Source of the DNA: Limnothrix sp. CACIAM 69d
GTDB taxonomy: Bacteria > Cyanobacteriota > Cyanobacteriia > CACIAM-69d
DNA length: 64,000 bases
Direction of reading: 5' to 3'
NCBI GenBank assembly: GCA_001913845.2
Contig: MKGP02000020.1
Span: forward strand, 1-64,000
The position numbers and the translations under genes were made by a program. The notes below the pieces were generated by a model. The model was not told the DNA's origin and did no database searches. It saw nothing but the letters and a program-made list of their open reading frames with translations. This document shows, piece after piece, positions 1-64,000 of the stretch; position 1 is the first letter of the stretch; each line of letters begins with the position of its first letter.

Positions 1-88
1 ACCCCTTCTCCCAGGACGGGAGCAGGGGAGTCAGTATCTTCTGGGTTCCCCTCGCCCTGCTTGGGAGAGGGGCTAGGGGTGAGGGTTT
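1..88. repeat. Partial cyanobacterial hairpin repeat at the window edge
   Basis: The first 88 bases hold ACCCCTTCTCCCA at the left and TGGGAGAGGGGCTAGGGGTGAG near position 70, which can pair with each other to form a long hairpin. The same C-rich/G-rich wording occurs inside the two 175-bp repeats at 30109-30283 and 31334-31508, so this is probably a diverged and truncated relative. It continues upstream of the window, so its true end is not visible. Confidence 0.5.
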
Positions 89-177
89 CGGAAAATCCTG
101 CGTAAGTCCTGAAAGAATTAGGCAATATCCAGGGTTGCGAACAAAGCCGTTGCGATCGGGCAACAGGAGAACTGAAT

Positions 178-999
178 TTGGCCGTGCGAATTCAACAGCT
201 ACAGCAATGGAAACAACAGGGTCGCCCGATCGCAGCTCTCACGGCCTGGGACTGGCTGTGGGCCCGTCTGCTCGATCGCGCGGGGGTTGATCTGCTGCTG
301 GTGGGCGACTCCCTGGCCATGGTGGCCCTGGGCCACAAAACCACCCTGCCCCTGACTCTTGACCAAATGATTCACCATGCGGCCGCCGTTGCCCGTGGGG
401 TGGAGAGCGCTTTGGTGGTGGTGGATCTACCCTTTTTGACCTACCAGGCCAGTGAGGCAGAAGCCATCGCCTCCGCCGGTCGCATTTTGAAGGAAACCGG
501 GGCACAGGCCGTGAAGCTCGAAGGGGGCTATCCCGAAATGGCCGCCACCGTGGCTCGGTTGGTGCGATCGGGCATTCCCGTCATGGGCCATGTGGGCCTC
601 ACCCCCCAATCGGTCAATCAACTGGGCTATCGACAACAGGGCCGCAGCCCCGCCGAGGGCGATCGCATCCTAGCCGAAGCCCTCGCCCTAGAGGCCGCCG
701 GAGCGTTTGCCATTGTTTTGGAGCATGTGCCCGCCACCCTGGCCGAGCGCATTACCCGACAGCTCACCATCCCCACCATCGGCATCGGAGCGGGCAATGC
801 CTGCGATGGCCAAGTGTTGGTGACCGCCGATCTGTTGGGCCTGAGCGACCAAACCCCACCCTTTGCCAAAACCTATGCGGATTTGGGAGCAGCGGTGATT
901 GCGGCGGCGGAAACCTACTGCCAAGAGGTGCGATCGGGACAATTTCCACCGACTCCCCTATCGGCCGCTTCCCAGACTCACCAGTCGATCGGCTCCTGA
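178..999 (+). CDS. panB: 3-methyl-2-oxobutanoate hydroxymethyltransferase (ketopantoate hydroxymethyltransferase)
   Basis: PanB transfers a hydroxymethyl group from 5,10-methylene-tetrahydrofolate to 2-oxoisovalerate, the first committed step of pantothenate and coenzyme A synthesis in the cytoplasm. The 273 residues match the family's usual 260-280. Characteristic segments are visible in order: the metal-site VGDSLAMV near residue 42, KLEGG near 113, the GHVGLTPQ motif near 137, the catalytic glutamate in VLEHVP near 181, and the IGIGAG loop near 200. The start is TTG; it has a good ribosome binding site (AGGAGA at 165-170, 7 bases upstream) and I see no better ATG. The gene stands alone, followed by a convergent kinase gene. 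The fold is a decameric TIM barrel in known relatives. I am confident of the family assignment. Confidence 0.95.
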
Positions 1000-1080
1000 T
1001 TCGCGTCCCCTCCTTGGCTTCTGATTGGGGCCCACATCACCACATCAGACCCAATGCCCAGCGTTTTGGCTACCAGCCCC

Positions 1081-4000
1081 TCAAGAGGGCGCATTGGGCT
1101 GCCAAAGCGGAATCGTAATTTCAAACGTGCTGCCTGCCCCGGGGGTCGAATCGCAAATCAGCGTCCCCCCGTGTTTTTCCGTGACAATTTGGTAGCTAAT
1201 TGACAATCCCAGCCCCGTGCCCTTGCCCACGGGCTTGGTCGTATAGAATGGGTCAAACAGCCGCTGCTGCACCTCCTGCGGAATTCCCAAGCCATTATCT
1301 TGAATCCGAATAATCGCTTGCTCGCCCCGGCGTTCCGTCATAATCCGAATTCGGCTCGGGTTCGCTTGCATTTCCGCCATCGATCGCTGCTGATCTCGTT
1401 CCTCCAAGGTGTCGATCGCGTTGACCAAAATATTCATAAACACCTGATTGAGTTGCCCCGCGTAGCACTCAATTTCTGGCAATGTTCCATACTCTCGGAT
1501 TACCTCAATACCCAACCGATTATTCTTCGGTTTCATCCGCCCATTCAAAATTGTGAGGGTGCTATCCAATCCCTCATGGATATTCACCACCTTCATTTCC
1601 GCTTCATCCATGCGGGAGAAAATCCGCAGTGATTGCACAATTTCCTTAATTCGCTCTGCCCCCAATTTCATCGAATCAAGCATTTTGGGCAGATCAATCA
1701 TCAAAAAGTCCAGATCAATTTCCTCAATGAGGTCAGCGATCGGCGGTTCTAAATCAGGATAAAAGTCGCGATATAACGCCACTAATCGCAATAGATCTCT
1801 GCTGTAATCTTCCGTATGAGCTAAGTTGCCATAAATAAAGTTCACGGGATTATTAATCTCATGGGCCACCCCGGCCACCAACTGCCCCAAACTCGACATT
1901 TTTTCCTGTTGCACCAATTTGGTTTGGGTCAGGCGCAGTTCTTGTAACGCTTGCTCTAGGGCGATCGCCTTGGCTCGGGCTTCGGCCGCAGCCATTTCGG
2001 TTCGCTCAAACAAGTCCGCCTGATTTTTAGCGATCGCCACCTGGTTCACCACCGCCTGCACCAACGCCACCTCATCCGGTTGCCATCGATGCTCATGGGA
2101 TATCTGCGAGCAAGAGATCACCACCATGCGGGAACTGTGGATCCGCACCGGCACAATCAAGAGCGATCGCACCTTCGTGCGGGACAGGGCCAGCCGCTCT
2201 TGGGTAGGCAGTTGTTTCACGTCGTCAATCTGCAACACTTCCATCCGAGCAACCCTCGCCGCCAGCGAGCCAAATTGAGACTCGTGGTAAGTGCCAATTG
2301 CCGAAGGAATAGCGGGATCTCTCGCTTCCGCCACAACCGTCCAAGCCCCATTTGCCAGTCCCTCGGTTGCTGAATTGGTCACCCATGCCGCTTCCGAGTT
2401 CGTTTGGTTAATGGGTTGGCTAGTTGGTTGGTCAATGGGTTGATTGCTCGGTTCCTCCACTTGTTGATTTGCTGGTTCACTAACCTGCTGGTCATACAAG
2501 GCAAAGGTGGCTAGATCAACCCCCAAGGCCAGGCGAATTTCCTCCAAGGCAAACCCAATCACCTGTTCCTTGGAGCCATGGATGCTTTTGCGAATTTCCG
2601 TTGAAAGGGTGTTAATCAGCCGCTCCCGTTCCACCTGGCGTTGCAAACAGTGCTGGGAATCCCGCAGGGCCTGCTCCACCTGCTTCAGGGCTGCAATGTT
2701 TCGAGCCACGTTGGACAAATATTCCACCTGTCCATTGCGCCCGTAATGCACCAAAGCCACTTGGGACACGGGAATCGGATTCCCGGCTCGATCGCAAAAT
2801 AAGCCTTCCCCTTGCCACACGCCTTCCTGCAACAACTGGGGAAATTGTCCTTGAATCAGGTTCCGCTCTGAGGGATGCAGCAACTGGGCAATGTTCAAGC
2901 GCAAAATTTCCTCGGCGCTGTAGCCCAACATGGCGCAACCGGCGGGGTTGACATAGGTTAAGTTGCCGTGAATGTCGGTGGTTCCCACAAAGTCGGTGGT
3001 TGCCTCCAAAATGGCTAACAGCCGCTGTTGTTCCCGTTCAATTTGCTTGCGCTCCGTGGTGTCGATCGCCACCAACAGCAATCCGGTAATGGCCCCCGTG
3101 TGATCGCGCAGGGGCGTTTTAGCCACATCAAAATCACGCAATTCGCCGGCCGCGTTGGGAAACTGCTCTTCAACCTGAATTGTTTTCCCGAGGGTCAGGC
3201 AGCGTTGATCGGACAGCAGACAAACGCGGCAGGACTCTTCTCCCAACACGTCTTGATAGTGATTGGCCGCCAACAGGGTGGATTCTTCGATGCCAAAGGT
3301 TTGGCAGAGGGGCCGATTGGCCAAGCGCACTCGCCCTTGGGCATCCGTGAGCCAAATCAGCAGTGGGGCCGTGTCCAGCACGGTGCGCAGGGTGCGCTCC
3401 TGTTCCATCAGGCGAATTTCGGCCTGTTTGCGTTCGGTGATGTCCGTGTCCACCCCCACCCACTCGCGGATGGTTCCATCGGCTTCCAGGACGGGCACAC
3501 CCCGCACCACCATGTAGCGATATTCACCATCGGCGCGGCGCAACCGATGCTCAATTTTGTAGGGCTGTTGTTGTTGGCGGGCCGTTTGCCAAGCTGCTTG
3601 GGTATAGCTGCGATCGTCGGGGTGAACGGCCATCAACCAACCTTGGCCGCAATAGTCCGCAAAGGATTGGCCGGTGAATTGGGCCCAGTGGGGCATGGGT
3701 TCGGTCACTTCTCCATCGGCGTTGGTGCGCCAGAGGGTTTGGCCCATGGCTTCCACCAGGCAGCGATAGCGTTCTTCGCTTTGGCGCAGGCGATCTTCGG
3801 CCAGGATGCGGGCGGTGATGTCGGTGGCAATGGACAGACAGCCAATCATGTCCCCCTGTTCGTTGCGGAGGGGGGCGTTTTGCCATTCGCAAAGGATGGT
3901 GCGACCGTCGCGGGTGCGGTTGTAGTTGCGGAACCGGCTGCCGCCACGACCGGTCATCAGATCGGCAATCAGAGCATAAACTTTGGGCTGTTCGTTTTCG

Positions 4001-5406
4001 GGCAGGATTCGATCGAACGGTTGATTGATCATGTCTTCGGCGGTGTAGCCGAAGAGTTCGGTGGCGGCGCGGTTCCAGGTGATGATGCGCCCGTCGGAGA
4101 GCCATTCAATGATGGCAACGGGGATGCGTTGCACCAGGGATGACCAGCGCTTTTTTGAGGACTGGAGGGCCTGTTCGGTGGCTTTGCGATCGGTTACGTC
4201 AAAAATCACCCCATCCAACCACATCAGTTGTCGATTGTGGTTGAAGCTGGGTTGTCCCTGTTCCACCACCCAACGCAGTTCGCCGCTGACGTGGCCGAGC
4301 CGATACTCGACGCGGTAGGGTTGCTGCTGGGCGATCGCGGCTTGAATTTCCGTCCACACCCGATCGCGGTCTTCGGGGTGGGTGAGGTCTTGCAGGGTGC
4401 GATTGCGATATTGAACGAAGGTTTCGGCTCGGTAACCGGTGAGATGTTCGATCGCCTCGCTGGCAAACAGCAACGTCCGTTCCCGATCGCCCAAACAGCG
4501 ATAGATCACGCCGGGGACGTTGGCCACCATGGTGCGGAAGCGTTCGTTGTTGTCTCGCAAGGCGGTGTCGGCCTGTTCTTGGGCCAAGCGCAGCACGCGC
4601 CGCTCGGTGATGTCTTGGGCAACGGCGTAGATCAGATCCTGGGCTTGATCCCAAAAGAAATTCCAGCGAAACCAACGATAGGTACCATCTTTGCGCCGGT
4701 AGCGATTTTCCAGGACGCGGGTGGGAGTTCCTTGGGGTGAAAAGTGAGTTTCCGCCTGGGTGCGGGTGCGATCGTCCGGGTGAACGTAATCGGTGAAGGG
4801 CCGCCCGATCGCCTCTTCCCGCCAGCCCAAAACCTGATCCCAGGTTTCGTTGAGAAATTGAAATTCCCCTTGACTGTTGATTGTGCAAAGGCAACTGCCC
4901 GATTGGATAAAGAGCTGTTTCCAGGCTTGCTCCATCACCACCCGATCGCTCACCACCCGCAGGGAAATGCAAACCAGGTTGCGTCCGGCATCGTTCGGCC
5001 CCAGGCCGCCATTGCCCCAGGGAGCCACCTCCCATTCCAACCAAAGGCCCGGATGGGTTGACCGTTCCAGCCAATGGGGTTGCTCTGAGCGCACGGTCTG
5101 GCCTTGGCTGGCTCGGGCAATGGCCGGTTGCCAAAGGGTGGCCAGTTCTGGACAAAGGGTCATGACCGATTGGCCGGGGGTGGCTTCCGGCAGCGATAGG
5201 GCCGTTAACCAGGCTTGACTGGCGGCCCAATAGTTCCCTTGGCCATCCACCAGGGCGATCGGCAGGGGCAACCCGGCCACAAGCTGTTGTAAAGCTGCCT
5301 CAGGGGTTACGGGAGGTTCCAACGGTTGCGAAGTCGCTGTCACGCAACCCCCATCGCCACCGGCGGGTTGCGGATCGCTAGATTGCGGAGCGTCGGGGTT
5401 GGTCAT
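1081..5406 (-). CDS. Multi-PAS, GAF sensor histidine kinase
   Basis: A soluble sensor kinase of about 1,440 residues. Six or seven PAS repeats fill roughly residues 30-920; most end in the DITERK-type linker and several have the PAC signature with YR and R-W motifs. A GAF domain follows (about 925-1130), then a short coiled coil, a HisKA domain with H-box VAHEINNP (phospho-acceptor His about 1182), and an HATPase_c domain with N-box (NILVNAID), G1 (DNGLGIP), F-box (FDPFYTT) and G2 (GKGTGLGLS). No receiver, HAMP or convincing membrane segment is present, so signals are probably cytoplasmic and the partner regulator is encoded elsewhere. ATG at 5406 is chosen; an in-frame ATG at 5487 would add 27 hydrophobic residues without a ribosome binding site. 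A Q/N/P-rich repetitive insert interrupts the GAF domain. The signal sensed cannot be read from the sequence. Confidence 0.9.
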   Translation of the reverse strand: MTNPDAPQSSDPQPAGGDGGCVTATSQPLEPPVTPEAALQQLVAGLPLPIALVDGQGNYWAASQAWLTALSLPEATPGQSVMTLCPELATLWQPAIARASQGQTVRSEQPHWLERSTHPGLWLEWEVAPWGNGGLGPNDAGRNLVCISLRVVSDRVVMEQAWKQLFIQSGSCLCTINSQGEFQFLNETWDQVLGWREEAIGRPFTDYVHPDDRTRTQAETHFSPQGTPTRVLENRYRRKDGTYRWFRWNFFWDQAQDLIYAVAQDITERRVLRLAQEQADTALRDNNERFRTMVANVPGVIYRCLGDRERTLLFASEAIEHLTGYRAETFVQYRNRTLQDLTHPEDRDRVWTEIQAAIAQQQPYRVEYRLGHVSGELRWVVEQGQPSFNHNRQLMWLDGVIFDVTDRKATEQALQSSKKRWSSLVQRIPVAIIEWLSDGRIITWNRAATELFGYTAEDMINQPFDRILPENEQPKVYALIADLMTGRGGSRFRNYNRTRDGRTILCEWQNAPLRNEQGDMIGCLSIATDITARILAEDRLRQSEERYRCLVEAMGQTLWRTNADGEVTEPMPHWAQFTGQSFADYCGQGWLMAVHPDDRSYTQAAWQTARQQQQPYKIEHRLRRADGEYRYMVVRGVPVLEADGTIREWVGVDTDITERKQAEIRLMEQERTLRTVLDTAPLLIWLTDAQGRVRLANRPLCQTFGIEESTLLAANHYQDVLGEESCRVCLLSDQRCLTLGKTIQVEEQFPNAAGELRDFDVAKTPLRDHTGAITGLLLVAIDTTERKQIEREQQRLLAILEATTDFVGTTDIHGNLTYVNPAGCAMLGYSAEEILRLNIAQLLHPSERNLIQGQFPQLLQEGVWQGEGLFCDRAGNPIPVSQVALVHYGRNGQVEYLSNVARNIAALKQVEQALRDSQHCLQRQVERERLINTLSTEIRKSIHGSKEQVIGFALEEIRLALGVDLATFALYDQQVSEPANQQVEEPSNQPIDQPTSQPINQTNSEAAWVTNSATEGLANGAWTVVAEARDPAIPSAIGTYHESQFGSLAARVARMEVLQIDDVKQLPTQERLALSRTKVRSLLIVPVRIHSSRMVVISCSQISHEHRWQPDEVALVQAVVNQVAIAKNQADLFERTEMAAAEARAKAIALEQALQELRLTQTKLVQQEKMSSLGQLVAGVAHEINNPVNFIYGNLAHTEDYSRDLLRLVALYRDFYPDLEPPIADLIEEIDLDFLMIDLPKMLDSMKLGAERIKEIVQSLRIFSRMDEAEMKVVNIHEGLDSTLTILNGRMKPKNNRLGIEVIREYGTLPEIECYAGQLNQVFMNILVNAIDTLEERDQQRSMAEMQANPSRIRIMTERRGEQAIIRIQDNGLGIPQEVQQRLFDPFYTTKPVGKGTGLGLSISYQIVTEKHGGTLICDSTPGAGSTFEITIPLWQPNAPS

Positions 5407-5619
5407 GGGTGGAAATCTCGGAAGGCAGGCGAAACAGGCGAACAAAAGCAGGCAAGCACAGGACGGCATGGGCGGCCAACTTGACATCCTCTGTCGCGCA
5501 AGCCCCAGCAGCGATCGCTAGGATTGGGTCTAGCATAGAAAAGCTCGCAGGGATTGCCAGTGATCCGCAACCTTGCTGCTTTGGTTCCTGCTGCCCTAGT
5601 CCCTGCACCGCCAGCCGTC

Positions 5620-7461
5620 ATGAAAAGTTTTTTACAACAAACAATCGCGAGCATTCTGGGAACGCTGGTTGGCCTCACGATCTTCGCAGGTGGCAGCCTC
5701 CTGGGACTCATTGGTTTGATTACTTTTTTGGCAGCCCTGTCCAGCTCCTCGGAACCGGTGGCCCTCAAGGGGCGATCGATGTTGGCATTGGATCTATCGC
5801 TGGCGATTCGGGATGAGCCGGGCCAGGCCGAGGACTCGATCGATCGCTGGCTGAGCGATCGCCCGCGAACCATTCCCCTCAGGGTGTTGCTAGACACCTT
5901 GGCCCAGGCGGCCAAAGACCGCCAAATCACCGGTCTTTACCTTTACGACAGTGCCGGAACGGGCCCGATCGCGGGCTATGCCACCCTCCGGGAAGTGCGG
6001 GAAGCCATTCTGGAGTTTCGGAAAAAAAAGCCGGTCATTGCCTATGGCACGGATTGGGACGAGCGTACCTATTACCTAACATCCGCCGCCAATGAAACGC
6101 GGTTGCATCCGGCGGGAGGGCTGGAGTTCAACGGGTTGGCCGCCGAAAGCACCTTTTGGAGCGGGGCCCTTGAAAAATACGGCATTGGGGTGCAGTTTGT
6201 GCGGGCCGGAAAGTTCAAGTCGGCGGTGGAACCCTTTGCCCGCCGGGATTTCAGCCCTGAAAACCGGGCTCAAACGGCGGCCCTGCTTCAGGATTTGTGG
6301 CAAACGGTGCTGACGGCGACGGGCCAAAGTCGCAAACAGTCGATCGCCCAGTTGCAAGCGATCGACGATCAAGGAGGATTATTGCGTTCCGATCAGGCGG
6401 TGAAGCTGGGCTTGGTCGATCGCCTGGCCTATGACGACCAGGTGATTGAACGGGTGCTGAAGCTGGCTGATCGAGAAGACAACAAGCCCACCTTCCAACG
6501 GGTTGCGGTGGCTGACTATGCGCGCCAAGTGGGAACCGTGGAAGCGGCCCAAAGCAAGTTGGGCGATCGGCGCAAAAACGCAACGGGTCAGGAAATTGCC
6601 TTGCTCTATGCCACGGGCACGATGGTGACCCAAACCACAGACGGCGATCGGGATTTGATGAATGGCTCCGCGATCGCCACGGAACTGCGGAAGTTGCGCA
6701 AGAACGAGGATGTCAAGGCGATCGTTTTGCGAATTGACAGTCCCGGCGGCAGCGCCACCGCCGCTGACATCATTGCTCGGGAAGTGTCCTTGGCGGCTAA
6801 AGACAAGCCGGTGATTGTCTCCATGGGAGATGTGGCCGCCTCTGGAGGCTATTGGATTGCTGCGCCGGCCACGGAAATTTGGGCGGAACCCACCACCATT
6901 GCCGGGTCGATCGGGGTGTTTGGCCTGCTGCCCAATATCCAAAAGCTGGGCGAGAACAATGGGGTGAATTGGGATGCGGTCACCACGGCTCCCTTTGCCA
7001 ACATTGGCTCCGTGACCCGCAACAAAACGCCCGCCGAGCTGGCCCTGCTGCAATCGTCGGTGGACTGGACTTACGATCGATTTTTGGATCATGTGGCCCA
7101 GTCCCGATCGATCGATCGGGCCAAGGTGGAAGAGCTGGCCCAGGGGCGGATTTGGTCGGGCAAAGCCGCAGCGGATTTGGGCTTGGTCGATCAGTTGGGG
7201 GGCTTAGATCAGGCGATCGCCGCCGCCGCCAAGGCCGCCAAGCTGGGGAAAGACTGGGTGTTGGCGGAATATCCGCGCCGGGAACCCTTTGGCCTCAGTT
7301 GGTTAGAGGACAAGAGCCAAGCCCTTTGGAGTCAGTTGGGCTGGAGCCAGTCCCCCTTGATTGCGCGATCGCTAGCTCAGTTACCTTCACAATTGTGGCT
7401 CTTGAATGACGATCCTCGATCGACCTACGTTTGGTGGCCCGATCGGTTGGAGATTCGCTAG
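5620..7461 (+). CDS. sppA: Signal peptide peptidase SppA (protease IV), long form
   Basis: SppA is a membrane-anchored serine protease with a Ser-Lys dyad that degrades cleaved signal peptides; in cyanobacteria a homologue has been linked to phycobilisome turnover and light acclimation. From the ATG at 5620 the protein is 613 residues, close to the duplicated-domain E. coli form. One N-terminal membrane segment lies at about residues 5-35. The general-base Lys is about residue 200 in KFKSAVEPF, in the N-terminal domain, and the nucleophile Ser408 lies in AASGGYW of the C-terminal domain, with the LRIDSPGGS oxyanion region before it. In-frame TTG at 5554 would add 22 residues, but MKSFLQQTIASILG resembles other cyanobacterial SppA starts. 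The gene diverges from the PAS kinase. Confidence 0.93.
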   Translation: MKSFLQQTIASILGTLVGLTIFAGGSLLGLIGLITFLAALSSSSEPVALKGRSMLALDLSLAIRDEPGQAEDSIDRWLSDRPRTIPLRVLLDTLAQAAKDRQITGLYLYDSAGTGPIAGYATLREVREAILEFRKKKPVIAYGTDWDERTYYLTSAANETRLHPAGGLEFNGLAAESTFWSGALEKYGIGVQFVRAGKFKSAVEPFARRDFSPENRAQTAALLQDLWQTVLTATGQSRKQSIAQLQAIDDQGGLLRSDQAVKLGLVDRLAYDDQVIERVLKLADREDNKPTFQRVAVADYARQVGTVEAAQSKLGDRRKNATGQEIALLYATGTMVTQTTDGDRDLMNGSAIATELRKLRKNEDVKAIVLRIDSPGGSATAADIIAREVSLAAKDKPVIVSMGDVAASGGYWIAAPATEIWAEPTTIAGSIGVFGLLPNIQKLGENNGVNWDAVTTAPFANIGSVTRNKTPAELALLQSSVDWTYDRFLDHVAQSRSIDRAKVEELAQGRIWSGKAAADLGLVDQLGGLDQAIAAAAKAAKLGKDWVLAEYPRREPFGLSWLEDKSQALWSQLGWSQSPLIARSLAQLPSQLWLLNDDPRSTYVWWPDRLEIR

Positions 7462-7469
7462 GCAAGCCA

Positions 7470-7620
7470 CCGTTAACCGGGCAGATCGCCGGGAAAATCA
7501 TTAATCAGGCAAATCATTAACCGGGAAAATAACTAACCAAGAAAATCATTAACCGGGAAAGTCATTAACCGGGAAAGTCATCAACCGGGAAAGTCATCAA
7601 CCGGGAAAATCATCGGGAAG
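7470..7620. repeat. 16-bp imperfect tandem repeat array
   Basis: About eight or nine head-to-tail copies of a 16-base unit close to TCATTAACCGGGAAAG fill the gap between sppA and the DUF3352 gene. Units in the 3' half are nearly identical (TCATTAACC or TCATCAACC, GGGAAAG or GGGAAAA), while those at the 5' edge have decayed. There are no spacers, so this is a simple minisatellite and not a CRISPR. No open frame of interest crosses it. The rest of the 7462-7799 gap shows nothing else I can name. Confidence 0.85.
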
Positions 7621-7799
7621 CAGCCCCAGCAACCTTGCCACCCAACGGCTCAACTTCAACATTTTGTTGCTAACTGCAACCGAGACAGGCATCTGCACAG
7701 GCCGCCCGCGATCGAGATGGAATAATGGAGCCGGGCTAGGCAGCCCGACCCAAGCGGGAGGCAGCCACAAGCGAACACCAAAAAGGGCGAGCGAGAAGC

Positions 7800-9611
7800 A
7801 TGAAGGGGCGCGCGTTTTTTTCAATTTTGGCGGCGATCGCAATTTCGCTGATGGCGGCTGGGGCCGCCGGAGCCGTTTGGATTGCCACTCACAGCCCCCT
7901 GGGCTTGTTGGACGGTGTGGCTAATGCTCAGCCCGAAGCCGCTGTCATGATCCCCAAACAGGCTCCGGCCATGGTTTCGTTGTTGGTGAACCCCGATCGG
8001 GTGGAGGCCCTGCGCCAAGCGATCGCGCCCTTAGGTCGGCGGAGAGCAGCCCGCCACGAATGGCAACAGGCCCGCGATGCCTGGCTCACCCGCAGCGGCC
8101 TAACCTACGATCGCGATGTGCAGCCCTGGCTGGGGGATGAAGTGACCCTGGCGGTGACCACCGTGGACATCGATCGCGATCCCAATAATGGCCGGGAGCC
8201 GGGCTATTTGCTGGCGGCGGCGGCTAACGACCCCGATCGGGCCCGGGAGTTCTTGCAACTGTTCTGGCAAAAACAAGCCCTGAACGGCATTAACCTGATT
8301 TTCGAGCAATACAAGGGCGTAAAAATCGTCCATGGGGAAGCGTTAGATCTGATTCCGCGCGGTTGGGCCAAGCGCCTGGCCCAGGGCGGCCGAGTTTCGA
8401 CCCAAACGGACTTGGCCACGGCCCTGGTGGCCGATCGCTTCGTGCTGGCCGCCAACGATCCCAAAGTCCTGCGGGATGCCATCAACAACATCCAAGCGGC
8501 TGACCTGAGCCTGTTGCGGGAACCAGACTATCAACGGGAACTGGCAGCGCTCCCGCCCGATCGCCTGGCGATCGCCTACGTGAACCCCACGGCCTTGGGC
8601 GAACTCCTGGCACCCGCCACCGCCACCCGCCGCCAATCGAAAGCACTGTTACCCGCCGAGTGGTTGGCGGCCCTGCCGGCCCACAGCGCCACCTTGTCTC
8701 TGAAGGCCGAGCGATCGGGCTTGGTCACGGAGGCCGCTTGGGTGGCGGCCGATGGTCTGACCCTGGTGGCGACCGAATCTCCCCTGACGGAACCCGCCAC
8801 CGCCACCCGCTACTTGCCCAGCACCGCCACCATTGCCCTCAGCGGCACGAACCTGCAACAACTCACCCAACAGTGGCAGCAAATCTTGGGCGACGGCCCC
8901 ATCGCCCAGGCGATCGCCCCGCTGCTGAGTCAGGTGGAAACCAGTTCGGGGCTAAATTTGCAAAACGACCTTTTGGCCTGGAACACCGAAGATTTTGCCC
9001 TGGGCTTAATTCCTGTGGAAGTGGGCGATCGGGCAGCGGAACGAGCCTTGGGTGAATTTCCTGGCGATTGGGTCTTTGTGGCCCGCCGCACTCCCGAAAC
9101 CGCCGCCGCACTCGATCGCATCGATGCCCTGGCCAAACAACAGGGCCTCACCCTCGGAACCCTGAACTTGGACAGCGACCAACTAGCCACCGTTTGGACG
9201 CAACTGATCGCACCGTCCAGCGCCGGTCTGATGGGTTGGCGCAATGCGGGTCAAGTTAGCACCCAAGTGCAAGGGGCCCGGGCCACGGTGGGAGACTACG
9301 AAATTTTGGCCACCTCCGTGCCCGCCTTGGCCGCAGCAGTGCAAGCGGGGCGCGATGAAACGGCCTCCCTCCTGGGCGATCACCTCTGGCAATCGGTCAC
9401 CACCACCCTGCCTGTTCCCAACGATGGCAACGTTACCCTGAGTTGGCCCGCTGCCCGCCCGGTGGTGCGCCGCTTGATCCCCCTGTTCCGGTTGGTAGAA
9501 GTGCCCCTGCGGCCCCTGTTCGATCGCCTCGATCGTCTGAGTTTCACCAGCGAAGGCGGCCCTGAAAATCTTCGCCGCTTCTCCCTATTTGCCCACTGGA
9601 CGAGCTGGTAA
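7800..9611 (+). CDS. DUF3352 domain-containing envelope protein
   Basis: A 603-residue protein with an N-terminal signal or anchor (about residues 5-30, ILAAIAISLMAAGAAG) and then a large soluble alpha/beta region. Order and wording (PAMVSLLVNPDRVEALRQAI near 60, WLGDEVTLAVTT near 105, a second related half from about 300) match the cyanobacterial DUF3352 family, annotated as proteins of unknown function with a repeated two-half layout. The anchor suggests it faces the periplasm or thylakoid lumen. ATG at 7800 is the only sensible start and gives the signal segment intact. The gene stands alone and ends just before a strong hairpin terminator at 9725-9763. I do not know its biochemical role. 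Confidence 0.85.
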   Translation: MKGRAFFSILAAIAISLMAAGAAGAVWIATHSPLGLLDGVANAQPEAAVMIPKQAPAMVSLLVNPDRVEALRQAIAPLGRRRAARHEWQQARDAWLTRSGLTYDRDVQPWLGDEVTLAVTTVDIDRDPNNGREPGYLLAAAANDPDRAREFLQLFWQKQALNGINLIFEQYKGVKIVHGEALDLIPRGWAKRLAQGGRVSTQTDLATALVADRFVLAANDPKVLRDAINNIQAADLSLLREPDYQRELAALPPDRLAIAYVNPTALGELLAPATATRRQSKALLPAEWLAALPAHSATLSLKAERSGLVTEAAWVAADGLTLVATESPLTEPATATRYLPSTATIALSGTNLQQLTQQWQQILGDGPIAQAIAPLLSQVETSSGLNLQNDLLAWNTEDFALGLIPVEVGDRAAERALGEFPGDWVFVARRTPETAAALDRIDALAKQQGLTLGTLNLDSDQLATVWTQLIAPSSAGLMGWRNAGQVSTQVQGARATVGDYEILATSVPALAAAVQAGRDETASLLGDHLWQSVTTTLPVPNDGNVTLSWPAARPVVRRLIPLFRLVEVPLRPLFDRLDRLSFTSEGGPENLRRFSLFAHWTSW

Positions 9612-9724
9612 ACCCGATCGGGCGATCGGGTCGCGGCCCCATCCCGCCCGGGTCTTGTCTCGAAACTCAGTTTCCGAGCAACGGCCAACCGGCCAACCGG
9701 AAAAAATCAACACACAAAAATCAT

Positions 9725-9763
9725 GGAGGGGCGATCGAGCTAATCGATCGCCCCTCCTCTTTT
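9725..9763 (+). terminator. Rho-independent terminator after the DUF3352 gene
   Basis: A perfect 14-bp stem (GGAGGGGCGATCGA at 9725-9738 pairing with 9744-9757) with a 5-base loop GCTAA is followed by TCTTTTC. The stem contains CGATCG cores, so it may have evolved from HIP1 motifs. It lies 114 bases downstream of the stop codon at 9611. Confidence 0.85.
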
Positions 9764-9838
9764 CACTGAGTCAATTACTCATTACACCTCTTTCACGAAA
9801 ACCCCTTTCCTCCAGATCGGCCAATCAACGATCATTTT

Positions 9839-9922
9839 GTAGGTTGGGTTGAGGCACGAAACCCAACAACAGCAAGATTCGTAATGATCAAGTTGGGTTT
9901 CGCAAAGCTCAACCTAACCTAC
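9839..9922. repeat. Inverted-repeat element of the TTGGGTTTCG class
   Basis: Two imperfect inverted arms face each other: GTAGGTTGGGTTGAGGCACG with AAACCCAAC at 9839-9867, and GTTGGGTTTCGC with AAAGCTCAACCTAACCTAC at 9892-9922. This wording (AGGTTGGGTTGAGG, TTGGGTTTCG, CAACCTAACCTAC) is that of a small non-autonomous hairpin repeat common in cyanobacterial genomes. It sits between the DUF3352 terminator and the 3' end of the sigma factor gene and carries no coding frame. Confidence 0.7.
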
Positions 9923-9993
9923 CAGAGAACCCAGCATTTGAGCGTTTTGTCAGTCAATCAGTAATCTTGGAAAGGGATTTAGGATCAGAATCA

Positions 9994-10013
9994 TGATTGA
10001 TGCAAGAGGTCTA
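9994..10013 (-). repeat. Solo end of the 175-bp MITE-like repeat
   Basis: The 20 bases here are the exact reverse complement of the left end of the repeat copy at 31334-31353 (TAGACCTCTTGCATCAATCA). No matching body or opposite end is visible nearby, so this looks like a remnant or a deleted copy beside the sigma factor gene. Confidence 0.6.
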
Positions 10014-10054
10014 TTGATTCAATCAATCCGCGCTCACTCAACCCGCAAATTGCC

Positions 10055-11461
10055 CTAGGACAACGCTTCTAGATAATCCCGTACCTGGTTGCGATGGCGC
10101 GGTTGGCGCAGTTTTTGCAAGGCCTTCGCCTCAATTTGCCGCACCCGCTCCCGTGACAAGTCCAACGCCCGCCCAATTTCCGCCAAGGAATAGGGGCTGC
10201 TGTGGCCCAAGCCAAACCGCATTTGAATCACGTCCCGCTCGCGGCTGGTCAGTTGTGCCAACAGTTGTTGCAAATCCCGTTGCAACGACTCCCGCATCAG
10301 GTTCTCTTCCGGCGAAGCGCTATCCGCCTCCAGCAAATCCCCCAACTCGGTGTCCTTATCCTTGCCCACCTTTGTTTCCAGCGAAACAGCCCGGGGCACG
10401 CGCATCAACACCTCGCGCACCTGGGCGGGGGTCATGTCCAACTCAGCGGCCACGTCATCAAGGGTGGCCGTGCGGCCCTTGGCTTGGGAAATTTTCCGTT
10501 GGGCCTTCTTGATTTTGTTCAGCTTCTCGGTGATATGCACCGGTAGCCGAATGGTGCGGCTCTGGGTGGCGATCGCCCGAGTAATGCCTTGGCGAATCCA
10601 CCAATAGGCATAGGTGCTGAAGCGATAACCCTTGGTGGGATCAAACTTCTCAACGGCCCGCTCCAGGCCCAAGGTTCCTTCTTGAATCAAATCCAGCAGT
10701 TCCAAACCCCGGTTTTGATACTTCTTGGCCACGGATACCACCAGGCGCAAGTTGGCCTTGATCATCCGCTCCTTGGCCCGCGTGCCTTGGGTTTGGATGT
10801 CTTCCAACTCCGCCAGGGTTAGTTGGGCAACAGCAGCCCAGCGGTTTTTGCCCTTGTTCAAATCGGCCTTCAGCTCCGGCACTGTCACACCGGCTTCGCG
10901 GGCCCAACGCTCGATCGAGGGGCGATGGCCCAGGGTGGCGCAAAGGCGATCGCGCACAGCCACCAGGTTCACCAACCGTTCCAGTTGCGGTTCCTCGGGG
11001 CAGGCGGCCGTTTCCCGCAGCCGCAACAGTTGCATATATCGCTGCACCTTTTGGGCTTCGGTCACTTCCTCGTCCCGACCCAACAGCCGCACACGCCCAA
11101 TCTCTTGGAGATACAGACGCACGAGATCGGTGGTTCTGCGGCGATCGCGCCGGCCATCCTGGGCCAAGGCCGCCTTTACGTCCTCATCCTCTTCCTCAAG
11201 GCGATCGGCCCCGAGGTCATCTGTGCCCAACTCTTCAGCGCTCAAGTCATCTACGCCCAAATCTTCAACCTCAAATCCCGAACCACTCAGCTCACTTTCC
11301 AGGGTCGTTTCGTCAAAATCCTGGTCTCCGGAATCAAGGGATTCTTCGGAGTGGTCTTCTTGCTCATCCAGCAGGCCACTGGACAACTCAGGCGACAAAT
11401 CGATCGGCGATTTACTAAAGAATTGATCTGAATCGAAAAAGTTGATAGGCATAGCAGTCAT
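10055..11461 (-). CDS. sigC: Group 2 RNA polymerase sigma-70 factor, SigC-like
   Basis: A primary-like sigma factor that directs RNA polymerase to promoters. About 468 residues: an acidic, serine-rich N-terminal tail (residues 10-95), region 1.2 (DLVRLYLQEIGRVRLLGRDEEV near 110), region 2 with KANLRLVVSVAKKYQNRG and RFSTYAYWWIRQ near 300, region 3, and region 4 ending in YSLAEIGRALDLSRERVRQIEAKA. The absence of region 1.1 and the wording LLGRDEEVTEAQKVQRYM point to cyanobacterial SigC, a non-essential group 2 factor used in stationary phase or stress, rather than SigA or SigB/D; I place this at moderate confidence. ATG at 11461 is preferred because GGTAGAG precedes it; upstream ATG 11488 and downstream ATG 11452 are alternatives. 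Confidence 0.85.
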   Translation of the reverse strand: MTAMPINFFDSDQFFSKSPIDLSPELSSGLLDEQEDHSEESLDSGDQDFDETTLESELSGSGFEVEDLGVDDLSAEELGTDDLGADRLEEEDEDVKAALAQDGRRDRRRTTDLVRLYLQEIGRVRLLGRDEEVTEAQKVQRYMQLLRLRETAACPEEPQLERLVNLVAVRDRLCATLGHRPSIERWAREAGVTVPELKADLNKGKNRWAAVAQLTLAELEDIQTQGTRAKERMIKANLRLVVSVAKKYQNRGLELLDLIQEGTLGLERAVEKFDPTKGYRFSTYAYWWIRQGITRAIATQSRTIRLPVHITEKLNKIKKAQRKISQAKGRTATLDDVAAELDMTPAQVREVLMRVPRAVSLETKVGKDKDTELGDLLEADSASPEENLMRESLQRDLQQLLAQLTSRERDVIQMRFGLGHSSPYSLAEIGRALDLSRERVRQIEAKALQKLRQPRHRNQVRDYLEALS

Positions 11462-11488
11462 AGTCTCTACCGCTCCGAAGATGCGCAT

Positions 11489-12190
11489 GAATCAAGCGAG
11501 TCCAACACCCTCAATGCGCCAGTTGCTGCATAGCTATCGATCTATCGCCGCATGGGTTCGTTTTTAAGCCTGGATCGCCAGTGCGCGCGGCCGGAATAGG
11601 GATCGATGGGAAGCTGCCCTGATGCTAACTATCGTAGTGAGGCTCCTCTGAATGCTCAGTGACCGAAGCGGCGTTCTCGAACAATCTTCGTCACGGAGCG
11701 CTAGTTAGCCGGATCGCCATTACGGTCGATAATCGATCGCCATCCTGTGTGATCTCGATCGCTGGTAGGAACCTCCGTCCACAAATTCACCCCTAAGATG
11801 TAGTTATCGTGAATTGTTCCCGGGATGACGGTCTCCCAAGAATGTCTTAAGACTTCTTTGGATTTTGTCTGAACTTTTACAAAAAAAGATAAATTTTGTA
11901 AATTGCAATACCGGCAATTTAGGAATTAATCCTGATCAACTATCAATTAAAGACCCATCCCCAGAATTCCGAAATTGAATTGGGCCATCGGGGTTAAGGC
12001 TCTGATTCCATCCAATTGTCAGTGATGAGTCAATGGATGGTTGATGAATTACCTCTTGATTATTGATTGATGATGATTCCCAATTTCAAAAAATTACATC
12101 AATTTGAGTGAACTTGCTTTGGCTGACACTATCAGGGTTATGGATTTTTGTATTGATTTTTAACTGATTTTGATCGAACTATAAAGAATT
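11489..12190. other. Long intergenic region upstream of the sigma factor gene
   Basis: About 700 bases without a credible gene. The half nearest the sigma gene is mixed and contains a few CGATCG cores; the half from 11870 to 12190 is strongly AT-rich. It must carry the sigma factor promoter. I see no tRNA-like cloverleaf and no open frame with cyanobacterial character. A small RNA cannot be excluded. Confidence 0.5.
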
Positions 12191-12197
12191 CATAACC

Positions 12198-12233
12198 CAA
12201 AAATCATGGGGCGATCTTGACCCAGATCACCCC
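12198..12233 (-). terminator. Probable terminator of the PucC-like gene
   Basis: Read on the minus strand, a 10-bp stem with one mismatch (GGGGTGATCT at 12233-12224 pairing with 12217-12208, loop of 6) is followed by ATGATTTTTGGG. It lies 23 bases beyond the stop of the transporter gene. Confidence 0.6.
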
Positions 12234-12255
12234 TCGCCGGAAGACAAGCCCTGGC

Positions 12256-13758
12256 TTAGTCCATTTCCACCTGCAAAACGTTGGCGATCGCCTGTTGGGA
12301 ATCGGTTTTGAACTCCCGCACATTCACCCACCACAACAACCCGATCGCGATCGCCATCATCAACGCTTCCACCGCAAACACCGTGACGAAGCCATAGATC
12401 GGTTGCCCAAACAGCGCCAGCCCAACCCGTTGGTAAATTAAGCCGCCCAACCAGGTAGACAGGGCCTTAGCCAAGGCCTGGGCCAAACCCCAAGCCCCAA
12501 TGAACGTGCCGGCCGTTTCCGCCGCCGTTAGATCCAACATCAGGGTCAAGGCCCCGGTGGTGACAACGCCCGAGGTGAGACCAAAAATGCCCACGGCCGC
12601 TTGCAAAGCGGTAGGATTCGCCCCGATCGCCCCGGGATTGGGACTGCTGGAAAATCCCGCCAAGATGATTAGCCCCAGCGCCGCGATCGTCAGCAAACAA
12701 CCGAGCTTTGTGGTGCGCTGTTTGCCCAACCGAGGAATCAGGCCAAAGCCCGTGACCACCAACCCCAAGAGGGTTCCCGTGCCAAAGAATGCATTCAAGC
12801 TCGTGGTGGCCGAAGGGGGCATGTTGAACACTTCGCCGCCGTAGTTTTCGAGAACGGCTTCTTGCAAAAACAGGCCCAAGGTCATGGCCAGCAAGAATGC
12901 GAAAAAGATGCCCGTTTGCCGACTGGCGGTCAAAATTCGCAGGGCCCGCCCGAGGGTAATTTGGTCTTCCCGTTCCGCCAAGTGCGATCGCAGGCCATAG
13001 CGCGAAAACCGTTTTTCCACACCCCAGGTGGCCACAAAGGCCAACCCAACCACGCTCGCGGGCACAATGATGAACAGTTGGTTCAAGGCCCCTTGCAAAG
13101 CGGCGAGGCTGTTGGCCGCTTCGGCCCGTTTCAGGAGAATCGAAGTCAGGATGGCTCCGATGATGATCCCCACCATCAGCATTGACCAAACCACACCCAC
13201 TAGGCGAGATCGATCATCCTCGTCCGACACATCCACCAACAAAGCCGCAAAGGGTGTGGAACTGGCACTGATGGAGAGGCCATAGCCCGCAAACAGCAAC
13301 CCAAGGGCGATCGTCCAAAGGCCCGTGGTTCCCTCCCAAGACCAACCGCCCGCCTGCGCCACGGCCGCGCCCAATTGCCACATCACCTGCACAATCAAAA
13401 ACGAGAGCACCGCAAAACACATGGCCCCCAGCCAGACATAGCCCGATCGATGCAACTGAAACAGGGGCTTGGCATCGGACAGTTGCCCAAACCAAACACG
13501 GGCGGGCGCAATGAACTGGTGCAGGGCGATCGCCCCCGCCGCCACATCCAGGGGAATGGCCAACTCATTGCCCATCACCCGGTTCAGCAGCCCCAAGGTA
13601 AGCACCGACATCATGCCCAGGCCCATTTGAAACAGGCCCAAGCGCAACATCACCGGCAGGGAAAGCTTAGGGGGCTGTTGGGGCAAGTCATGGTGCGGGG
13701 GCAACTCCAATGGGGAAGGCAACGGATTCAAAGTGGATTCGGGAGACTCTGGAGGCAT
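12256..13758 (-). CDS. PucC/BCH-family MFS protein (light-harvesting or pigment-related facilitator)
   Basis: A 500-residue polytopic membrane protein of the BCH1/PucC branch of the major facilitator superfamily. In purple bacteria PucC helps assemble LH2; cyanobacterial homologues are usually found near chlorophyll or antenna functions, and their substrate is uncertain. About twelve hydrophobic helices are visible after a 35-residue proline-rich cytoplasmic tail, with family-typical segments RLGLFQMGLGMMSVLTLGLLNRVM near residue 40 and STPFAALLVDVSDEDDRSRLVG near 170. ATG at 13758 is chosen so the protein starts MPPESPES; the frame extends to 13887 but that part overlaps a 20-bp tandem repeat and is unlikely to be coding. 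The gene is alone and flanked by long non-coding stretches. Confidence 0.85.
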   Translation of the reverse strand: MPPESPESTLNPLPSPLELPPHHDLPQQPPKLSLPVMLRLGLFQMGLGMMSVLTLGLLNRVMGNELAIPLDVAAGAIALHQFIAPARVWFGQLSDAKPLFQLHRSGYVWLGAMCFAVLSFLIVQVMWQLGAAVAQAGGWSWEGTTGLWTIALGLLFAGYGLSISASSTPFAALLVDVSDEDDRSRLVGVVWSMLMVGIIIGAILTSILLKRAEAANSLAALQGALNQLFIIVPASVVGLAFVATWGVEKRFSRYGLRSHLAEREDQITLGRALRILTASRQTGIFFAFLLAMTLGLFLQEAVLENYGGEVFNMPPSATTSLNAFFGTGTLLGLVVTGFGLIPRLGKQRTTKLGCLLTIAALGLIILAGFSSSPNPGAIGANPTALQAAVGIFGLTSGVVTTGALTLMLDLTAAETAGTFIGAWGLAQALAKALSTWLGGLIYQRVGLALFGQPIYGFVTVFAVEALMMAIAIGLLWWVNVREFKTDSQQAIANVLQVEMD

Positions 13759-13852
13759 GGTGCTAGGAGGAACAGAAAATTCAAAGATAGATGGGGATCG
13801 TAGTTGGAGGGCTGTGATTCGGATTCGTGAGCCTCTGATCCTGCCGTCGCGG

Positions 13853-13923
13853 GATCCTAGGGAGCAAGGCCAGATCCTAGGGAGCAAGGCCAGATCCTAG
13901 GGACAAGGGGCTTGAGCATCTTG
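13853..13923. repeat. 20-bp tandem repeat joined to a GACAAGGGGCTT dispersed repeat
   Basis: The unit GATCCTAGGGAGCAAGGCCA occurs at 13853-13872 and 13873-13892, with a third partial copy at 13893-13903. It runs directly into GACAAGGGGCTTGAGCATCTTG (13902-13923), a 22-base word found again at 63853-63874 and, in variant form, at 62881 and 63989. This is a dispersed palindromic-type repeat family in this genome. The remainder of the 13759-14280 gap is AT-rich and shows only a candidate promoter. Confidence 0.75.
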
Positions 13924-14197
13924 TTTGAGGCGGTTAGGCTAGGAAAATTAGCCATTTCCGCCTCAATCGATCAAATTCGATGACAAGCCCTGACTCCTAG
14001 GTTGGATCTGGGTTGAAATTTTTGGATCTGGGTTGAAATTTAAGCTGGTTGATAAAAGGTTTTGACCCAAATTTTGCAGCCGACTCGCCGGGGGCGATCG
14101 CTCTCCAATTTTAAAAGGCATACCGGAACTTCCCCTTCAGTCCCGAAATCCTGACGGAATTTTGGGGAATGCCCAAATTTCTTGAAGAATAAATCCT

Positions 14198-14203
14198 TAT
14201 AAT
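14198..14203 (+). promoter_or_regulatory. Candidate -10 box upstream of the small conserved protein gene
   Basis: A perfect TATAAT lies 78 bases before the ATG at 14281 in an AT-rich setting. A convincing -35 hexamer at 17 bases is not present (the TTGAAG at 14182 is too close), so a group 2 sigma or activator-dependent promoter is possible. This is a weak call based on the -10 match alone. Confidence 0.35.
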
Positions 14204-14280
14204 TGGTTCACAGAAATTAATGTTTTGTCTAAAATTTCTCATCAACTCCAGCCCAAACCTTTAGAGAACGAGATCCAACC

Positions 14281-14616
14281 ATGACCGGATTCATTCGTGG
14301 CCTGTTCGGCGGCAACAAAAAAGAAGAAGCACCCGCGCCCCAACCCGCTCGCCAAAAGGAAACCCAGGATTTCTTCTTGGATTTTGACAGCGCTCGCACC
14401 TTCGGGGACATTGAGCGGATGCGCAAGGAAGTGGAAGTCCACAAGACTTTCCCCAAGGGAACTACGCCCGTTGAACAACCGGCCAAACCCAAGGCCAAGG
14501 CTGCGGAACCCACCAGCAGCGCTCCGGCCAGCACGGCCGGCGAAACCCTGGAACGCCGCAAGGCCGATCGCAACTTGGATGCGTTCCGCAGCATGGCTAA
14601 GGATCTGAAAAAGTAG
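14281..14616 (+). CDS. Small conserved cyanobacterial protein of unknown function
   Basis: A soluble, highly charged protein of 111 residues: a short amphipathic N terminus (MTGFIRGLFGG), a lysine-rich linker, a segment DFFLDFDSARTFGDIERMRKE at about residues 36-56, a long Pro/Ala/Thr/Lys-rich low-complexity stretch (60-90), and a basic C terminus with ERRKADRNLDAFR. There is no signal peptide or membrane helix. It is most likely partly disordered. The ATG follows AACGAGATCC, a weak ribosome binding site, and a strong hairpin terminator lies 52 bases after the stop, supporting a real short transcript. I do not recognise a named family and assign no function. Confidence 0.75.
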   Translation: MTGFIRGLFGGNKKEEAPAPQPARQKETQDFFLDFDSARTFGDIERMRKEVEVHKTFPKGTTPVEQPAKPKAKAAEPTSSAPASTAGETLERRKADRNLDAFRSMAKDLKK

Positions 14617-14667
14617 GCGGGATCTCAAAACTGGGATCGCAAAACGAATCCAGTCGATCGCCACGGG

Positions 14668-14707
14668 AGGGAGAGCAATGTTGAATTGTTCTCCCTTCTG
14701 TTTGTTG
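14668..14707 (+). terminator. Terminator after the small conserved protein gene
   Basis: A 12-bp stem with a single G-U wobble (AGGGAGAGCAAT at 14668-14679 pairing with 14685-14696), loop GTTGA, is followed by TCTGTTTGTT. It closes the monocistronic unit that begins at 14281. Confidence 0.8.
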
Positions 14708-14905
14708 ATGGGTGCTGATGCTGGTTAATGCTTGCGGCTTCGTTCTGGTCGTGATTGCTTCTTGGGCTGGTTCATTTGGAGAGCGATCTTTCGGCAGTTA
14801 AGCTGTTGATTGCCACTGCAAGCTAGGGCGATCGCGCCGCTGATGGCTTTCAAAGGTGGCTGCCCGGTGCAAACTCCTGATGAATGAGACAACGAGATCT
14901 GGCCT

Positions 14906-16456
14906 ATGACCTACTTGCGGACTGACGACCCATCCTCCCAGCGGCCGAAAATTAGTCCCGGTCGGTTACGGGAAATTCAGGAGGAGGCTGAACGGCTGCA
15001 ATGGTTGCTGGCCTCGTTGCTGGTGTTGCCGGGAGTGTTGGATAACGAGGTGGGCAAGGCGTTTGCGCAGTTTTTGGGAACGGTGCTGGAGCGATCGCGC
15101 GATGCGACGGATATTACGTTGGCCTATGGGCGCTGGTTTCGGGCGTTGATGACCGCGGGCCAAAGCTGGGGGGACTATTTGCTTGATCGCCTGGTAACGG
15201 TGGACACGGTATTGGCTCCGGTGCTCAAAGGCAAGACGATCGAGCAATTGCCCTCGGCCACGATCGCGGCGATCGACCATGATTTACGAGCATTTCAGCA
15301 ACTGTGGCAGTTTGAGCCATCCTTGGCTTGTCAGTGGGCCCAGGAGTTGGCGGGTGGGGCGATCGAGCTAGTGGCCTGGAGTGGGCCCGGTGCTGACTCA
15401 GAAACGAAATTGGATTCACTCGACGCATCTGATCCGCTTGATGTCTCTGATCAGCTTGACAAGTCGGATCAATCCAATGAGTCGGATCAATCCAATGAGT
15501 CGGATCAAGCTAACATCACCGAGCCGGAAACCAAACCGGAAACCAAACCCAATCCCAAAGCCGCACTCCGGGCCCAGTTGCGCAACCTGGACGACTGGGC
15601 GACAGCCACACCAGCTTTGGTGCGTTATTTGGCAGTGGCCGATCGGGGACAGTTCAGCGAGTCCCGAGCTTTTCGTTGGCGATCGGGGCAGCTTGTGCCG
15701 GTGACCCATCCTGACCCGATCGACCTGCCCGACCTGGCCGGCTATGACGGCCCCAAGGCGCAACTAATCCAAAACACGGAATTTCTGTTGGCCGGTCACC
15801 GGGCGCTAAACGTGTTGCTGTATGGGGCACGGGGCACGGGGAAATCATCCCTCGTGAAGGCGCTGCTGTCGGCCTATGGCGATCGGGGGTTGCGATTGGT
15901 GGAGGTGGCCAAGCAAGAGCTGGATCATCTGCCGGAGATTGTGGACTTGCTGCGGAGCGCACCCCAAAAATTCATCTTATTTGTGGATGATTTGTCCTTT
16001 GAGGAGGATGACGAAGCCTTCAAGGCGTTGAAGGTTTGCCTGGAGGGCGGCATCACGGAGCGGCCAAAGAATGTGGTGGTCTATGCCACTTCAAACCGAC
16101 GACATTTGGTGCGGGAATATTTTGCCGATCGCCCCCGGCCCAGCGATGCGGATGAGGTGCAGTCCTGGGATACGGTGCAGGAAAAGCTCTCCTTTGCCGA
16201 TCGCTTTGGCCTGACGTTGACCTTTGAGGCGGCCGACCAAGACACCTATTTAGAAATCGTGAATCATTTGGCTGATTTAGCCAATCTCGGGATTGATCGG
16301 GCAGAATTGCGGTTTCGAGCTTTGCAGTGGGCCACGCGCCACAATGGGCGATCGGGTCGCACGGCTCGCCAGTTCATCGACTTCCTCACCGCCGAGCAGG
16401 CCTTGGCTAACGAGGCGGCTCCCAGCGCTGAGGCTTCCGAGGCCTCGGAAGCTTGA
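14906..16456 (+). CDS. DUF815-family AAA ATPase
   Basis: A 516-residue protein with an N-terminal helical region (1-160), an acidic repetitive linker (about 168-210), and a C-terminal P-loop ATPase of the DUF815 type. The Walker A motif GARGTGKSS is at about residue 306 and Walker B FILFVDDLSFEE at about 356; the sensor-like TSNRRH follows near 396. DUF815 ATPases resemble AAA proteins, and their cellular role is not established. The linker is built from 18-bp DNA repeats coding for SDQSNE units and 12-bp repeats coding for ETKP, so its length probably varies between strains. The next gene starts 43 bases downstream on the same strand, suggesting cotranscription. Confidence 0.85.
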   Translation: MTYLRTDDPSSQRPKISPGRLREIQEEAERLQWLLASLLVLPGVLDNEVGKAFAQFLGTVLERSRDATDITLAYGRWFRALMTAGQSWGDYLLDRLVTVDTVLAPVLKGKTIEQLPSATIAAIDHDLRAFQQLWQFEPSLACQWAQELAGGAIELVAWSGPGADSETKLDSLDASDPLDVSDQLDKSDQSNESDQSNESDQANITEPETKPETKPNPKAALRAQLRNLDDWATATPALVRYLAVADRGQFSESRAFRWRSGQLVPVTHPDPIDLPDLAGYDGPKAQLIQNTEFLLAGHRALNVLLYGARGTGKSSLVKALLSAYGDRGLRLVEVAKQELDHLPEIVDLLRSAPQKFILFVDDLSFEEDDEAFKALKVCLEGGITERPKNVVVYATSNRRHLVREYFADRPRPSDADEVQSWDTVQEKLSFADRFGLTLTFEAADQDTYLEIVNHLADLANLGIDRAELRFRALQWATRHNGRSGRTARQFIDFLTAEQALANEAAPSAEASEASEA

Positions 16457-16499
16457 TGGCTCGGGGTTCACCGTTGATGTTGATTTAGACGAGCCAACT

Positions 16500-17303
16500 A
16501 TGCATGGGCCCATTCCGGAACACCGCTTTTTTGCTTATCTAACTTGGCAAGAGATCGCGGCCTTGCCCGATCGGGAGCGGGCCGTGGTGATTTTGCCGGT
16601 GGGGGCGATCGAGCAGCATGGGCCCCACTTGCCCCTGAATGTGGACAGCGCGATCGTGAACGGAATTCTCGGGCGATCGCTCCAATGGCTCGATCAACAA
16701 CGGCCCGACGTGGTGGCCTATGCCCTGCCACCGTTGTTCTACGGCAAATCTAACGAACATCTGGCGCTGCCGGGAACCATTTCCCTCAGCGCCACCACGC
16801 TCCTGTCCTTGGTGATGGACATTGGCCACAGCCTCTATCGATCGGGCTTTCGGAAGTTGCTGTTGCTGAATGGCCACGGAGGACAGCCCCAGGTGTTGGA
16901 TATTGCCGCCACGGATCTCCATGAGCAATATCCTGACTTTTGGACTTATTCCTGTTTTGTGTGGCGATCGGCCAATTACAAGCCCCTTTTGAACCCGGCG
17001 GAAACCCTGGGAATGCACGCGGGCGATGCGGAAACCTGCGTGATGTTGGCCCTTGATCCCGATCGGGTGCGGATGCAACGGGCCCAAGCAGAGATGCCCC
17101 TGATCCATCCGGGCAAACGATTGGGGCCCAAGGGAGCCTTAACCTACGCCTGGACAATTCAAGATCTGAGCCAAAGTGGCGTGATCGGTGACCCAACGGC
17201 GGCGGCGGCCGATCGGGGCGAACAGATTATTGAACTGCTCGCCCGCAACTGGGCTGAGATCCTGGCCGAAATCTACGACTACTACCCGATCGCCCAGCCC
17301 TAG
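16500..17303 (+). CDS. Creatininase-family metal-dependent amidohydrolase
   Basis: A 267-residue cytoplasmic enzyme of the creatininase superfamily, which hydrolyses cyclic or linear amides using two metal ions. Members outside creatinine degradation act in other pathways, so creatinine is not necessarily the substrate. The metal-binding motif GAIEQHGPHLPLNVDS is at about residues 36-51, LLNGHGGQ near 122, and HAGDAETC near 176, all intact. ATG at 16500 is preferred: an extension upstream would overlap the ATPase gene and has no family resemblance. The stop codon overlaps the stop of the convergent RTX gene by 4 bases. Pairing with the DUF815 gene suggests coexpression. Confidence 0.85.
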   Translation: MHGPIPEHRFFAYLTWQEIAALPDRERAVVILPVGAIEQHGPHLPLNVDSAIVNGILGRSLQWLDQQRPDVVAYALPPLFYGKSNEHLALPGTISLSATTLLSLVMDIGHSLYRSGFRKLLLLNGHGGQPQVLDIAATDLHEQYPDFWTYSCFVWRSANYKPLLNPAETLGMHAGDAETCVMLALDPDRVRMQRAQAEMPLIHPGKRLGPKGALTYAWTIQDLSQSGVIGDPTAAAADRGEQIIELLARNWAEILAEIYDYYPIAQP

Positions 17304-18898
17304 CCCAGGATGGCCCAACTGTTGAAACTACTGGACAAATTGGCAGGCGCATTGGGGAAGGTGGCGATTGTTTGCACGCCGGATCCGTTGTTGAACTGCA
17401 ACGCAACCCCCGTGCCGCTACTGACAAAGGCAAACCCGCCCCGCTCCGGATCCACCGAGAACACCCGCAGGGTCGTAATTCCCCCAAATCCGGTGCTCCG
17501 AATCACCAATTTGTCCAACGTGGGGTCAAAGTCCGTCAGCACATCACCCCCTTCAGCGGGCGTGTTGTAGATAAAGAAATCGCTGCCCCCCGTGGCCAGC
17601 AACGTATCAGATCCAACGCCTCCTTCCATGGAGTCATTGCCCTCGCCGCCATCAATCAAATCGTTGCCACCACTGCCCTTCAGCAAATCTGCACCGCCCA
17701 GACCGGTGATCGTATCGTTGCCATCCAACGCATCGATCGTGTCATCCCCAAACGTGCCTTGAATATTGTCATTGCCGGTGGAGGGCTGGGTGGAACCGGT
17801 GCTGCCCGTGCCGCCCGTGCTGCCGCTCACGCCGCCCGTGGTGGTATCTGTGCCCACGGGGGTGAGGAAACTGAGGCGCTGGCTATTTTTCACGATCGCA
17901 ATCAGCCGCTCCGTGTTGTTGGTATCCACCAACGTCAGGAACGTATCGGCCGCATTCAGCCCCGTTCCCGGAACCACCACCACCCGCGAGGCAATGTTGC
18001 CCTCGAACCCAATCAGGTCTTGGGTGAAGTCATAGTCAGCGATGATGTCAACGCCGCCTGCTTGTCCTGAAACGATGAAGGTATCGCCGCCATTGCCCCC
18101 AATCAGGGTGTTGCTGCCTTGGTTGCCATACAGGGTGTCGTTGCCGTTATCGCCGGACAGGCGATCGTCTCCGGTACCGCCGAAGATCACATCTTCGTTG
18201 TCGCCGCCGTTGATCGTATCCGCATCGCCGTTGCCGTTGAGGGTGTCGCTGCCTTCGCCGCCATTGATGATGTCAAGGTCGCGGCCGCCCAGAATCAGAT
18301 CAGCCCCGCTGTCGCCATTCAGATCATCATTACCATCGCCGCCATTGATGGTGTCGGCTTCCCGGCCGCCAAAAACTACGTCGTCCCCTCGACTGCCATC
18401 GATTCGATCGTTCCCTTGGCTGCCAAAAATCAGGTCATTGCCCTGGCCACCAAAGATCACATCGTTGCCCAAATCTCCGAATAGGATGTCTTCGCCCTCG
18501 TTGCCTTGCAGCAGGTCATCGCCCTGGCCACCGTAGAGGGTATCGGCTCCCACGTCGCCCCATAGGGTGTCGTTCCCTTGGCTGCCTCGCAGGATGTCGG
18601 GATCTTGGCCACCGAAGAGCAGATCGTTGCCATCGTTCCCATCCAGCAGATCGTTATCTTCGTTGCCGTAAAGGGTGTCATTTCCCTTACCGCCAAAGAG
18701 TTGGTCACTGCCAAAGCCCCCTTGCAGGAAGTCGTTGCCATCGTTGCCATTGAGAATGTCGTTGTCGCGGCCCCCTTGGAGGGCATCGTTACCGGCTAAG
18801 CCAATGAGGGTGTCGCTCCCTTCGTTGCCAAAAATTTGGTCGTTGTCGTTGGTTCCGGTGAGGAGGTTGGGAAGGTTGTTACCGTTAATGATGGCCAT
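17300..18898 (-). CDS. RTX-type calcium-binding repeat protein
   Basis: A 532-residue protein made of hemolysin-type nonapeptide repeats (GGxGxDxLx) that fold as a calcium-loaded parallel beta-roll. A first block of about 28 repeats covers residues 15-285; a beta-rich segment follows (285-360, DVIADYDFTQDLIGFEG), then a Gly/Ser/Thr linker (362-385), a second short block (385-440), and a C-terminal segment with FDPTLDKLVIRS of the type used as a type I secretion signal. There is no Sec signal, as expected for type I export. ATG 18898 is preceded by GGAG at good spacing; a TTG at 18910 is an alternative. No ABC exporter or membrane fusion protein is encoded in this window, so the exporter must be elsewhere. 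An adhesive, S-layer-like or enzymatic role cannot be told apart. Confidence 0.88.
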   Translation of the reverse strand: MAIINGNNLPNLLTGTNDNDQIFGNEGSDTLIGLAGNDALQGGRDNDILNGNDGNDFLQGGFGSDQLFGGKGNDTLYGNEDNDLLDGNDGNDLLFGGQDPDILRGSQGNDTLWGDVGADTLYGGQGDDLLQGNEGEDILFGDLGNDVIFGGQGNDLIFGSQGNDRIDGSRGDDVVFGGREADTINGGDGNDDLNGDSGADLILGGRDLDIINGGEGSDTLNGNGDADTINGGDNEDVIFGGTGDDRLSGDNGNDTLYGNQGSNTLIGGNGGDTFIVSGQAGGVDIIADYDFTQDLIGFEGNIASRVVVVPGTGLNAADTFLTLVDTNNTERLIAIVKNSQRLSFLTPVGTDTTTGGVSGSTGGTGSTGSTQPSTGNDNIQGTFGDDTIDALDGNDTITGLGGADLLKGSGGNDLIDGGEGNDSMEGGVGSDTLLATGGSDFFIYNTPAEGGDVLTDFDPTLDKLVIRSTGFGGITTLRVFSVDPERGGFAFVSSGTGVALQFNNGSGVQTIATFPNAPANLSSSFNSWAILG

Positions 18899-18910
18899 GG
18901 GGCGCTCCAA

Positions 18911-19334
18911 GGTGGGCTACAGTCCTGCGGGCGAACCGATGCGTGAGAAGGCTGAGGATGGGGTGATGGTGGGTGTGGCTCGCGCGAATCGATGATGGTC
19001 GATTTGTTCTGGGGTTGTCAAATGGGGGATGTGCCGAAAATGGCGGGTTTGGGGCGGGTGCGAAGCGGAGAGATGGGGCCGGCAAGGTCAGGAGTTGGCC
19101 TGGATCCCTGGGGCGATCGGGAAGGGGCAAACCCGATTAACCCGATTGTTAACATAGGCTTGCGTGGGGCGACCCCGCACGGCGTTGGGGTGGGGTGGTT
19201 CAGGAAATCCGGAAGGGACGGGGGCGATCGATCGGCCCGGCCAAAGCAGCCCAAGGCGATCGCCCCCAGTCGTTTGCGTCCTTGAGTCCCAATCTGAGCG
19301 GTATTGCAGCGCACAAAGCAGAGGTTTTTGATTC
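18911..19334. other. Intergenic region between divergent RTX and phosphohexomutase genes
   Basis: A 424-base gap that must hold the promoters of both divergent genes. It contains CGATCG cores and G-rich stretches. I see no gene, RNA fold or operator that I can name. Confidence 0.4.
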
Positions 19335-20807
19335 ATGAGTCAATCGTTGAGAGCGGCGGCGGCCAGCCCGATCAAGTTCGGCACGGATGGTTGGCGGGGG
19401 GTGATTGCGGCGGACTTCACGATCGAGCGGGTGGCCCGGGTGGCCCCGCTGGCGGCGGAAGCCTTGGCCCAGGAATTTGGGGCCAGCACCGGCAGCCGCA
19501 CCATTTTGGTGGGCTATGATCGCCGGTTCATGGCTGAAGATTTTGCGCGGGTGGCCGCTGAAGCCATCCAGGCGATCGGCTATCGGGTGAAGCTGTCGGA
19601 CTGCTATGCCCCCACGCCGGTCTTTAGCTGGATTGCCCACCATGAACAGGCTCTTGGGGCGATCGTCCTGACGGCCAGCCACAATCCCGGCCGCTATTTG
19701 GGTCTGAAGGTAAAAGGAGCCTTTGGGGGTTCCGTGTCGCCGGAGGTGACCCAAAAGATTGAGACGATGTTGGCGGCCGAAACGGTTCCGGCCGAGGTGG
19801 AGCATCCGGAGCCGATCGAGTCGTTTAATCCTTGGGAAAGCGGCTACTGTGAAGCGTTGCGGCAGTTTGTTGATCTTGCTGCCATCCGAGCTGCCATTGC
19901 CGATGGCAAGCTGGCAGTGTTTGTGGATGCGATGCATGGCGCTTCGGCCGGTGGTCTCAGCAAGGTGCTGGATGTTGCCGTGCAGGAGCTGAACACCAGT
20001 CGCGATCCGCTGTTTGAAGGGGGCGCACCGGAACCGTTGCCCAAATACACCACCCGTTCGATCGCCCAAATTCGCGACCACCAGCAGGCCCATCCCAACC
20101 AATTGGCCGTGGGGTTGGTCTTTGATGGCGACTGCGATCGAATCGCCGCGATCGATGGGTCTGGGGAATTTCTCACCTCCCAGATCTTGATCCCGATTTT
20201 GATTCAGCACCTGGCCGTGGTGCGCGGGCAAACCGGCGAAGTGGTTAAAACCGTCAGCGGCTCCGACCTAATGCCCAAGGTGGCGGAACTGTATCAATTG
20301 CCGGTTCATGAAACCGCCGTGGGCTACAAATACATCGCCGATCGCATGTTGAGCGTGCCGGTGTTGATTGGGGGCGAAGAGTCCGGCGGCGTGGGCTATG
20401 GCAACCACATTCCCGAACGGGACGCGCTGCTCTCGGCGCTGTATGTGTTGGAAGCCGTTGTGAAAGCGGGCAAAAGCTTGAACGAACTGTACGGCGATCT
20501 GCAAACCAAGACCAACTTTTTCAATGCCTACGATCGCATTGATCTCGCCCTGGCCAGCATGGCCGCACGCGATCGGCTGTTGGGACAACTGCAAACCAAC
20601 CCACCCCAAACGATCGCCGGGCAAGCGGTCACCAACTGCCAAACCACCGACGGCTATAAATTCCGCCTGACCAGTGGCGATTGGTTAATGGTGCGCTTCA
20701 GCGGCACGGAACCCGTCCTGCGGCTCTATTGCGAAGCCGTCACGCTCGATCGGGTACATGAAATTCTGGAATGGGCCCGCCAATGGGCCGAAGCTGCCGC
20801 CGCCTAA
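19335..20807 (+). CDS. Phosphoglucomutase/phosphomannomutase family protein
   Basis: A 490-residue alpha-D-phosphohexomutase that interconverts sugar 1- and 6-phosphates through a phosphoserine intermediate, feeding glycogen, nucleotide-sugar and envelope synthesis. All four signature loops are present: active-site Ser115 in TASHNPGRYLG, metal loop DGDCDR at 264-269 (Cys in place of the common Ala), sugar loop GGEESGG near 346, and phosphate-binding RFSGTEP from Arg454. The N-terminal FGTDGWRG matches the cyanobacterial two-specificity branch. Which hexose it prefers cannot be read. ATG 19335 is the first in frame after a suitable gap. The gene is followed by a strong terminator at 20890. Confidence 0.92.
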   Translation: MSQSLRAAAASPIKFGTDGWRGVIAADFTIERVARVAPLAAEALAQEFGASTGSRTILVGYDRRFMAEDFARVAAEAIQAIGYRVKLSDCYAPTPVFSWIAHHEQALGAIVLTASHNPGRYLGLKVKGAFGGSVSPEVTQKIETMLAAETVPAEVEHPEPIESFNPWESGYCEALRQFVDLAAIRAAIADGKLAVFVDAMHGASAGGLSKVLDVAVQELNTSRDPLFEGGAPEPLPKYTTRSIAQIRDHQQAHPNQLAVGLVFDGDCDRIAAIDGSGEFLTSQILIPILIQHLAVVRGQTGEVVKTVSGSDLMPKVAELYQLPVHETAVGYKYIADRMLSVPVLIGGEESGGVGYGNHIPERDALLSALYVLEAVVKAGKSLNELYGDLQTKTNFFNAYDRIDLALASMAARDRLLGQLQTNPPQTIAGQAVTNCQTTDGYKFRLTSGDWLMVRFSGTEPVLRLYCEAVTLDRVHEILEWARQWAEAAAA

Positions 20808-20889
20808 GGTTGCTGCTCAATTCCCACGGGCGCACCCACCCAAAACCAACTGTGCGCCCTTGATCTAACCCAAACCTGCTGGACTTCAC

Positions 20890-20920
20890 TCACCTGGGCC
20901 GATCCCCGGGTGATTTTTTT
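20890..20920 (+). terminator. Terminator after the phosphohexomutase gene
   Basis: A 9-bp stem with one G-U pair (TCACCTGGG at 20890-20898 with CCCGGGTGA at 20905-20913) is followed by seven T residues (20914-20920). Confidence 0.85.
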
Positions 20921-21012
20921 GGGTGGTCATTGCCGCCGGTTGCCCTTTGCCAAACCCCCCTCGATCGGGACAATTGGGAAGTGCTATCCATCCTGCAATT
21001 TCTTTTTTCGCC

Positions 21013-21582
21013 ATGCCCCGTTTAGTCGTTGCCACCGGAAACCCCGGCAAACTCAAAGAGCTACAGGCCTACTTGGATGATTTGGGCTGGGAACTGGCCC
21101 TGAAACCCCCGGAGCTGGAGATTGAAGAAACGGGCCAAACCTTCCTCGAAAATGCCCGCCTGAAAGCCACCCAAGTGGCCCTGGCAACCGGTGAATGGGC
21201 GATCGCAGATGACTCTGGCTTGGCGATCGATGCCCTCAATGGCGCGCCGGGTCTCTACTCCGCTCGCTATGGAATCACCGATGCCGATCGGATCAACCGC
21301 GTTCTTACCGAACTGGCCAACCAGCCCGATCGCCGGGCCCAATTTGTCTGTGCGTTGGTGGTCGTGCGGCCCGATGGCACGGTGGCCGCCGAAGCCGAGG
21401 GCATTTGTCCCGGTGAAATTACCACAGCCCCCCGGGGATCGCAGGGTTTTGGTTACGACCCCATTTTTCTGATGCCCGAGTTAGGCCTCACCTATGCGGA
21501 AATGTCTGCCACCCAAAAACATGAACTGAGCCACCGTGGCCGGGCGATCGCCCTGTTGCGGCCCCAACTAGCAACCCTGTAA
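21013..21582 (+). CDS. rdgB: Non-canonical purine NTP pyrophosphatase (RdgB/HAM1 family)
   Basis: A 189-residue house-cleaning enzyme that hydrolyses dITP, dXTP and ITP to monophosphates plus pyrophosphate, preventing their incorporation into nucleic acid. The family signature is complete: VVATGNPGKLKEL at residues 5-17 (nucleotide-binding loop), ETGQTFLENARLKA near 40, ADDSGLAIDALNGAPG with the catalytic Asp near 70, GFGYDPIF near 148, and the C-terminal SHRGRA near 175. ATG 21013 gives the normal length; the frame extends upstream to 20923 but overlaps the previous terminator, so that start is rejected. A hairpin terminator follows at 21681. Not obviously in an operon. Confidence 0.93.
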   Translation: MPRLVVATGNPGKLKELQAYLDDLGWELALKPPELEIEETGQTFLENARLKATQVALATGEWAIADDSGLAIDALNGAPGLYSARYGITDADRINRVLTELANQPDRRAQFVCALVVVRPDGTVAAEAEGICPGEITTAPRGSQGFGYDPIFLMPELGLTYAEMSATQKHELSHRGRAIALLRPQLATL

Positions 21583-21680
21583 CTCCCGCACCCATCCATC
21601 ACCCCCACCCGAAGGCCCAGCAACCTCGCCTCCTCAACCCCCAGCTCAACAATCACCACAGCACAAGCGGCCTACGCAGC

Positions 21681-21714
21681 AGGCAAAGGACTAATCCCCT
21701 TTGCCTTTATTTTT
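21681..21714 (+). terminator. Terminator after rdgB
   Basis: A perfect 9-bp stem (AGGCAAAGG at 21681-21689 with CCTTTGCCT at 21698-21706) followed by TTATTTTT. Confidence 0.85.
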
Positions 21715-22461
21715 CAATTCCGTCATTGCCACCCTTTCCCCATAGTTTGCACAGCGCTTCAAGCACACAATTTCAATTGATGAACTTAATGTTTTTTACA
21801 GAATTTCAGTTATAGAGCCTTAGGATGGGTGATCAGGTTCACAAAACTTTGAGTTTGACGCTGAAAGGTCGAGGATCTGAGGGGGTCAAACCCCTCATTT
21901 GCGATGATCTGACTTAGGGAATTAACTACACTTTTCTTCAAGAAGTTAGTTAGTGATCCACCTTAGTTGAACAGGAGAATTTTTACCAAAGTTCTTGAGC
22001 TTCAGCTATTCAAGACCAAGGCAAATGTATGATTTTTAACACTCAAACCCCTTGATCATGTATCTAATGATATCTGCTCGCTAAATTGATCGATGAACCG
22101 CAATTTTTAAGTCTATTTCAGAAATTAAGATTCATTACAATCGCTGCTTTTTCTGTTTGCGATCAAAATTGTCTTAGCCTAGAGTTAATCTGACCTTTAA
22201 ACAGAATCAGACCTAAGATCATTCCACCCCTCCAGTCGGGATTTCTAGGTCTTGACTCAAGCATCTTGCTTGAGCGAATAGGCTTCGTCCATGAGAGTCG
22301 TTGTTGGGCTGTCTCTCTTGAACCAGTCACTTCAAAAAGGCTTCCAAGGCTTACGTTAAGTCGGATTTTCGTTTGGTTGAATTTCAAAACGATCAAGGGA
22401 TTATTGAGCTGCAATAATCCCGCTATTTGGTTCAGCAACTTTCGCTGGCGAGGATATTGAA
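21715..22461. other. AT-rich gap before the accessory sugar genes
   Basis: About 750 bases with no credible gene. A perfect 7-bp hairpin CTCAAGC-ATCTT-GCTTGAG lies at 22256-22274; its AAGCATCTTG core recalls the dispersed repeats at 13911 and 63862. A minus-strand frame of 91 codons (22163-22438) has no recognisable content. The base composition drops here, marking the edge of the accessory region. The promoter of the fused epimerase-aminotransferase gene must lie within it. Confidence 0.45.
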
Positions 22462-24615
22462 ATGGCAGATTTTGACGTTTTAATTACGGGCGGCGCTGGT
22501 TTTGTCGGCAGCGCGATCGCACGCTATTTACTCAGTGTGGGCAAGTCAGTGGTCTGTTTAGATCGCCACGATCCCGGTCGGTTGGTCGATATTGACGATC
22601 GAATTGAGAACGTCACGGGCGATATTCTCGATGCTGATTGTATGGATCATTGGATTGCTCGTTGCGATCGAGTGATTCACCTCGCAGCCGTCGTTGGTGT
22701 GGATGAATATGTCACTCGGCCCCACGATGTTTTGGATGTGAACATCTTGGGAACGCGCAATGTTCTAATGGCTTGCTTGAAGCATAATCGCCCTGTTCTA
22801 ATTGCCAGCAGCAGCGAAACCTACGGCTTAAACACCGGCATTCTGGAAGAGGATAGCGATCGCATCTACGGCACTTCTCGAAACCATCGCTGGAGCTACG
22901 CCATTTCCAAAACCACCGGGGAACACTACGCCTATGCCCTGGGCCGTTTGGGACTAACCGCCGCCGCCGTTCGATACTTTAATATCTATGGTCCCCAACT
23001 TGATGCACCTGGAAAAGGACGTGTCATCAGTAAATTTTTGGGCAGAATTCGCGACGGTTTGCCTTTGATGTTGGTGGATGGTGGTCAAGCCGTGCGCACC
23101 CTTTGTTATATCGACGATGCGGCAGAAGCAACGGCAAGACTCGCCCTTGAACTCAGCCCTGACTGTAGCTATAACCATTCAGCCGTTAATATTGGCCGTC
23201 CTGAGCCAATCACCATGCGTGAATTGGCGGAAATTATGATTCGCCTCTCAGGCCACAAAGCCGGAACCGAAGACATTGATGGAAAGCAATTTTTTGGCGA
23301 GGGCTTTGAAGAAATTCCCGTGCGCGTGCCTGATGTGTCCAAGTTGGAACGGATCCTAAATTTCAAGGCCAAAATTGATATGGAGGAAGGGTTGCGCCGA
23401 ACCCTCGACTATTGGGGACTGCTTAGCCCCGATGCCGGTCGCGGTGTGTTCTCTCGCAGTTCCAGCCATACTCCTCCAGTGGTGCCTATGGTGCGCCCAC
23501 ACTTTGCACCCAATAGCCTCCTCATCCAATCTTTTCAGCAATCCTTGGTCACCGGACAAGCCACCAACGGCGGCCCCCACTTGCACAATTTTGAAAAGGA
23601 ATTGGCGCAATATCTCGGCGTGCCCGATGTGGTGGTCTTGAGCAATGGTGCGGATGCGCTGACGTTGGGTATGCAAGTGCTGGGACGCAAAGGCAAGGCG
23701 GTGTTACCGTCCTATACCTTCATTGCCACGTTGAATTCGATCGAGTCGGCGGGTCTGGAGCCAATTTTCTGCGACATCGATCCCGAAACCTTTACGATGT
23801 CGCCCACGGCCCTGGCGCAAATTCTTGACCAGGAGCGCGATGTTGCTGTGGTAGTGCCGGTGAATGTGTTCGGGGTAACGCCTGATTTGCCAGCGATCGC
23901 CGCCCTTTGTCAACAGGCGGGGGCAGAGCTGATCTATGACAACTGCCACGGATTTGGCACTGAAACCCATGGCCGCCGGGTTCCCGCAGAACCGCGCCTG
24001 CAAATGTTTAGCTTCCATGCAACCAAGGTGCTGCCAGCGATCGAGGGCGGCGCACTGGTTGGCCCTGATTTAGACTTTCTCAATCAAGTGCGACAGTTGC
24101 GCAACCATGGCATTGCCCATCACAACTTGTCGGAATCGAGCTTGGGCATGAACGCCAAAATGGACGAGTTGCGGGCCGCCACCGGTCGCCACGTCCTGCA
24201 GCAATTCCCCAAAAATCTTGAGCACCGCCGCCAATACGCCCAGCAACTGCGCATGTTCTTCCAGGAATCCTGTCACGGGGCCCTGAGGCCCCAGCGCATT
24301 CCCGAGGGCGTGATTTCCAACTTCCAAAACCTGGGGGTGTTGATGCCGGTTAACAACCAAGGGGAACTGAGCCGCGTCATTACCGCCCTGAAGGAAGCAG
24401 GGGTGGAATGTCGCTCATACTTCAACCCCGCCCTTCATACCCTAGCCCGGGCAAAGAGTTATGCACGCTATCCCCTGCCCGTCACAAATCAGGTTTGGAA
24501 TTCGTTGCTATGCTTCCCCATTCACAGCCAAATGGATGCGAAAGACATTGATCGGGTGCAGTTAGCGGCGCGATCGGTTGCAGATGTTTTGACTCCTCTC
24601 CTGCAAGTGTCCTAA
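22462..24615 (+). CDS. Fused NAD-dependent sugar epimerase/dehydratase and DegT-type aminotransferase
   Basis: A 717-residue bifunctional protein. Residues 1-315 are an extended SDR: GGAGFVGS nucleotide loop at 10-17, SSSETYG near 115, and catalytic Tyr146-x3-Lys150. Residues about 345-717 are a DegT/DnrJ/EryC1/StrS PLP enzyme with the Schiff-base Lys522 in FHATKVLPA and an aspartate loop YDNCHGFG. Such enzymes usually work in separate polypeptides: one epimerises, dehydrates or oxidises a nucleotide sugar, and the other transaminates the resulting keto group. The fusion therefore suggests direct hand-over to make a nucleotide-activated amino sugar, which is inference. A proline/serine linker (about 315-345) separates the halves and no stop or frameshift is seen. 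The start ATG 22462 gives the nucleotide-binding loop the usual distance from the N terminus. It begins a run of plus-strand sugar and accessory genes. Confidence 0.88.
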   Translation: MADFDVLITGGAGFVGSAIARYLLSVGKSVVCLDRHDPGRLVDIDDRIENVTGDILDADCMDHWIARCDRVIHLAAVVGVDEYVTRPHDVLDVNILGTRNVLMACLKHNRPVLIASSSETYGLNTGILEEDSDRIYGTSRNHRWSYAISKTTGEHYAYALGRLGLTAAAVRYFNIYGPQLDAPGKGRVISKFLGRIRDGLPLMLVDGGQAVRTLCYIDDAAEATARLALELSPDCSYNHSAVNIGRPEPITMRELAEIMIRLSGHKAGTEDIDGKQFFGEGFEEIPVRVPDVSKLERILNFKAKIDMEEGLRRTLDYWGLLSPDAGRGVFSRSSSHTPPVVPMVRPHFAPNSLLIQSFQQSLVTGQATNGGPHLHNFEKELAQYLGVPDVVVLSNGADALTLGMQVLGRKGKAVLPSYTFIATLNSIESAGLEPIFCDIDPETFTMSPTALAQILDQERDVAVVVPVNVFGVTPDLPAIAALCQQAGAELIYDNCHGFGTETHGRRVPAEPRLQMFSFHATKVLPAIEGGALVGPDLDFLNQVRQLRNHGIAHHNLSESSLGMNAKMDELRAATGRHVLQQFPKNLEHRRQYAQQLRMFFQESCHGALRPQRIPEGVISNFQNLGVLMPVNNQGELSRVITALKEAGVECRSYFNPALHTLARAKSYARYPLPVTNQVWNSLLCFPIHSQMDAKDIDRVQLAARSVADVLTPLLQVS

Positions 24616-24915
24616 CCGATTTGTTCGATCGGCAGTGGGTCGGAGATTCACTGCCGTCAATTACTTCATGGAGCAATCATGAGATGCCCATGAATGACTT
24701 GAGATTAATCGGTGAACTGAACTGATGTTGATTGCCTATTAGCTCATCACGGTTCATTGGTTGCAACTTGAGTGCAAAGCGATCGCGAGTTAATCGCCAA
24801 ATTAATTTGGCCGTCGATTTGCCACCAATTCAGTAAGTCATTCATTTGCTCGGGTTTTGATTGCCCTGGCCACTTAACTCCACTTTTCTTGAACGAGAGA
24901 TTTCAGCAGAACACT
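24616..24915. other. 300-base gap within the accessory gene run
   Basis: AT-rich spacer between the fused enzyme and the next epimerase. An upstream in-frame extension of the next gene back to 24772 exists but reads as non-coding. I see no terminator with a T-run and no other element. Confidence 0.4.
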
Positions 24916-25992
24916 ATGGATATTGCAATCGTAACTGGCGCATCCGGCTTAATTGGCTCTGCGGCTGTGCGCTTCCTTGCCGATCGGGGTTTACAAGTGG
25001 TTGGCATTGACAATGATTTACGTCGCTACTTCTTTGGCGAAGAGGCTTCCACCGCCTGGAACCGCGATCGACTGCAAGCCGAAGTTGCCCACTACATCCA
25101 TGAAAACGAAGACATTCGGGATCTAGCAGCCCTAGAGCGAATCTTCAAAACCTACAACACAGACATCAAAATTATTATTCATGCAGCCGCTCAACCTTCC
25201 CACGACTGGGCCGCAACAGAACCCTTAACCGATTTTGCCGTGAATGCGAATGGAACCCTCAATCTTTTAGAAATGACCCGCCAACATTGCCCCGAGGCAG
25301 TGTTTATTTTCACTTCCACAAATAATGTGTATGGCGATGCCATTAATCACTATCCATTAGTGGAATTGGAAACTCGCTGGGAACTAGAACCGTCTCATCC
25401 CTATTTTGAACGCGGAATTGATGAGACCATGAGCATCGATCGCTCCGTACACACCATCTTCGGAGCTTCCAAGGTGGCTGCGGACATCATGGTGCAAGAA
25501 TATGGCATTTACTATGGCTTAAAAACAGGCATTTTTCGGGGAGGATGTCTGACTGGCCCCGACCATTCTGGAACCCAGTTGCATGGTTTTTTAGCCTACC
25601 TCATGAAATGTGCCATTACCGGTCGTCACTACACGGTCTTTGGTTACCAAGCCAAACAGGTTCGCGACAATATTCACAGTTATGATTTGGTGAATATGTT
25701 TTGGCATTTCTATCAGAATCCTCGCTGCGGAGAAGTGTATAACGCTGGCGGCAGCCGCTACTCCCACTGCTCAATGATGGAGGCCATCACCCGCAGCGGT
25801 GAAATTGTGGGCAAGCCGATGAACTGGAGCTACAGCGAACAAAATCGCCTCGGTGATCACATTTGGTGGGTCAGCGACGTACAGAAGTTTAAGGATCACT
25901 ATCCCAATTGGAATTTTAAATATAATTTGGATGATATTTTAATTCAAATCTATGAAGGTCTGTCTAGGCGAGAAGATATGGCATTGGTTTAG
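24916..25992 (+). CDS. CDP-paratose 2-epimerase-like NAD-dependent epimerase
   Basis: A 358-residue extended SDR. Family marks are [10 protein letters not shown] at 6-15, STNNVYGD near 132, and [12 protein letters not shown] with [13 protein letters not shown] near 210-235, the last typical of the RfbE (tyvelose epimerase) branch. The usual Tyr of the YxxxK pair is Phe182 here (IFGASK, Lys186), so catalysis must differ from classical SDRs, or the residue is replaced functionally by a neighbour. I recall related proteins with the same FGxSK wording, so this is likely a subfamily trait and not damage. ATG 24916 is chosen; the longer frame from 24772 adds unrelated sequence. It probably modifies a nucleotide-activated sugar together with the preceding fused enzyme. 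Confidence 0.85.
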
Positions 25993-26049
25993 GATTAGTA
26001 GGATCAGAATTCGATGGTTTTTGATTCAAAGATCTGGACAGACTAGCTT

Positions 26050-26643
26050 ATGATTAACAACTTTTCGGAAGCTAATTTTTGGTCAACCATGCAGTGGCAT
26101 AATCCTCCAGCCGAATGGACCGATCACAATGGTCAACTTTGGGTTAAAACGGGTTTAAAATCTGACTTTTGGCGAACCACTCACTACGGATTTATTCGAG
26201 ATTCAGGGCATTTCTATCATTGCGCAGTCAGCGGCAATTTTCGGGCACGCATTTGTTTTGCAGGGCAATATCAAGATCTTTATGATCAAGCCGGACTGAT
26301 GGTACGCGCGAGTGAAACTCACTGGCTCAAGTGTGGCATCGAATATGTTGAAGGGGTGCAATACGCCAGTGCAGTCGTAACGCGCGATCGCTCGGACTGG
26401 TCTGTTTCACCACTCCCTGGACAGCCAGAGCGTGTTTGGTTTGAGGTGCGCCGAAAAGATGAAGCAATTGCAATTCTCTATTCCCTAAACGGGGAGCAGT
26501 TCACCCTATTACGCTTAACGGATTTTCCCGAAGATCCTACTGTTCAGGTGGGGCCCGTTTGCGCCTCGCCGGAGCGGGCCCACTTTGAAGTCATCTTTGA
26601 ATCGTTCACCGTTAAATCTTGCTCTGAACCAGTTGTGGATTAG
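26050..26643 (+). CDS. DUF1349-family beta-sandwich protein
   Basis: A 197-residue protein with the DUF1349 pattern: an N-terminal W-rich segment (WHNPPAEW), GLKSDFWRTTHYGF near 38, then DLYDQAGLMVRASETHWLKCGIEY near 80-100 and SDWSV near 120. The fold is a concanavalin-like jelly roll; homologues such as B. subtilis YesU and yeast Ree1 are of unsettled function, some near carbohydrate genes. There is no signal peptide, so it is probably cytoplasmic. It starts 57 bases after the epimerase gene on the same strand, consistent with one transcript. A carbohydrate-binding or sugar-modifying role is inference from context only. Confidence 0.82.
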   Translation: MINNFSEANFWSTMQWHNPPAEWTDHNGQLWVKTGLKSDFWRTTHYGFIRDSGHFYHCAVSGNFRARICFAGQYQDLYDQAGLMVRASETHWLKCGIEYVEGVQYASAVVTRDRSDWSVSPLPGQPERVWFEVRRKDEAIAILYSLNGEQFTLLRLTDFPEDPTVQVGPVCASPERAHFEVIFESFTVKSCSEPVVD

Positions 26644-26740
26644 TAATCATCATTCAAGCTTCCTCAAAGCTAGCGGGTGTCATTTCTGCTGTGATTTTTC
26701 TGCAAGGCATATCCAACCCTGAAAACCGTGGCTTAACCTT

Positions 26741-27958
26741 ATGCCTCCTGAAACCCAAGCATCTCCCAGTGATGATTCAGACGATCCAACGAAGGAAGCA
26801 ACCACCCATCAGTCCCCTAATCAGCCGATCACTTTTGAGTCTGATTTCCAAAATCAGGACAATAATCAGAACAATCGCCATTCATCACTGGCTTTTTTGT
26901 GGCTAATTTTGGGGCTAATTGCTCTCTCATCGACAGCTATTTTCATTAAATTATCGATTCGAGAAATCAGTGCAGAAGCAACGGTTTTTAATCGATTATG
27001 GATTGCAACTCTAGCGTTTACGGGGTTGAATTGGCTCCAAAGAGAGCAACCTCCATCAGCAGTTTCTGAAAGCAAAACGGAAAGTGACCATACTGCCCAA
27101 AATTCTGGAGCAGCCGATCATTCTTCCGCAGAAGTCACAGGCCCACAGCAGCTACCTTGGACAACCATCAATCTGTTATTGGCACTGGGGTTTGTGCATC
27201 TTGTGGGGCGTTATTTGTGGACATGGTCGCTCACCAGCACTACCGCAGCCAATGGGGCAATGTTGGCGAATATGCCTCCCCTGTTCACGGCCCTTGGGGG
27301 CTGGCTTTTTTTGGGACAACGGTTCGATCGACGGTTTTTGAGTGGGTTGGCAATCGCAGTCATTGGCGCAATCACCCTCGCGATCGGTGACTGGATTCAG
27401 CCCAAAGAAGCTCTTTTTGGCACTAGCGCCTTGCTTGGAGATGGGGCAGCCCTGCTCTCCTCGGTCTTTTACGCGGCCAGTTTCCTGCTCGTTGAAAAAC
27501 TACGTCAACGTCTTTCAACCTCAAAAATTCTAGTGTGGCGCTGTGCCATTGGCTTGCTCCTAGCAACACCCATTGTTTGGGCGATCGACAACACCATCTT
27601 TCCCATCAGCACCATGGGTTGGATTGCAGTCATTGGACTTGCATTCATTAGTGAAGTCACTGGCCATGGATTAATTGTTTATAGCCTCAAACATTTCTCT
27701 TCTACGTTTGTCACCATTGTTCTGTTGCTAGAGCCGGCCCCTGTTGCTGCCGTAGCTTGGCTGTGGTTTGGTGAATTTCTTGACCCTCTTAATATTTTGG
27801 GATTTCTTCTAATTACTCTCGGAATTTATCTAGCCAAAACAGGCACTGGATCAACAGGAGGCAGCAACAATAGTCTCAATCTAATTTCCAACCCATCAGA
27901 CTCATCTCCTAGTCAAGACTTTGCGCTAGAGACACCAGAAATTTCTGGAAAACCGTAA
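26741..27958 (+). CDS. EamA/DMT-superfamily transporter
   Basis: A 405-residue inner-membrane protein with ten predicted helices in two EamA repeats (about 65-225 and 240-375). The first repeat is recognisable from ALSSTAIFIKLSIREISAEATVFNRLW, the second from GDGAALLSSVFYAASFLLVEKLR and LEPAPVAAVAWLWFGE. Long hydrophilic tails flank it: a Gln/Asn-rich N terminus of about 50 residues, and a Ser-rich C terminus. A hydrophilic insert (100-140) also enlarges the first loop. Substrates of this superfamily range from amino acids to nucleotide sugars and cannot be predicted. The ATG is 98 bases after the DUF1349 gene. Confidence 0.85.
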   Translation: MPPETQASPSDDSDDPTKEATTHQSPNQPITFESDFQNQDNNQNNRHSSLAFLWLILGLIALSSTAIFIKLSIREISAEATVFNRLWIATLAFTGLNWLQREQPPSAVSESKTESDHTAQNSGAADHSSAEVTGPQQLPWTTINLLLALGFVHLVGRYLWTWSLTSTTAANGAMLANMPPLFTALGGWLFLGQRFDRRFLSGLAIAVIGAITLAIGDWIQPKEALFGTSALLGDGAALLSSVFYAASFLLVEKLRQRLSTSKILVWRCAIGLLLATPIVWAIDNTIFPISTMGWIAVIGLAFISEVTGHGLIVYSLKHFSSTFVTIVLLLEPAPVAAVAWLWFGEFLDPLNILGFLLITLGIYLAKTGTGSTGGSNNSLNLISNPSDSSPSQDFALETPEISGKP

Positions 27959-28005
27959 TAGCGTTACGCGACATTTCTAGTTTCAAATTCAGGAAAATTG
28001 CCATT

Positions 28006-28797
28006 ATGAGCCATTCAGAATCAACGAATCAAGACAACCAAAATTTATTTTATAACGGTTGCTTTTACGACTTAATTTTTCAGGGATCCTATCGACATTC
28101 AGTTCAATCTCAAGACATTGGATTTTGGCAGTCGATCGCCCAAGTTCACGGTAGTCCCATTTTAGAGCTAGCTTGCGGAACTGGGAGAGTTACCGCTGAT
28201 TTGGCAGCAGCAGGCTTTCTTTGCACCGGCATCGACATTTCAGAGTCCATGCTCAACGCAGCTCGTCCTAAATCTCAGAAAGCTCATTGGGTTCAAGGAG
28301 ATGTTCGTGATTTTGATCTTCAGACTCAGTTCTCTCTCATCATTTTTCCCTATGACACATTTACCCACTTGCATAGTCTTGATGATGTGCGGCAGTGCTT
28401 AAGTCGGGTTCGTCAACATTTGGCCCCTGGTGGTCATTTCATCATAGATTTCAAAAATCCCTACTATATTTTCGACATTCTGCAAAATCCGGATCGAATT
28501 GATCCTTATTCTCAGTTTCGAGATCCTCAGGATACTTCTTGGGTGACCATTAAGCGACGGAGACAATATCATGCCTGGAGCCAGATTCATACAATGACAT
28601 TGATGTTTTATCGCGATGGAGTTCAGTTTGCTGAAGAAGATTTAGATCTCCGGATTTTTTGGCCACAAGAGATGATAACGCTCTTGCAAGCTAATCATTT
28701 TCAGGTCGTGAAAACCTGGGGAGACTATCAATCGGAACCCTATAGCATTAATTCTTCACACCTGATTCTGGATTGCCAAGTAAATCCTACTCCTTAG
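28006..28797 (+). CDS. Class I SAM-dependent methyltransferase
   Basis: A 263-residue cytoplasmic methyltransferase of the Methyltransf_25/11 type. Motif I is ILELACGTGRVT near residue 49, the acidic GIDIS follows near 71, motif II is WVQGDVRDFDL near 92, and LSRVRQHLAPGGHFIIDFKNP near 130 is the strand-4/5 region. Substrate cannot be inferred; similar enzymes modify sugars, metabolites or proteins. It begins 47 bases after the transporter gene and its stop lies 38 bases before the next start, so the plus-strand run continues. Confidence 0.85.
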   Translation: MSHSESTNQDNQNLFYNGCFYDLIFQGSYRHSVQSQDIGFWQSIAQVHGSPILELACGTGRVTADLAAAGFLCTGIDISESMLNAARPKSQKAHWVQGDVRDFDLQTQFSLIIFPYDTFTHLHSLDDVRQCLSRVRQHLAPGGHFIIDFKNPYYIFDILQNPDRIDPYSQFRDPQDTSWVTIKRRRQYHAWSQIHTMTLMFYRDGVQFAEEDLDLRIFWPQEMITLLQANHFQVVKTWGDYQSEPYSINSSHLILDCQVNPTP

Positions 28798-28835
28798 TTT
28801 TTTCAGTTAACCTTCTTCAGCGGTTTTTTATTTCA

Positions 28836-29975
28836 ATGATTTCTAGTTCGCGTTCTACTTCGCTCTTGTCTCGTCAAGCAATGGCCATCAATTTTTTAGC
28901 GTGGCTCTATGGCGAAGAGTCCCTATTTCGCAGTAAAACAGGCTTAGTTTACCCACTCAATCTATGCTCTTGGGTTGAGAAACCACGAAGTTCAAGGCAA
29001 GTTTTAGGTAGTTTAAGACCTGAAACACATCAATTTTCAAGCAGTAGCTGGTTATTGGAGGAAATGCAACGCACAAAGAAACATTTATGGAACGGGAAAA
29101 CCTATGCATTGGATTTTATGTATCGATTTAAATCTACTTCTGACGCTGAAGATTCTCTGGCGGGCGATCGCCTCCACTGCACCGTGGGATCGTACTTTGA
29201 TACCGTCAATACTTGCACCATTTTGGAAGCTGAATTGGAGCGGGCGATCGCCACCTTACCGCTCGATGCTTCCCCCCAAGACTGCTATCAAGCCTTGCCC
29301 CTACGACAGAAACTCCATGGCGATCACCGAGGACAGAAAGCGCTACAAGATGTCTGGACAGGGCATAACCGTAGCGCCGCGATCGCCATTTCTTGTTGCT
29401 TTGTTGTGAATGTTAGTTCTAAGACAGATTCCAAAGATGAATATCGATACTTTTTGCATCAGCGATCCGCACAGGTTGCTGAGGGTGCAGGTCAGTATCA
29501 TATTGTCCCGTCGATGATCTTTCAGCCAACGGGTGTTGACCCTTTTGATCAGCAATCTTATAACTTGGAAGCAACGATCTTGCGAGAAGTTGCAGAGGAA
29601 TTATTTGACCATGAAGAGGGAGCGCAGGCAACGAATTTATATCCTGAAATTGCTGATCTGCAAGCCCTATTGGTCAATGGGGGAGCAACTTTGCTGATCA
29701 CAGGGGTTGCGATGGATTTGCTTTGTCTACGTCCTGAGTTTTTAGCGCTGCTTTGGATTCGCGATCGCGCGTGGTTTAAACGCCATGGAGCATTTCTCAA
29801 ATTTTCTCGGCACGAATACACCACTAACTCGATCATTCAAGAAAGTTCGCGAGATATTACCGATCCTCGCCCTTTCCAAGAAACAGGTGAATTTGCGCCC
29901 CATTGTTGCGTAGCAACCGGAGCAGTTAGTGCTCTCTTGGCCAGGGAGTATATTACTCAGTTTCTGGGCTGTTGA
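28836..29975 (+). CDS. Unknown protein with a Nudix-like motif
   Basis: A 379-residue soluble protein. At about residues 205-260 it has AEGAGQYHIVPSMIFQP, then LEATILREVAEELFDHEE, which resembles the Nudix box (REVAEEL core), although the glycine that opens a canonical Nudix box is displaced. The N-terminal 200 residues match nothing I recognise. ATG at 28836 is preferred; the frame opens at 28773 inside the methyltransferase gene, and that extension reads as noise. It follows the methyltransferase with a 38-base gap. A hydrolase acting on nucleoside diphosphate derivatives is possible but unproven. Confidence 0.6.
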   Translation: MISSSRSTSLLSRQAMAINFLAWLYGEESLFRSKTGLVYPLNLCSWVEKPRSSRQVLGSLRPETHQFSSSSWLLEEMQRTKKHLWNGKTYALDFMYRFKSTSDAEDSLAGDRLHCTVGSYFDTVNTCTILEAELERAIATLPLDASPQDCYQALPLRQKLHGDHRGQKALQDVWTGHNRSAAIAISCCFVVNVSSKTDSKDEYRYFLHQRSAQVAEGAGQYHIVPSMIFQPTGVDPFDQQSYNLEATILREVAEELFDHEEGAQATNLYPEIADLQALLVNGGATLLITGVAMDLLCLRPEFLALLWIRDRAWFKRHGAFLKFSRHEYTTNSIIQESSRDITDPRPFQETGEFAPHCCVATGAVSALLAREYITQFLGC

Positions 29976-30108
29976 AGTCAGGTGAATGAATTGAGCTGGT
30001 TAACCTTAGCCAGTTGCCATGGGTTGCTTAGGATGGGTTGGTTATCATTTGCCAATCCCAATCAGTGAATTGCATTTGATTTGTGGCAGTTGATTGAGCT
30101 GGAGTCAA

Positions 30109-30283
30109 TAGAACTCTTGCATCAATCAAGACCCTCACCCTCAATCCCTCTCCCAAGTCGAGAGAGGAACTTGACGACTAACAACAAAATTGTCGCAATT
30201 TCCTATTTCTGGCTCCCCTTCGCCTCCCTTGGGAGAAGGGGTTGGGGGATGAGGGCTGTTAGCTGATTCGTGCAGGAGGTCTA
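30109..30283 (+). mobile_element. 175-bp MITE-like repeat, copy 1
   Basis: A non-coding element with terminal inverted repeats TAGAACTCTTGCA (left) and TGCAGGAGGTCTA (right), beginning and ending in TA, which fits a Tc1/mariner-IS630-type target duplication. The body contains C-rich and G-rich arms (CCCTCACCCT, TTGGGAGAAGGGG) able to form a hairpin. Copy 2 at 31334-31508 has the same length and orientation and is highly similar. Confidence 0.75.
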
Positions 30284-30412
30284 ATTTAAAACCCACTGCG
30301 AATTATTGCTGTTGTTTGGGTTTTAAGCCTGATCATTACCTCGGAAGCCATTGCCCCAAATCCAAATGCATTGCCATTCGGACACAAGAATCTAGCTCTG
30401 GAGTTTTGAGCC

Positions 30413-31231
30413 ATGAATACTGCTGAGTTGACACAAAGCGATCGCAAGGTTTATCTCATTCTTGACACCATTCAGGCCCTATTAATCACAAGCGCTGTTG
30501 GGATTGTGGGCTTCAATCTTTGGGGAATTACACACTCCAATATGTTGCCAGTCAGCTTTGCAGCGATGGGTCTCATTGTTTTTCTTTTGTTGGTAAACCA
30601 GAGTGTTGGCAAGATGGTTCGCCAAACTGCCCGCGAGCGGGAGAGTAGTTTTAAGGGATCTCTCTACGGGCAATTTAATCCAGACAATGAGGATGTGGAC
30701 GATGCATCAATCAACTTGCTGCGGAGTCGTGCAATTCAATATTGCGAGGACTTGATTGCCGACTATCGGCTCATGCGGAGTCAGTCTCAAATTATTTATT
30801 ATGTCTTCCAGGTGGCAACTATTGTGTTGTCGGGCGTGACACCGATTTTGGTGCTGCTGGATAAAACAGAAACCGGCCTTCCTTGGCTCAAGTGGCTACC
30901 GGTGTTGTTTCCAGCCATTGCATCGATTGTCACCAGTATTTCCACTTCTTTTCCTTTTCAAGAAAATGCCGTGGCTGCCAATACGGCTGTTGAGTTTCTG
31001 GAAGCCGAGCTAGAGAAGTTTATTCTTGGGGTAACGAATGCTTATCGCTTCAGTGATTTACCGCCTCGGGAGCGTCGCATCAAGCTGCAAGAAGCGATCG
31101 AAAGCTTTATTATTCAGGTGAATAAAATTCATTTGAAACAGTTGCAAAATTCTGGAGAGGCTGAGTCTCAGAAGAAGGGGCCGGATGTGAGCAGCGATGC
31201 AGCAAGCTACCCAGAGGGCAATCCAGGATAG
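30413..31231 (+). CDS. SLATT/DUF4231-like membrane protein
   Basis: A 272-residue protein with two N-terminal membrane helices (about 20-65), a charged segment (70-115), then two more helices (about 130-180) and a helical C terminus. The part from RAIQYCEDLIADYRLMRSQSQIIYYVFQVATIVLSGVTPILVLL onwards, with FPAIASIVTSISTSFPFQENAVAANTAVEFLEAE, matches the DUF4231/SLATT type, in which two helices are followed by a soluble helix. Comparative genomics places SLATT proteins as candidate pore formers in nucleotide-signalled defence systems, but no cyclase, CD-NTase or effector partner is encoded beside it here. It stands alone between two direct copies of a 175-bp repeat, which may mark it as mobile cargo. 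Function unproven. Confidence 0.7.
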   Translation: MNTAELTQSDRKVYLILDTIQALLITSAVGIVGFNLWGITHSNMLPVSFAAMGLIVFLLLVNQSVGKMVRQTARERESSFKGSLYGQFNPDNEDVDDASINLLRSRAIQYCEDLIADYRLMRSQSQIIYYVFQVATIVLSGVTPILVLLDKTETGLPWLKWLPVLFPAIASIVTSISTSFPFQENAVAANTAVEFLEAELEKFILGVTNAYRFSDLPPRERRIKLQEAIESFIIQVNKIHLKQLQNSGEAESQKKGPDVSSDAASYPEGNPG

Positions 31232-31289
31232 GGTATCCGTTTAGAAGCCGCATTCAAAGATGAATGATCGTGTTGGTCAAGGCGTTTGG

Positions 31290-31326
31290 GGTGGCAGCTA
31301 GCTTTTCAGCGATCGCCACCTTTTCC
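31290..31326 (+). terminator. Possible terminator after the SLATT-like gene
   Basis: GGTGGC at 31290-31295 can pair with GCCACC at 31315-31320 and is followed by TTTTCC. The loop of 19 bases is long, with a weak inner AGC/GCT pairing, so this is only a moderate candidate. Confidence 0.4.
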
Positions 31327-31333
31327 TATTCAC

Positions 31334-31508
31334 TAGACCTCTTGCATCAATCAAGACCCTCACCCTAAATCCCTCTCCCGACTTGGGAGAGGGACTTGAA
31401 AATCAACAACGAAATCGCCGTAACTCCCGATTTCTGGCTCCCCTTCGCCCCCCTTGGGAGAAGGGGTTGGGGGATGAGGGCTGTTAGCTGATTCGTGCAG
31501 GAGGTCTA
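31334..31508 (+). mobile_element. 175-bp MITE-like repeat, copy 2
   Basis: Same orientation, length and body as copy 1 at 30109-30283, with cleaner ends: TAGACCTCTTGCA on the left and TGCAGGAGGTCTA on the right, inverted with one mismatch and bounded by TA. The left 20 bases occur once more at 9994-10013 in reverse. The element encodes nothing. Confidence 0.78.
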
Positions 31509-31563
31509 CTGCCAACTGGGTGTCACCGCAATCGATTGCTACGACAAATTACCACGATCAAGA

Positions 31564-31992
31564 TTAGGGACAGCCATTCACTAAATCGGGACGGCGTTGA
31601 TCAAATTCATTCCAATAATCCTGAAATGCGGCTTGTGAGCGTTCACGGGCTTGGTTTAACCGATCGGAAGAGCGCCCATGTTGCTGAATATAGGTCTTAG
31701 CGGCTTCGGCCCCTCGCAACCTGGCTTCTGCACCGGCCACGCCACAAGCGCGTAATACAGGATCAGACAGCTCAGTCGCCGCATTCAAAGACCGGCGATA
31801 ATTAATGATTGCAGTATCAAAATCTCCCTGCTGTTCTGCTTGGTAGCCCGCATTTTGAGGATGCTCCACGGCGGGGCCGTAGGGCGTGGTTCCTTGGGCT
31901 GTTTCAATGGTTAGGCCGATCGAACTGGTGATCGTTAGAGTCAGGGTACTGAGACCGATCGCCCAGCGTTTTGCAAACCCAAAAAGAGACAT
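31564..31992 (-). CDS. Small secreted protein of unknown function
   Basis: A 142-residue protein. An N-terminal Sec-type signal (basic start MSLFGFAKRW, hydrophobic core, likely cleavage after about residue 28) is followed by a short helical domain: NAGYQAEQQGDFDTAIINYRRSL near 45-67 looks like one TPR-type helix pair, and a second helical part holds RLNQARERSQAAFQDYWNEF. Cysteines near the middle and at the C terminus might pair in the periplasm. The start ATG 31992 is fixed by an excellent ribosome binding site (GGAGGT, 4 bases away). No family is recognised. It sits beside a MITE-like repeat and has no partner. Confidence 0.75.
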   Translation of the reverse strand: MSLFGFAKRWAIGLSTLTLTITSSIGLTIETAQGTTPYGPAVEHPQNAGYQAEQQGDFDTAIINYRRSLNAATELSDPVLRACGVAGAEARLRGAEAAKTYIQQHGRSSDRLNQARERSQAAFQDYWNEFDQRRPDLVNGCP

Positions 31993-32221
31993 AAAACCTC
32001 CGATGCAACAATTCAATCAAGATTCAATTGAATCCACATGTAATGCGCGTTTAATGCATGTTTAAGATCTAGTTCAAGATCCAGTTCAAGACCCAGTGTT
32101 TAGGTCTTAGCACAGGATGACTTCCCCAAGATTGGTCTATCGGCCAGCAATTTTTCGGGGCGGTAACCGCTAGGATTGGCGGTGGTTTTCTCCTCAATGC
32201 ATCGCAGGTGCATGGTTGCCT

Positions 32222-33079
32222 ATGTCTTCGCTCGATCGCCCGTCTGAAATCCTGGAAGCCTTGCAGCGTTTGATCGATGTGGTAGCCCAGTTGCGCGATC
32301 CGGTGCGGGGCTGTCCTTGGGATTTGGCACAAACACCCGAAAGCCTCGTGCCTTACATCCTGGAAGAAGCTTACGAAACCGTGGCTGCAATTCGCAGTGG
32401 CGATCGCGCGGAAACGGCGGCGGAATTGGGCGATTTATTGCTTCAGGTGGTGTTGCAATCGCAACTGGCCAGCGAGGCGGGAGATTTTGATTTGGGACAG
32501 GTGGCCAACGGCATTGCTGATAAGTTGGTGCGTCGCCATCCCCACGTATTCGGTGAGGCCGAGGCCACCGATCCAGCGGCGGTGCATCGGCAGTGGGAAC
32601 AGATCAAGGCGGCAGAAAAGGGCGAGCCGATCGACCAACCGCCCCCCCTCAGCGCCAAGCTCGATCGCTATGTCAACCGCTTGCCGCCCTTGATGGCAGC
32701 CCTGAAGATGTCGGAAAAGGCGGCGGCAGCGGGCTTCGAGTGGGACAGCCTAGATGGGGTTTGGGAGAAGTTTCACGAGGAGTTGGCGGAACTGCAAGGG
32801 GCGATCGCCCAAGGCGACCCAGAACACCAGGCTTCGGAGTTGGGCGATTTGCTCTTCACGGTGGTGCAATTGGCCCGCTGGCAAGGCATTGACCCTTCGG
32901 CGGCGCTCCATGGAACCAATCAGCGGTTTGTGCAGCGGTTGCAAATGATGGAGGCCCTGAGCGATCGCCCCTTGGAACAGTACAGCCTTGAAACCCTGGA
33001 AGCCCTTTGGCAGAAGGCGAAGGCTCAATTGGGCCAAGGATCTGGTCAAGGATCAAGTGCTCAAAATCAGGAATTTTAA
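32222..33079 (+). CDS. mazG: Nucleoside triphosphate pyrophosphohydrolase MazG
   Basis: A 285-residue enzyme that hydrolyses (d)NTPs to monophosphates and pyrophosphate, limiting misincorporation and modulating stress signalling. Two MazG repeats are visible. The N-terminal one has CPWDLAQTPESL near residue 33 and the metal-binding LEEAYE and ELGDLL near 50-75. The C-terminal one has KFHEELAELQ and ELGDLLFTVV near 185-215. Both acidic motifs look intact. ATG 32222 is chosen over an in-frame TTG at 32216. It is not in an operon with its neighbours, which point in other directions or are uncertain. Confidence 0.92.
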   Translation: MSSLDRPSEILEALQRLIDVVAQLRDPVRGCPWDLAQTPESLVPYILEEAYETVAAIRSGDRAETAAELGDLLLQVVLQSQLASEAGDFDLGQVANGIADKLVRRHPHVFGEAEATDPAAVHRQWEQIKAAEKGEPIDQPPPLSAKLDRYVNRLPPLMAALKMSEKAAAAGFEWDSLDGVWEKFHEELAELQGAIAQGDPEHQASELGDLLFTVVQLARWQGIDPSAALHGTNQRFVQRLQMMEALSDRPLEQYSLETLEALWQKAKAQLGQGSGQGSSAQNQEF

Positions 33080-33331
33080 TTTCCCGATTAAGTTCAGCAA
33101 CTGTCCATTGGGGCCGCTGCCATTCACAAAACCTAGAGCCAAAAAATCTAAAGCCAATCTGAAGTTATGGCCGGGATCAACGGAAGCGTCATGATCAGGG
33201 CGGGTGATTCCTGAAACCCGTGGCAGCATGAGGATGTGGCCCCGATCGCGCGAAGGCGAGGCCACCCTCGCGGCCCCAAACGGGCCTCGGGGAGCTGTTT
33301 CGCCAGTGTGAGTTCCGCACTGCTCTCGGCC

Positions 33332-33589
33332 ATGTCCTACCATGTTTCCCTCCTCGGCCCCGTCAGCGGCCAAATTCAGCACTGTTCCGACTTGGATGGT
33401 TGGGTTCCTGAACCCGGCGATCGGTGGCAAAGTTTCCGTTGGGATCGGCGAACCCTCCGTCAACTGAGCGATCCAAACCTTGGCCGGCAACAGTGGCTTC
33501 AGTGGCTGGGCCACGCGGAGGCGGCCACAGCGGAAGCCGTGAAAAGCTTGATGGTGTTGGAAGGCTGGGATCGCTGCCAACACCCCTAG
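33332..33589 (+). CDS. Possible small protein of unknown function
   Basis: An open frame of 85 codons in the gap between mazG and gshB, starting MSYHVSLLG and rich in Trp, Arg and Gln (FRWDRRTLRQLSDPNLGRQQWLQWLGHAE). Codon choice resembles that of the neighbouring core genes and it contains CGATCG cores, but no ribosome binding site is clear and the family is unknown. It ends 27 bases before the stop of the convergent gshB. Treat it as tentative. Confidence 0.4.
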   Translation: MSYHVSLLGPVSGQIQHCSDLDGWVPEPGDRWQSFRWDRRTLRQLSDPNLGRQQWLQWLGHAEAATAEAVKSLMVLEGWDRCQHP

Positions 33590-33616
33590 TCCTCCGGGGG
33601 TTGGGCCAATGAAGCC

Positions 33617-34588
33617 TTACTGGGCCGGGGAATTTTGGGCTAACCAATCCAAAACCCGATCGCCCAAACGCACCCCGTCAAGCCGATCGATCTCGCGCAT
33701 TCCCGTGGGGCTGGTGACGTTCACTTCGGTTAAGTAGCCGCCGATTACGTCAATGCCCACAAAAATCAACCCGTCGCGCTTGAGGGTGGGGGCCAAGGCG
33801 GCCGCAATTTCCCGATCGCGATCGGTCACGGCTGCCCGCACGGCCGCCCCGCCCACGGCCATGTTGCCGCGAAACTCACTGCCGGTGGGAACCCGATTCA
33901 CCGCCCCGATCGGCTCGCCATTCAACAAAATCACCCGTTTATCGCCGGCCTTGGCTTCCGGCAAAAACTGCTGCACCATCACCGGCACTTGACCCCGCTG
34001 GGTGCTGATTTCCACCAACGAATTGAAGTTGCGATCGCTCGGCTCCAGGAACAAAATGCCCTCGCCCGCTTTGCCGCCCAAGGGTTTCAACACCGCCGCG
34101 CCCCGCCGCTCCACAAACGCCCGAATGATTTCCCGATCGCTGGTGACGATCGTTTCGGGAATCACCGAAGTGAATTGCAGGGCGTACATTTTCTCATTGG
34201 CAGCCCGAATGCCGCTGGGACGGTTGATGACCAGGGTTTTAGCCGGATTGACGTAATCCAGCAAATAGGTGGCGTAAAGATAGGGCACGGTCACAGGCGG
34301 ATCGGTGCGCATAAAAACCGCATCCATGGCCTCCAGAGGCTGCCACAGCGCTTCGCCCAAGCTGAACCAGTCCTCAACGGCTAACCAACGTCCTTCGCCC
34401 AGGGCCACGGGGGCCAAGGTGACCGGCAACAGCTTGGCCCAGGCTTGGGAATCCCGCACGCTCAGATCCGTGGCTTGGGTAATGAAAACCTCATGGCCCG
34501 CCAGTTGGGCCGTTTCCATTAGGGCAACACTGGTGTCGTGGGTGGGATCCAGTCGTTCGATCGGGTCAATGATAAAAGCCAGTTTCAC
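33617..34588 (-). CDS. gshB: Glutathione synthetase
   Basis: GshB ligates gamma-glutamylcysteine and glycine with ATP to make glutathione, the second and final step, in the cytoplasm. The 323 residues match bacterial GshB. Visible marks are MKLAFIIDPIERLDPTHDTS at the start, MRTDPPVTVPYLYATYLLD near 94 (substrate region), LKPLGGKAGEGILFLE near 167 (ATP-grasp glycine loop), and the C-terminal FVGIDVIGGYLTEVNVTSPTGMREI near 273 with metal-binding Glu and Asn. The start is GTG at 34588, supported by GGGAG seven bases upstream. It is followed upstream by a 96-base gap from the giant glycosyltransferase gene on the same strand. Confidence 0.95.
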   Translation of the reverse strand: MKLAFIIDPIERLDPTHDTSVALMETAQLAGHEVFITQATDLSVRDSQAWAKLLPVTLAPVALGEGRWLAVEDWFSLGEALWQPLEAMDAVFMRTDPPVTVPYLYATYLLDYVNPAKTLVINRPSGIRAANEKMYALQFTSVIPETIVTSDREIIRAFVERRGAAVLKPLGGKAGEGILFLEPSDRNFNSLVEISTQRGQVPVMVQQFLPEAKAGDKRVILLNGEPIGAVNRVPTGSEFRGNMAVGGAAVRAAVTDRDREIAAALAPTLKRDGLIFVGIDVIGGYLTEVNVTSPTGMREIDRLDGVRLGDRVLDWLAQNSPAQ

Positions 34589-34684
34589 GAGGTGCTCCCG
34601 AATGTTGATTGACGAAGGGCGCTCAAGAATCTGGGTTCAAGAGCAGTTGTGAGTCCAGGGTTGCGATCGCCGTTTCCAAACCAC

Positions 34685-37600
34685 CTAGCGGGCCCCTAGC
34701 TCGCCCCGTTGCCAAGCGGCAAACAGTTGCTCAAAGGCTAGCCCCATCAGTGCTGAATAGCGGCGACTGTCAAAGAAAGCCGGGTTGGCCGCCATGGCCC
34801 GCCGGATACGATCGCTCAAGGATTGTCGCAAGTCACGATTTTTAGCCAACCGCACCGCCAATTGCAAATAGTCCACCTCATCGGCCGCAATCAGCTCCGG
34901 AATGCGCAGCGATTGCAACAGGGCCGAGGCCATCCGCGATCGGAACGCCACCCCTTCCACCACCACGGGCGGCATTCCCACCAGCAACGGATCGATCGTG
35001 GAGTTCACCCCAGCAAAGGGGAACGAATCCAAATAAACATCCCCCAACTTCAGACATTCGCGAATGTCAGCAATGGTGGGCAAAGGATTCAAAATCACCA
35101 GGCGCTGCGGATCCACACCCACGGCGGCCAAGTCCGATCGGAATCGATCGATGAACGGTTGCGCGGGATAATTTTGCCCCCAATTGGGATTGAACGGATA
35201 GAGCACCAACACCGAATCCGCCACCTGTGCCAGCAGTTTCACCCAGACCGATCGCAACTCCGGCACAATTTTGTTGAAATTGGCCCCGGACATATAAACC
35301 GTGGTTTGATCCGTAGCGCCCCAGGAAGCCCGCGAGGGTTGAATCGTCGCCGTTTGGGGCAACACGTCATAGTTAAAGGCATGGGCCGGCCCCTCAAGCG
35401 CCAACAGCTTTTCCGTGTAGCGCGTTTGGGCATCGGTCGCCTCCGTCAGCGATCCGGAAATATAGGCATCCACATGGGTCATCCCCGTGGTGACCGGTGC
35501 TGAGGTGGACATCACCTGCACCCGGGCCAGGCGCTGCACCGCCAACACCGTAATCGGATTGGTCACCATGGTGACGTTCGTGCCAATCAGCAGCAAATCC
35601 AGGTCATCGGCCCGCATCCGGGCCGCCTGTTGGGCCAAGCTCCCTTGCAAATGCACGAACTGATCGGCACGGCTGGCGCAATATTGCTCCAGGGGATGAC
35701 CGGTGGCAAAGACGCTATAGAGAATGATCTCAAAGCGCGATCGATCTAAATATTCAAAGGCCGGCAGGGTGGTGAAGGTTTCCGTTTGGGGCGTGAAGTG
35801 ATCTTTCAAAATCCCCACCCGCAGCTTTTGCCGCTGGGGATCCCTGGGCCCAAACCGATAATCGACCATTTCACCCTGATCCTTCAGGGTTTTCGCAATC
35901 AAGAACGCTCGCTTGCGATAGATATCCGTGGGGCTGTCGGCGGTGAAATACAAAGGCGTAAAAGTGCCGCGATAGGCCAGCCAGCGGGCCAGTTTTTGGG
36001 AAACCTCATCTTCAGGACGCGTTTCGTTGGTGCGATAGACCTGGTTAGTCCAGCGGGTGATGTGTTGGGCAAAGCGATCGGCATCGCCCACCTCTTGAAA
36101 ATAGAGGGGAGCTTCCTGCATGTAGAGGGCATAGGCCTCTAGGAACCATTGGGGCAAGTAGATCGCGCCATATTCCAAGGGCAATTGATAAGCCCGGCAA
36201 TAGGTCATCAGGATGATGAAGTTGCGAAGCTGGCTCAGGGTTTTGATGCCCCCCTTGAGGCTGCTGATCAGGGGTTCAATGAACGATCGCTCGTCCGCGG
36301 TCCAGGGTTCGTAGCGCAAGTCCGTTTCCACCAGGGCCTTGCTCGCTTGACCCAATCGGGCCAGGTAGGCCTCATCGAGGCGATCGAACGGAATTCGCAA
36401 CCATTGTTCCGCCAATTGGCGACGGGCATTCCGCAATCGTTCGATCACCTTGGGATCGGTGGAATGCTGACGATAGGCGGCCACGGCCTGTTTCACCTCA
36501 TTCACCAAGGGCACAAACAGCACCACCATGGAAGCCAGAGGGGTAATCTCCCGCACTAAGGCTTGGGTCTCCTCGGTTGTGGCAGTGGTGGTAGTTGTGG
36601 CTAAGGGGGCGATCGGGGCCGGATCCGCCGGAGCGGGCGAGTCCGGGGCCTCGGGATCCATTTGCAACAGACAGTTAATGACGGCCGATCGGGTTTCGAT
36701 CGAATCCTCACAACGGAGCGCTTCCCGCAGTTGGGCGATCGCCGTTTCCCAATCGGCCCGCTTCAGGCTGTCTTGGGCCACCCCGATCGCGTATTGGGCA
36801 TAGTACTGGAGGGCACGGCGAGCCAAGCGATCGCGCCGATCGGCGGGGAGATAGGCTCGGGCCAGGTCAATGGCGCGGCGGGTGTCGGCAATGTTGGCCC
36901 CGGTGCGGGTGAGCTTGGAGGTGGTGGAGCCGTCATGCCGCCGAAACACCGCTAAGGGTTCTGGCTCAAACCACAGACCCCAGCGACTGGCTAGGCGCTG
37001 CCACATTTCCCAATCGGCCGCCGAGGCCGCCGCCGGGTCAAAGCCTCCCAATTCCTCATAGGCCGCACGACGCACCACGATCGCGGAAAATTGCACCCGT
37101 TGGCACTGGGCAATCCGATCGACCCAATCACTCACCGGCCCGGCCGTTTCCCGTTCCAGCTCAGAAGTCCAAATAATCCGCCCTTGCTGATCGATGTGGT
37201 GATGCCGACAGAGCACCATCCCCACCCGATCGCCCGCCTGCTCGATCGCCCGGGTCATCCGCTCCACAAATCCCGGCAGCAACCCATCATCCTGGTGCAA
37301 CAGCAACACCCACTGGCCAGATGATCGACTCAAACAATCCTGCCAATTGCCCAGCAGTCCTCGATTGTTCGGCTGACGGGTATATAGCACCCGATCGCTC
37401 GCCACCCGCTGCACGATCGCCCGCACATCCACCCGATCGGACGCATCATCCAACACCTCGATCTGCATTCGATCGGCCGGCAACGCCTGATCCAACACGC
37501 TTTGCAGCGCCAAGGCCAATTGCTGCGGATCGGGGTTATAAACCGGCAGCATCACCGACCACAGGGGCCGCTCCGTTCCCGCCGGGACTGGAGCCAGGCG

Positions 37601-40369
37601 CGGCCGCTCGGATTTCAGCAGCCGATCCATATGTTTGGTCATTGCCTGAGCAATTTGTTGCGATCGGGAATGGAGCTGATCAAACCAGGGAGCCGCCACC
37701 AGCTTGTGATAAAACCGGCGAGCATCGGTTTCCAGCTCTTTTTCCGCCGAATTTAGCTGGGTCACCTGCTGGGCATGGATCCGCCGACTGGACAGGGGGC
37801 GAGAAATAAAGCCCACCTTGTACTTGGCCAACAGTCGCAACCAAAGATCCAAATCCACCAGTTGCTTCAGGGCCGGATCAAAACCACCCACGGCCAACAG
37901 GGCATCGGTACGCACCAAAACCGCGCTTGGTTCGCCAATTTTGTTAATTTGCCCCACCTTTTCCACGGGATCCACCGGATCCTGAAACAGCTTTTTCAGC
38001 TTGTCCAGCTTGGTTGGATCCGTGGGAGCCAGCAGCAGGCGCGGATCTCGCAATAGCTCCACCCCCGGTTGTACCGCCTGCAAGTGCGACCAACCATGGT
38101 GCAAATTTTCACTGCCGGCCGCCAACCGCTGGGAAGCGGGATCCTGGGCCGCCGATGGATCCAGCAACAAACGCCGGGGAGCAAACACCAGGGCAATCTC
38201 CGGATCGCTTTCCGCCAGGGCCACCATGGCCTTCAGACAGTCGCGATCGAGCAAATCATCCTGGTGCAAAAACTTCAGATATTTGCCCCGTGCAAACTCC
38301 GCACAGTGGTTCCAGTTGGCCACCATGCCCGCTCGCGGCCCCGCCACCAGTTGGATCCGCTGGGGATCCTGGGCCGCTGCGGCTTGCAGTTGCTCGATCG
38401 TCCCATCGGTGGAACCATCGTCACTGACAAACACTTCCAGGTGGGGATAGCTCTGCTGGAGCGCACTGGCCAGGGCTTCATCGATGTAGCGCCGTCCGTT
38501 ATAGGTGGGAATGGCGATCGTGACGAGGGGCTGTTGGCTATGGATGGTTTGGGCCTGCAACCGTTCGTAGTCCCGGCGAAATCCTGGGCGATCGAGCAGA
38601 CCGGCCAGGGCGGGACTGTAGCAAAGGTCATAGCGCAACTGGAGATCCCACTTGGTTTCCAGAACCCGCAATGCTTCCTGGCGCTGGGTTTCCGGATCCG
38701 TGAGCTGATGTTGCCAAGCGAGGGGATGGTGCTGGCGCAGGCGCGATTCGGGCACAAAGATATGGCGATAACCGGCCGATCGCAACTTCAAACAGAAATC
38801 CAAATCCGCCGCAAAAATGCCCAACCGTGGATCCACACCGCCCACCCGCGCCCAGGTCGATCGGCGGCAACACATCCCCGTCCAGCGCAAGGCCGAAACA
38901 TTATTGGCCAGGTCTATGTGGGCTAAGTTGGCGTAGTTAGACACCTTGGTGTCCAAACCCTGATAAAGACAAAGCCCCTCGGGATTGAGGCCCAACGTCA
39001 GGCCCGCCTGTTCAATTTGTTGCTCTGGATCCAACACCATGGGGCCAGCCACGCCAATGCGCGATCGCTGAACCTGTTCCACCAGACGGGTTAACCAAGC
39101 GGTTCCCATCGGCTCCATGCCATCTTCCCAAAACACCAGATAATCGCCCCGGGCCTGTTGCGCTGCGTGATTGGCAGCAGCAGCCCAGTTGAAATCCTCA
39201 CAGGGTAAAACCCGCAGTCGATCGGTGCCTAACTGGGTTTGCCACCGTTGCAGCACCTGCAAGAGGCCCGGCTCCGGTTGGGTGGTTCCCAACACCGCCA
39301 GCAACTCATAGGGGCCATAGTCCGTGTGGCGAACAATTCCGTTCAGGCAGCGATCGAGATCGGCGGGGCCGTTGCCCACAAAGATCAAAATGGAAACCAA
39401 TTTGCGCTCAGCAATTTGGTAGCGCATTCGGTAGTGGCCTGGCCGTTTGACGATGGTTTCCACTTGCCCCGGTTCCCCGCGCCGCTCGATCGCCTCCCGC
39501 AAAGCCTTTTGCGCCGCCTCGTAGGCATAGGGCTTAGCTTCGGTGGATCCCGCTGCCGACCCGGAGTGAATCCGCCAGTGATAGAGCACTCGGGGAACGT
39601 GATAGACCCGATCGGTCTGCTCCGTAAATCGCAGGGCCAAGTCATAGTCTTGGCTGCCCTCAAACCCCGCCCGAAACCCACTCACCTGGGTCAGGATCGA
39701 TCGCCGGTAAACGGTCAAGTGGCAGATATACATCCGCGTCAAAAACGAGTCGGGACACCAGGCCGGCTTACAGGTGGGTTCCGACAAAATTCCCTTTTCG
39801 TCGATTTTGTCCTCGTCGGTGTAGATCATGTCCGCATCGGGATGCAATTGCAGCAGCGAGGCCACTTCAAACAGGGCATCCGGCGTAAGCAAATCGTCAT
39901 GATCCAGCAAGGCCACATATTCACCCGTCGCGATCTCTAGAGCGGAGTTGGAGGCGCGGGAAATATGGCCGTTTTCGGTGCGGAAGGCGACTTTAATTCG
40001 CGAATCGCGCCGTTGATATTGCTCAAGCAGCGGCCGCATGTGGGGGGCGGTGGAACAGTCGTCCGCGATGCACAATTCCCAGTCTGGATAGACCTGAGCC
40101 AGCACTGACTCGATCGCCTCAATCAGCAGTTGCTCCGGTGTGTTGTAGGTGGGCATCACAATGCTGATGGTCGGCCGGTAGCGGAATCCTTGCCGCGCCG
40201 TGGTGGCCATGCGATCGAGGTCGGCGGCGGTGGGCCGGTTCGCGATCGACCATTGGTGGTAGGTGCGCGGCGGGGAATTGTCGGCCATCGGAGTTGCGGA
40301 CTGGTTGAGGGTTTGGGGGGCGATCGAGTCGAGGATAACGGTTTTCTGGAGCGGTTCCAAGTTGGTCAC
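34685..40369 (-). CDS. Giant multi-domain glycosyltransferase: four GT2 modules and a C-terminal GT41 (SPINDLY-like) module
   Basis: An uninterrupted 1,894-residue protein. GT2 module 1 starts near residue 67 (VMPTYNTPE, LLDHDDLL near 160, TDEDKIDEKG near 183). Module 2 near 323 (LVSILIFVGNG) is diverged. Module 3 near 613 (IAIPTYNGRRYIDEAL, VSDDGSTDGT). Module 4 near 935 (VMLPVYNPDPQQL, LLHQDDGLLPGF). Then comes a helical stretch including one copy of the module of about 130 residues shared with two neighbouring genes (about 1288-1415), and from about 1515 to the end a GT41 domain (VGILKDHFTPQT, PLPTIADIRECLKLGDVYLDSFPFAGVNST). GT41 enzymes include O-GlcNAc transferases; GT2 modules are inverting sugar transferases, so the protein may build and attach several residues. 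The start is GTG 40369; ATG 40288 is an alternative. It ends the minus-strand locus. Confidence 0.88.
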   Translation of the reverse strand: MTNLEPLQKTVILDSIAPQTLNQSATPMADNSPPRTYHQWSIANRPTAADLDRMATTARQGFRYRPTISIVMPTYNTPEQLLIEAIESVLAQVYPDWELCIADDCSTAPHMRPLLEQYQRRDSRIKVAFRTENGHISRASNSALEIATGEYVALLDHDDLLTPDALFEVASLLQLHPDADMIYTDEDKIDEKGILSEPTCKPAWCPDSFLTRMYICHLTVYRRSILTQVSGFRAGFEGSQDYDLALRFTEQTDRVYHVPRVLYHWRIHSGSAAGSTEAKPYAYEAAQKALREAIERRGEPGQVETIVKRPGHYRMRYQIAERKLVSILIFVGNGPADLDRCLNGIVRHTDYGPYELLAVLGTTQPEPGLLQVLQRWQTQLGTDRLRVLPCEDFNWAAAANHAAQQARGDYLVFWEDGMEPMGTAWLTRLVEQVQRSRIGVAGPMVLDPEQQIEQAGLTLGLNPEGLCLYQGLDTKVSNYANLAHIDLANNVSALRWTGMCCRRSTWARVGGVDPRLGIFAADLDFCLKLRSAGYRHIFVPESRLRQHHPLAWQHQLTDPETQRQEALRVLETKWDLQLRYDLCYSPALAGLLDRPGFRRDYERLQAQTIHSQQPLVTIAIPTYNGRRYIDEALASALQQSYPHLEVFVSDDGSTDGTIEQLQAAAAQDPQRIQLVAGPRAGMVANWNHCAEFARGKYLKFLHQDDLLDRDCLKAMVALAESDPEIALVFAPRRLLLDPSAAQDPASQRLAAGSENLHHGWSHLQAVQPGVELLRDPRLLLAPTDPTKLDKLKKLFQDPVDPVEKVGQINKIGEPSAVLVRTDALLAVGGFDPALKQLVDLDLWLRLLAKYKVGFISRPLSSRRIHAQQVTQLNSAEKELETDARRFYHKLVAAPWFDQLHSRSQQIAQAMTKHMDRLLKSERPRLAPVPAGTERPLWSVMLPVYNPDPQQLALALQSVLDQALPADRMQIEVLDDASDRVDVRAIVQRVASDRVLYTRQPNNRGLLGNWQDCLSRSSGQWVLLLHQDDGLLPGFVERMTRAIEQAGDRVGMVLCRHHHIDQQGRIIWTSELERETAGPVSDWVDRIAQCQRVQFSAIVVRRAAYEELGGFDPAAASAADWEMWQRLASRWGLWFEPEPLAVFRRHDGSTTSKLTRTGANIADTRRAIDLARAYLPADRRDRLARRALQYYAQYAIGVAQDSLKRADWETAIAQLREALRCEDSIETRSAVINCLLQMDPEAPDSPAPADPAPIAPLATTTTTATTEETQALVREITPLASMVVLFVPLVNEVKQAVAAYRQHSTDPKVIERLRNARRQLAEQWLRIPFDRLDEAYLARLGQASKALVETDLRYEPWTADERSFIEPLISSLKGGIKTLSQLRNFIILMTYCRAYQLPLEYGAIYLPQWFLEAYALYMQEAPLYFQEVGDADRFAQHITRWTNQVYRTNETRPEDEVSQKLARWLAYRGTFTPLYFTADSPTDIYRKRAFLIAKTLKDQGEMVDYRFGPRDPQRQKLRVGILKDHFTPQTETFTTLPAFEYLDRSRFEIILYSVFATGHPLEQYCASRADQFVHLQGSLAQQAARMRADDLDLLLIGTNVTMVTNPITVLAVQRLARVQVMSTSAPVTTGMTHVDAYISGSLTEATDAQTRYTEKLLALEGPAHAFNYDVLPQTATIQPSRASWGATDQTTVYMSGANFNKIVPELRSVWVKLLAQVADSVLVLYPFNPNWGQNYPAQPFIDRFRSDLAAVGVDPQRLVILNPLPTIADIRECLKLGDVYLDSFPFAGVNSTIDPLLVGMPPVVVEGVAFRSRMASALLQSLRIPELIAADEVDYLQLAVRLAKNRDLRQSLSDRIRRAMAANPAFFDSRRYSALMGLAFEQLFAAWQRGELGAR

Positions 40370-40440
40370 GGTTGATCGTGCGGATCAGCGCAGATCGGTA
40401 CAAGGATCAGTACTAATCAGCGTTGACCAGCTTTGATCGC

Positions 40441-42189
40441 TCAGGTCAATGCGCCCAAACGATCGAGCAGTTGCACCAAGTCCGCCACCTCTACCCAAAT
40501 ATCTTCATGATTGGCAACGGCCCGGGATTGTTCGATCGACAAACCCAGCCCCTCCGGGTCTGCCCCCAGCAAATAGCCGTAATGCAGGTGCATGTAATGG
40601 CTAATCACCCAAAACAAACCCGGGACGGATTTGGGCGAAAATAACTCAATCACGCAAGTTTCGGGCGCACAGAACACCAGGTTAACCAACCCAGCACCGT
40701 GGGGCGCAACAATCACCTTAGCCCGCTGAAACAGCGCGATTTGCTCGGCCAAGGACAGGCGACTCAGGATAACGGTTTGAAACCCGAGGGGTTCTAGGAT
40801 CGCCAACAGGGCTTCTTCATTGGCCACGCGGCGATAGTTGGCATCTTGGCGGCTGATGTAGAGTCGATCGCCCCCCAAATCCGGGGCCGCTCCCTCACTC
40901 AGCCCGGCGAATTGATCGCGCAAAAATTGACAGCCCCAACGGGGTGGTTTCCAGTTGCCGTAGCGACAGGCGATCGAGGGAACCACCAGGCGATCGGCCG
41001 TGAGGTGGGGTTGCCAGGCACTTTCGATCGTTTTGTCAGCGGGAATGCCCAGCCAATCCAGGGTTTCCCGCTGGAAGGGAGCCAGCGATCGGCTAAACAC
41101 CACAAACCAGTCAATTTCCGTCAGCCCCTTGGCACTGCGCCGCAACAGCTCAAATCGCGGCAGGAAATCAATCATCCAATGAAAATAATTGGTTCCCCCC
41201 GCGATCGGCAAAAACGCCACGGTTCCCGGCAGGGATTCACAAGGGGGCAAGGTTTGAGAGGCCGCCACCAGGGCCGCGCTGTGGCCCGACAGATCATCCA
41301 ACAGTCGCCCATCGGGGCCCATCACCACCGTATTAGACCAGTCACTCCAGGCCCGACCACCGGTCACCCAGGCCAGGTAGGGATTGAGGTCATCGGCTCG
41401 ATCGTCGTGCCAGATGGGGTGGTCGTTGGGGCCAATCGTTGGGGGGGGTGGCAGAATCAGTCCCTTGGCCTGGGTTTCGAGGGTGATTAATTCCAGGCAC
41501 ACCGCCGGATGGGCAGCGGCAATGATTTCGCAAAAGGGCCTGTGAGGTGAAAAATCGCGCACCACCGTGGCGGGGATGGCGCGATTAAAACAATCTGTGG
41601 CTTCCCGAGGGCGATCGATCGCCTGCAAGAGATGACCCAACAATCCGTAAAACGGCCACAGGCGAGGGTCTGCCTGCAACAGGGTCAGGGTGTGGGTGAG
41701 GATCGATCGCGCACGATCCAGGGCCAACCAGCGATCGGCTAGCTCGCGGATCACCGTTTCATCCATAGCCAAGGGATGGCTCAGGTACAGGGCCTTCAAC
41801 CGCTCGATTACCCAGCCATCTTGTTCCAGCCCGATCGCCGATCGGATCCAAGCCAAGTGCAAATCTGGACGGTGGGGCGCAAGGTCGATCGCCCGATCAT
41901 AGGCAGCGATTGCCGCTTCCCCCTGATGCAGATCGCCGTAGAGCTTTGCCAGCCGCGCCCACAGATCGCCATCATTCGGGTCAAGGGCGATCGCCCGCTC
42001 CCAAGCCGCGATCGCTGCCATCGGTTGTTCCCGAGCCACCAGCACCAACCCCAGCGCCCGGTAACCGTCCGGCCGCTCCGGTTCTTCCGCAATCCACCGC
42101 CGACAGGCCGCGATCGCCGTCGTCCAATCTCCCCGTTCAAAGGCCGCTTGCGCCTGCTGTTCAATTTCGCCTAGGGTCTGTTGACTCAC
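40441..42189 (-). CDS. TPR-GT61 (DUF563) glycosyltransferase, first copy
   Basis: A 582-residue protein. Residues 1-140 hold three or four tetratricopeptide repeats (RGDWTTAIAACRRWIAEEPERPDGYRALGLV, then WERAIALDPNDGDLWARLAKLYGD). Residues about 280-540 are a GT61/DUF563 domain with GGTNYFHWMIDFLPR near 325, LYISRQDANYRRVANEEAL near 452 and VAPHGAGLVNLVFC near 500. GT61 members transfer xylose, GlcNAc or arabinose in eukaryotes; bacterial acceptors are mostly unknown. GTG 42189 has a clear ribosome binding site (GGGAG, 6 bases). It lies 28 bases after the methyltransferase gene, so it is in the same transcript. A paralogue is at 57500-59392. Confidence 0.87.
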   Translation of the reverse strand: MSQQTLGEIEQQAQAAFERGDWTTAIAACRRWIAEEPERPDGYRALGLVLVAREQPMAAIAAWERAIALDPNDGDLWARLAKLYGDLHQGEAAIAAYDRAIDLAPHRPDLHLAWIRSAIGLEQDGWVIERLKALYLSHPLAMDETVIRELADRWLALDRARSILTHTLTLLQADPRLWPFYGLLGHLLQAIDRPREATDCFNRAIPATVVRDFSPHRPFCEIIAAAHPAVCLELITLETQAKGLILPPPPTIGPNDHPIWHDDRADDLNPYLAWVTGGRAWSDWSNTVVMGPDGRLLDDLSGHSAALVAASQTLPPCESLPGTVAFLPIAGGTNYFHWMIDFLPRFELLRRSAKGLTEIDWFVVFSRSLAPFQRETLDWLGIPADKTIESAWQPHLTADRLVVPSIACRYGNWKPPRWGCQFLRDQFAGLSEGAAPDLGGDRLYISRQDANYRRVANEEALLAILEPLGFQTVILSRLSLAEQIALFQRAKVIVAPHGAGLVNLVFCAPETCVIELFSPKSVPGLFWVISHYMHLHYGYLLGADPEGLGLSIEQSRAVANHEDIWVEVADLVQLLDRLGALT

Positions 42190-42217
42190 GCCCGCTCCCC
42201 AATTTCGAGGTAGATCC

Positions 42218-43372
42218 TCAACGCCGCTGCCATGCTTCCAAAGCGGCGGTTACCACCGGAGCCAGCCAGTCAGGTAACTGAGGATAGATTCGCTCCCACA
42301 CTGAGCGATCGACCGCTGGAATTGGATAGGCGATGGCCACCAATGCCGTCCGGATGGCCGATTCGGGTTCCGGCAGACCACTGCAATATTCCACAAAATC
42401 TTGTAAAAATTCCCAATCCGAAGGCAGAATTGGCCGCTGGGAAAAATGACTAGCAATCAGCCGCTGATAGAGTTGGCCTTTCCGGGTATGCCAGGCCGTT
42501 TCCAACTCCGCTGCTGGAGTCTCGTACCACTGCTGGGAATATTGAGCACGGGCATTACTGAGTTCTGCCAAAGCTCCCCGATGTTCGGGCGATCGATCGT
42601 AGAGATCCAAGCAGCTATCCACCCAGTTCAACCAAAACTCATCCCATTCTGGCAATCCCGGTTCTCCCAATTTGCGCGGCGGGAATGAAGGGGCGATCGC
42701 CCCGGCAGCCGTCCGTTTGCGGAGGAACCCATTCAGACACCAGGTCACATTCCGCTCATAGAAGTCGCAGAAGTGGGTGTCAATGTCGTATTCATCCCCA
42801 CAAACTATCAGGAATTCTTCCAGGGCTTGCAACGGTTTCCCGGCACTAAGGCTGTCTTCCACAATCACATAATCGCCCCGATCGAGCCAGCCATGGAAAA
42901 ACTCCAACACCGCAATGGTCGTTCCGTAGGAGTGATCCGCATCCTCAATCACCAACCAAGGACGCGGTAGGCTGGCCAACCAGTCCGGCGAAAGGGTTTG
43001 CCCCAAGTCTCGGCCATCCCCTGCCAAAAAGGTCACCCTTGGATGGCTCACATCGGTCACCGGGTTGATATCGATCGAGTAGATATGCCCATCAATTCCA
43101 AAATTATTCAGGTGATCTCCCAACCAGAGGGCACTTCCCCCGGCAAAGGAACCAATTTCAAAAATAGTGCGCGGCTTCAGTTCCCAGAGCAGCAGAGAAT
43201 AGAGCGCCCAGTCAAAGGGATTTTTGATTGTCTGAATGCCCCGATAGCTGTAGTTGCGAGCGGCCATCTCGATCGCCACAGCGTCGCTACCGGTCAGAAA
43301 GGACGTTTGGATGGGGCGCACTGAATCCCAGGGGCGATCGCGCCAGTGACAAAACCGGCTCGCAGCATTCAT
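42218..43372 (-). CDS. CmcI-like SAM-dependent methyltransferase with a C-terminal shared helical module
   Basis: A 384-residue protein. Residues about 40-235 belong to the CmcI/cephalosporin hydroxylase-like methyltransferase family, which also contains rhamnosyl O-methyltransferases: TIFEIGSFAGGSALWLGDHL near 69, YSIDINPVTD near 97, LVIEDADHSYGTT near 140, and DYVIVEDSL near 167. The residues after about 250 are an all-helical module (LAELSNARAQYSQQWYETP, then YQRLIASHFSQRPILPSDWE, ending LPDWLAPVVTAALE) that aligns with modules in the adjacent GT4 and giant GT proteins. Function is probably methylation of a sugar in the locus product. ATG 43372 is the only sensible start. There is a 122-base gap to the preceding GT4 gene. 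Confidence 0.83.
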   Translation of the reverse strand: MNAASRFCHWRDRPWDSVRPIQTSFLTGSDAVAIEMAARNYSYRGIQTIKNPFDWALYSLLLWELKPRTIFEIGSFAGGSALWLGDHLNNFGIDGHIYSIDINPVTDVSHPRVTFLAGDGRDLGQTLSPDWLASLPRPWLVIEDADHSYGTTIAVLEFFHGWLDRGDYVIVEDSLSAGKPLQALEEFLIVCGDEYDIDTHFCDFYERNVTWCLNGFLRKRTAAGAIAPSFPPRKLGEPGLPEWDEFWLNWVDSCLDLYDRSPEHRGALAELSNARAQYSQQWYETPAAELETAWHTRKGQLYQRLIASHFSQRPILPSDWEFLQDFVEYCSGLPEPESAIRTALVAIAYPIPAVDRSVWERIYPQLPDWLAPVVTAALEAWQRR

Positions 43373-43494
43373 TAGTCCAGAACTTGGGTCTGAGGCTGAC
43401 GGTGTAGCAAGCTCTGCCCGATCGCTGGCCCCCGATTCGGAGCCAGCGACCTCCGTTGACTCAGGTAATTGAGAGCTACTAACCTCAGTGTTCC

Positions 43495-46167
43495 CTAGGA
43501 AGTCATTTTTTTTTGAGCCTCTGACTCAAACACCGCCGCATACAGCGGGAACAGCCAACCGGGCAAACGGGTTGCCGCGTCCTTCACCTGCATTTGTCCC
43601 GGCGCGTAGTACATCATTGCGCCCAAGAACGCATTCAAACCACCGGGCTGATCGAAGCCGCGTGCCGCCGTCTCCGCCAGCTTCACCAACAGTTCCCGCT
43701 CCCCATCCGTCAACGGCTCCCGTTGGAATCCTGATTTCAGATACATGCCATAACGGCGGCCCAGTTCACTATTGAACACAGCCTCCAATTGAGGCGTGGG
43801 AACCGTCAACCAAAACTCCGCCACCCGTTGACGCAATTGGCGCAATTCCGCCACCGTTTCCCCATCTTCCGGGTCAATTTCGTAGAGATTGGAGCAACCC
43901 AAGAAGCGGTTAAGAAACACCATGTCCTCGGCCAAATTGGGAGGCTGGCTCACGGAGGGTGGAGCAGCAGCAGCCGGGGCGGCCATGGAGACGGTTGGTT
44001 GCGGTGACGGTGCTACGGGAGCAGATGTCGCTTGGCCCGCTTCAAAGATTCGCTGATAGTCCGGTAGCAACCAAGCCGGTAAGCGATTGGCTGCATCCCG
44101 TACCTGCATTTTGCCCGGCGGCAGATACATCATGATGGCCAACAGCGCATTCAGCCCCGGGTAGCGATCGATTCCCTGACTGATTAGTCCCGTCAACTCC
44201 TGAACAACGGACTCCTCTTCCGGGCGCAAAGGATAGTTTTGATAGCCACTGTCAAGCAGGGCCAAGTAGCGGCGACCAAATTCACTCTTGTAGAGAGATT
44301 CCAGTTGCTCAAGGGGCGTTTGGGCCCAAATTTGCCCCACCTGTTGACGAATTAGTCGCAACTCTTCCGCGATCGAGGTTTCTTCGGGGTCGATGTAGTA
44401 GAGATTGGCACAACCTAACAACCGATTCAGGAAGGTCATGTCCTGATGAAGTGGCACGGTTGCAGAGGTTGGCGGGGCAGTTGGTGCCAGGGTTGCAACT
44501 GACTGGGGTGGGGCGATCGGCTGTGGAGCATGGGCAGCTCCCGAAGACCCGTGAGGCTCAAAGACCGATCGATAATCCGACAGCAGCCAAGCCGGAAGCT
44601 TTGCTGGGGCCTGGTCAACCTTCATCTTGCCAGCGGGGAGATACAGCATCACTCCCAAAAATGCCTGCAATCCAACCGGATGCTGGACGGTATGCTGACT
44701 CACTTGATTAGTGAGAAATTGGAGGTAATTGGCTTCTTCATCCGTGAGGGGTTGGGATTGGAAGCCGCTGTGCAGCAAGGCGCGATAGGCCTGGCCCACG
44801 GAGCCTTGATACAGGGCTGGGAGTTGTTCCGCTGGAGCAGCCTTCCAAAACTCAGCAGATTGGCGGCGCAGCTCCCGTAGGAGGTTAATCGTGCTTTGAT
44901 CGTTGGGGTCGAGGCCATAGACCCGTACAACGTTCGTGAGGCGATCGCACAGCCACTGGGTGTAGGGATCGGTGGCAGGGGAGGTGGGAATAGAAAGGGC
45001 CATAGGGCTGCTGAGTTCGGCTTTTCGGCGCAATAGCTCCTCGAATTTTAGTTCGAGTTGGTCAATCGATCGCTCAATGTCAAATTTGGCAAAGGCTGCT
45101 GCTTGTCCCGTGGCGGCCAAGCGTGCCCAACGTTCCGGATCCTGCGGCAAACTGATCAGAGCTTGGGCCAGGGAGATCGCATCACCGGCCGGGAATAACA
45201 AACCGCTCACGCCGGATTCAATCACCTCCGCAGCCCCGCCCACGCCTGTGCTTAAGACCGTTAGCCCAGCCGCCATCGCTTCAACCTGCACAATTCCAAA
45301 GGCTTCCGGCTGAATCGAAGGGAACACAAAGACATTGTGCTGAGCAAAACAGTCGGCCAGTTGCGATCGATCCAAATGACCAACCAATCGCACTCGATGG
45401 GCTAACCCTGTTTGTTGCAGGTACTGTTGCAGGGCCGCTAGATAATCCGCGTGGATAGCGTTACCCGCGATCGTGCATTCAAAGTCCACTTGCTGCTGTT
45501 GAAGCACCGTCAGGGCCTCTAGCAGGGTGTGGGGCCCCTTGGTTTGAATCACCAACCCGGCATACAAAATTCGCAGCTTGTCCCGCTGGGGCAACGTGGG
45601 CCGGCTGAATTGCCGCACCAGAGCGCCGGGATAAATCGTTGATGTTTCCAGTTGCGTCAACCCTGAATCTCGCACCGCCTGAGCCACGGCCTCGCTAGCG
45701 GTGGCCAAGTGATAGAGCGAGTGCTGGGGAGCAAGGGTTGGTGGATAGGGAACCTGGGCAAACCCCAGGTGATGAATTGTTGGAATTTGTTGTTCCAGCA
45801 AAGGCCCAAAGACCGCCGGGCCGAGGAACGAGATATTACCAACCAGGCAAAGATCGGGCTGAACTTGTGTCAAAACCTCGCGCAGGATGCGATCGTTATG
45901 GGCCAAGATTGCGTTGATCTGGTTAGGATCTTGCAATTCTTGGGTTTGACCTTCATAAGTTCCCCACAGTTGCAAGCGGCGATCAATGCCATCCTCTTGA
46001 TTTAGCGTGCAACCCAGGTAAGGCGCATCGCTGGTTAAAACCTGTATTTGGTGACCACGAGCTTGCAACCCAGCAGCAAAATCCGCGAGCGATCGACCAT
46101 ACCCCCCCAGCTCCTGCGGCGGATAGAGATTGGTAAGGATCAGAATTTTCTTAAAGCATCGTACCAT
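43495..46167 (-). CDS. GT4 glycosyltransferase with three C-terminal helical modules
   Basis: An 890-residue protein. Residues 1-385 are a retaining GT-B enzyme: NLYPPQELGGYGRSLADFAAGL near 13, ILYAGLVIQTKGPHTLLEAL near 200, and the donor-site FPSIQPEAFGIVQVEAMAAGL with E-x7-E near 283-303. The rest is three tandem copies of a module of about 130 residues, at about 402-535, 577-708 and 749-881, separated by Pro/Ala/Ser/Thr-rich linkers. Each copy reads roughly LRxxRQxxxxxWxxxPxxQLxxLYxxxxGxxY, then SGFQxxPLTxxE, then LNAxLGxMMYxPxGKMxVxDAxxRLPxWLLxDYxxxFE. ATG 46167 is chosen over TTG 46173. It is the first HIP1-containing gene downstream of the AT-rich block. Its substrate is unknown. Confidence 0.86.
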   Translation of the reverse strand: MVRCFKKILILTNLYPPQELGGYGRSLADFAAGLQARGHQIQVLTSDAPYLGCTLNQEDGIDRRLQLWGTYEGQTQELQDPNQINAILAHNDRILREVLTQVQPDLCLVGNISFLGPAVFGPLLEQQIPTIHHLGFAQVPYPPTLAPQHSLYHLATASEAVAQAVRDSGLTQLETSTIYPGALVRQFSRPTLPQRDKLRILYAGLVIQTKGPHTLLEALTVLQQQQVDFECTIAGNAIHADYLAALQQYLQQTGLAHRVRLVGHLDRSQLADCFAQHNVFVFPSIQPEAFGIVQVEAMAAGLTVLSTGVGGAAEVIESGVSGLLFPAGDAISLAQALISLPQDPERWARLAATGQAAAFAKFDIERSIDQLELKFEELLRRKAELSSPMALSIPTSPATDPYTQWLCDRLTNVVRVYGLDPNDQSTINLLRELRRQSAEFWKAAPAEQLPALYQGSVGQAYRALLHSGFQSQPLTDEEANYLQFLTNQVSQHTVQHPVGLQAFLGVMLYLPAGKMKVDQAPAKLPAWLLSDYRSVFEPHGSSGAAHAPQPIAPPQSVATLAPTAPPTSATVPLHQDMTFLNRLLGCANLYYIDPEETSIAEELRLIRQQVGQIWAQTPLEQLESLYKSEFGRRYLALLDSGYQNYPLRPEEESVVQELTGLISQGIDRYPGLNALLAIMMYLPPGKMQVRDAANRLPAWLLPDYQRIFEAGQATSAPVAPSPQPTVSMAAPAAAAPPSVSQPPNLAEDMVFLNRFLGCSNLYEIDPEDGETVAELRQLRQRVAEFWLTVPTPQLEAVFNSELGRRYGMYLKSGFQREPLTDGERELLVKLAETAARGFDQPGGLNAFLGAMMYYAPGQMQVKDAATRLPGWLFPLYAAVFESEAQKKMTS

Positions 46168-46233
46168 TGTCAAGATTTCATATTTGTGAAGACCCTGCTA
46201 GTCCCGTGAATAGCCATAGCAGAGATACCCTCA

Positions 46234-49200
46234 TTAGAACTGCACAAAATCCATCACTGGACAAAAAGGTGATAGAGGGCGACCACTAAAGACAACCGCT
46301 AGCAAATCTGCTAGCCGATGGTGATAAGTATGATGGCGATAGAGGGTTTCAATCGCCTTCCTCATATAGGGATAGCGGCGCTCAGGGTATTGTACAAAAT
46401 ATTCAATTGCTTCTAGGTATTCGCTTGGATTTTCTGCCATTACCACTTCATCAGGACCGAAGAAATCACGAATCCGCCGGACTCGATCGCTCACGACAAA
46501 ACCACCACAAGCGGGAGCGTTGAACACTCGCTCGTTGCAAGTAAACCCCTCAACTTCAAAAGCATGGTGTAAGTTTAAGGCAATGGCAGAAGAAGAATAA
46601 AGATAGGGAGCTTTTCGATTAAACTCTTCAGCAGTCAAGAAACTATTCTTAGCATTTTTGAAAGAAGACTGAGTCCAATCAGGTCCTATTAAGAGGTGGT
46701 TATACTTTTTCAGTGGCTCTAGCCAAAAGTCTTGAAAACGCGATGCTTTTTCAGAAAAAGTACCAATAAAGAACAGGTCCCGTTCTAATTCAACAGGAGC
46801 AGAAACATGGGAATAGATATTAACCCCCCAAGGAAAGCTCATTACCGGAATACCATACTCGGTCACGTAACGCGAGAAGAAGTAATGATTTCCCTCAAGG
46901 GACAATTCTGATATCGCTAGAGCAATAAATTTAGAATACTTTTCTAGACTATCTAGTGCTTTTAAGGTCATGCCAGGCACTTTAGTAGGTTGCAAGTTCA
47001 CATCATTAAAATATCGTGCAAAGACAATGATCTTATTTTTTGGCTCGTAAATTAGATGTTCAATTTTTTCCAGGCTTTCTGCGTGAGCAACAATGATAAC
47101 CAATTCACTATATTGTTCTAGTATTTCGTGAAAGCCTGCTTCTCTCCCTTCTTCTAGGAACAAGAAAGGGATATTCCAAGAATTTGCCACTTCAGCAAGC
47201 CCAATTAATCTCACATTTGCTGCATAGGGTAAAGGGCCATAGTAACAAATAGCATGAGGCTTATTTTTCCACTCGCTATAGTTCGAGATTTGTTTCAGAG
47301 AAAAACCAATTGCATCAACTCCAGCAATGTCGAACCGATTTTCAGCTATCGCTGTCAGAGTTAACTGCGATACTTTTGTATCAGAATCTAGTAAAGAGTG
47401 AAACAGAGGAGTTTCACCAATTTGTGATTGAAGGCCGCGCGCACTCCGCATTCTTATGGAACTACATCTTGTATCATTCAGCTTAGGAGAGTGTCCACAT
47501 GTTGCTATGACCGATAATAGTTCAGAGGTATCAGCTGCTTCTTTTAAGTAAGACAAGTTGGAAATATCAGACGAAGATTTAAACGCAGAAATCATATTTT
47601 CAACGTTTTCTATCAGTGATGAATTGATCGACACAGTTTCACTTAAGGAGATAAGTTTTCTAAAGCAACGATTAGCTTTTCCAAAATCACCGCTGACAAG
47701 ACTTGCTATAGTCAAATTATAAAGTGCCTCCACTCTAGCAGGGTTAACTAATATCGCTTGCTCATAAGCATGAACAGCAATTGATGGAACAGAGAATGTG
47801 GCTTCAGCGAGCATAAGATTGCCAAATTGCAAATATGCGCTGTATTTAGCCGCATTTATATCTGAACACATTTGTATCTCCGGATAGAGATCATTTATAT
47901 TGCTTTTTTGGTAGACGCTTTCAAGAAGTTCAATGGTTTTTGGGATAACTTGATTTTCCGTCGCACCCACAGTAGATGCACCTCTTGAGTGAATACGGTA
48001 CTTAATAAGTGGCTGATCTATATATGAGTAGTTGAGATGTGATGCCGACTTCAACCAGAAGTGATAGTCTGCAACAAAACCACCCTCAAATCCACCCATA
48101 TTTAGTATGGACGAACGGCGTAACATTGTTGTTGGATGTGCAACGATATTACGAGAGAAAAGAGTTCTCAATAAATTCCATTGATTAATGAGCTTGGACT
48201 GCGGATGCCATAAACCAAAGCTAGTTCTCAAAATATTGCCGTTCTCATCTATATGATAGCCATCAGAAAATACAACATCCAGTCTTGAATCAGACTCAAA
48301 CTGCTGCAACTGTACTTCTAGACGATTGGGTAAGCAAACATCATCAGCGCCTATAAAAGCAATCAGATCACCTGCTGCTTCTTGTACAACTTTATTTGCC
48401 AGTCGGCTATAGTCACCTGTTTTTCCGACATTTTCTTGATAGATATATCGAATTCTAGTATCGCTAGTATATTCTTCAATAATTGAGCGGGTTCTATCAG
48501 TTGAACCATCATCCAATATCAGAAGTTCAAAGTTAGTGTATGTTTGTTGTAAAACAGATTCAATGCATTCACCAATATACCGTTCTCCATTGAAAACATA
48601 AGTCACTACTGAAATTTTAACTCTGCGAGTTCGAGACGGTTGGGAAGCATTATTGGGATCTTTTAAGATCGAGCGCAAAGGGATATCTATTGCATCCAAG
48701 TTAATGGATTTATAGTTTTCCCTTTTTTTCATTTCAACAATTTCTGTTAATATTCTAAAGTAACGGTTACTCCATGTATGGTCTCGAATCGTCCTTCGAT
48801 AAGCTGACAATGCTATTTCTTCTCTTTCTGTCTCTTTTAAGAGATAGTGGTTGATTTTCTCAACAAGATCGTAAGAATTTTGATAAAACACAATTTCTTT
48901 TCCTTCAACAAAAAAATCTTTTAGGCGCTCATCATAGTTGGTAAGTTGGAATACTTGGCAAGCAGCATACTCAAAGGTTCGACCCTTAATCTGAGGTTGT
49001 TGGGGGTTTGTTGAGCACCATGCCATACCCAGGCAGATTTTAGAAGAGGAAAAAACACCCAACATATCTTCGTGTGTCAAGTATCCTCCGGCAATATTCA
49101 CAAGGGAGGGAACTTGATCCCACCCATGACCCCACACGTTAACATTGATTCCACTGTCTTTTAGAAAGGAAATTAACTCTAAGCGTCCGGGATAGAGTTG

Positions 49201-49695
49201 TCCGACAAAAGTTACATCGTACTGTTTTTGACTGACCTTGATTGGGAAGTATAAGTTGGGGTTACAACCCCATTGGCTCAAAATCGTCTGCTTGTAACCT
49301 AACTCTTGATACTTTTGCCAAGCTTCACGACATGTGGTGACTGCAAAGTTGTATGAGTCAAGCCATGCCAAAGAGTGACCAAATCTCCAATCATCATCAC
49401 TGAACAGAACTATTGACGTGGTGGTTTTCAGATCTCTAATATAACCAGCCAATGAGCGGTCTAGCTCGCTTTCAACAATGGCATGCAGAAATATATCTGG
49501 CTCTTCATCGTCGATCACTGACTTAAGCTTCTGATTCATTGCTTCATGCCCCAAAAGTCTAAGCTCTGCTGAGAAATTGAAGTCAACCACTTCAAGCCCT
49601 AGGTCTTCTAGAGGGCACTTAATATTGTGGTAACCATAACTCCCAGTTAGCTTATTTGGCTCATCAGAATCAGGAGCAAAGAACAAGATTTTCAT
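46234..49695 (-). CDS. Three-module glycosyltransferase (CgeB-like, GT2, CgeB-like)
   Basis: A 1,153-residue protein. Residues 1-320 match the CgeB/Glyco_trans_1_2 type (FFAPDSDEPNK, VTFVGQLYPGRLELI near 170, IKGRTFEYAACQVFQLTNYDERLKDFF near 232). Residues 356-570 are a GT2 module (ISVVTYVFNGERYI, LDDGSTDRTR near 392, FIGADDVCLPNRLEVQ near 440). A short TPR-like stretch (AYEQAILVNPARVEALYN near 645) leads into a second CgeB-type part (about 790-1140: LDSLEKY, RDLFFIGTFSEKASRF near 970, EGFTCNERVFNAPACGGFVVSDRVRRIRDFF near 1045). Codon use is AT-rich and HIP1-free, unlike downstream genes. ATG 49695 is preceded by no strong ribosome binding site. Donor sugars cannot be predicted. Confidence 0.84.
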   Translation of the reverse strand: MKILFFAPDSDEPNKLTGSYGYHNIKCPLEDLGLEVVDFNFSAELRLLGHEAMNQKLKSVIDDEEPDIFLHAIVESELDRSLAGYIRDLKTTTSIVLFSDDDWRFGHSLAWLDSYNFAVTTCREAWQKYQELGYKQTILSQWGCNPNLYFPIKVSQKQYDVTFVGQLYPGRLELISFLKDSGINVNVWGHGWDQVPSLVNIAGGYLTHEDMLGVFSSSKICLGMAWCSTNPQQPQIKGRTFEYAACQVFQLTNYDERLKDFFVEGKEIVFYQNSYDLVEKINHYLLKETEREEIALSAYRRTIRDHTWSNRYFRILTEIVEMKKRENYKSINLDAIDIPLRSILKDPNNASQPSRTRRVKISVVTYVFNGERYIGECIESVLQQTYTNFELLILDDGSTDRTRSIIEEYTSDTRIRYIYQENVGKTGDYSRLANKVVQEAAGDLIAFIGADDVCLPNRLEVQLQQFESDSRLDVVFSDGYHIDENGNILRTSFGLWHPQSKLINQWNLLRTLFSRNIVAHPTTMLRRSSILNMGGFEGGFVADYHFWLKSASHLNYSYIDQPLIKYRIHSRGASTVGATENQVIPKTIELLESVYQKSNINDLYPEIQMCSDINAAKYSAYLQFGNLMLAEATFSVPSIAVHAYEQAILVNPARVEALYNLTIASLVSGDFGKANRCFRKLISLSETVSINSSLIENVENMISAFKSSSDISNLSYLKEAADTSELLSVIATCGHSPKLNDTRCSSIRMRSARGLQSQIGETPLFHSLLDSDTKVSQLTLTAIAENRFDIAGVDAIGFSLKQISNYSEWKNKPHAICYYGPLPYAANVRLIGLAEVANSWNIPFLFLEEGREAGFHEILEQYSELVIIVAHAESLEKIEHLIYEPKNKIIVFARYFNDVNLQPTKVPGMTLKALDSLEKYSKFIALAISELSLEGNHYFFSRYVTEYGIPVMSFPWGVNIYSHVSAPVELERDLFFIGTFSEKASRFQDFWLEPLKKYNHLLIGPDWTQSSFKNAKNSFLTAEEFNRKAPYLYSSSAIALNLHHAFEVEGFTCNERVFNAPACGGFVVSDRVRRIRDFFGPDEVVMAENPSEYLEAIEYFVQYPERRYPYMRKAIETLYRHHTYHHRLADLLAVVFSGRPLSPFCPVMDFVQF

Positions 49696-49799
49696 GATTT
49701 CAATACCAAATTTCTAGTGACAAAAGTTATCTCAATTTATATTCACAGCTATTTTAATTTTGCCATTACATAAGGCTTGCTTAAAGCGCCACTTCCAAT

Positions 49800-51338
49800 T
49801 TACGGAGTTGAGTCGAAGGCAGCGTACAGGTCACCTCCTAAGAAGTTGTGCCCATAGTTTATGAAGTTAGTTATGGTTTCCATATCAACCCATTCCTGAA
49901 ATCGCATTGTTGGGTAACTGCCAATAGAGACATTGAACTTGTTGTAGCCTAAGGAAGAAAGATGGCGTAGGCATTCTGCAATATTATCAGGAAACTCTTT
50001 CAAAAACTCAAATGATATGTAAGGTATCGGAGAACTCAGACCACGCAAAACGTCTGATTCAAATCCTTCGACATCAATTTTACAAAATTTAGGAATTCCA
50101 TAGGAATTAATTGCTGAGTTTAAAGTCATTGTATCGACTACAACCTGTTGATCCCAAGTAAAGTCATAGAAGCTACCAAATCTTCCTGTTTTCCACTCAT
50201 TTGCAAAAGTTGCAATTTGACTTTCCGAAGAGCATATGTTTAAGGTCAACTTGCCTGGCTCTCTTGCCAGACCTTTATTAACGATGGTCACTTCACTCAT
50301 AAAGCCGTAGCGTTGCATGAGAACTGACACACAGCCAGGGTGTGGCTCAAAGCAGACTACTTTAGCCCCACAAGATAAGTAAGCTTCAGTCTTATATCCT
50401 CGATTTGCACCAACATCAAACACTAGATCTCCTGACTTAATAAATTTTTCCAGAAAATTCTTTTCTGTTTCACGAATTGTGTAACCTTGATAAACAGAGT
50501 TTCCTTTTGGCGCTTTTATTAGATGTGCACAGTATAGGAGATATTCACCAGCTTGAAAAGATGACAAGTTCTGAGCATGAACAGGGTTACCGAGAGAGTC
50601 TAAATAGAGTTCATCAATAGTCAAGTACCCTGGAAAGTGTTGCAGTAGTGAATCAACTGAAAAAATTTGATATCTATCAAAAAGTACTGATGGATTTCCA
50701 AGATAAACACTTATCAAGAGGTGACCTCCCTCTTGCATCACTCGTTCAATTTCTTTGGCTACCTCCCAAGCAGCATTTGCGGAAACCTGTCCATACTGCT
50801 CAATGAGTCCGACTCTGGAGAGCGTATCAATTGCCACCACCCATGATTTGGATGAATCTTGATAAGGTAGGCTGTACACACCACCATAGTGCTCTCTTAA
50901 TCCGAACGGCAGGCGTGCATCAGGTAGGGGACTAAGAGTAACACGGTCAGTCCAAGAGATTTGAGATATAACCGTAGAGAATGCACGGTCTTCGCTTAGA
51001 TCTAAAACTTCTTTAGGCTGCCACTCGGACACAGCGCGTAGACACCAGGCTTGGCGTTTGACTGTTGATGAGGCCAGATTACTATCTTGTATAATCTCGG
51101 ACCCTGAAAGGCAAGGAGGATGAAAGATAATATTTTGTAGCCTAGAGACACTTTCTTTTTTCAGAAGTGATTGACAATAACTGAGGAATTTCTTGCGATA
51201 AGAAGTCCACTCAGGAGATAGTAGGTATGACAAAGGGTATCGGGACTCATACTGACTAAGAGCGTTCAAAATTTCTACAATTTCTAATTTTCGATTACTC
51301 TGTAAATTTGTGTTATTCGCAATATCCATCGTTTTCAC
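49800..51338 (-). CDS. Double methyltransferase: DUF268-like domain plus FkbM domain
   Basis: A 512-residue protein with two SAM-methyltransferase-like halves. The N-terminal half (about 75-250) looks like DUF268: LREHYGGVYSLPYQDSSKSWVVAIDTLSRVGL near 148, EIERVMQEGGHLLISVYLG near 200. Its SAM-binding glycine motif is not evident, so it may be degenerate. The C-terminal half (about 300-490) is a typical FkbM domain: DLVFDVGANRGYKTEAYL near 303, VVCFEPHPG, FCKIDVEGFESDVLRGL near 430, SFEFLKEFPDN. FkbM enzymes O-methylate sugars and polyketides. Start GTG 51338 or ATG 51329. It sits 37 bases downstream of the DegT gene within the operon-like run. Confidence 0.82.
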   Translation of the reverse strand: MKTMDIANNTNLQSNRKLEIVEILNALSQYESRYPLSYLLSPEWTSYRKKFLSYCQSLLKKESVSRLQNIIFHPPCLSGSEIIQDSNLASSTVKRQAWCLRAVSEWQPKEVLDLSEDRAFSTVISQISWTDRVTLSPLPDARLPFGLREHYGGVYSLPYQDSSKSWVVAIDTLSRVGLIEQYGQVSANAAWEVAKEIERVMQEGGHLLISVYLGNPSVLFDRYQIFSVDSLLQHFPGYLTIDELYLDSLGNPVHAQNLSSFQAGEYLLYCAHLIKAPKGNSVYQGYTIRETEKNFLEKFIKSGDLVFDVGANRGYKTEAYLSCGAKVVCFEPHPGCVSVLMQRYGFMSEVTIVNKGLAREPGKLTLNICSSESQIATFANEWKTGRFGSFYDFTWDQQVVVDTMTLNSAINSYGIPKFCKIDVEGFESDVLRGLSSPIPYISFEFLKEFPDNIAECLRHLSSLGYNKFNVSIGSYPTMRFQEWVDMETITNFINYGHNFLGGDLYAAFDSTP

Positions 51339-51375
51339 TTTGTTATGAAGTCATAGTTCAGCAAGTCAACAAGCG

Positions 51376-52620
51376 TTAGGAACTTGTGGCTACCATGCTT
51401 TTGTGACTACTTGCAATGCAGACATCAAATGACTGAATAACTACATCCTGAACTGATTCAGTCATTTGATGATAAAGGGGCAATATAACTTGATGATCTT
51501 GCAAGTATTCGCTGTTCTGTAGTTTTTCACAGCTGCCGGGGTTGCATTTACAGCCTGCGTAAAATCCTTCACAACGCCATTCATAACGCTCATCAAGACC
51601 TAATGCTTTTTCTCGGTGTGCACACATGACACCCCTTCGAGTAGCAATATTTTGGTCTCGCAACATTTGCATAACGGTTCTTTGCAATTTACTGCTAGAA
51701 AGCGTGACGGGATAGCTTTGCCAGTTGCTACGTGCCCAAGCAGGCTGATGAGGGAGACGAATATCATTGATATGGATAAGCTGTTTTGAATATCGGTCTG
51801 CCAGGTGTCGGCGCTTCTCCAGCATAACTGGCAATTTTTTAAGCTGCTCTCTTCCAATAGCTGCTTGGATATCGGTCATCCTATAGTTGTAACCCATAAC
51901 GGGATAGGACTCAAAAACGACTTCTGTGCTGTGATGACGCACAGTGTCTGGGATGCTCATTCCGTGTTGTCTCCACAGTCTGAATTGCTTATCCCATTCA
52001 GAATTATTGGTGGTGATCATACCACCATCCCCAGTAGTTACCACTTTTCGCGGATGGAATGAGAAGCAAGCAATATCTCCATGTGGTTTACCAATTTTAT
52101 CCCATTCGCCATCCCACAAAATTTCGCTTCCAATAGCACATGCAGCATCTTCGATCACTGGCAGTCCGTAGGACTTTGCCAGAGGTATAATTGCCTGTAG
52201 ATCGCATGGCATACCAACTTGATGGACACATAGAATTGCGCGAGTCTTTGAGTTTATGACAGATTCAATTTTATCAACGTCTATGTTATGTGTGATTGAA
52301 CAGACATCTACAAAAACGGGTATTGCGGCACAGTAACGAATACTGTTTGCTGTTGCGATATATGACTGGCTAACAGTTATTACTTCATCACCTTGCTTTA
52401 CGCCAACTGCAAGAAGCGCTAAGTGCAGTGCTGTTGTGCAGCTAGAAACTGCACAAGCATAGTTTGCACCAACATAAGCTGCAAATTCGTTCTCGAATTT
52501 ATTTACTTCAGATCCCTGAGTGACCCATCCTGAGAGAATTACACGCTGAGCGGCAAGCGCTTCTGATTCATCAAGCCAGGGTTTGGCTACAGGGATAAAA
52601 GAACTATCATTAGAGATCAT
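51376..52620 (-). CDS. DegT/DnrJ/EryC1/StrS-family PLP aminotransferase, copy A
   Basis: A 414-residue enzyme that transaminates a keto-sugar nucleotide. Visible marks are PVAKPWLDESEALAAQRVI at the N terminus, NKFENEFAAYVGANYACAVSSCTTALHLAL near 45, VIEDAACAIGSE near 164, the PLP lysine in CFSFHPRKVVTTGDGGMI near 190, and YRMTDIQAAIGREQL near 255. The C terminus is unusual: a Cys-rich stretch near 350 (RCEGFYAGCKCNPGSCEKL) is inserted where relatives have a short loop; a metal or disulfide function is possible. It is 28 bases after the epimerase gene. The product is probably an amino sugar for the locus glycan. Confidence 0.88.
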   Translation of the reverse strand: MISNDSSFIPVAKPWLDESEALAAQRVILSGWVTQGSEVNKFENEFAAYVGANYACAVSSCTTALHLALLAVGVKQGDEVITVSQSYIATANSIRYCAAIPVFVDVCSITHNIDVDKIESVINSKTRAILCVHQVGMPCDLQAIIPLAKSYGLPVIEDAACAIGSEILWDGEWDKIGKPHGDIACFSFHPRKVVTTGDGGMITTNNSEWDKQFRLWRQHGMSIPDTVRHHSTEVVFESYPVMGYNYRMTDIQAAIGREQLKKLPVMLEKRRHLADRYSKQLIHINDIRLPHQPAWARSNWQSYPVTLSSSKLQRTVMQMLRDQNIATRRGVMCAHREKALGLDERYEWRCEGFYAGCKCNPGSCEKLQNSEYLQDHQVILPLYHQMTESVQDVVIQSFDVCIASSHKSMVATSS

Positions 52621-52648
52621 AGATAACTTCTGCGATAAGAACAGATTA

Positions 52649-53659
52649 TTAGGACACCTTCCAATTATGAACTATCTCTGCCTTCAGGAGATCTTCAGGC
52701 GATAGACCAGAGTTCTGATACCAATTTAGAAGCCGTTTGAGTCCTTCTTTGAGATCTACTTTTGGCTCAAATCCTAGAATATCACGAGACTTTTGAGTGT
52801 CTGCATACAATCGAAGAACGTCACCAGGTCTAGGCAAGTCGTAGAGTGGCTCAATCTCAGAATTACCTATTAAAAACAGTATTTCCTCTGCTAATTTGGA
52901 CACTGACACCTCATAGCCACTCCCAATATTGATTGTTTGACCTACCGCCTCATCAGTAAAGCCGGCCAGCAAAATTCCCCGAGCCGTATCACTGACATAT
53001 GTAAAGTCTCTAGTCTGATTACCATCGCCAAAAATGACTGGTTGGATGCCAGCCATACTGCGTATCAGAAACTTTGGAATGACTTCTCCTGAGTCTCCTT
53101 CATGATGACAGTGCGGCCCGTAAGCATTGAAGGGTCTCACCACGACTGTGGGATAGCTGTACGTTTCATAGAACGCGCGAGTATAGGATTCTCCCGCCAG
53201 TTTGGCAGCTCCGTACACGGTCATCGGAAATGTTGGATGCTCTTCAGTCATTGGTACGGCTCTAGCTGTACCGTATACTTCCGAGCTAGAAATATACACA
53301 AATTTTCTGACTCCAGTCTGCCGTGCTGCTATCAGTAACTTGAGGGTAGCGTTTGCATTAACATCGTGATTTTCTAAGGGAGAATGAATTGAGTGGCGAA
53401 CTCCCAAGCAGGCAAGATGAAACACAATATCAACGCCTTTGAGAAGCTTAGCGATGAGTTCGCTATTCCTGATGTCCTCAATACATAGCTGACAAGACCC
53501 ATTGTCAATATCAATAAGGTTTTCTGGCTTCCCGTTGACTAGGTTATCTATTACAACAACTTCATGACCATCAAGACAGAGCTGGCGAACAAGCTCGGAA
53601 CCAATGAAGCCAGCCCCACCGGTAACTGCTACTTTACAAGATTTTGTATTCATAGACAT
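52649..53659 (-). CDS. NAD-dependent nucleotide-sugar epimerase/dehydratase
   Basis: A 336-residue extended SDR. Nucleotide loop VTGGAGFIGSELVRQL at 12-27, VDIVFHLACLGVRHSI near 75, SSSEVYG near 125, catalytic YGAAKLAGE near 149-157 with Tyr and Lys intact, RPFNAYGPH near 175, and FTYVSDTARGILLAG near 223. The pattern fits the UDP-glucuronate decarboxylase / UDP-sugar 4-epimerase neighbourhood, but the exact reaction cannot be fixed. ATG 53659 or 53653 are both possible. Positioned between an acyltransferase and an aminotransferase gene, it probably supplies the keto or epimerised sugar used by them. Confidence 0.88.
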   Translation of the reverse strand: MSMNTKSCKVAVTGGAGFIGSELVRQLCLDGHEVVVIDNLVNGKPENLIDIDNGSCQLCIEDIRNSELIAKLLKGVDIVFHLACLGVRHSIHSPLENHDVNANATLKLLIAARQTGVRKFVYISSSEVYGTARAVPMTEEHPTFPMTVYGAAKLAGESYTRAFYETYSYPTVVVRPFNAYGPHCHHEGDSGEVIPKFLIRSMAGIQPVIFGDGNQTRDFTYVSDTARGILLAGFTDEAVGQTINIGSGYEVSVSKLAEEILFLIGNSEIEPLYDLPRPGDVLRLYADTQKSRDILGFEPKVDLKEGLKRLLNWYQNSGLSPEDLLKAEIVHNWKVS

Positions 53660-53688
53660 AGACTTTTATCAGACTTGTTGTTTCCAAC

Positions 53689-54369
53689 CTATGTACGCCA
53701 CTTGATAAAACGAGCCGGAACACCAGCAACAACTGAAAAGGGCGGAACATCTTTATTTACAATTGATCCAGCTCCGATGATACTACCTTCCCCAACAACC
53801 ACACCGGGAAGCAATACCGCATTCATCCCGATATCAGCACCATCTTCAACCCGAACAGGAGCAACTTGCAAGTCAGTTGTAATTATGGGTGCATTCAGAG
53901 GCAACCCGACGTGCTCTGAGCCAAGTACCTTAGCGCCTGGCCCCCAACCAACGTACTTCCCTATACTTAAGTCGCGAGCATCAAAGTAACTTTGGGGGCC
54001 AATCCAAGAATAATCACCAATACAACAGTTGCCTCCTAAACGTCCCTGTATATATACCTGAGATCCAACAAAAACACCTTCACCGAATTCCACTGACTCC
54101 AAATGCTTAAAGTCAAAACCTGGCTCCACTGTTAGTCCACACCCTACCGATTTCGACAATGCGTGAACGATAACCTTGCGCATCATATAATCGATGGTTG
54201 ATCGACCCATTGAGAACCGACGGTATTCTAGATGAATTTCTTCCAGGGTACACGTGTTTTTGAGAAATTCTACTAGTTTAATTTCAAATTCAGGGTCTGT
54301 TGATATTCGTTGCTTGGCTCGAATAGCTTCTACGTTATAACGACGTGAATGCCTACTTTCGCTTGACAT
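53689..54369 (-). CDS. Left-handed beta-helix acyltransferase (WbbJ-like)
   Basis: A 226-residue trimeric-type acyltransferase. The N-terminal 75 residues are helical and specific to this protein; from about 90 the hexapeptide repeat is clear (ESVEFGEGVFVGSQVYIQGRLGGNCCIGDYSWIGPQ, then VRVEDGADIGMNAVLLPGVVVGEGSIIGAGSIVNKDVPPFSVVAGVPARFI). The usual catalytic His may be in GSEHVGLP near 152. The family O- or N-acetylates sugars with acetyl-CoA. Its start overlaps the 3' end of the preceding aminotransferase gene by 17 bases, indicating translational coupling. Confidence 0.85.
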   Translation of the reverse strand: MSSESRHSRRYNVEAIRAKQRISTDPEFEIKLVEFLKNTCTLEEIHLEYRRFSMGRSTIDYMMRKVIVHALSKSVGCGLTVEPGFDFKHLESVEFGEGVFVGSQVYIQGRLGGNCCIGDYSWIGPQSYFDARDLSIGKYVGWGPGAKVLGSEHVGLPLNAPIITTDLQVAPVRVEDGADIGMNAVLLPGVVVGEGSIIGAGSIVNKDVPPFSVVAGVPARFIKWRT

Positions 54370-55474
54370 ATTGTATACCTTCCTCTACAGCTTTGCAGAC
54401 TGTACAAACCTGTTCCTGAGTCATTTCCGGATAGATGGGCAAGGATAGAACCTCGTTGGCAGCTATCTCGGAGTTAGGAAACTCATTCTTTGTTTGTCGG
54501 CGATCTCGGTAGCCTTCTTGTAAATGGACTGGAATCGGGTAGTGAATGCCTGTCTGAATTCCTTTGCTCTGCAAAAGTGTTTGCAAGGATGCTCGATCAA
54601 AGACTCTCAAAGCATAGATATGGTAAACATGTGATGAGTAAGGCATAACTTTAGGAACAAGAATACCAAGATTCCCAAGGTAGTCATCATATTGCTTGGC
54701 AACCCGACAACGTTGTTCAGTCCATTTATCTATGTACTTTAATTTGACCCTTAAAATTGCGCCTTGCAGCCCATCCATTCGATAATTGAATCCCCTTTCA
54801 GAGTGATAATATCTTTGACGCTGCCCCCAATTTCGCAGAATTCTCATTTTTTCTGCAAAACTTGGATCATTAGTGACAGCGATACCACCTTCCCCGTAAG
54901 CTCCAAGATTTTTTCCTGGGTAGAAACTAAAGCATCCAATATCTCCTAGACTTCCAACCTTGTGTCCCTTGTATGTGGCACCGTGCGCTTGCGCTGCATC
55001 CTCAATAACAATTAAATTATGCTTACGTGCAGTCGCCAATATTGCATCCATATCTGCCGATTGACCATAGAGGTGAACAGGCACAATAGCTTTTGTTTTT
55101 TCTGTGATTGCCGATTCGATTTGCTCAACCTGAATGGTGTAGGATGACTGATCTATATCAACAAATACTGGTGTTGCTCCTGTGTACTCAATAGCAGCAA
55201 CAGTAGCAACGAAAGTGAAGGGCACAGTGATAACTTCATCTCCCGGCTTCACGCCTGCAGCAAGTAAAGCCAAGTGTAATGCGCTAGTTCCCGAGTTCAC
55301 TGCAACTGCCTCGCTGGAATCGCAGTAACCCGCAAATTCTGCTTCAAAGCTTTCAACTTCCTGTCCCAAAATAAATTGGCTGCTTAGGAGAACTTTATGA
55401 ATTGCATCGTTGATCTCTGTTTGGATACTGAGATACTGTGTTTTAAGGTCTAAAAATGGGACTTGAATGTTCAT
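54353..55474 (-). CDS. DegT/DnrJ/EryC1/StrS-family PLP aminotransferase, copy B
   Basis: A 373-residue aminotransferase. It begins MNIQVPFLDLKTQYL, the usual start of FdtB/WlbC-type enzymes, and carries EFAGYCDSSEAVAVNSGTSALHLAL near 40, VIEDAAQAHGATYKG near 156, the PLP lysine in CFSFYPGKNLGAYGEGGIAV near 181, and FNYRMDGLQGAILRVKL near 226. ATG 55474 is preferred; the frame opens at 55549 inside the oxidoreductase gene, whose sequence there reads as non-coding in this frame. Context (Gfo/Idh oxidoreductase and N-acyltransferase just upstream) resembles the three-step pathway to a 3-amino or 2,3-diamino sugar. Inference, moderate. Confidence 0.9.
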   Translation of the reverse strand: MNIQVPFLDLKTQYLSIQTEINDAIHKVLLSSQFILGQEVESFEAEFAGYCDSSEAVAVNSGTSALHLALLAAGVKPGDEVITVPFTFVATVAAIEYTGATPVFVDIDQSSYTIQVEQIESAITEKTKAIVPVHLYGQSADMDAILATARKHNLIVIEDAAQAHGATYKGHKVGSLGDIGCFSFYPGKNLGAYGEGGIAVTNDPSFAEKMRILRNWGQRQRYYHSERGFNYRMDGLQGAILRVKLKYIDKWTEQRCRVAKQYDDYLGNLGILVPKVMPYSSHVYHIYALRVFDRASLQTLLQSKGIQTGIHYPIPVHLQEGYRDRRQTKNEFPNSEIAANEVLSLPIYPEMTQEQVCTVCKAVEEGIQYVKRK

Positions 55475-55503
55475 AAGCTCTGACACTTTTATAAAAATCC
55501 TTT

Positions 55504-56541
55504 TCAATGGATGGTGATGGGGCTTCCCTTTTGCTGCATCGACAGACATGCTGCTTCGAGGATTTTGACAGCCCTTAATCCCTCTTCTCCAGCAGTTTTG
55601 GGCTTTTGCTGATGGTCTATACAGTTTAGCAAATGATCAATTTCGACATACAGAGCCTCAAATGGCTCCAGCTTCGGGGCCCACATGTCTCCAGTCCTGT
55701 AACCAACTAGCTGCTGATAGCGGTCAGCAGTACTAGAGTTTTCACTAACTGTAATACCCCGATCATACACCTTGATCTTTTCGCTTGGCTCTAGATCATT
55801 ATAGATAATAGTCTTGTCACTTCCTCCCAGAATAGTTTGTCGTATCTTGACTGGAGCAAGCCAGCTTACGTGTATATGCGCAATGGTAGTGCCCGAGAAA
55901 AACAAGGTCATGTAGGCGGATGTTTCAGGACTACCTTTGATATGAGCCACCCCAGTTGCGGATACAGCCAATGGCTTATCTGGTAGAATTGTATTTATGA
56001 TGGCCAAGTCATGAACAGCTAGATCCCACAAAACATTGACATCAGGCTGAATGATACCTAGGTTAACTCGAACCGAATCATAGTAGTACAAGCTCCCTAA
56101 ATGGCCATCAGCAACCAACTCGCTCATTTTAACAACGGCGCTTGTATACGCAAACGTATGATCCACCATCAAGATCAGATTTCGTTTGTCAGCCTCTTCG
56201 ATTAGATGTAATACTTGCTGGCTAGTATTTGCAATTGGCTTTTCAACTAAAACGTGTTTGTTTGCTAGTAAGGCTTGTAAAGCCAACTCATAGTGAGTAG
56301 ACACAGGTGTCGCGATTGCAACTACATCAATCTCAGGTGATTTCAAAATGTCTCTGTAGTTGAGGGTGGTTTTGATATTAGGGTAGTAGTCCACCACAGA
56401 CATTAAACGTTTAGGATTCAGGTCGCTGACCGCAATCACCTTAGACTGTGGATGGTTGTGGAAGTTACGAACTAAATTGGGGCCCCAATAGCCATATCCA
56501 ATAACTCCAACTCCAATTTGACCTACTGAATCTTTAGGCAT
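55504..56541 (-). CDS. Gfo/Idh/MocA-family NAD(P)-dependent oxidoreductase
   Basis: A 345-residue enzyme. The Rossmann motif GVGVIGYGYWGPNLVRNFH is at residues 9-27, IDVVAIATPVSTHYELALQALL near 71, catalytic EKPIA near 99, and DLAVHDLAIIN near 170 with the metal- or substrate-linked His. Relatives in this context oxidise the 3-hydroxyl of a UDP-sugar (WlbA-type UDP-GlcNAcA 3-dehydrogenase) so that the aminotransferase downstream can act. No membrane segment. It starts at ATG 56541, 8 bases after the acyltransferase gene, so the two are cotranscribed. The exact sugar is unknown. Confidence 0.88.
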   Translation of the reverse strand: MPKDSVGQIGVGVIGYGYWGPNLVRNFHNHPQSKVIAVSDLNPKRLMSVVDYYPNIKTTLNYRDILKSPEIDVVAIATPVSTHYELALQALLANKHVLVEKPIANTSQQVLHLIEEADKRNLILMVDHTFAYTSAVVKMSELVADGHLGSLYYYDSVRVNLGIIQPDVNVLWDLAVHDLAIINTILPDKPLAVSATGVAHIKGSPETSAYMTLFFSGTTIAHIHVSWLAPVKIRQTILGGSDKTIIYNDLEPSEKIKVYDRGITVSENSSTADRYQQLVGYRTGDMWAPKLEPFEALYVEIDHLLNCIDHQQKPKTAGEEGLRAVKILEAACLSMQQKGSPITIH

Positions 56542-56549
56542 CTTTAAAT

Positions 56550-57029
56550 TTAAACTCCCTTTTCTCTAACATCCCCGATGACCACAGATGGCACCCCTGC
56601 GACAATGGCATAAGGTGGAACATCTCTGATCACAACAGACCCTGCACCAACAATTGCATGCTCCCCTATTACCGCTCCACATCGAATAGTCGCGTTACTA
56701 CCAATAGAAGCTCCATGCTTAACGATTGTTTCAACAAGATTCCAATCTTCATCCGTTTTGAGACTTCCATTGACCGTAGCGCGGGGGTATAGGTCGTTAG
56801 TAAACATGACTCCATGTCCTATCAGTACCTCATCTTCAATAATTACGCCTTCACATATAAAGGAGTGAGAGGATATCTTGCAGCATCGACCAATCTTGAC
56901 TCCTTTTTGTATCTCAACAAAAGCTCCTATTTTTGTCTCCGATCCGACTATACATCCGTAAAGATTGACCAAATTTGGATGGTATATTAGTACGCCGGTA
57001 TTCAAGATTACGTCTGATGCCACGGGCAT
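56550..57029 (-). CDS. Hexapeptide-repeat N-acyltransferase (WlbB-like)
   Basis: A 159-residue left-handed beta-helix acyltransferase: VNLYGCIVGSETKIGAFVEIQKGVKIG near 23, SHSFICEGVIIEDEVLIGHGVMFTND near 55 with a candidate catalytic His, then KHGASIGSNATIRCGAVIGEHAIVGAGSVVIRDVPPYAIVAGVPSVVIGD. Length and wording fit WlbB/WbpD-type enzymes that acetylate the 3-amino group of a UDP-sugar. It is the first gene of the tight run with the oxidoreductase and aminotransferase, matching the oxidise-transaminate-acetylate order. Start ATG 57029. Confidence 0.87.
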   Translation of the reverse strand: MPVASDVILNTGVLIYHPNLVNLYGCIVGSETKIGAFVEIQKGVKIGRCCKISSHSFICEGVIIEDEVLIGHGVMFTNDLYPRATVNGSLKTDEDWNLVETIVKHGASIGSNATIRCGAVIGEHAIVGAGSVVIRDVPPYAIVAGVPSVVIGDVREKGV

Positions 57030-57499
57030 GATGAAAGACCTTTAGACACTAGATAGTAGTTCTAAAATATTAGCAGAATTTCGCATGAAAGTGTTAAGAA
57101 CTAAACGAGCAAGAGCTAAATTGTGGATTGAGCCTATAGCGAAGCAAGACGGGATAGATCTTGGATACAAAAATTGTACGGCGCGCGGAAATAGGCTGTC
57201 CAAAATTGCACTGTCAGATATTTTGTCGTTAGGCAACCCCTGTGAAGTGACGATTCTGTAGCGCAAGACCGTTTACCTAGAAGCGCATACAGCCCTTACC
57301 TCGCTTACTAAGCACAGTAGCCTGTTAAGATGGACATTGCCCACTGAATCATTGCTTCATGGCATCTGTGATATGGTGTGCCAATTGTTTTAGGTAAAGG
57401 CTGTGTTGCCACTAAAAAAACGGTAAGCAGCACTATTCCTCATTGTATTAATTTCACGGTATTAATTTCACGTGAGACAAGAAGCCTGTATGACTAGGT
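57030..57499. other. 470-base gap upstream of the sugar-nucleotide cassette
   Basis: AT-rich and without HIP1. A 13-base direct repeat GTATTAATTTCAC occurs at 57445-57457 and 57459-57471. A minus-strand frame of 74 codons at 57042-57266 has no recognisable content. The promoter for the 57029 gene should be here. The gap could also be the scar of an older insertion, but no terminal repeats are visible. Confidence 0.4.
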
Positions 57500-59392
57500 T
57501 TACCCATGGACACCGTGAGGCAGTTCCACAGACATTGCAGCCAATGAGGTCAAAAGATCACCAATGTCTACCACGATATCTTCTAGATCATTAAAAGGAT
57601 AAGTACCGCCACTGGCTAAGTAGTCAGATACTGAGCGACCAATCAAGTATTGATATACAAGGCCACGTTGATTAGCCAATGCCCAGTAATACTGTTGTCT
57701 GTACCTATGGGGGAAAATTTCTAAAACTTTCGTGCCTGGTTGGCAGAATACCAGATTTGTTAGCCCAGCACCATGGGGGGCAACTACAACTTCTGCGCCA
57801 GCAAGCAGATTGGCTTGCTGACATATTGACAACTCACCAAGTGAAATGCTAGCAAATCCGAGATTCTTCAAAGATTCTTGTACCTGTTCATCATTTAAAA
57901 CTCTTCTGTATCGGGCTTCTGAGCGACTCAAATATAGATACTTGGGTAGGCTGTCTTTGATCTCTTCCGGGTCTTCGTTTCTTAAGAAGAGAGATCTGAT
58001 CAAGGTACACGTCGCCTTGTCAAACACTGGCCAGTGTTTTAGTGGTGATGGTACTATTAATCGATCTGCTTGTAGATGAGTCCCTGTTGAATTTTGAATA
58101 ATTTTTGACTCTGGAATTCTCAATGCAGAAATTGTTTCAGCCTGAAAGTTAGACTGTATAGGATCAAGAAGAAAAGCATCAAAGCTATCCCAACCTGAAC
58201 CAAATTGATTTAGTAGGCCTGCTCGGGCTACAAACTCAAACATCCAATGGCAGTAATTATTGGAGTAGCGAATTGATAAGACTGCTAGTGTGCCAGCAAA
58301 TTTCTGTTTTTCTGGCAGGTAATTAGAGGACGCAACCAATCCTGAATTGCCATAAGAAAGGTCTTCAATCAATTCTTGTGATGAGGACAGAACTGCAGTC
58401 GTGCTTGGATCAGACCAAACAGTTCCCTGATCTACGAAAGCAATTCCTTGGGCACCATACTCCCAAACCCCGCCAACCATTGAATGAAAGTATTGAGGCT
58501 TGATGCTTTGCGCTGGAGGCGCATAAATCTTTTGCTGATTTGAGCAAGTGTGGAAAACAACATTCTGTGGTTGCTTTTCAAGAAATGTCAGTGCGATTTT
58601 TTTTGCATCGACAGCAAATTCAAATATTACATGAAGCGGTATCATACCCACAGAGCAACTGGCCGCATCTTCATCTCTGCCAAGCTGTTCAAGAGCTGTT
58701 CGAAGAAAATCAAATAATCCTGGCAAGCTGGGCTGATGCTGTAAGCAGAATATTGCTAGGCTGATGGCATGACTATAGTCTTTTTGATCGATAAATTTAT
58801 TAATTGCTGCGTAGCAAATATTGGCTGCACTTAGGTGGTGAGGACTCCGTCGAATAGTTTCTAGGGCATAGCTTAAGGATAGTTCGGTATAGCCCTTTTT
58901 GCATAAATCAAGAAGATCATAAGAAATCAGAGGGCAATTCCAAGAGATTTTGAGAGCTTTTGTATGATGCTGAATTGATTTAGTGAAATCTCCTTGGCTG
59001 TATAATAAGTTCCCCAAACCCCAGTGCGCAGGAGTATAATCTGCTCGTTTCTCCAACGCTTGATGATATGCTTCAATAGCCTGATCTAAAAAACCTAGCT
59101 CATGATAAAAAGTTGCAAGCAAGTAGTAATTGTCTCCATTTTGAGGATCTAAAAAGATTGCTTTTTTATATGAAGACTCCGCCAGCTCAGGATGAGACCC
59201 CCATACTTGGTATGAAAGCCCTAAAAGCTGATAGGCTTTCGGCAATTGAGGATATAAATTTATAGCCTGCCTACAAAACTCTACTGCTTCGGACGGGCAA
59301 CCCTTATCCAAAAAAATCTGGGCCAGCTTTAGACAATCTTCTATTGACAAGGAATTATAGAAAAAAAAGTTTCGGGGTAAAGTTGTCTCCAT
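57500..59392 (-). CDS. TPR-GT61 (DUF563) glycosyltransferase, second copy
   Basis: A 630-residue protein with about five tetratricopeptide repeats in residues 15-200 (CLKLAQIFLDKGCPSEAVEFCRQAINLYPQLP, KKAIFLDPQNGDNYYLLATFYHELGFLDQAIEAYHQAL) and a GT61 domain from about 360 to 600. The latter has SIRYSNNYCHWMFEFVARAGLL near 375, LYLSRSEARYRRVLNDEQV near 490 and VVAPHGAGLTNLVFCQPGTKVLEIFP near 540. It has the same architecture as the gene at 40441-42189 but differs in base composition, being AT-rich and HIP1-free. ATG 59392 is chosen over TTG 59410 and GTG 59407. It is the most upstream gene of the minus-strand locus. Confidence 0.87.
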   Translation of the reverse strand: METTLPRNFFFYNSLSIEDCLKLAQIFLDKGCPSEAVEFCRQAINLYPQLPKAYQLLGLSYQVWGSHPELAESSYKKAIFLDPQNGDNYYLLATFYHELGFLDQAIEAYHQALEKRADYTPAHWGLGNLLYSQGDFTKSIQHHTKALKISWNCPLISYDLLDLCKKGYTELSLSYALETIRRSPHHLSAANICYAAINKFIDQKDYSHAISLAIFCLQHQPSLPGLFDFLRTALEQLGRDEDAASCSVGMIPLHVIFEFAVDAKKIALTFLEKQPQNVVFHTCSNQQKIYAPPAQSIKPQYFHSMVGGVWEYGAQGIAFVDQGTVWSDPSTTAVLSSSQELIEDLSYGNSGLVASSNYLPEKQKFAGTLAVLSIRYSNNYCHWMFEFVARAGLLNQFGSGWDSFDAFLLDPIQSNFQAETISALRIPESKIIQNSTGTHLQADRLIVPSPLKHWPVFDKATCTLIRSLFLRNEDPEEIKDSLPKYLYLSRSEARYRRVLNDEQVQESLKNLGFASISLGELSICQQANLLAGAEVVVAPHGAGLTNLVFCQPGTKVLEIFPHRYRQQYYWALANQRGLVYQYLIGRSVSDYLASGGTYPFNDLEDIVVDIGDLLTSLAAMSVELPHGVHG

Positions 59393-59762
59393 ATGTTGAT
59401 TATTCACCAATTTTGAAAGATTAAAGTTTGCAACAGTTCAGGTCTCTTTACGGTTCGATTTTTTAAAATCGGAAGCTATTGAAACTCATAGCCTATATTA
59501 CTAATTCATTTGTGTGCTAGCAACTTATTTTAACAAGAAGCATTTTGTACTTGTATAGAAAGGATTTTAGTTTACTTTAGTAGTAGCTATAAAGTGTCAA
59601 TAACTGAACTGACGGGGTACGAAGTCAGCAGTAATTGTACAGTGATGAGGTATCTCTATACTGCTTCACCACTGACTTTTTCTGCATTTGAGTGGGAGAT
59701 AGATCAAGTTTAGGCGGTTATCAGTGATCGCAAAGTTGGCGGGGGGGGCGTAGCATGGAAGG
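59393..59762. other. Gap between the glycan locus and ldpA
   Basis: AT-rich up to about 59650, then rising in GC towards ldpA. It carries the divergent promoters of the TPR-GT61 gene and ldpA. I see no gene, attachment site or tRNA remnant that would explain how the AT-rich block arrived. Confidence 0.4.
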
Positions 59763-60827
59763 GTGAGTGTTTTTCCTTCGCCGCTGGTTTCATTGCAGTC
59801 GGGGTGCTGGTTCAAGCTGATTTGTGGCGCGAGTTTCCAGCATTTGCCGGCCATCCGGACTCTGGCCCTGGTCTATGGGCTAGCGGGGGCTGACTGTGTG
59901 GATGTGGCTGCGGATCCGGCGGTGATTGCGGCAGCACGATCGAGCTTGGAAGTTGTCCGGTCTCGATCGGGTCGATCGCCCTGGCTAATGGTCAGCCTGA
60001 ACGACGGTGAAGACCCCCACTTTCGCAAAGCCCAGTTTAACCCAACTCAGTGCCCTAGTGATTGTTCTCGGCCCTGCGAGCGGGTTTGTCCGACGGGGGC
60101 GATCGACCTGGGCGGCGTAACTGAAAGCCTTTGCTATGGTTGCGGCCGCTGTTTAAATATTTGCCCGCTGGATTTGATTGGGGCGCGATCGTATGTGTCC
60201 ACCCCCAGTGCGATCGCCTCGGTAGTGTTGCCCCTGGGCGTGGAGGCGATCGAGATCCATACGGTCTCGGGTCGCTATGATGATTTTGCGCGGCTGTGGC
60301 GATCGGTGGAACCCCACCTCGATCGGTTGCAGTTGGTGGCGGTCAGTTGTCCCGATGGCCCGGATTTGGCAGATTACTTGCGATCACTCTACGACCTGAT
60401 GGCTCCCGGCTTGCGAGCGGCCGGTTGCGCCCTGATTTGGCAAACGGACGGGCGGCCCATGAGTGGCGACATTGGCGCAGGGGCAACGCGAGCGGCGATT
60501 GCCCTGGGTCAGAAGGTTTTGCAATTGGGCTTACCCGGCTTTGTGCAGTTAGCCGGGGGCACGAACGATCGCACCGTGCCCAAGCTGCGAGATTTAGATC
60601 TGTTGGGGCCCGATCGCTTGGCTGGTGTGGCCTATGGCAGCTATGCCCGATCGCGCCTGAAACCCGTGACCGATCGGCTAGAGGCCCTGGAACTGGCAGC
60701 GGGCCAAGCCGTGCCGATCGAAACCCAACCGGAATTACTGGCCGAGGCACTGACCTTGGCGAAACCATTGTTTGCTCCGCTCAAAGCTCCCCATGCTCCC
60801 ATTCCGCTGGCAGCGTTGCCGCCTTAG
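59763..60827 (+). CDS. ldpA: LdpA, iron-sulfur protein of circadian light input
   Basis: LdpA (light-dependent period) is a Fe-S protein that in Synechococcus elongatus adjusts the circadian period to light or redox state. The 354 residues match. The N-terminal SLQSGCWFKLICGASFQHLPAIRTLALVYGLAGADCVDVAADPAVI is characteristic, and two 4Fe-4S cysteine clusters follow at about residues 97-131: CPSDCSRPCERVCP and CYGCGRCLNICP. The rest is soluble alpha/beta (AIEIHTVSGRYDDFARLW near 160). The start is GTG 59763, preceded closely by GGAAGG; an upstream ATG at 59755 is out of frame and meets a stop at once. The function in this organism is inferred from the homologue. Confidence 0.9.
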   Translation: MSVFPSPLVSLQSGCWFKLICGASFQHLPAIRTLALVYGLAGADCVDVAADPAVIAAARSSLEVVRSRSGRSPWLMVSLNDGEDPHFRKAQFNPTQCPSDCSRPCERVCPTGAIDLGGVTESLCYGCGRCLNICPLDLIGARSYVSTPSAIASVVLPLGVEAIEIHTVSGRYDDFARLWRSVEPHLDRLQLVAVSCPDGPDLADYLRSLYDLMAPGLRAAGCALIWQTDGRPMSGDIGAGATRAAIALGQKVLQLGLPGFVQLAGGTNDRTVPKLRDLDLLGPDRLAGVAYGSYARSRLKPVTDRLEALELAAGQAVPIETQPELLAEALTLAKPLFAPLKAPHAPIPLAALPP

Positions 60828-60901
60828 CCTGTGGCTAGGTTTGTAGCGTTGCCTTGCTCCGAGTCCAACTTGCCGCGCCCTCTTGCTGTTAATTAGCTCT
60901 T

Positions 60902-62785
60902 ATGGTGATGTTTCCCGATACTGGCGATCGTCCCGTGACTTTGCAAACCGCCCAACAAGTTAAGGAAGGAACTGACTTGGCAGCAATGGCTGATTCCGCT
61001 GGCGCACCGGCTGCGGGCCAAGAGGCGATCGATCTGGGTCGCACCCGCAGCACCGATGACCTGAGCCAACTCCTGGGCATTTTGCCGCCCCACCTGCGGA
61101 AAGTTTTAGAAAATCATACGGATTTAAATCAGTTGGTGGAGGTGGTGATGGACTTTGGGCGGTTGCCCGAGGCCCGCTTCCCCGGTGCGAGGACTGAAAA
61201 TTTGAGCGATAACCCCGTCACCCGCGATGACTTGGACTATGCGGTGGCGCGGGTCGGTCACTTTGGCGGCGACAACCGGGCGGGCATCGAACAAACCCTG
61301 CACCGAATCAGCGCCATCCGCAACCGTCGGGGTGACGTGATCGGCCTCACCTGTCGCGTTGGGCGGGCCGTATTCGGGACGATCGCCACGATTCGCGATT
61401 TGGTGGAAAGTGGCAAGTCGATTTTGATGTTGGGGCGGCCCGGCGTGGGCAAAACCACGGCCCTGCGGGAAATTGCCCGCGTGTTGGCCGATGAGTTGCA
61501 AAAGCGCGTGGTGATTATCGACACCTCCAACGAAATTGCGGGCGATGGGGATGTGCCCCACCCGGCGATCGGGCGGGCCCGGCGGATGCAGGTGGCTGAA
61601 CCGGAATTGCAGCACAAGGTGATGATCGAGGCGGTGGAAAACCACATGCCGCAGGTGATCGTAATTGACGAAATCGGCACGGAGCTAGAAGCCCTGGCGG
61701 CCCGGACGATCGCCGAACGCGGGGTGCAACTGGTGGGCACGGCCCACGGCAACCAGTTGGCGAACTTGATCAAAAACCCGACCCTCTCGGATTTGGTCGG
61801 CGGCATCCAGTCCGTGACCTTGGGCGATGAAGAGGCCCGGCGGCGCGGCTCCCAAAAAACCGTCTTGGAGCGCAAGGCCCCGCCGACCTTTGAGGTAGCG
61901 GTGGAAATGCAGGAGCGCAGCCGCTGGGTGGTGCATGAAGATGTGGCCACCACGGTGGACTCCCTGTTGCGCGGGCGGATTCCCGAGCGGCAGGTACGCA
62001 CGATCAGCGACACGGGTAAGGTGACGATTACCCACGAGCTGCCGGAAGCGGAAACGGCGGGCCCCGATCGCTCCCTGGCCCCGGTCGGGCGCAATGGGGG
62101 CCCCAGCAAGGGCGATCGCGGCTGGCGATCGAGTGGGCAAATGACCCCGGTGCCGCCCAGTCGCCGGGCCGTGGTGCCCTTGGGAGCTGCCACGCCCCAC
62201 GAGGAATTCGCCCAATTGCTCGATCGCACAGACTACAGCCCCCGGGCGATCGACGAAACCGACGACCTGAAGCAAAACGGCTATCTCTATGTCTATCCCT
62301 ACGCCGTCAGCCGTCACCAGTTGGAGCAGGCGATTCGGTTGCTGAATTTGCCGGTGGTTTTGACCAAGGAACTGGACACGGCTGATGCGGTGCTGGCCCT
62401 GCGCACCCACTTGAAAAATCACACTAAACTGCGTCACCTGGCCAAAACTCGCCAACTGCCGATCTACATCCTGAAGTCCAACAGCACGGCCCACATTGCC
62501 CGCACCCTGCGCCGAATCCTGAAGCTGGACGACGAGGGCGGCGAAGTGGAACCGGTGGATCTGCGGTTGTTTGCGGACAATGCCAGCGATGACGAGCTGG
62601 AAGCCCTCGAAGAAGCGCGGCTGGCGGTGGAAAACATCGTGATTCCTAAGGGGCAGCCGGTGGAGTTATTGCCGCGATCGGCCCATGTGCGCAAAATGCA
62701 GCACGAGCTAATCGAGCATTACAAGCTCACCTCCACCAGCTTTGGCGAAGAACCCAACCGCCGTCTACGGATCTTCCCGGCTTAG
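60902..62785 (+). CDS. R3H-domain P-loop ATPase (Ycf45-like)
   Basis: A 627-residue protein related to the plastid-encoded Ycf45 and to SpoIIIAA-like ATPases. An N-terminal helical part (1-165, LLGILPPHLRKVLENHTDLNQLVEVVMDFGRLPEARF) precedes the ATPase: Walker A GRPGVGKTT near 178, VVIIDTSNEIAGDGDVPHPAIGRARRMQV near 200, and Walker B VIVIDEIGTELEA near 250. A linker (about 385-440) leads to a region AYPYAVSRHQLEQAIRLLNLPVVLTKEL near 460 and a C-terminal R3H single-stranded nucleic-acid binding domain (SAHVRKMQHELIEHYKLTSTSFGEEPNRRLRIF, 590-627). Role unknown, possibly RNA- or DNA-linked. ATG 60902 opens 74 bases after ldpA, so the two genes may share a transcript. Confidence 0.88.
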   Translation: MVMFPDTGDRPVTLQTAQQVKEGTDLAAMADSAGAPAAGQEAIDLGRTRSTDDLSQLLGILPPHLRKVLENHTDLNQLVEVVMDFGRLPEARFPGARTENLSDNPVTRDDLDYAVARVGHFGGDNRAGIEQTLHRISAIRNRRGDVIGLTCRVGRAVFGTIATIRDLVESGKSILMLGRPGVGKTTALREIARVLADELQKRVVIIDTSNEIAGDGDVPHPAIGRARRMQVAEPELQHKVMIEAVENHMPQVIVIDEIGTELEALAARTIAERGVQLVGTAHGNQLANLIKNPTLSDLVGGIQSVTLGDEEARRRGSQKTVLERKAPPTFEVAVEMQERSRWVVHEDVATTVDSLLRGRIPERQVRTISDTGKVTITHELPEAETAGPDRSLAPVGRNGGPSKGDRGWRSSGQMTPVPPSRRAVVPLGAATPHEEFAQLLDRTDYSPRAIDETDDLKQNGYLYVYPYAVSRHQLEQAIRLLNLPVVLTKELDTADAVLALRTHLKNHTKLRHLAKTRQLPIYILKSNSTAHIARTLRRILKLDDEGGEVEPVDLRLFADNASDDELEALEEARLAVENIVIPKGQPVELLPRSAHVRKMQHELIEHYKLTSTSFGEEPNRRLRIFPA

Positions 62786-62880
62786 GACAGGCGGTCAAAT
62801 CGCCCAAAACCCTGATTCCATCGTCACGCAATCACGAGGAACCAAGGAGCAACAGGCGATCATCACAGAAGATCATCACA

Positions 62881-62936
62881 GACAAGGGGCTTAAGCCCCT
62901 TGTTACAGCAATTGGGGCTTGTTACAGCAATTGGGG
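62881..62936. repeat. Perfect palindrome plus a 19-bp tandem duplication
   Basis: ACAAGGGGCTTAAGCCCCTTGT (62882-62903) is a perfect 22-base palindrome. It is followed by two copies of TTGTTACAGCAATTGGGGC that run to 62936. The left half GACAAGGGGCTT is the word shared with 13902, 63853 and 63989. It could act as a transcript end after the R3H ATPase, but there is no T-run. Confidence 0.75.
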
Positions 62937-63053
62937 CGAGGATTGATCATCAGTCTCCTCAGCAAATGACCGTAAATCAATCACTGTTGATTAACCCCGA
63001 AAATTCAAACCGGCCTCAAAAAAACACAAAAAACCAATTCGAGTGCTTAACCT

Positions 63054-63806
63054 ATGGCTCTCTCTCGTCGTGCGCTAATTCGGCAATCCTTGGCTGCGGC
63101 TGCGGGCTTCACCCTGGCTGATTGGCTGCTGTGGGGGCAAGATCGGGCGATCGCCGCCCCGATCGCCCAAACCACCCCGACCGTACCCGAAATTTTCAAA
63201 GTGCCGCCCTTGCCCTACGCCTACGACGCACTGCAACCGACGATCGATCGGGAAACGATGGAGTTTCACCACGACAAGCACCACGCCGCCTATGTCAAAA
63301 ACTTGAATACCGCGATCGCGCCTTACCCCGAGCTGCATCGAAAGCCGATCGAGGATCTGATCAGCAATCTCGACGCGCTGCCCGCCGACATTCGCGCCGC
63401 CGTTCGCAACAATGGCGGCGGTCACGACAACCACAGCCTATTTTGGGAAAGCATGGCCCCCAACGCGGGCGGCCAACCCACGGGGGCGATCGCCCGGGCC
63501 ATTACAGACACCTTTGGCAGCTTTGAAGCCATGCAAACCGCATTCAATCAAGCAGGAGCCAAGCGCTTTGGCAGTGGCTGGGCTTGGCTAGTGCTCGATC
63601 GCCAAGGAAAACTCACCGTCACCAGCACCGCCAACCAGGACAGCCCGCGTATGGAAGGCCAAATTCCCCTGCTCGGCAATGATGTTTGGGAACATGCCTA
63701 CTACTTGAACTATCGCAACCGGCGCGATCAGTATCTCCAGCAGTGGTGGAATGTGGTGAACTGGCCGGTAATTAACCAGCGCTACGAAGCCGCTCAAGCC
63801 CCTTAA
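63054..63806 (+). CDS. sodA: Manganese/iron superoxide dismutase, Tat-exported
   Basis: A 250-residue superoxide dismutase that converts superoxide to peroxide and oxygen. A twin-arginine signal ([16 protein letters not shown] at 4-19, cleavage near AIA-AP about 34-36) directs the folded metalloenzyme to periplasm or thylakoid lumen. The mature part begins near [16 protein letters not shown]. Metal ligands are in order: His in [12 protein letters not shown], His in [16 protein letters not shown], and Asp plus His in [13 protein letters not shown]; wording [11 protein letters not shown] and TANQDSP favours Mn over Fe. ATG 63054 follows ATTCGAGTGCTTAACCT, without a strong ribosome binding site. 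It is probably monocistronic. Confidence 0.93.
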
Positions 63807-63852
63807 ACCTCACAGATCGCAGCGCATTGATTTTCCATGCCCCAGCCGTCAG

Positions 63853-64000
63853 GACAAGGGGCTTGAGCATCTTGCCCCCCATGATCTCGTCACGAAGGAA
63901 TCAAGGTTTCAGGCAATTTGACGGCAGACCCTAGGGCATGTCGTCGTTTAGCCCGAAACCCTAGATCTGCCGTTGGCGGCTCGTGGGGGACAAGGGGCTT
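63853..64000. repeat. Dispersed GACAAGGGGCTT repeat copies at the window end
   Basis: GACAAGGGGCTTGAGCATCTTG at 63853-63874 is identical to 13902-13923. A further GACAAGGGGCTT at 63989-64000 runs off the window. The intervening 110 bases contain ACCCTAGGG and CCCTAGATC words that recall the GATCCTAGGG units at 13853. This is a repeat-rich spacer downstream of the superoxide dismutase gene. Confidence 0.7.

Follow-up and report, generated by a model that had tools for sequence, protein, structure and literature searches.

A shared helical module on the enzymes of a glycosyltransferase locus in Limnothrix sp. CACIAM 69d, and its association with GT41 in cyanobacteria

Why should three neighbouring genes, whose catalytic domains have different folds, carry copies of one and the same module? 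The locus that raises this question lies in a stretch of 64,000 nucleotides of Limnothrix sp. CACIAM 69d (contig MKGP02000020.1, positions 1 to 64,000), referred to here as the window. Its relevant features are the following.

46234..49695, minus strand: protein with Glyco_trans_1_2 and GT2 domains, without module, upstream on the same strand
43495..46173, minus strand: GT4 glycosyltransferase with three C-terminal modules (Pfam Glycos_transf_1, 2.8e-32)
44563..44946, minus strand: free-type module copy 1, residues 410-537 of the GT4 protein (HMM 144 bits)
44047..44427, minus strand: free-type module copy 2, residues 583-709 of the GT4 protein (HMM 148 bits)
43531..43911, minus strand: free-type module copy 3, residues 755-881 of the GT4 protein (HMM 149 bits; AlphaFold pLDDT 95.1, pTM 0.88)
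42218..43372, minus strand: RMNT_CmcI-like methyltransferase with one C-terminal module (PF04989, 9.5e-15)
42245..42628, minus strand: module copy of the methyltransferase, residues 249-376 (HMM 91 bits)
40441..42189, minus strand: TPR-GT61 protein between the module genes, itself without module (PF04577, 3.3e-29)
34685..40369, minus strand: giant protein of 1894 aa with several GT2 domains, one module, a linker of ~75 aa and GT41
36122..36502, minus strand: GT41-preceding (N41) module copy of the giant protein, residues 1290-1416 (HMM 123 bits)
34685..35899, minus strand: SPINDLY/OGT-like GT41 catalytic domain (PF13844, 3e-27; family profile against SPINDLY 7y4i, 2.6e-40)
17300-18910: RTX protein, 12 HemolysinCabind stretches; same contig as the module genes

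The GT4 gene more plausibly starts at ATG 46167, as given in the preliminary description, than at the alternative TTG 46173. A sharp step in G+C content was seen at its upstream side, from 55-60% in 34685-46173 to 40-45% in 46234-59410. The latter region contains two DegT aminotransferases, a GDP-mannose dehydratase-like enzyme, a GFO/MocA oxidoreductase, two hexapeptide acyltransferases, an FkbM methyltransferase and two glycosyltransferase genes, and is probably an acquired amino-sugar pathway island.

The preliminary description had proposed five copies of one domain in the three genes, and both HMM and BLASTP searches confirmed it, with HMM boundaries within about 10 residues of the limits given there. 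Identity is 41-50% among the three copies of the GT4 protein; it falls to 22-28% when the methyltransferase or giant protein copy is compared with these, or the two with one another. BLASTP between copies, run in a very small database, gave E values from 1e-7 to 1e-14. For independent confirmation, an HMM built from the three GT4 copies only was searched against the 240 ORFs of the window together with reversed decoys. It recovered the giant protein copy at an i-E of 4.4e-16 and the methyltransferase copy at 4.5e-14, and besides the GT4, giant and methyltransferase copies no other window ORF and no reversed decoy; all five copies are therefore homologous. The genome holds a sixth copy on a different contig (C29:84651-85019), in a protein of 640 aa that comprises only the module and GT41.

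The module is a compact helical domain in a confident AlphaFold model from 63 aligned members, with predicted helices at positions 11-26, 31-50, 53-60, 63-74, 83-97, 105-113 and 135-151. Searched with these 63 members, Pfam-A, NCBIfam and PHROGs gave no match above curated cut-offs and only scattered matches at chance level, so that neither a docking domain nor another known family could be assigned. The profile had nothing below E 0.09 in the PDB, the model had no Foldseek match in the PDB below E 1 and nothing below E 0.4 in a viral fold library, and none of the virus contigs matched the profile. A TPR identity was rejected, as the 63 members gave no TPR profile match above cut-off (single chance-level hits) and the fold no significant match. 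The all-alpha domain (AAD) of NGT was rejected as well: the family profile meets NGT (3q3e/8p0o) in the catalytic half only, and the module reached no structure at E<1 in the fold comparison, with NGT missing from the 50 of 75 matches listed. The literature searches found no paper describing the module domain or a cyanobacterial GT41/RTX operon. None of the five copies thus belongs to a different known family, and one unnamed module is indeed common to enzymes of different folds: an all-helical family of ~130 residues, undescribed within Pfam, NCBIfam, PHROGs and the PDB. An uncurated family covering it may exist outside these four libraries. As a domain family missed by current libraries, the module deserves a name.

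An iterated HMM search over the fetched loci converged on 223 copies in 103 ORFs, counts that include three duplicated contigs (L086=L068, L095=L058 and L106=L072). Modules were present in 40 of 386 sampled genomes, belonging to 22 of 142 genera across the phylum, a lower bound because ten candidates per genome were scored. The holders named by a contig scan with the family profile include Okeania, Trichodesmium, Laspinema, Oscillatoria, Phormidium and Baaleninema; Synechococcus WH7803 (L113) and Prochlorococcus single-cell genomes are further ones. The family is cyanobacterial. Two-module genes of picocyanobacterial type were also seen in contigs labelled Deltaproteobacteria (L130) and Crocinitomicaceae (L131), and their copies were placed inside a cyanobacterial clade of the tree, for which reason they are treated as misbinning or transfer and not as spread to other phyla.

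The core partner of the module is the SPINDLY/OGT-like GT41 catalytic domain, on which the family is centred. GT41 is part of the same protein in 61 of the 103 module ORFs and is encoded elsewhere in the fetched locus for 26 more; for the other 16 it was not found in the fetched flank, several of these loci being short. The preliminary description had asked whether relatives elsewhere are also fused to glycan enzymes, and the module does occur almost only on such enzymes. The C-terminal part of the giant protein scored 95.5 bits with PF13844 against a cut-off of 25. For the core motifs expected of GT41, a lysine in K-x2-P and a D-x-P-[YF]-x-G loop, 17 module-GT41 (MOD-GT41) proteins were compared: all have K420 and a D-x-YLDS-x-P stretch without variation, and both align to SPINDLY. 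Judged from its sequence, this part would be a GT41 protein glycosyltransferase with predicted transfer to Ser/Thr or Asn.

The minimal architecture is MOD-GT41 alone, as in L066 (640 aa) and L085 (642 aa). Longer forms carry GT2, GT4 or methyltransferase domains upstream of GT41, reaching 3498 aa, and in MOD-GT41-MOD(1-4) one to four modules lie downstream of GT41. Modules are also found behind GT4, behind GT2 or as stand-alone proteins, and behind a CmcI-like methyltransferase only in the genus of the window and in L087. Two variants were observed besides these: a protein of 865 aa with three modules (L068:9929-12523), whose N-terminal ~330 aa have no Pfam match and read like another type of sugar transferase, and a rearranged GT4-MOD3 locus of a sister genome (L067:282-5465), where a GT2-GT4-MOD gene is followed by a gene that holds the GT4 tail and three modules. 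Among module-GT41 pairs taken at distances of 41-119 residues, the end of the module lies 77-83 residues ahead of the GT41 seed in 60 of 60, and the predicted structure fills this linker with helices.

The copies fall into two subfamilies. In a tree of 117 copies the GT41-preceding copies stood apart from the free ones: all 35 of them were in one supported group together with a few others, the giant protein copy among its members, and the context labels were strongly clustered (17 changes, whereas shuffled labels averaged 64). The methyltransferase copy of the window grouped with that of L087 with support of 100/100. Free copies carry a polar helix-1 signature, N-L-Y-x-I-D-P (N22 0.90, Y24 0.92, D27 0.86, P28 0.88), which is absent from the GT41-preceding copies; R41, G65, P131, W133 and Y138 are kept in both. 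The GT41-attached copy is thus a separate, structurally integrated subfamily, and the free subfamily comprises copies behind GT41, copies at the end of GT4, GT2 and methyltransferase enzymes, and stand-alone proteins. The polar and aromatic residues conserved in the free copies, together with the appended and tandem arrangement of the module and its near restriction to glycan enzymes, recall CBMs and would suit a module that holds the growing glycan. However, neither fold nor sequence matched a solved lectin or CBM of the PDB, the GT41-preceding subfamily has no polar signature and the module occurs with a protein glycosyltransferase type, and we judge such glycan binding unlikely.

The stand-alone proteins of picocyanobacteria (~290-370 aa) comprise two modules. 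The usual gene order is the two-module gene, a GT4 gene, a gene for an RTX calcium-binding repeat protein and a TPR-GT41 gene; another GT41 gene runs in the opposite direction. In 16 loci the GT4 start overlaps the stop of the two-module gene or lies within 25 nt of it, and the slot of this gene in the operon is conserved from Prochlorococcus to freshwater Synechococcus. One small-genome strain has the two-module gene split into two ORFs, next to an RTX and GT41 cluster (L051:9122-9996). The GT4 domain of the window shares 35-43% identity, over nearly the full domain, with the GT4 encoded near the two-module gene. In the tree, copies 1 and 2 of the stand-alone proteins fall together with the copies borne by GT4 proteins. 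One pair of functions is thus joined in a single protein in one lineage and encoded by distinct neighbouring genes in another.

These loci bear on two further explanations. The near-constant spacing to GT41 suggests structural integration there, and it would fit a purely structural GT41 domain whose duplicates were simply taken along into other enzymes and have no common binding function there. Against this, the stand-alone proteins conserved in a fixed slot and the residues specific to the free type imply a function apart from GT41, which makes a solely structural part very improbable. Alternatively, modules could pair mutually or with a site on GT41, complexing the GT4 enzyme, the methyltransferase and the giant protein and leaving the acceptor untouched. 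The presence of up to five modules per protein, of several module-bearing enzymes per cluster and of genes with four modules in all that follow, as separate genes, a MOD-GT41 gene (L102 and L103) is in keeping with such pairing. The picocyanobacterial GT4 and TPR-GT41 partners have no module, however, so that module-module pairing alone cannot recruit them there; docking between enzymes is possible, if rather doubtful.

A module gene, a module-free GT41 gene and an RTX gene occur together in 20 of 90 loci, of both the fused and the stand-alone kinds, including Laspinema and Oscillatoria loci with MOD-GT41-MOD or GT2-MOD; an RTX gene was not found in the fetched flanks of the fused Okeania and Trichodesmium loci. 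The genome of the window is itself rich in RTX proteins. Since their base rate is not negligible, more weight goes to the constant slot in picocyanobacteria, and the RTX protein of those operons is a likely and the most economical candidate acceptor. In the window, the RTX protein nearest to the module genes, at 17300-18910, is a possible acceptor, but it lies ~16 kb from the giant gene. The RTX protein of the two-module locus was not identified in the exoproteome papers on Synechococcus WH7803, and work on the phosphonoglycoprotein of Prochlorococcus invokes a PglC/Wzx/PglL lipid-carrier route instead (PMC8931226).

Docking to a shared scaffold or acceptor, proposed in the preliminary description, stands as the natural reading of an unnamed module, although the GT41 centre and the GT41-attached subfamily had been overlooked there. 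The TPRs of OGT recognise acceptors. The AAD of NGT helps to recognise the acceptor peptide, in whose motif it touches the Thr (PMC10507012). As the N-terminal helical parts of protein-modifying GT41 enzymes recognise acceptors and the module holds that position, free copies could engage the same acceptor. The copy before GT41 would be an integral N-terminal domain, standing where OGT/SPINDLY has its TPRs and NGT its AAD. Free copies would have that same protein acceptor as their ligand, or else the glycoprotein as it grows, so that the GT4 and GT2 enzymes of elongation and the O-methyltransferase would be kept on one acceptor, for which a type I-secreted RTX calcium-binding surface protein is the likely candidate. 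The stand-alone copies of picocyanobacteria would act in trans as an adaptor. The analysis demonstrates the homology of the copies, a confident fold, the link to GT41 with its near-constant spacing, the two subfamilies, the adjacency of the genes and the pair that is fused here and separate there; acceptor binding, the RTX protein as acceptor, the order of the reactions and the sugars used are what we infer from it. That the module serves recruitment in a cytoplasmic system of glycoprotein assembly centred on GT41 seems to us evenly balanced between right and wrong; against it, the gene adjacency could reflect a polysaccharide or LPS pathway. The wider reading is more tentative and falls somewhat short of that balance: a mobile acceptor-docking domain would build a modular cytoplasmic assembly line, as giant proteins in filamentous forms or as adaptor and enzymes in Prochlorococcus and Synechococcus, making the glycans of RTX surface proteins.

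The module joins otherwise unconnected transferase genes into one pathway and points to a predicted protein glycosylation operon in some Prochlorococcus and Synechococcus, a prediction that is testable given the conserved operon and the culturable Synechococcus WH7803. The surface glycoproteins of these organisms matter for grazing, for contact with phages and for dissolved organic matter.

Among known systems, SPINDLY and the bacterial and human OGT share with the MOD-GT41 proteins the catalytic GT-B half (profile positions ~226-609, E 2.6e-40 to 1e-23; Foldseek E 1e-24). The family profile meets the structures of SPINDLY, OGT and, weakly, NGT only from ~226, past the module and linker. The N-terminal part is TPR in SPINDLY/OGT and module plus helical linker in MOD-GT41, which, unlike the former, is usually fused to GT2, GT4 or methyltransferase domains. 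The HMW1C-like NGT is likewise soluble, a GT41 whose helical N-terminal domain is not TPR, but the sequence match is confined to catalytic positions 492-581 and its AAD matched the module neither by sequence nor among the fold matches listed. The picocyanobacterial TPR-GT41 shares the operon of the two-module gene and likely its pathway; it differs in having no module and an N-terminal part that reads as TPR-like (weak TPR_14 match, L046). In pairs of the GtfA-GtfB type a non-catalytic partner stands beside the transferase and handles a secreted adhesin in the cytosol, a general likeness from which the module differs by its smaller size, its helical nature and its mobility between enzymes. That secreted proteins are modified by soluble GT41 enzymes is already known; what the libraries searched do not describe is the module family.
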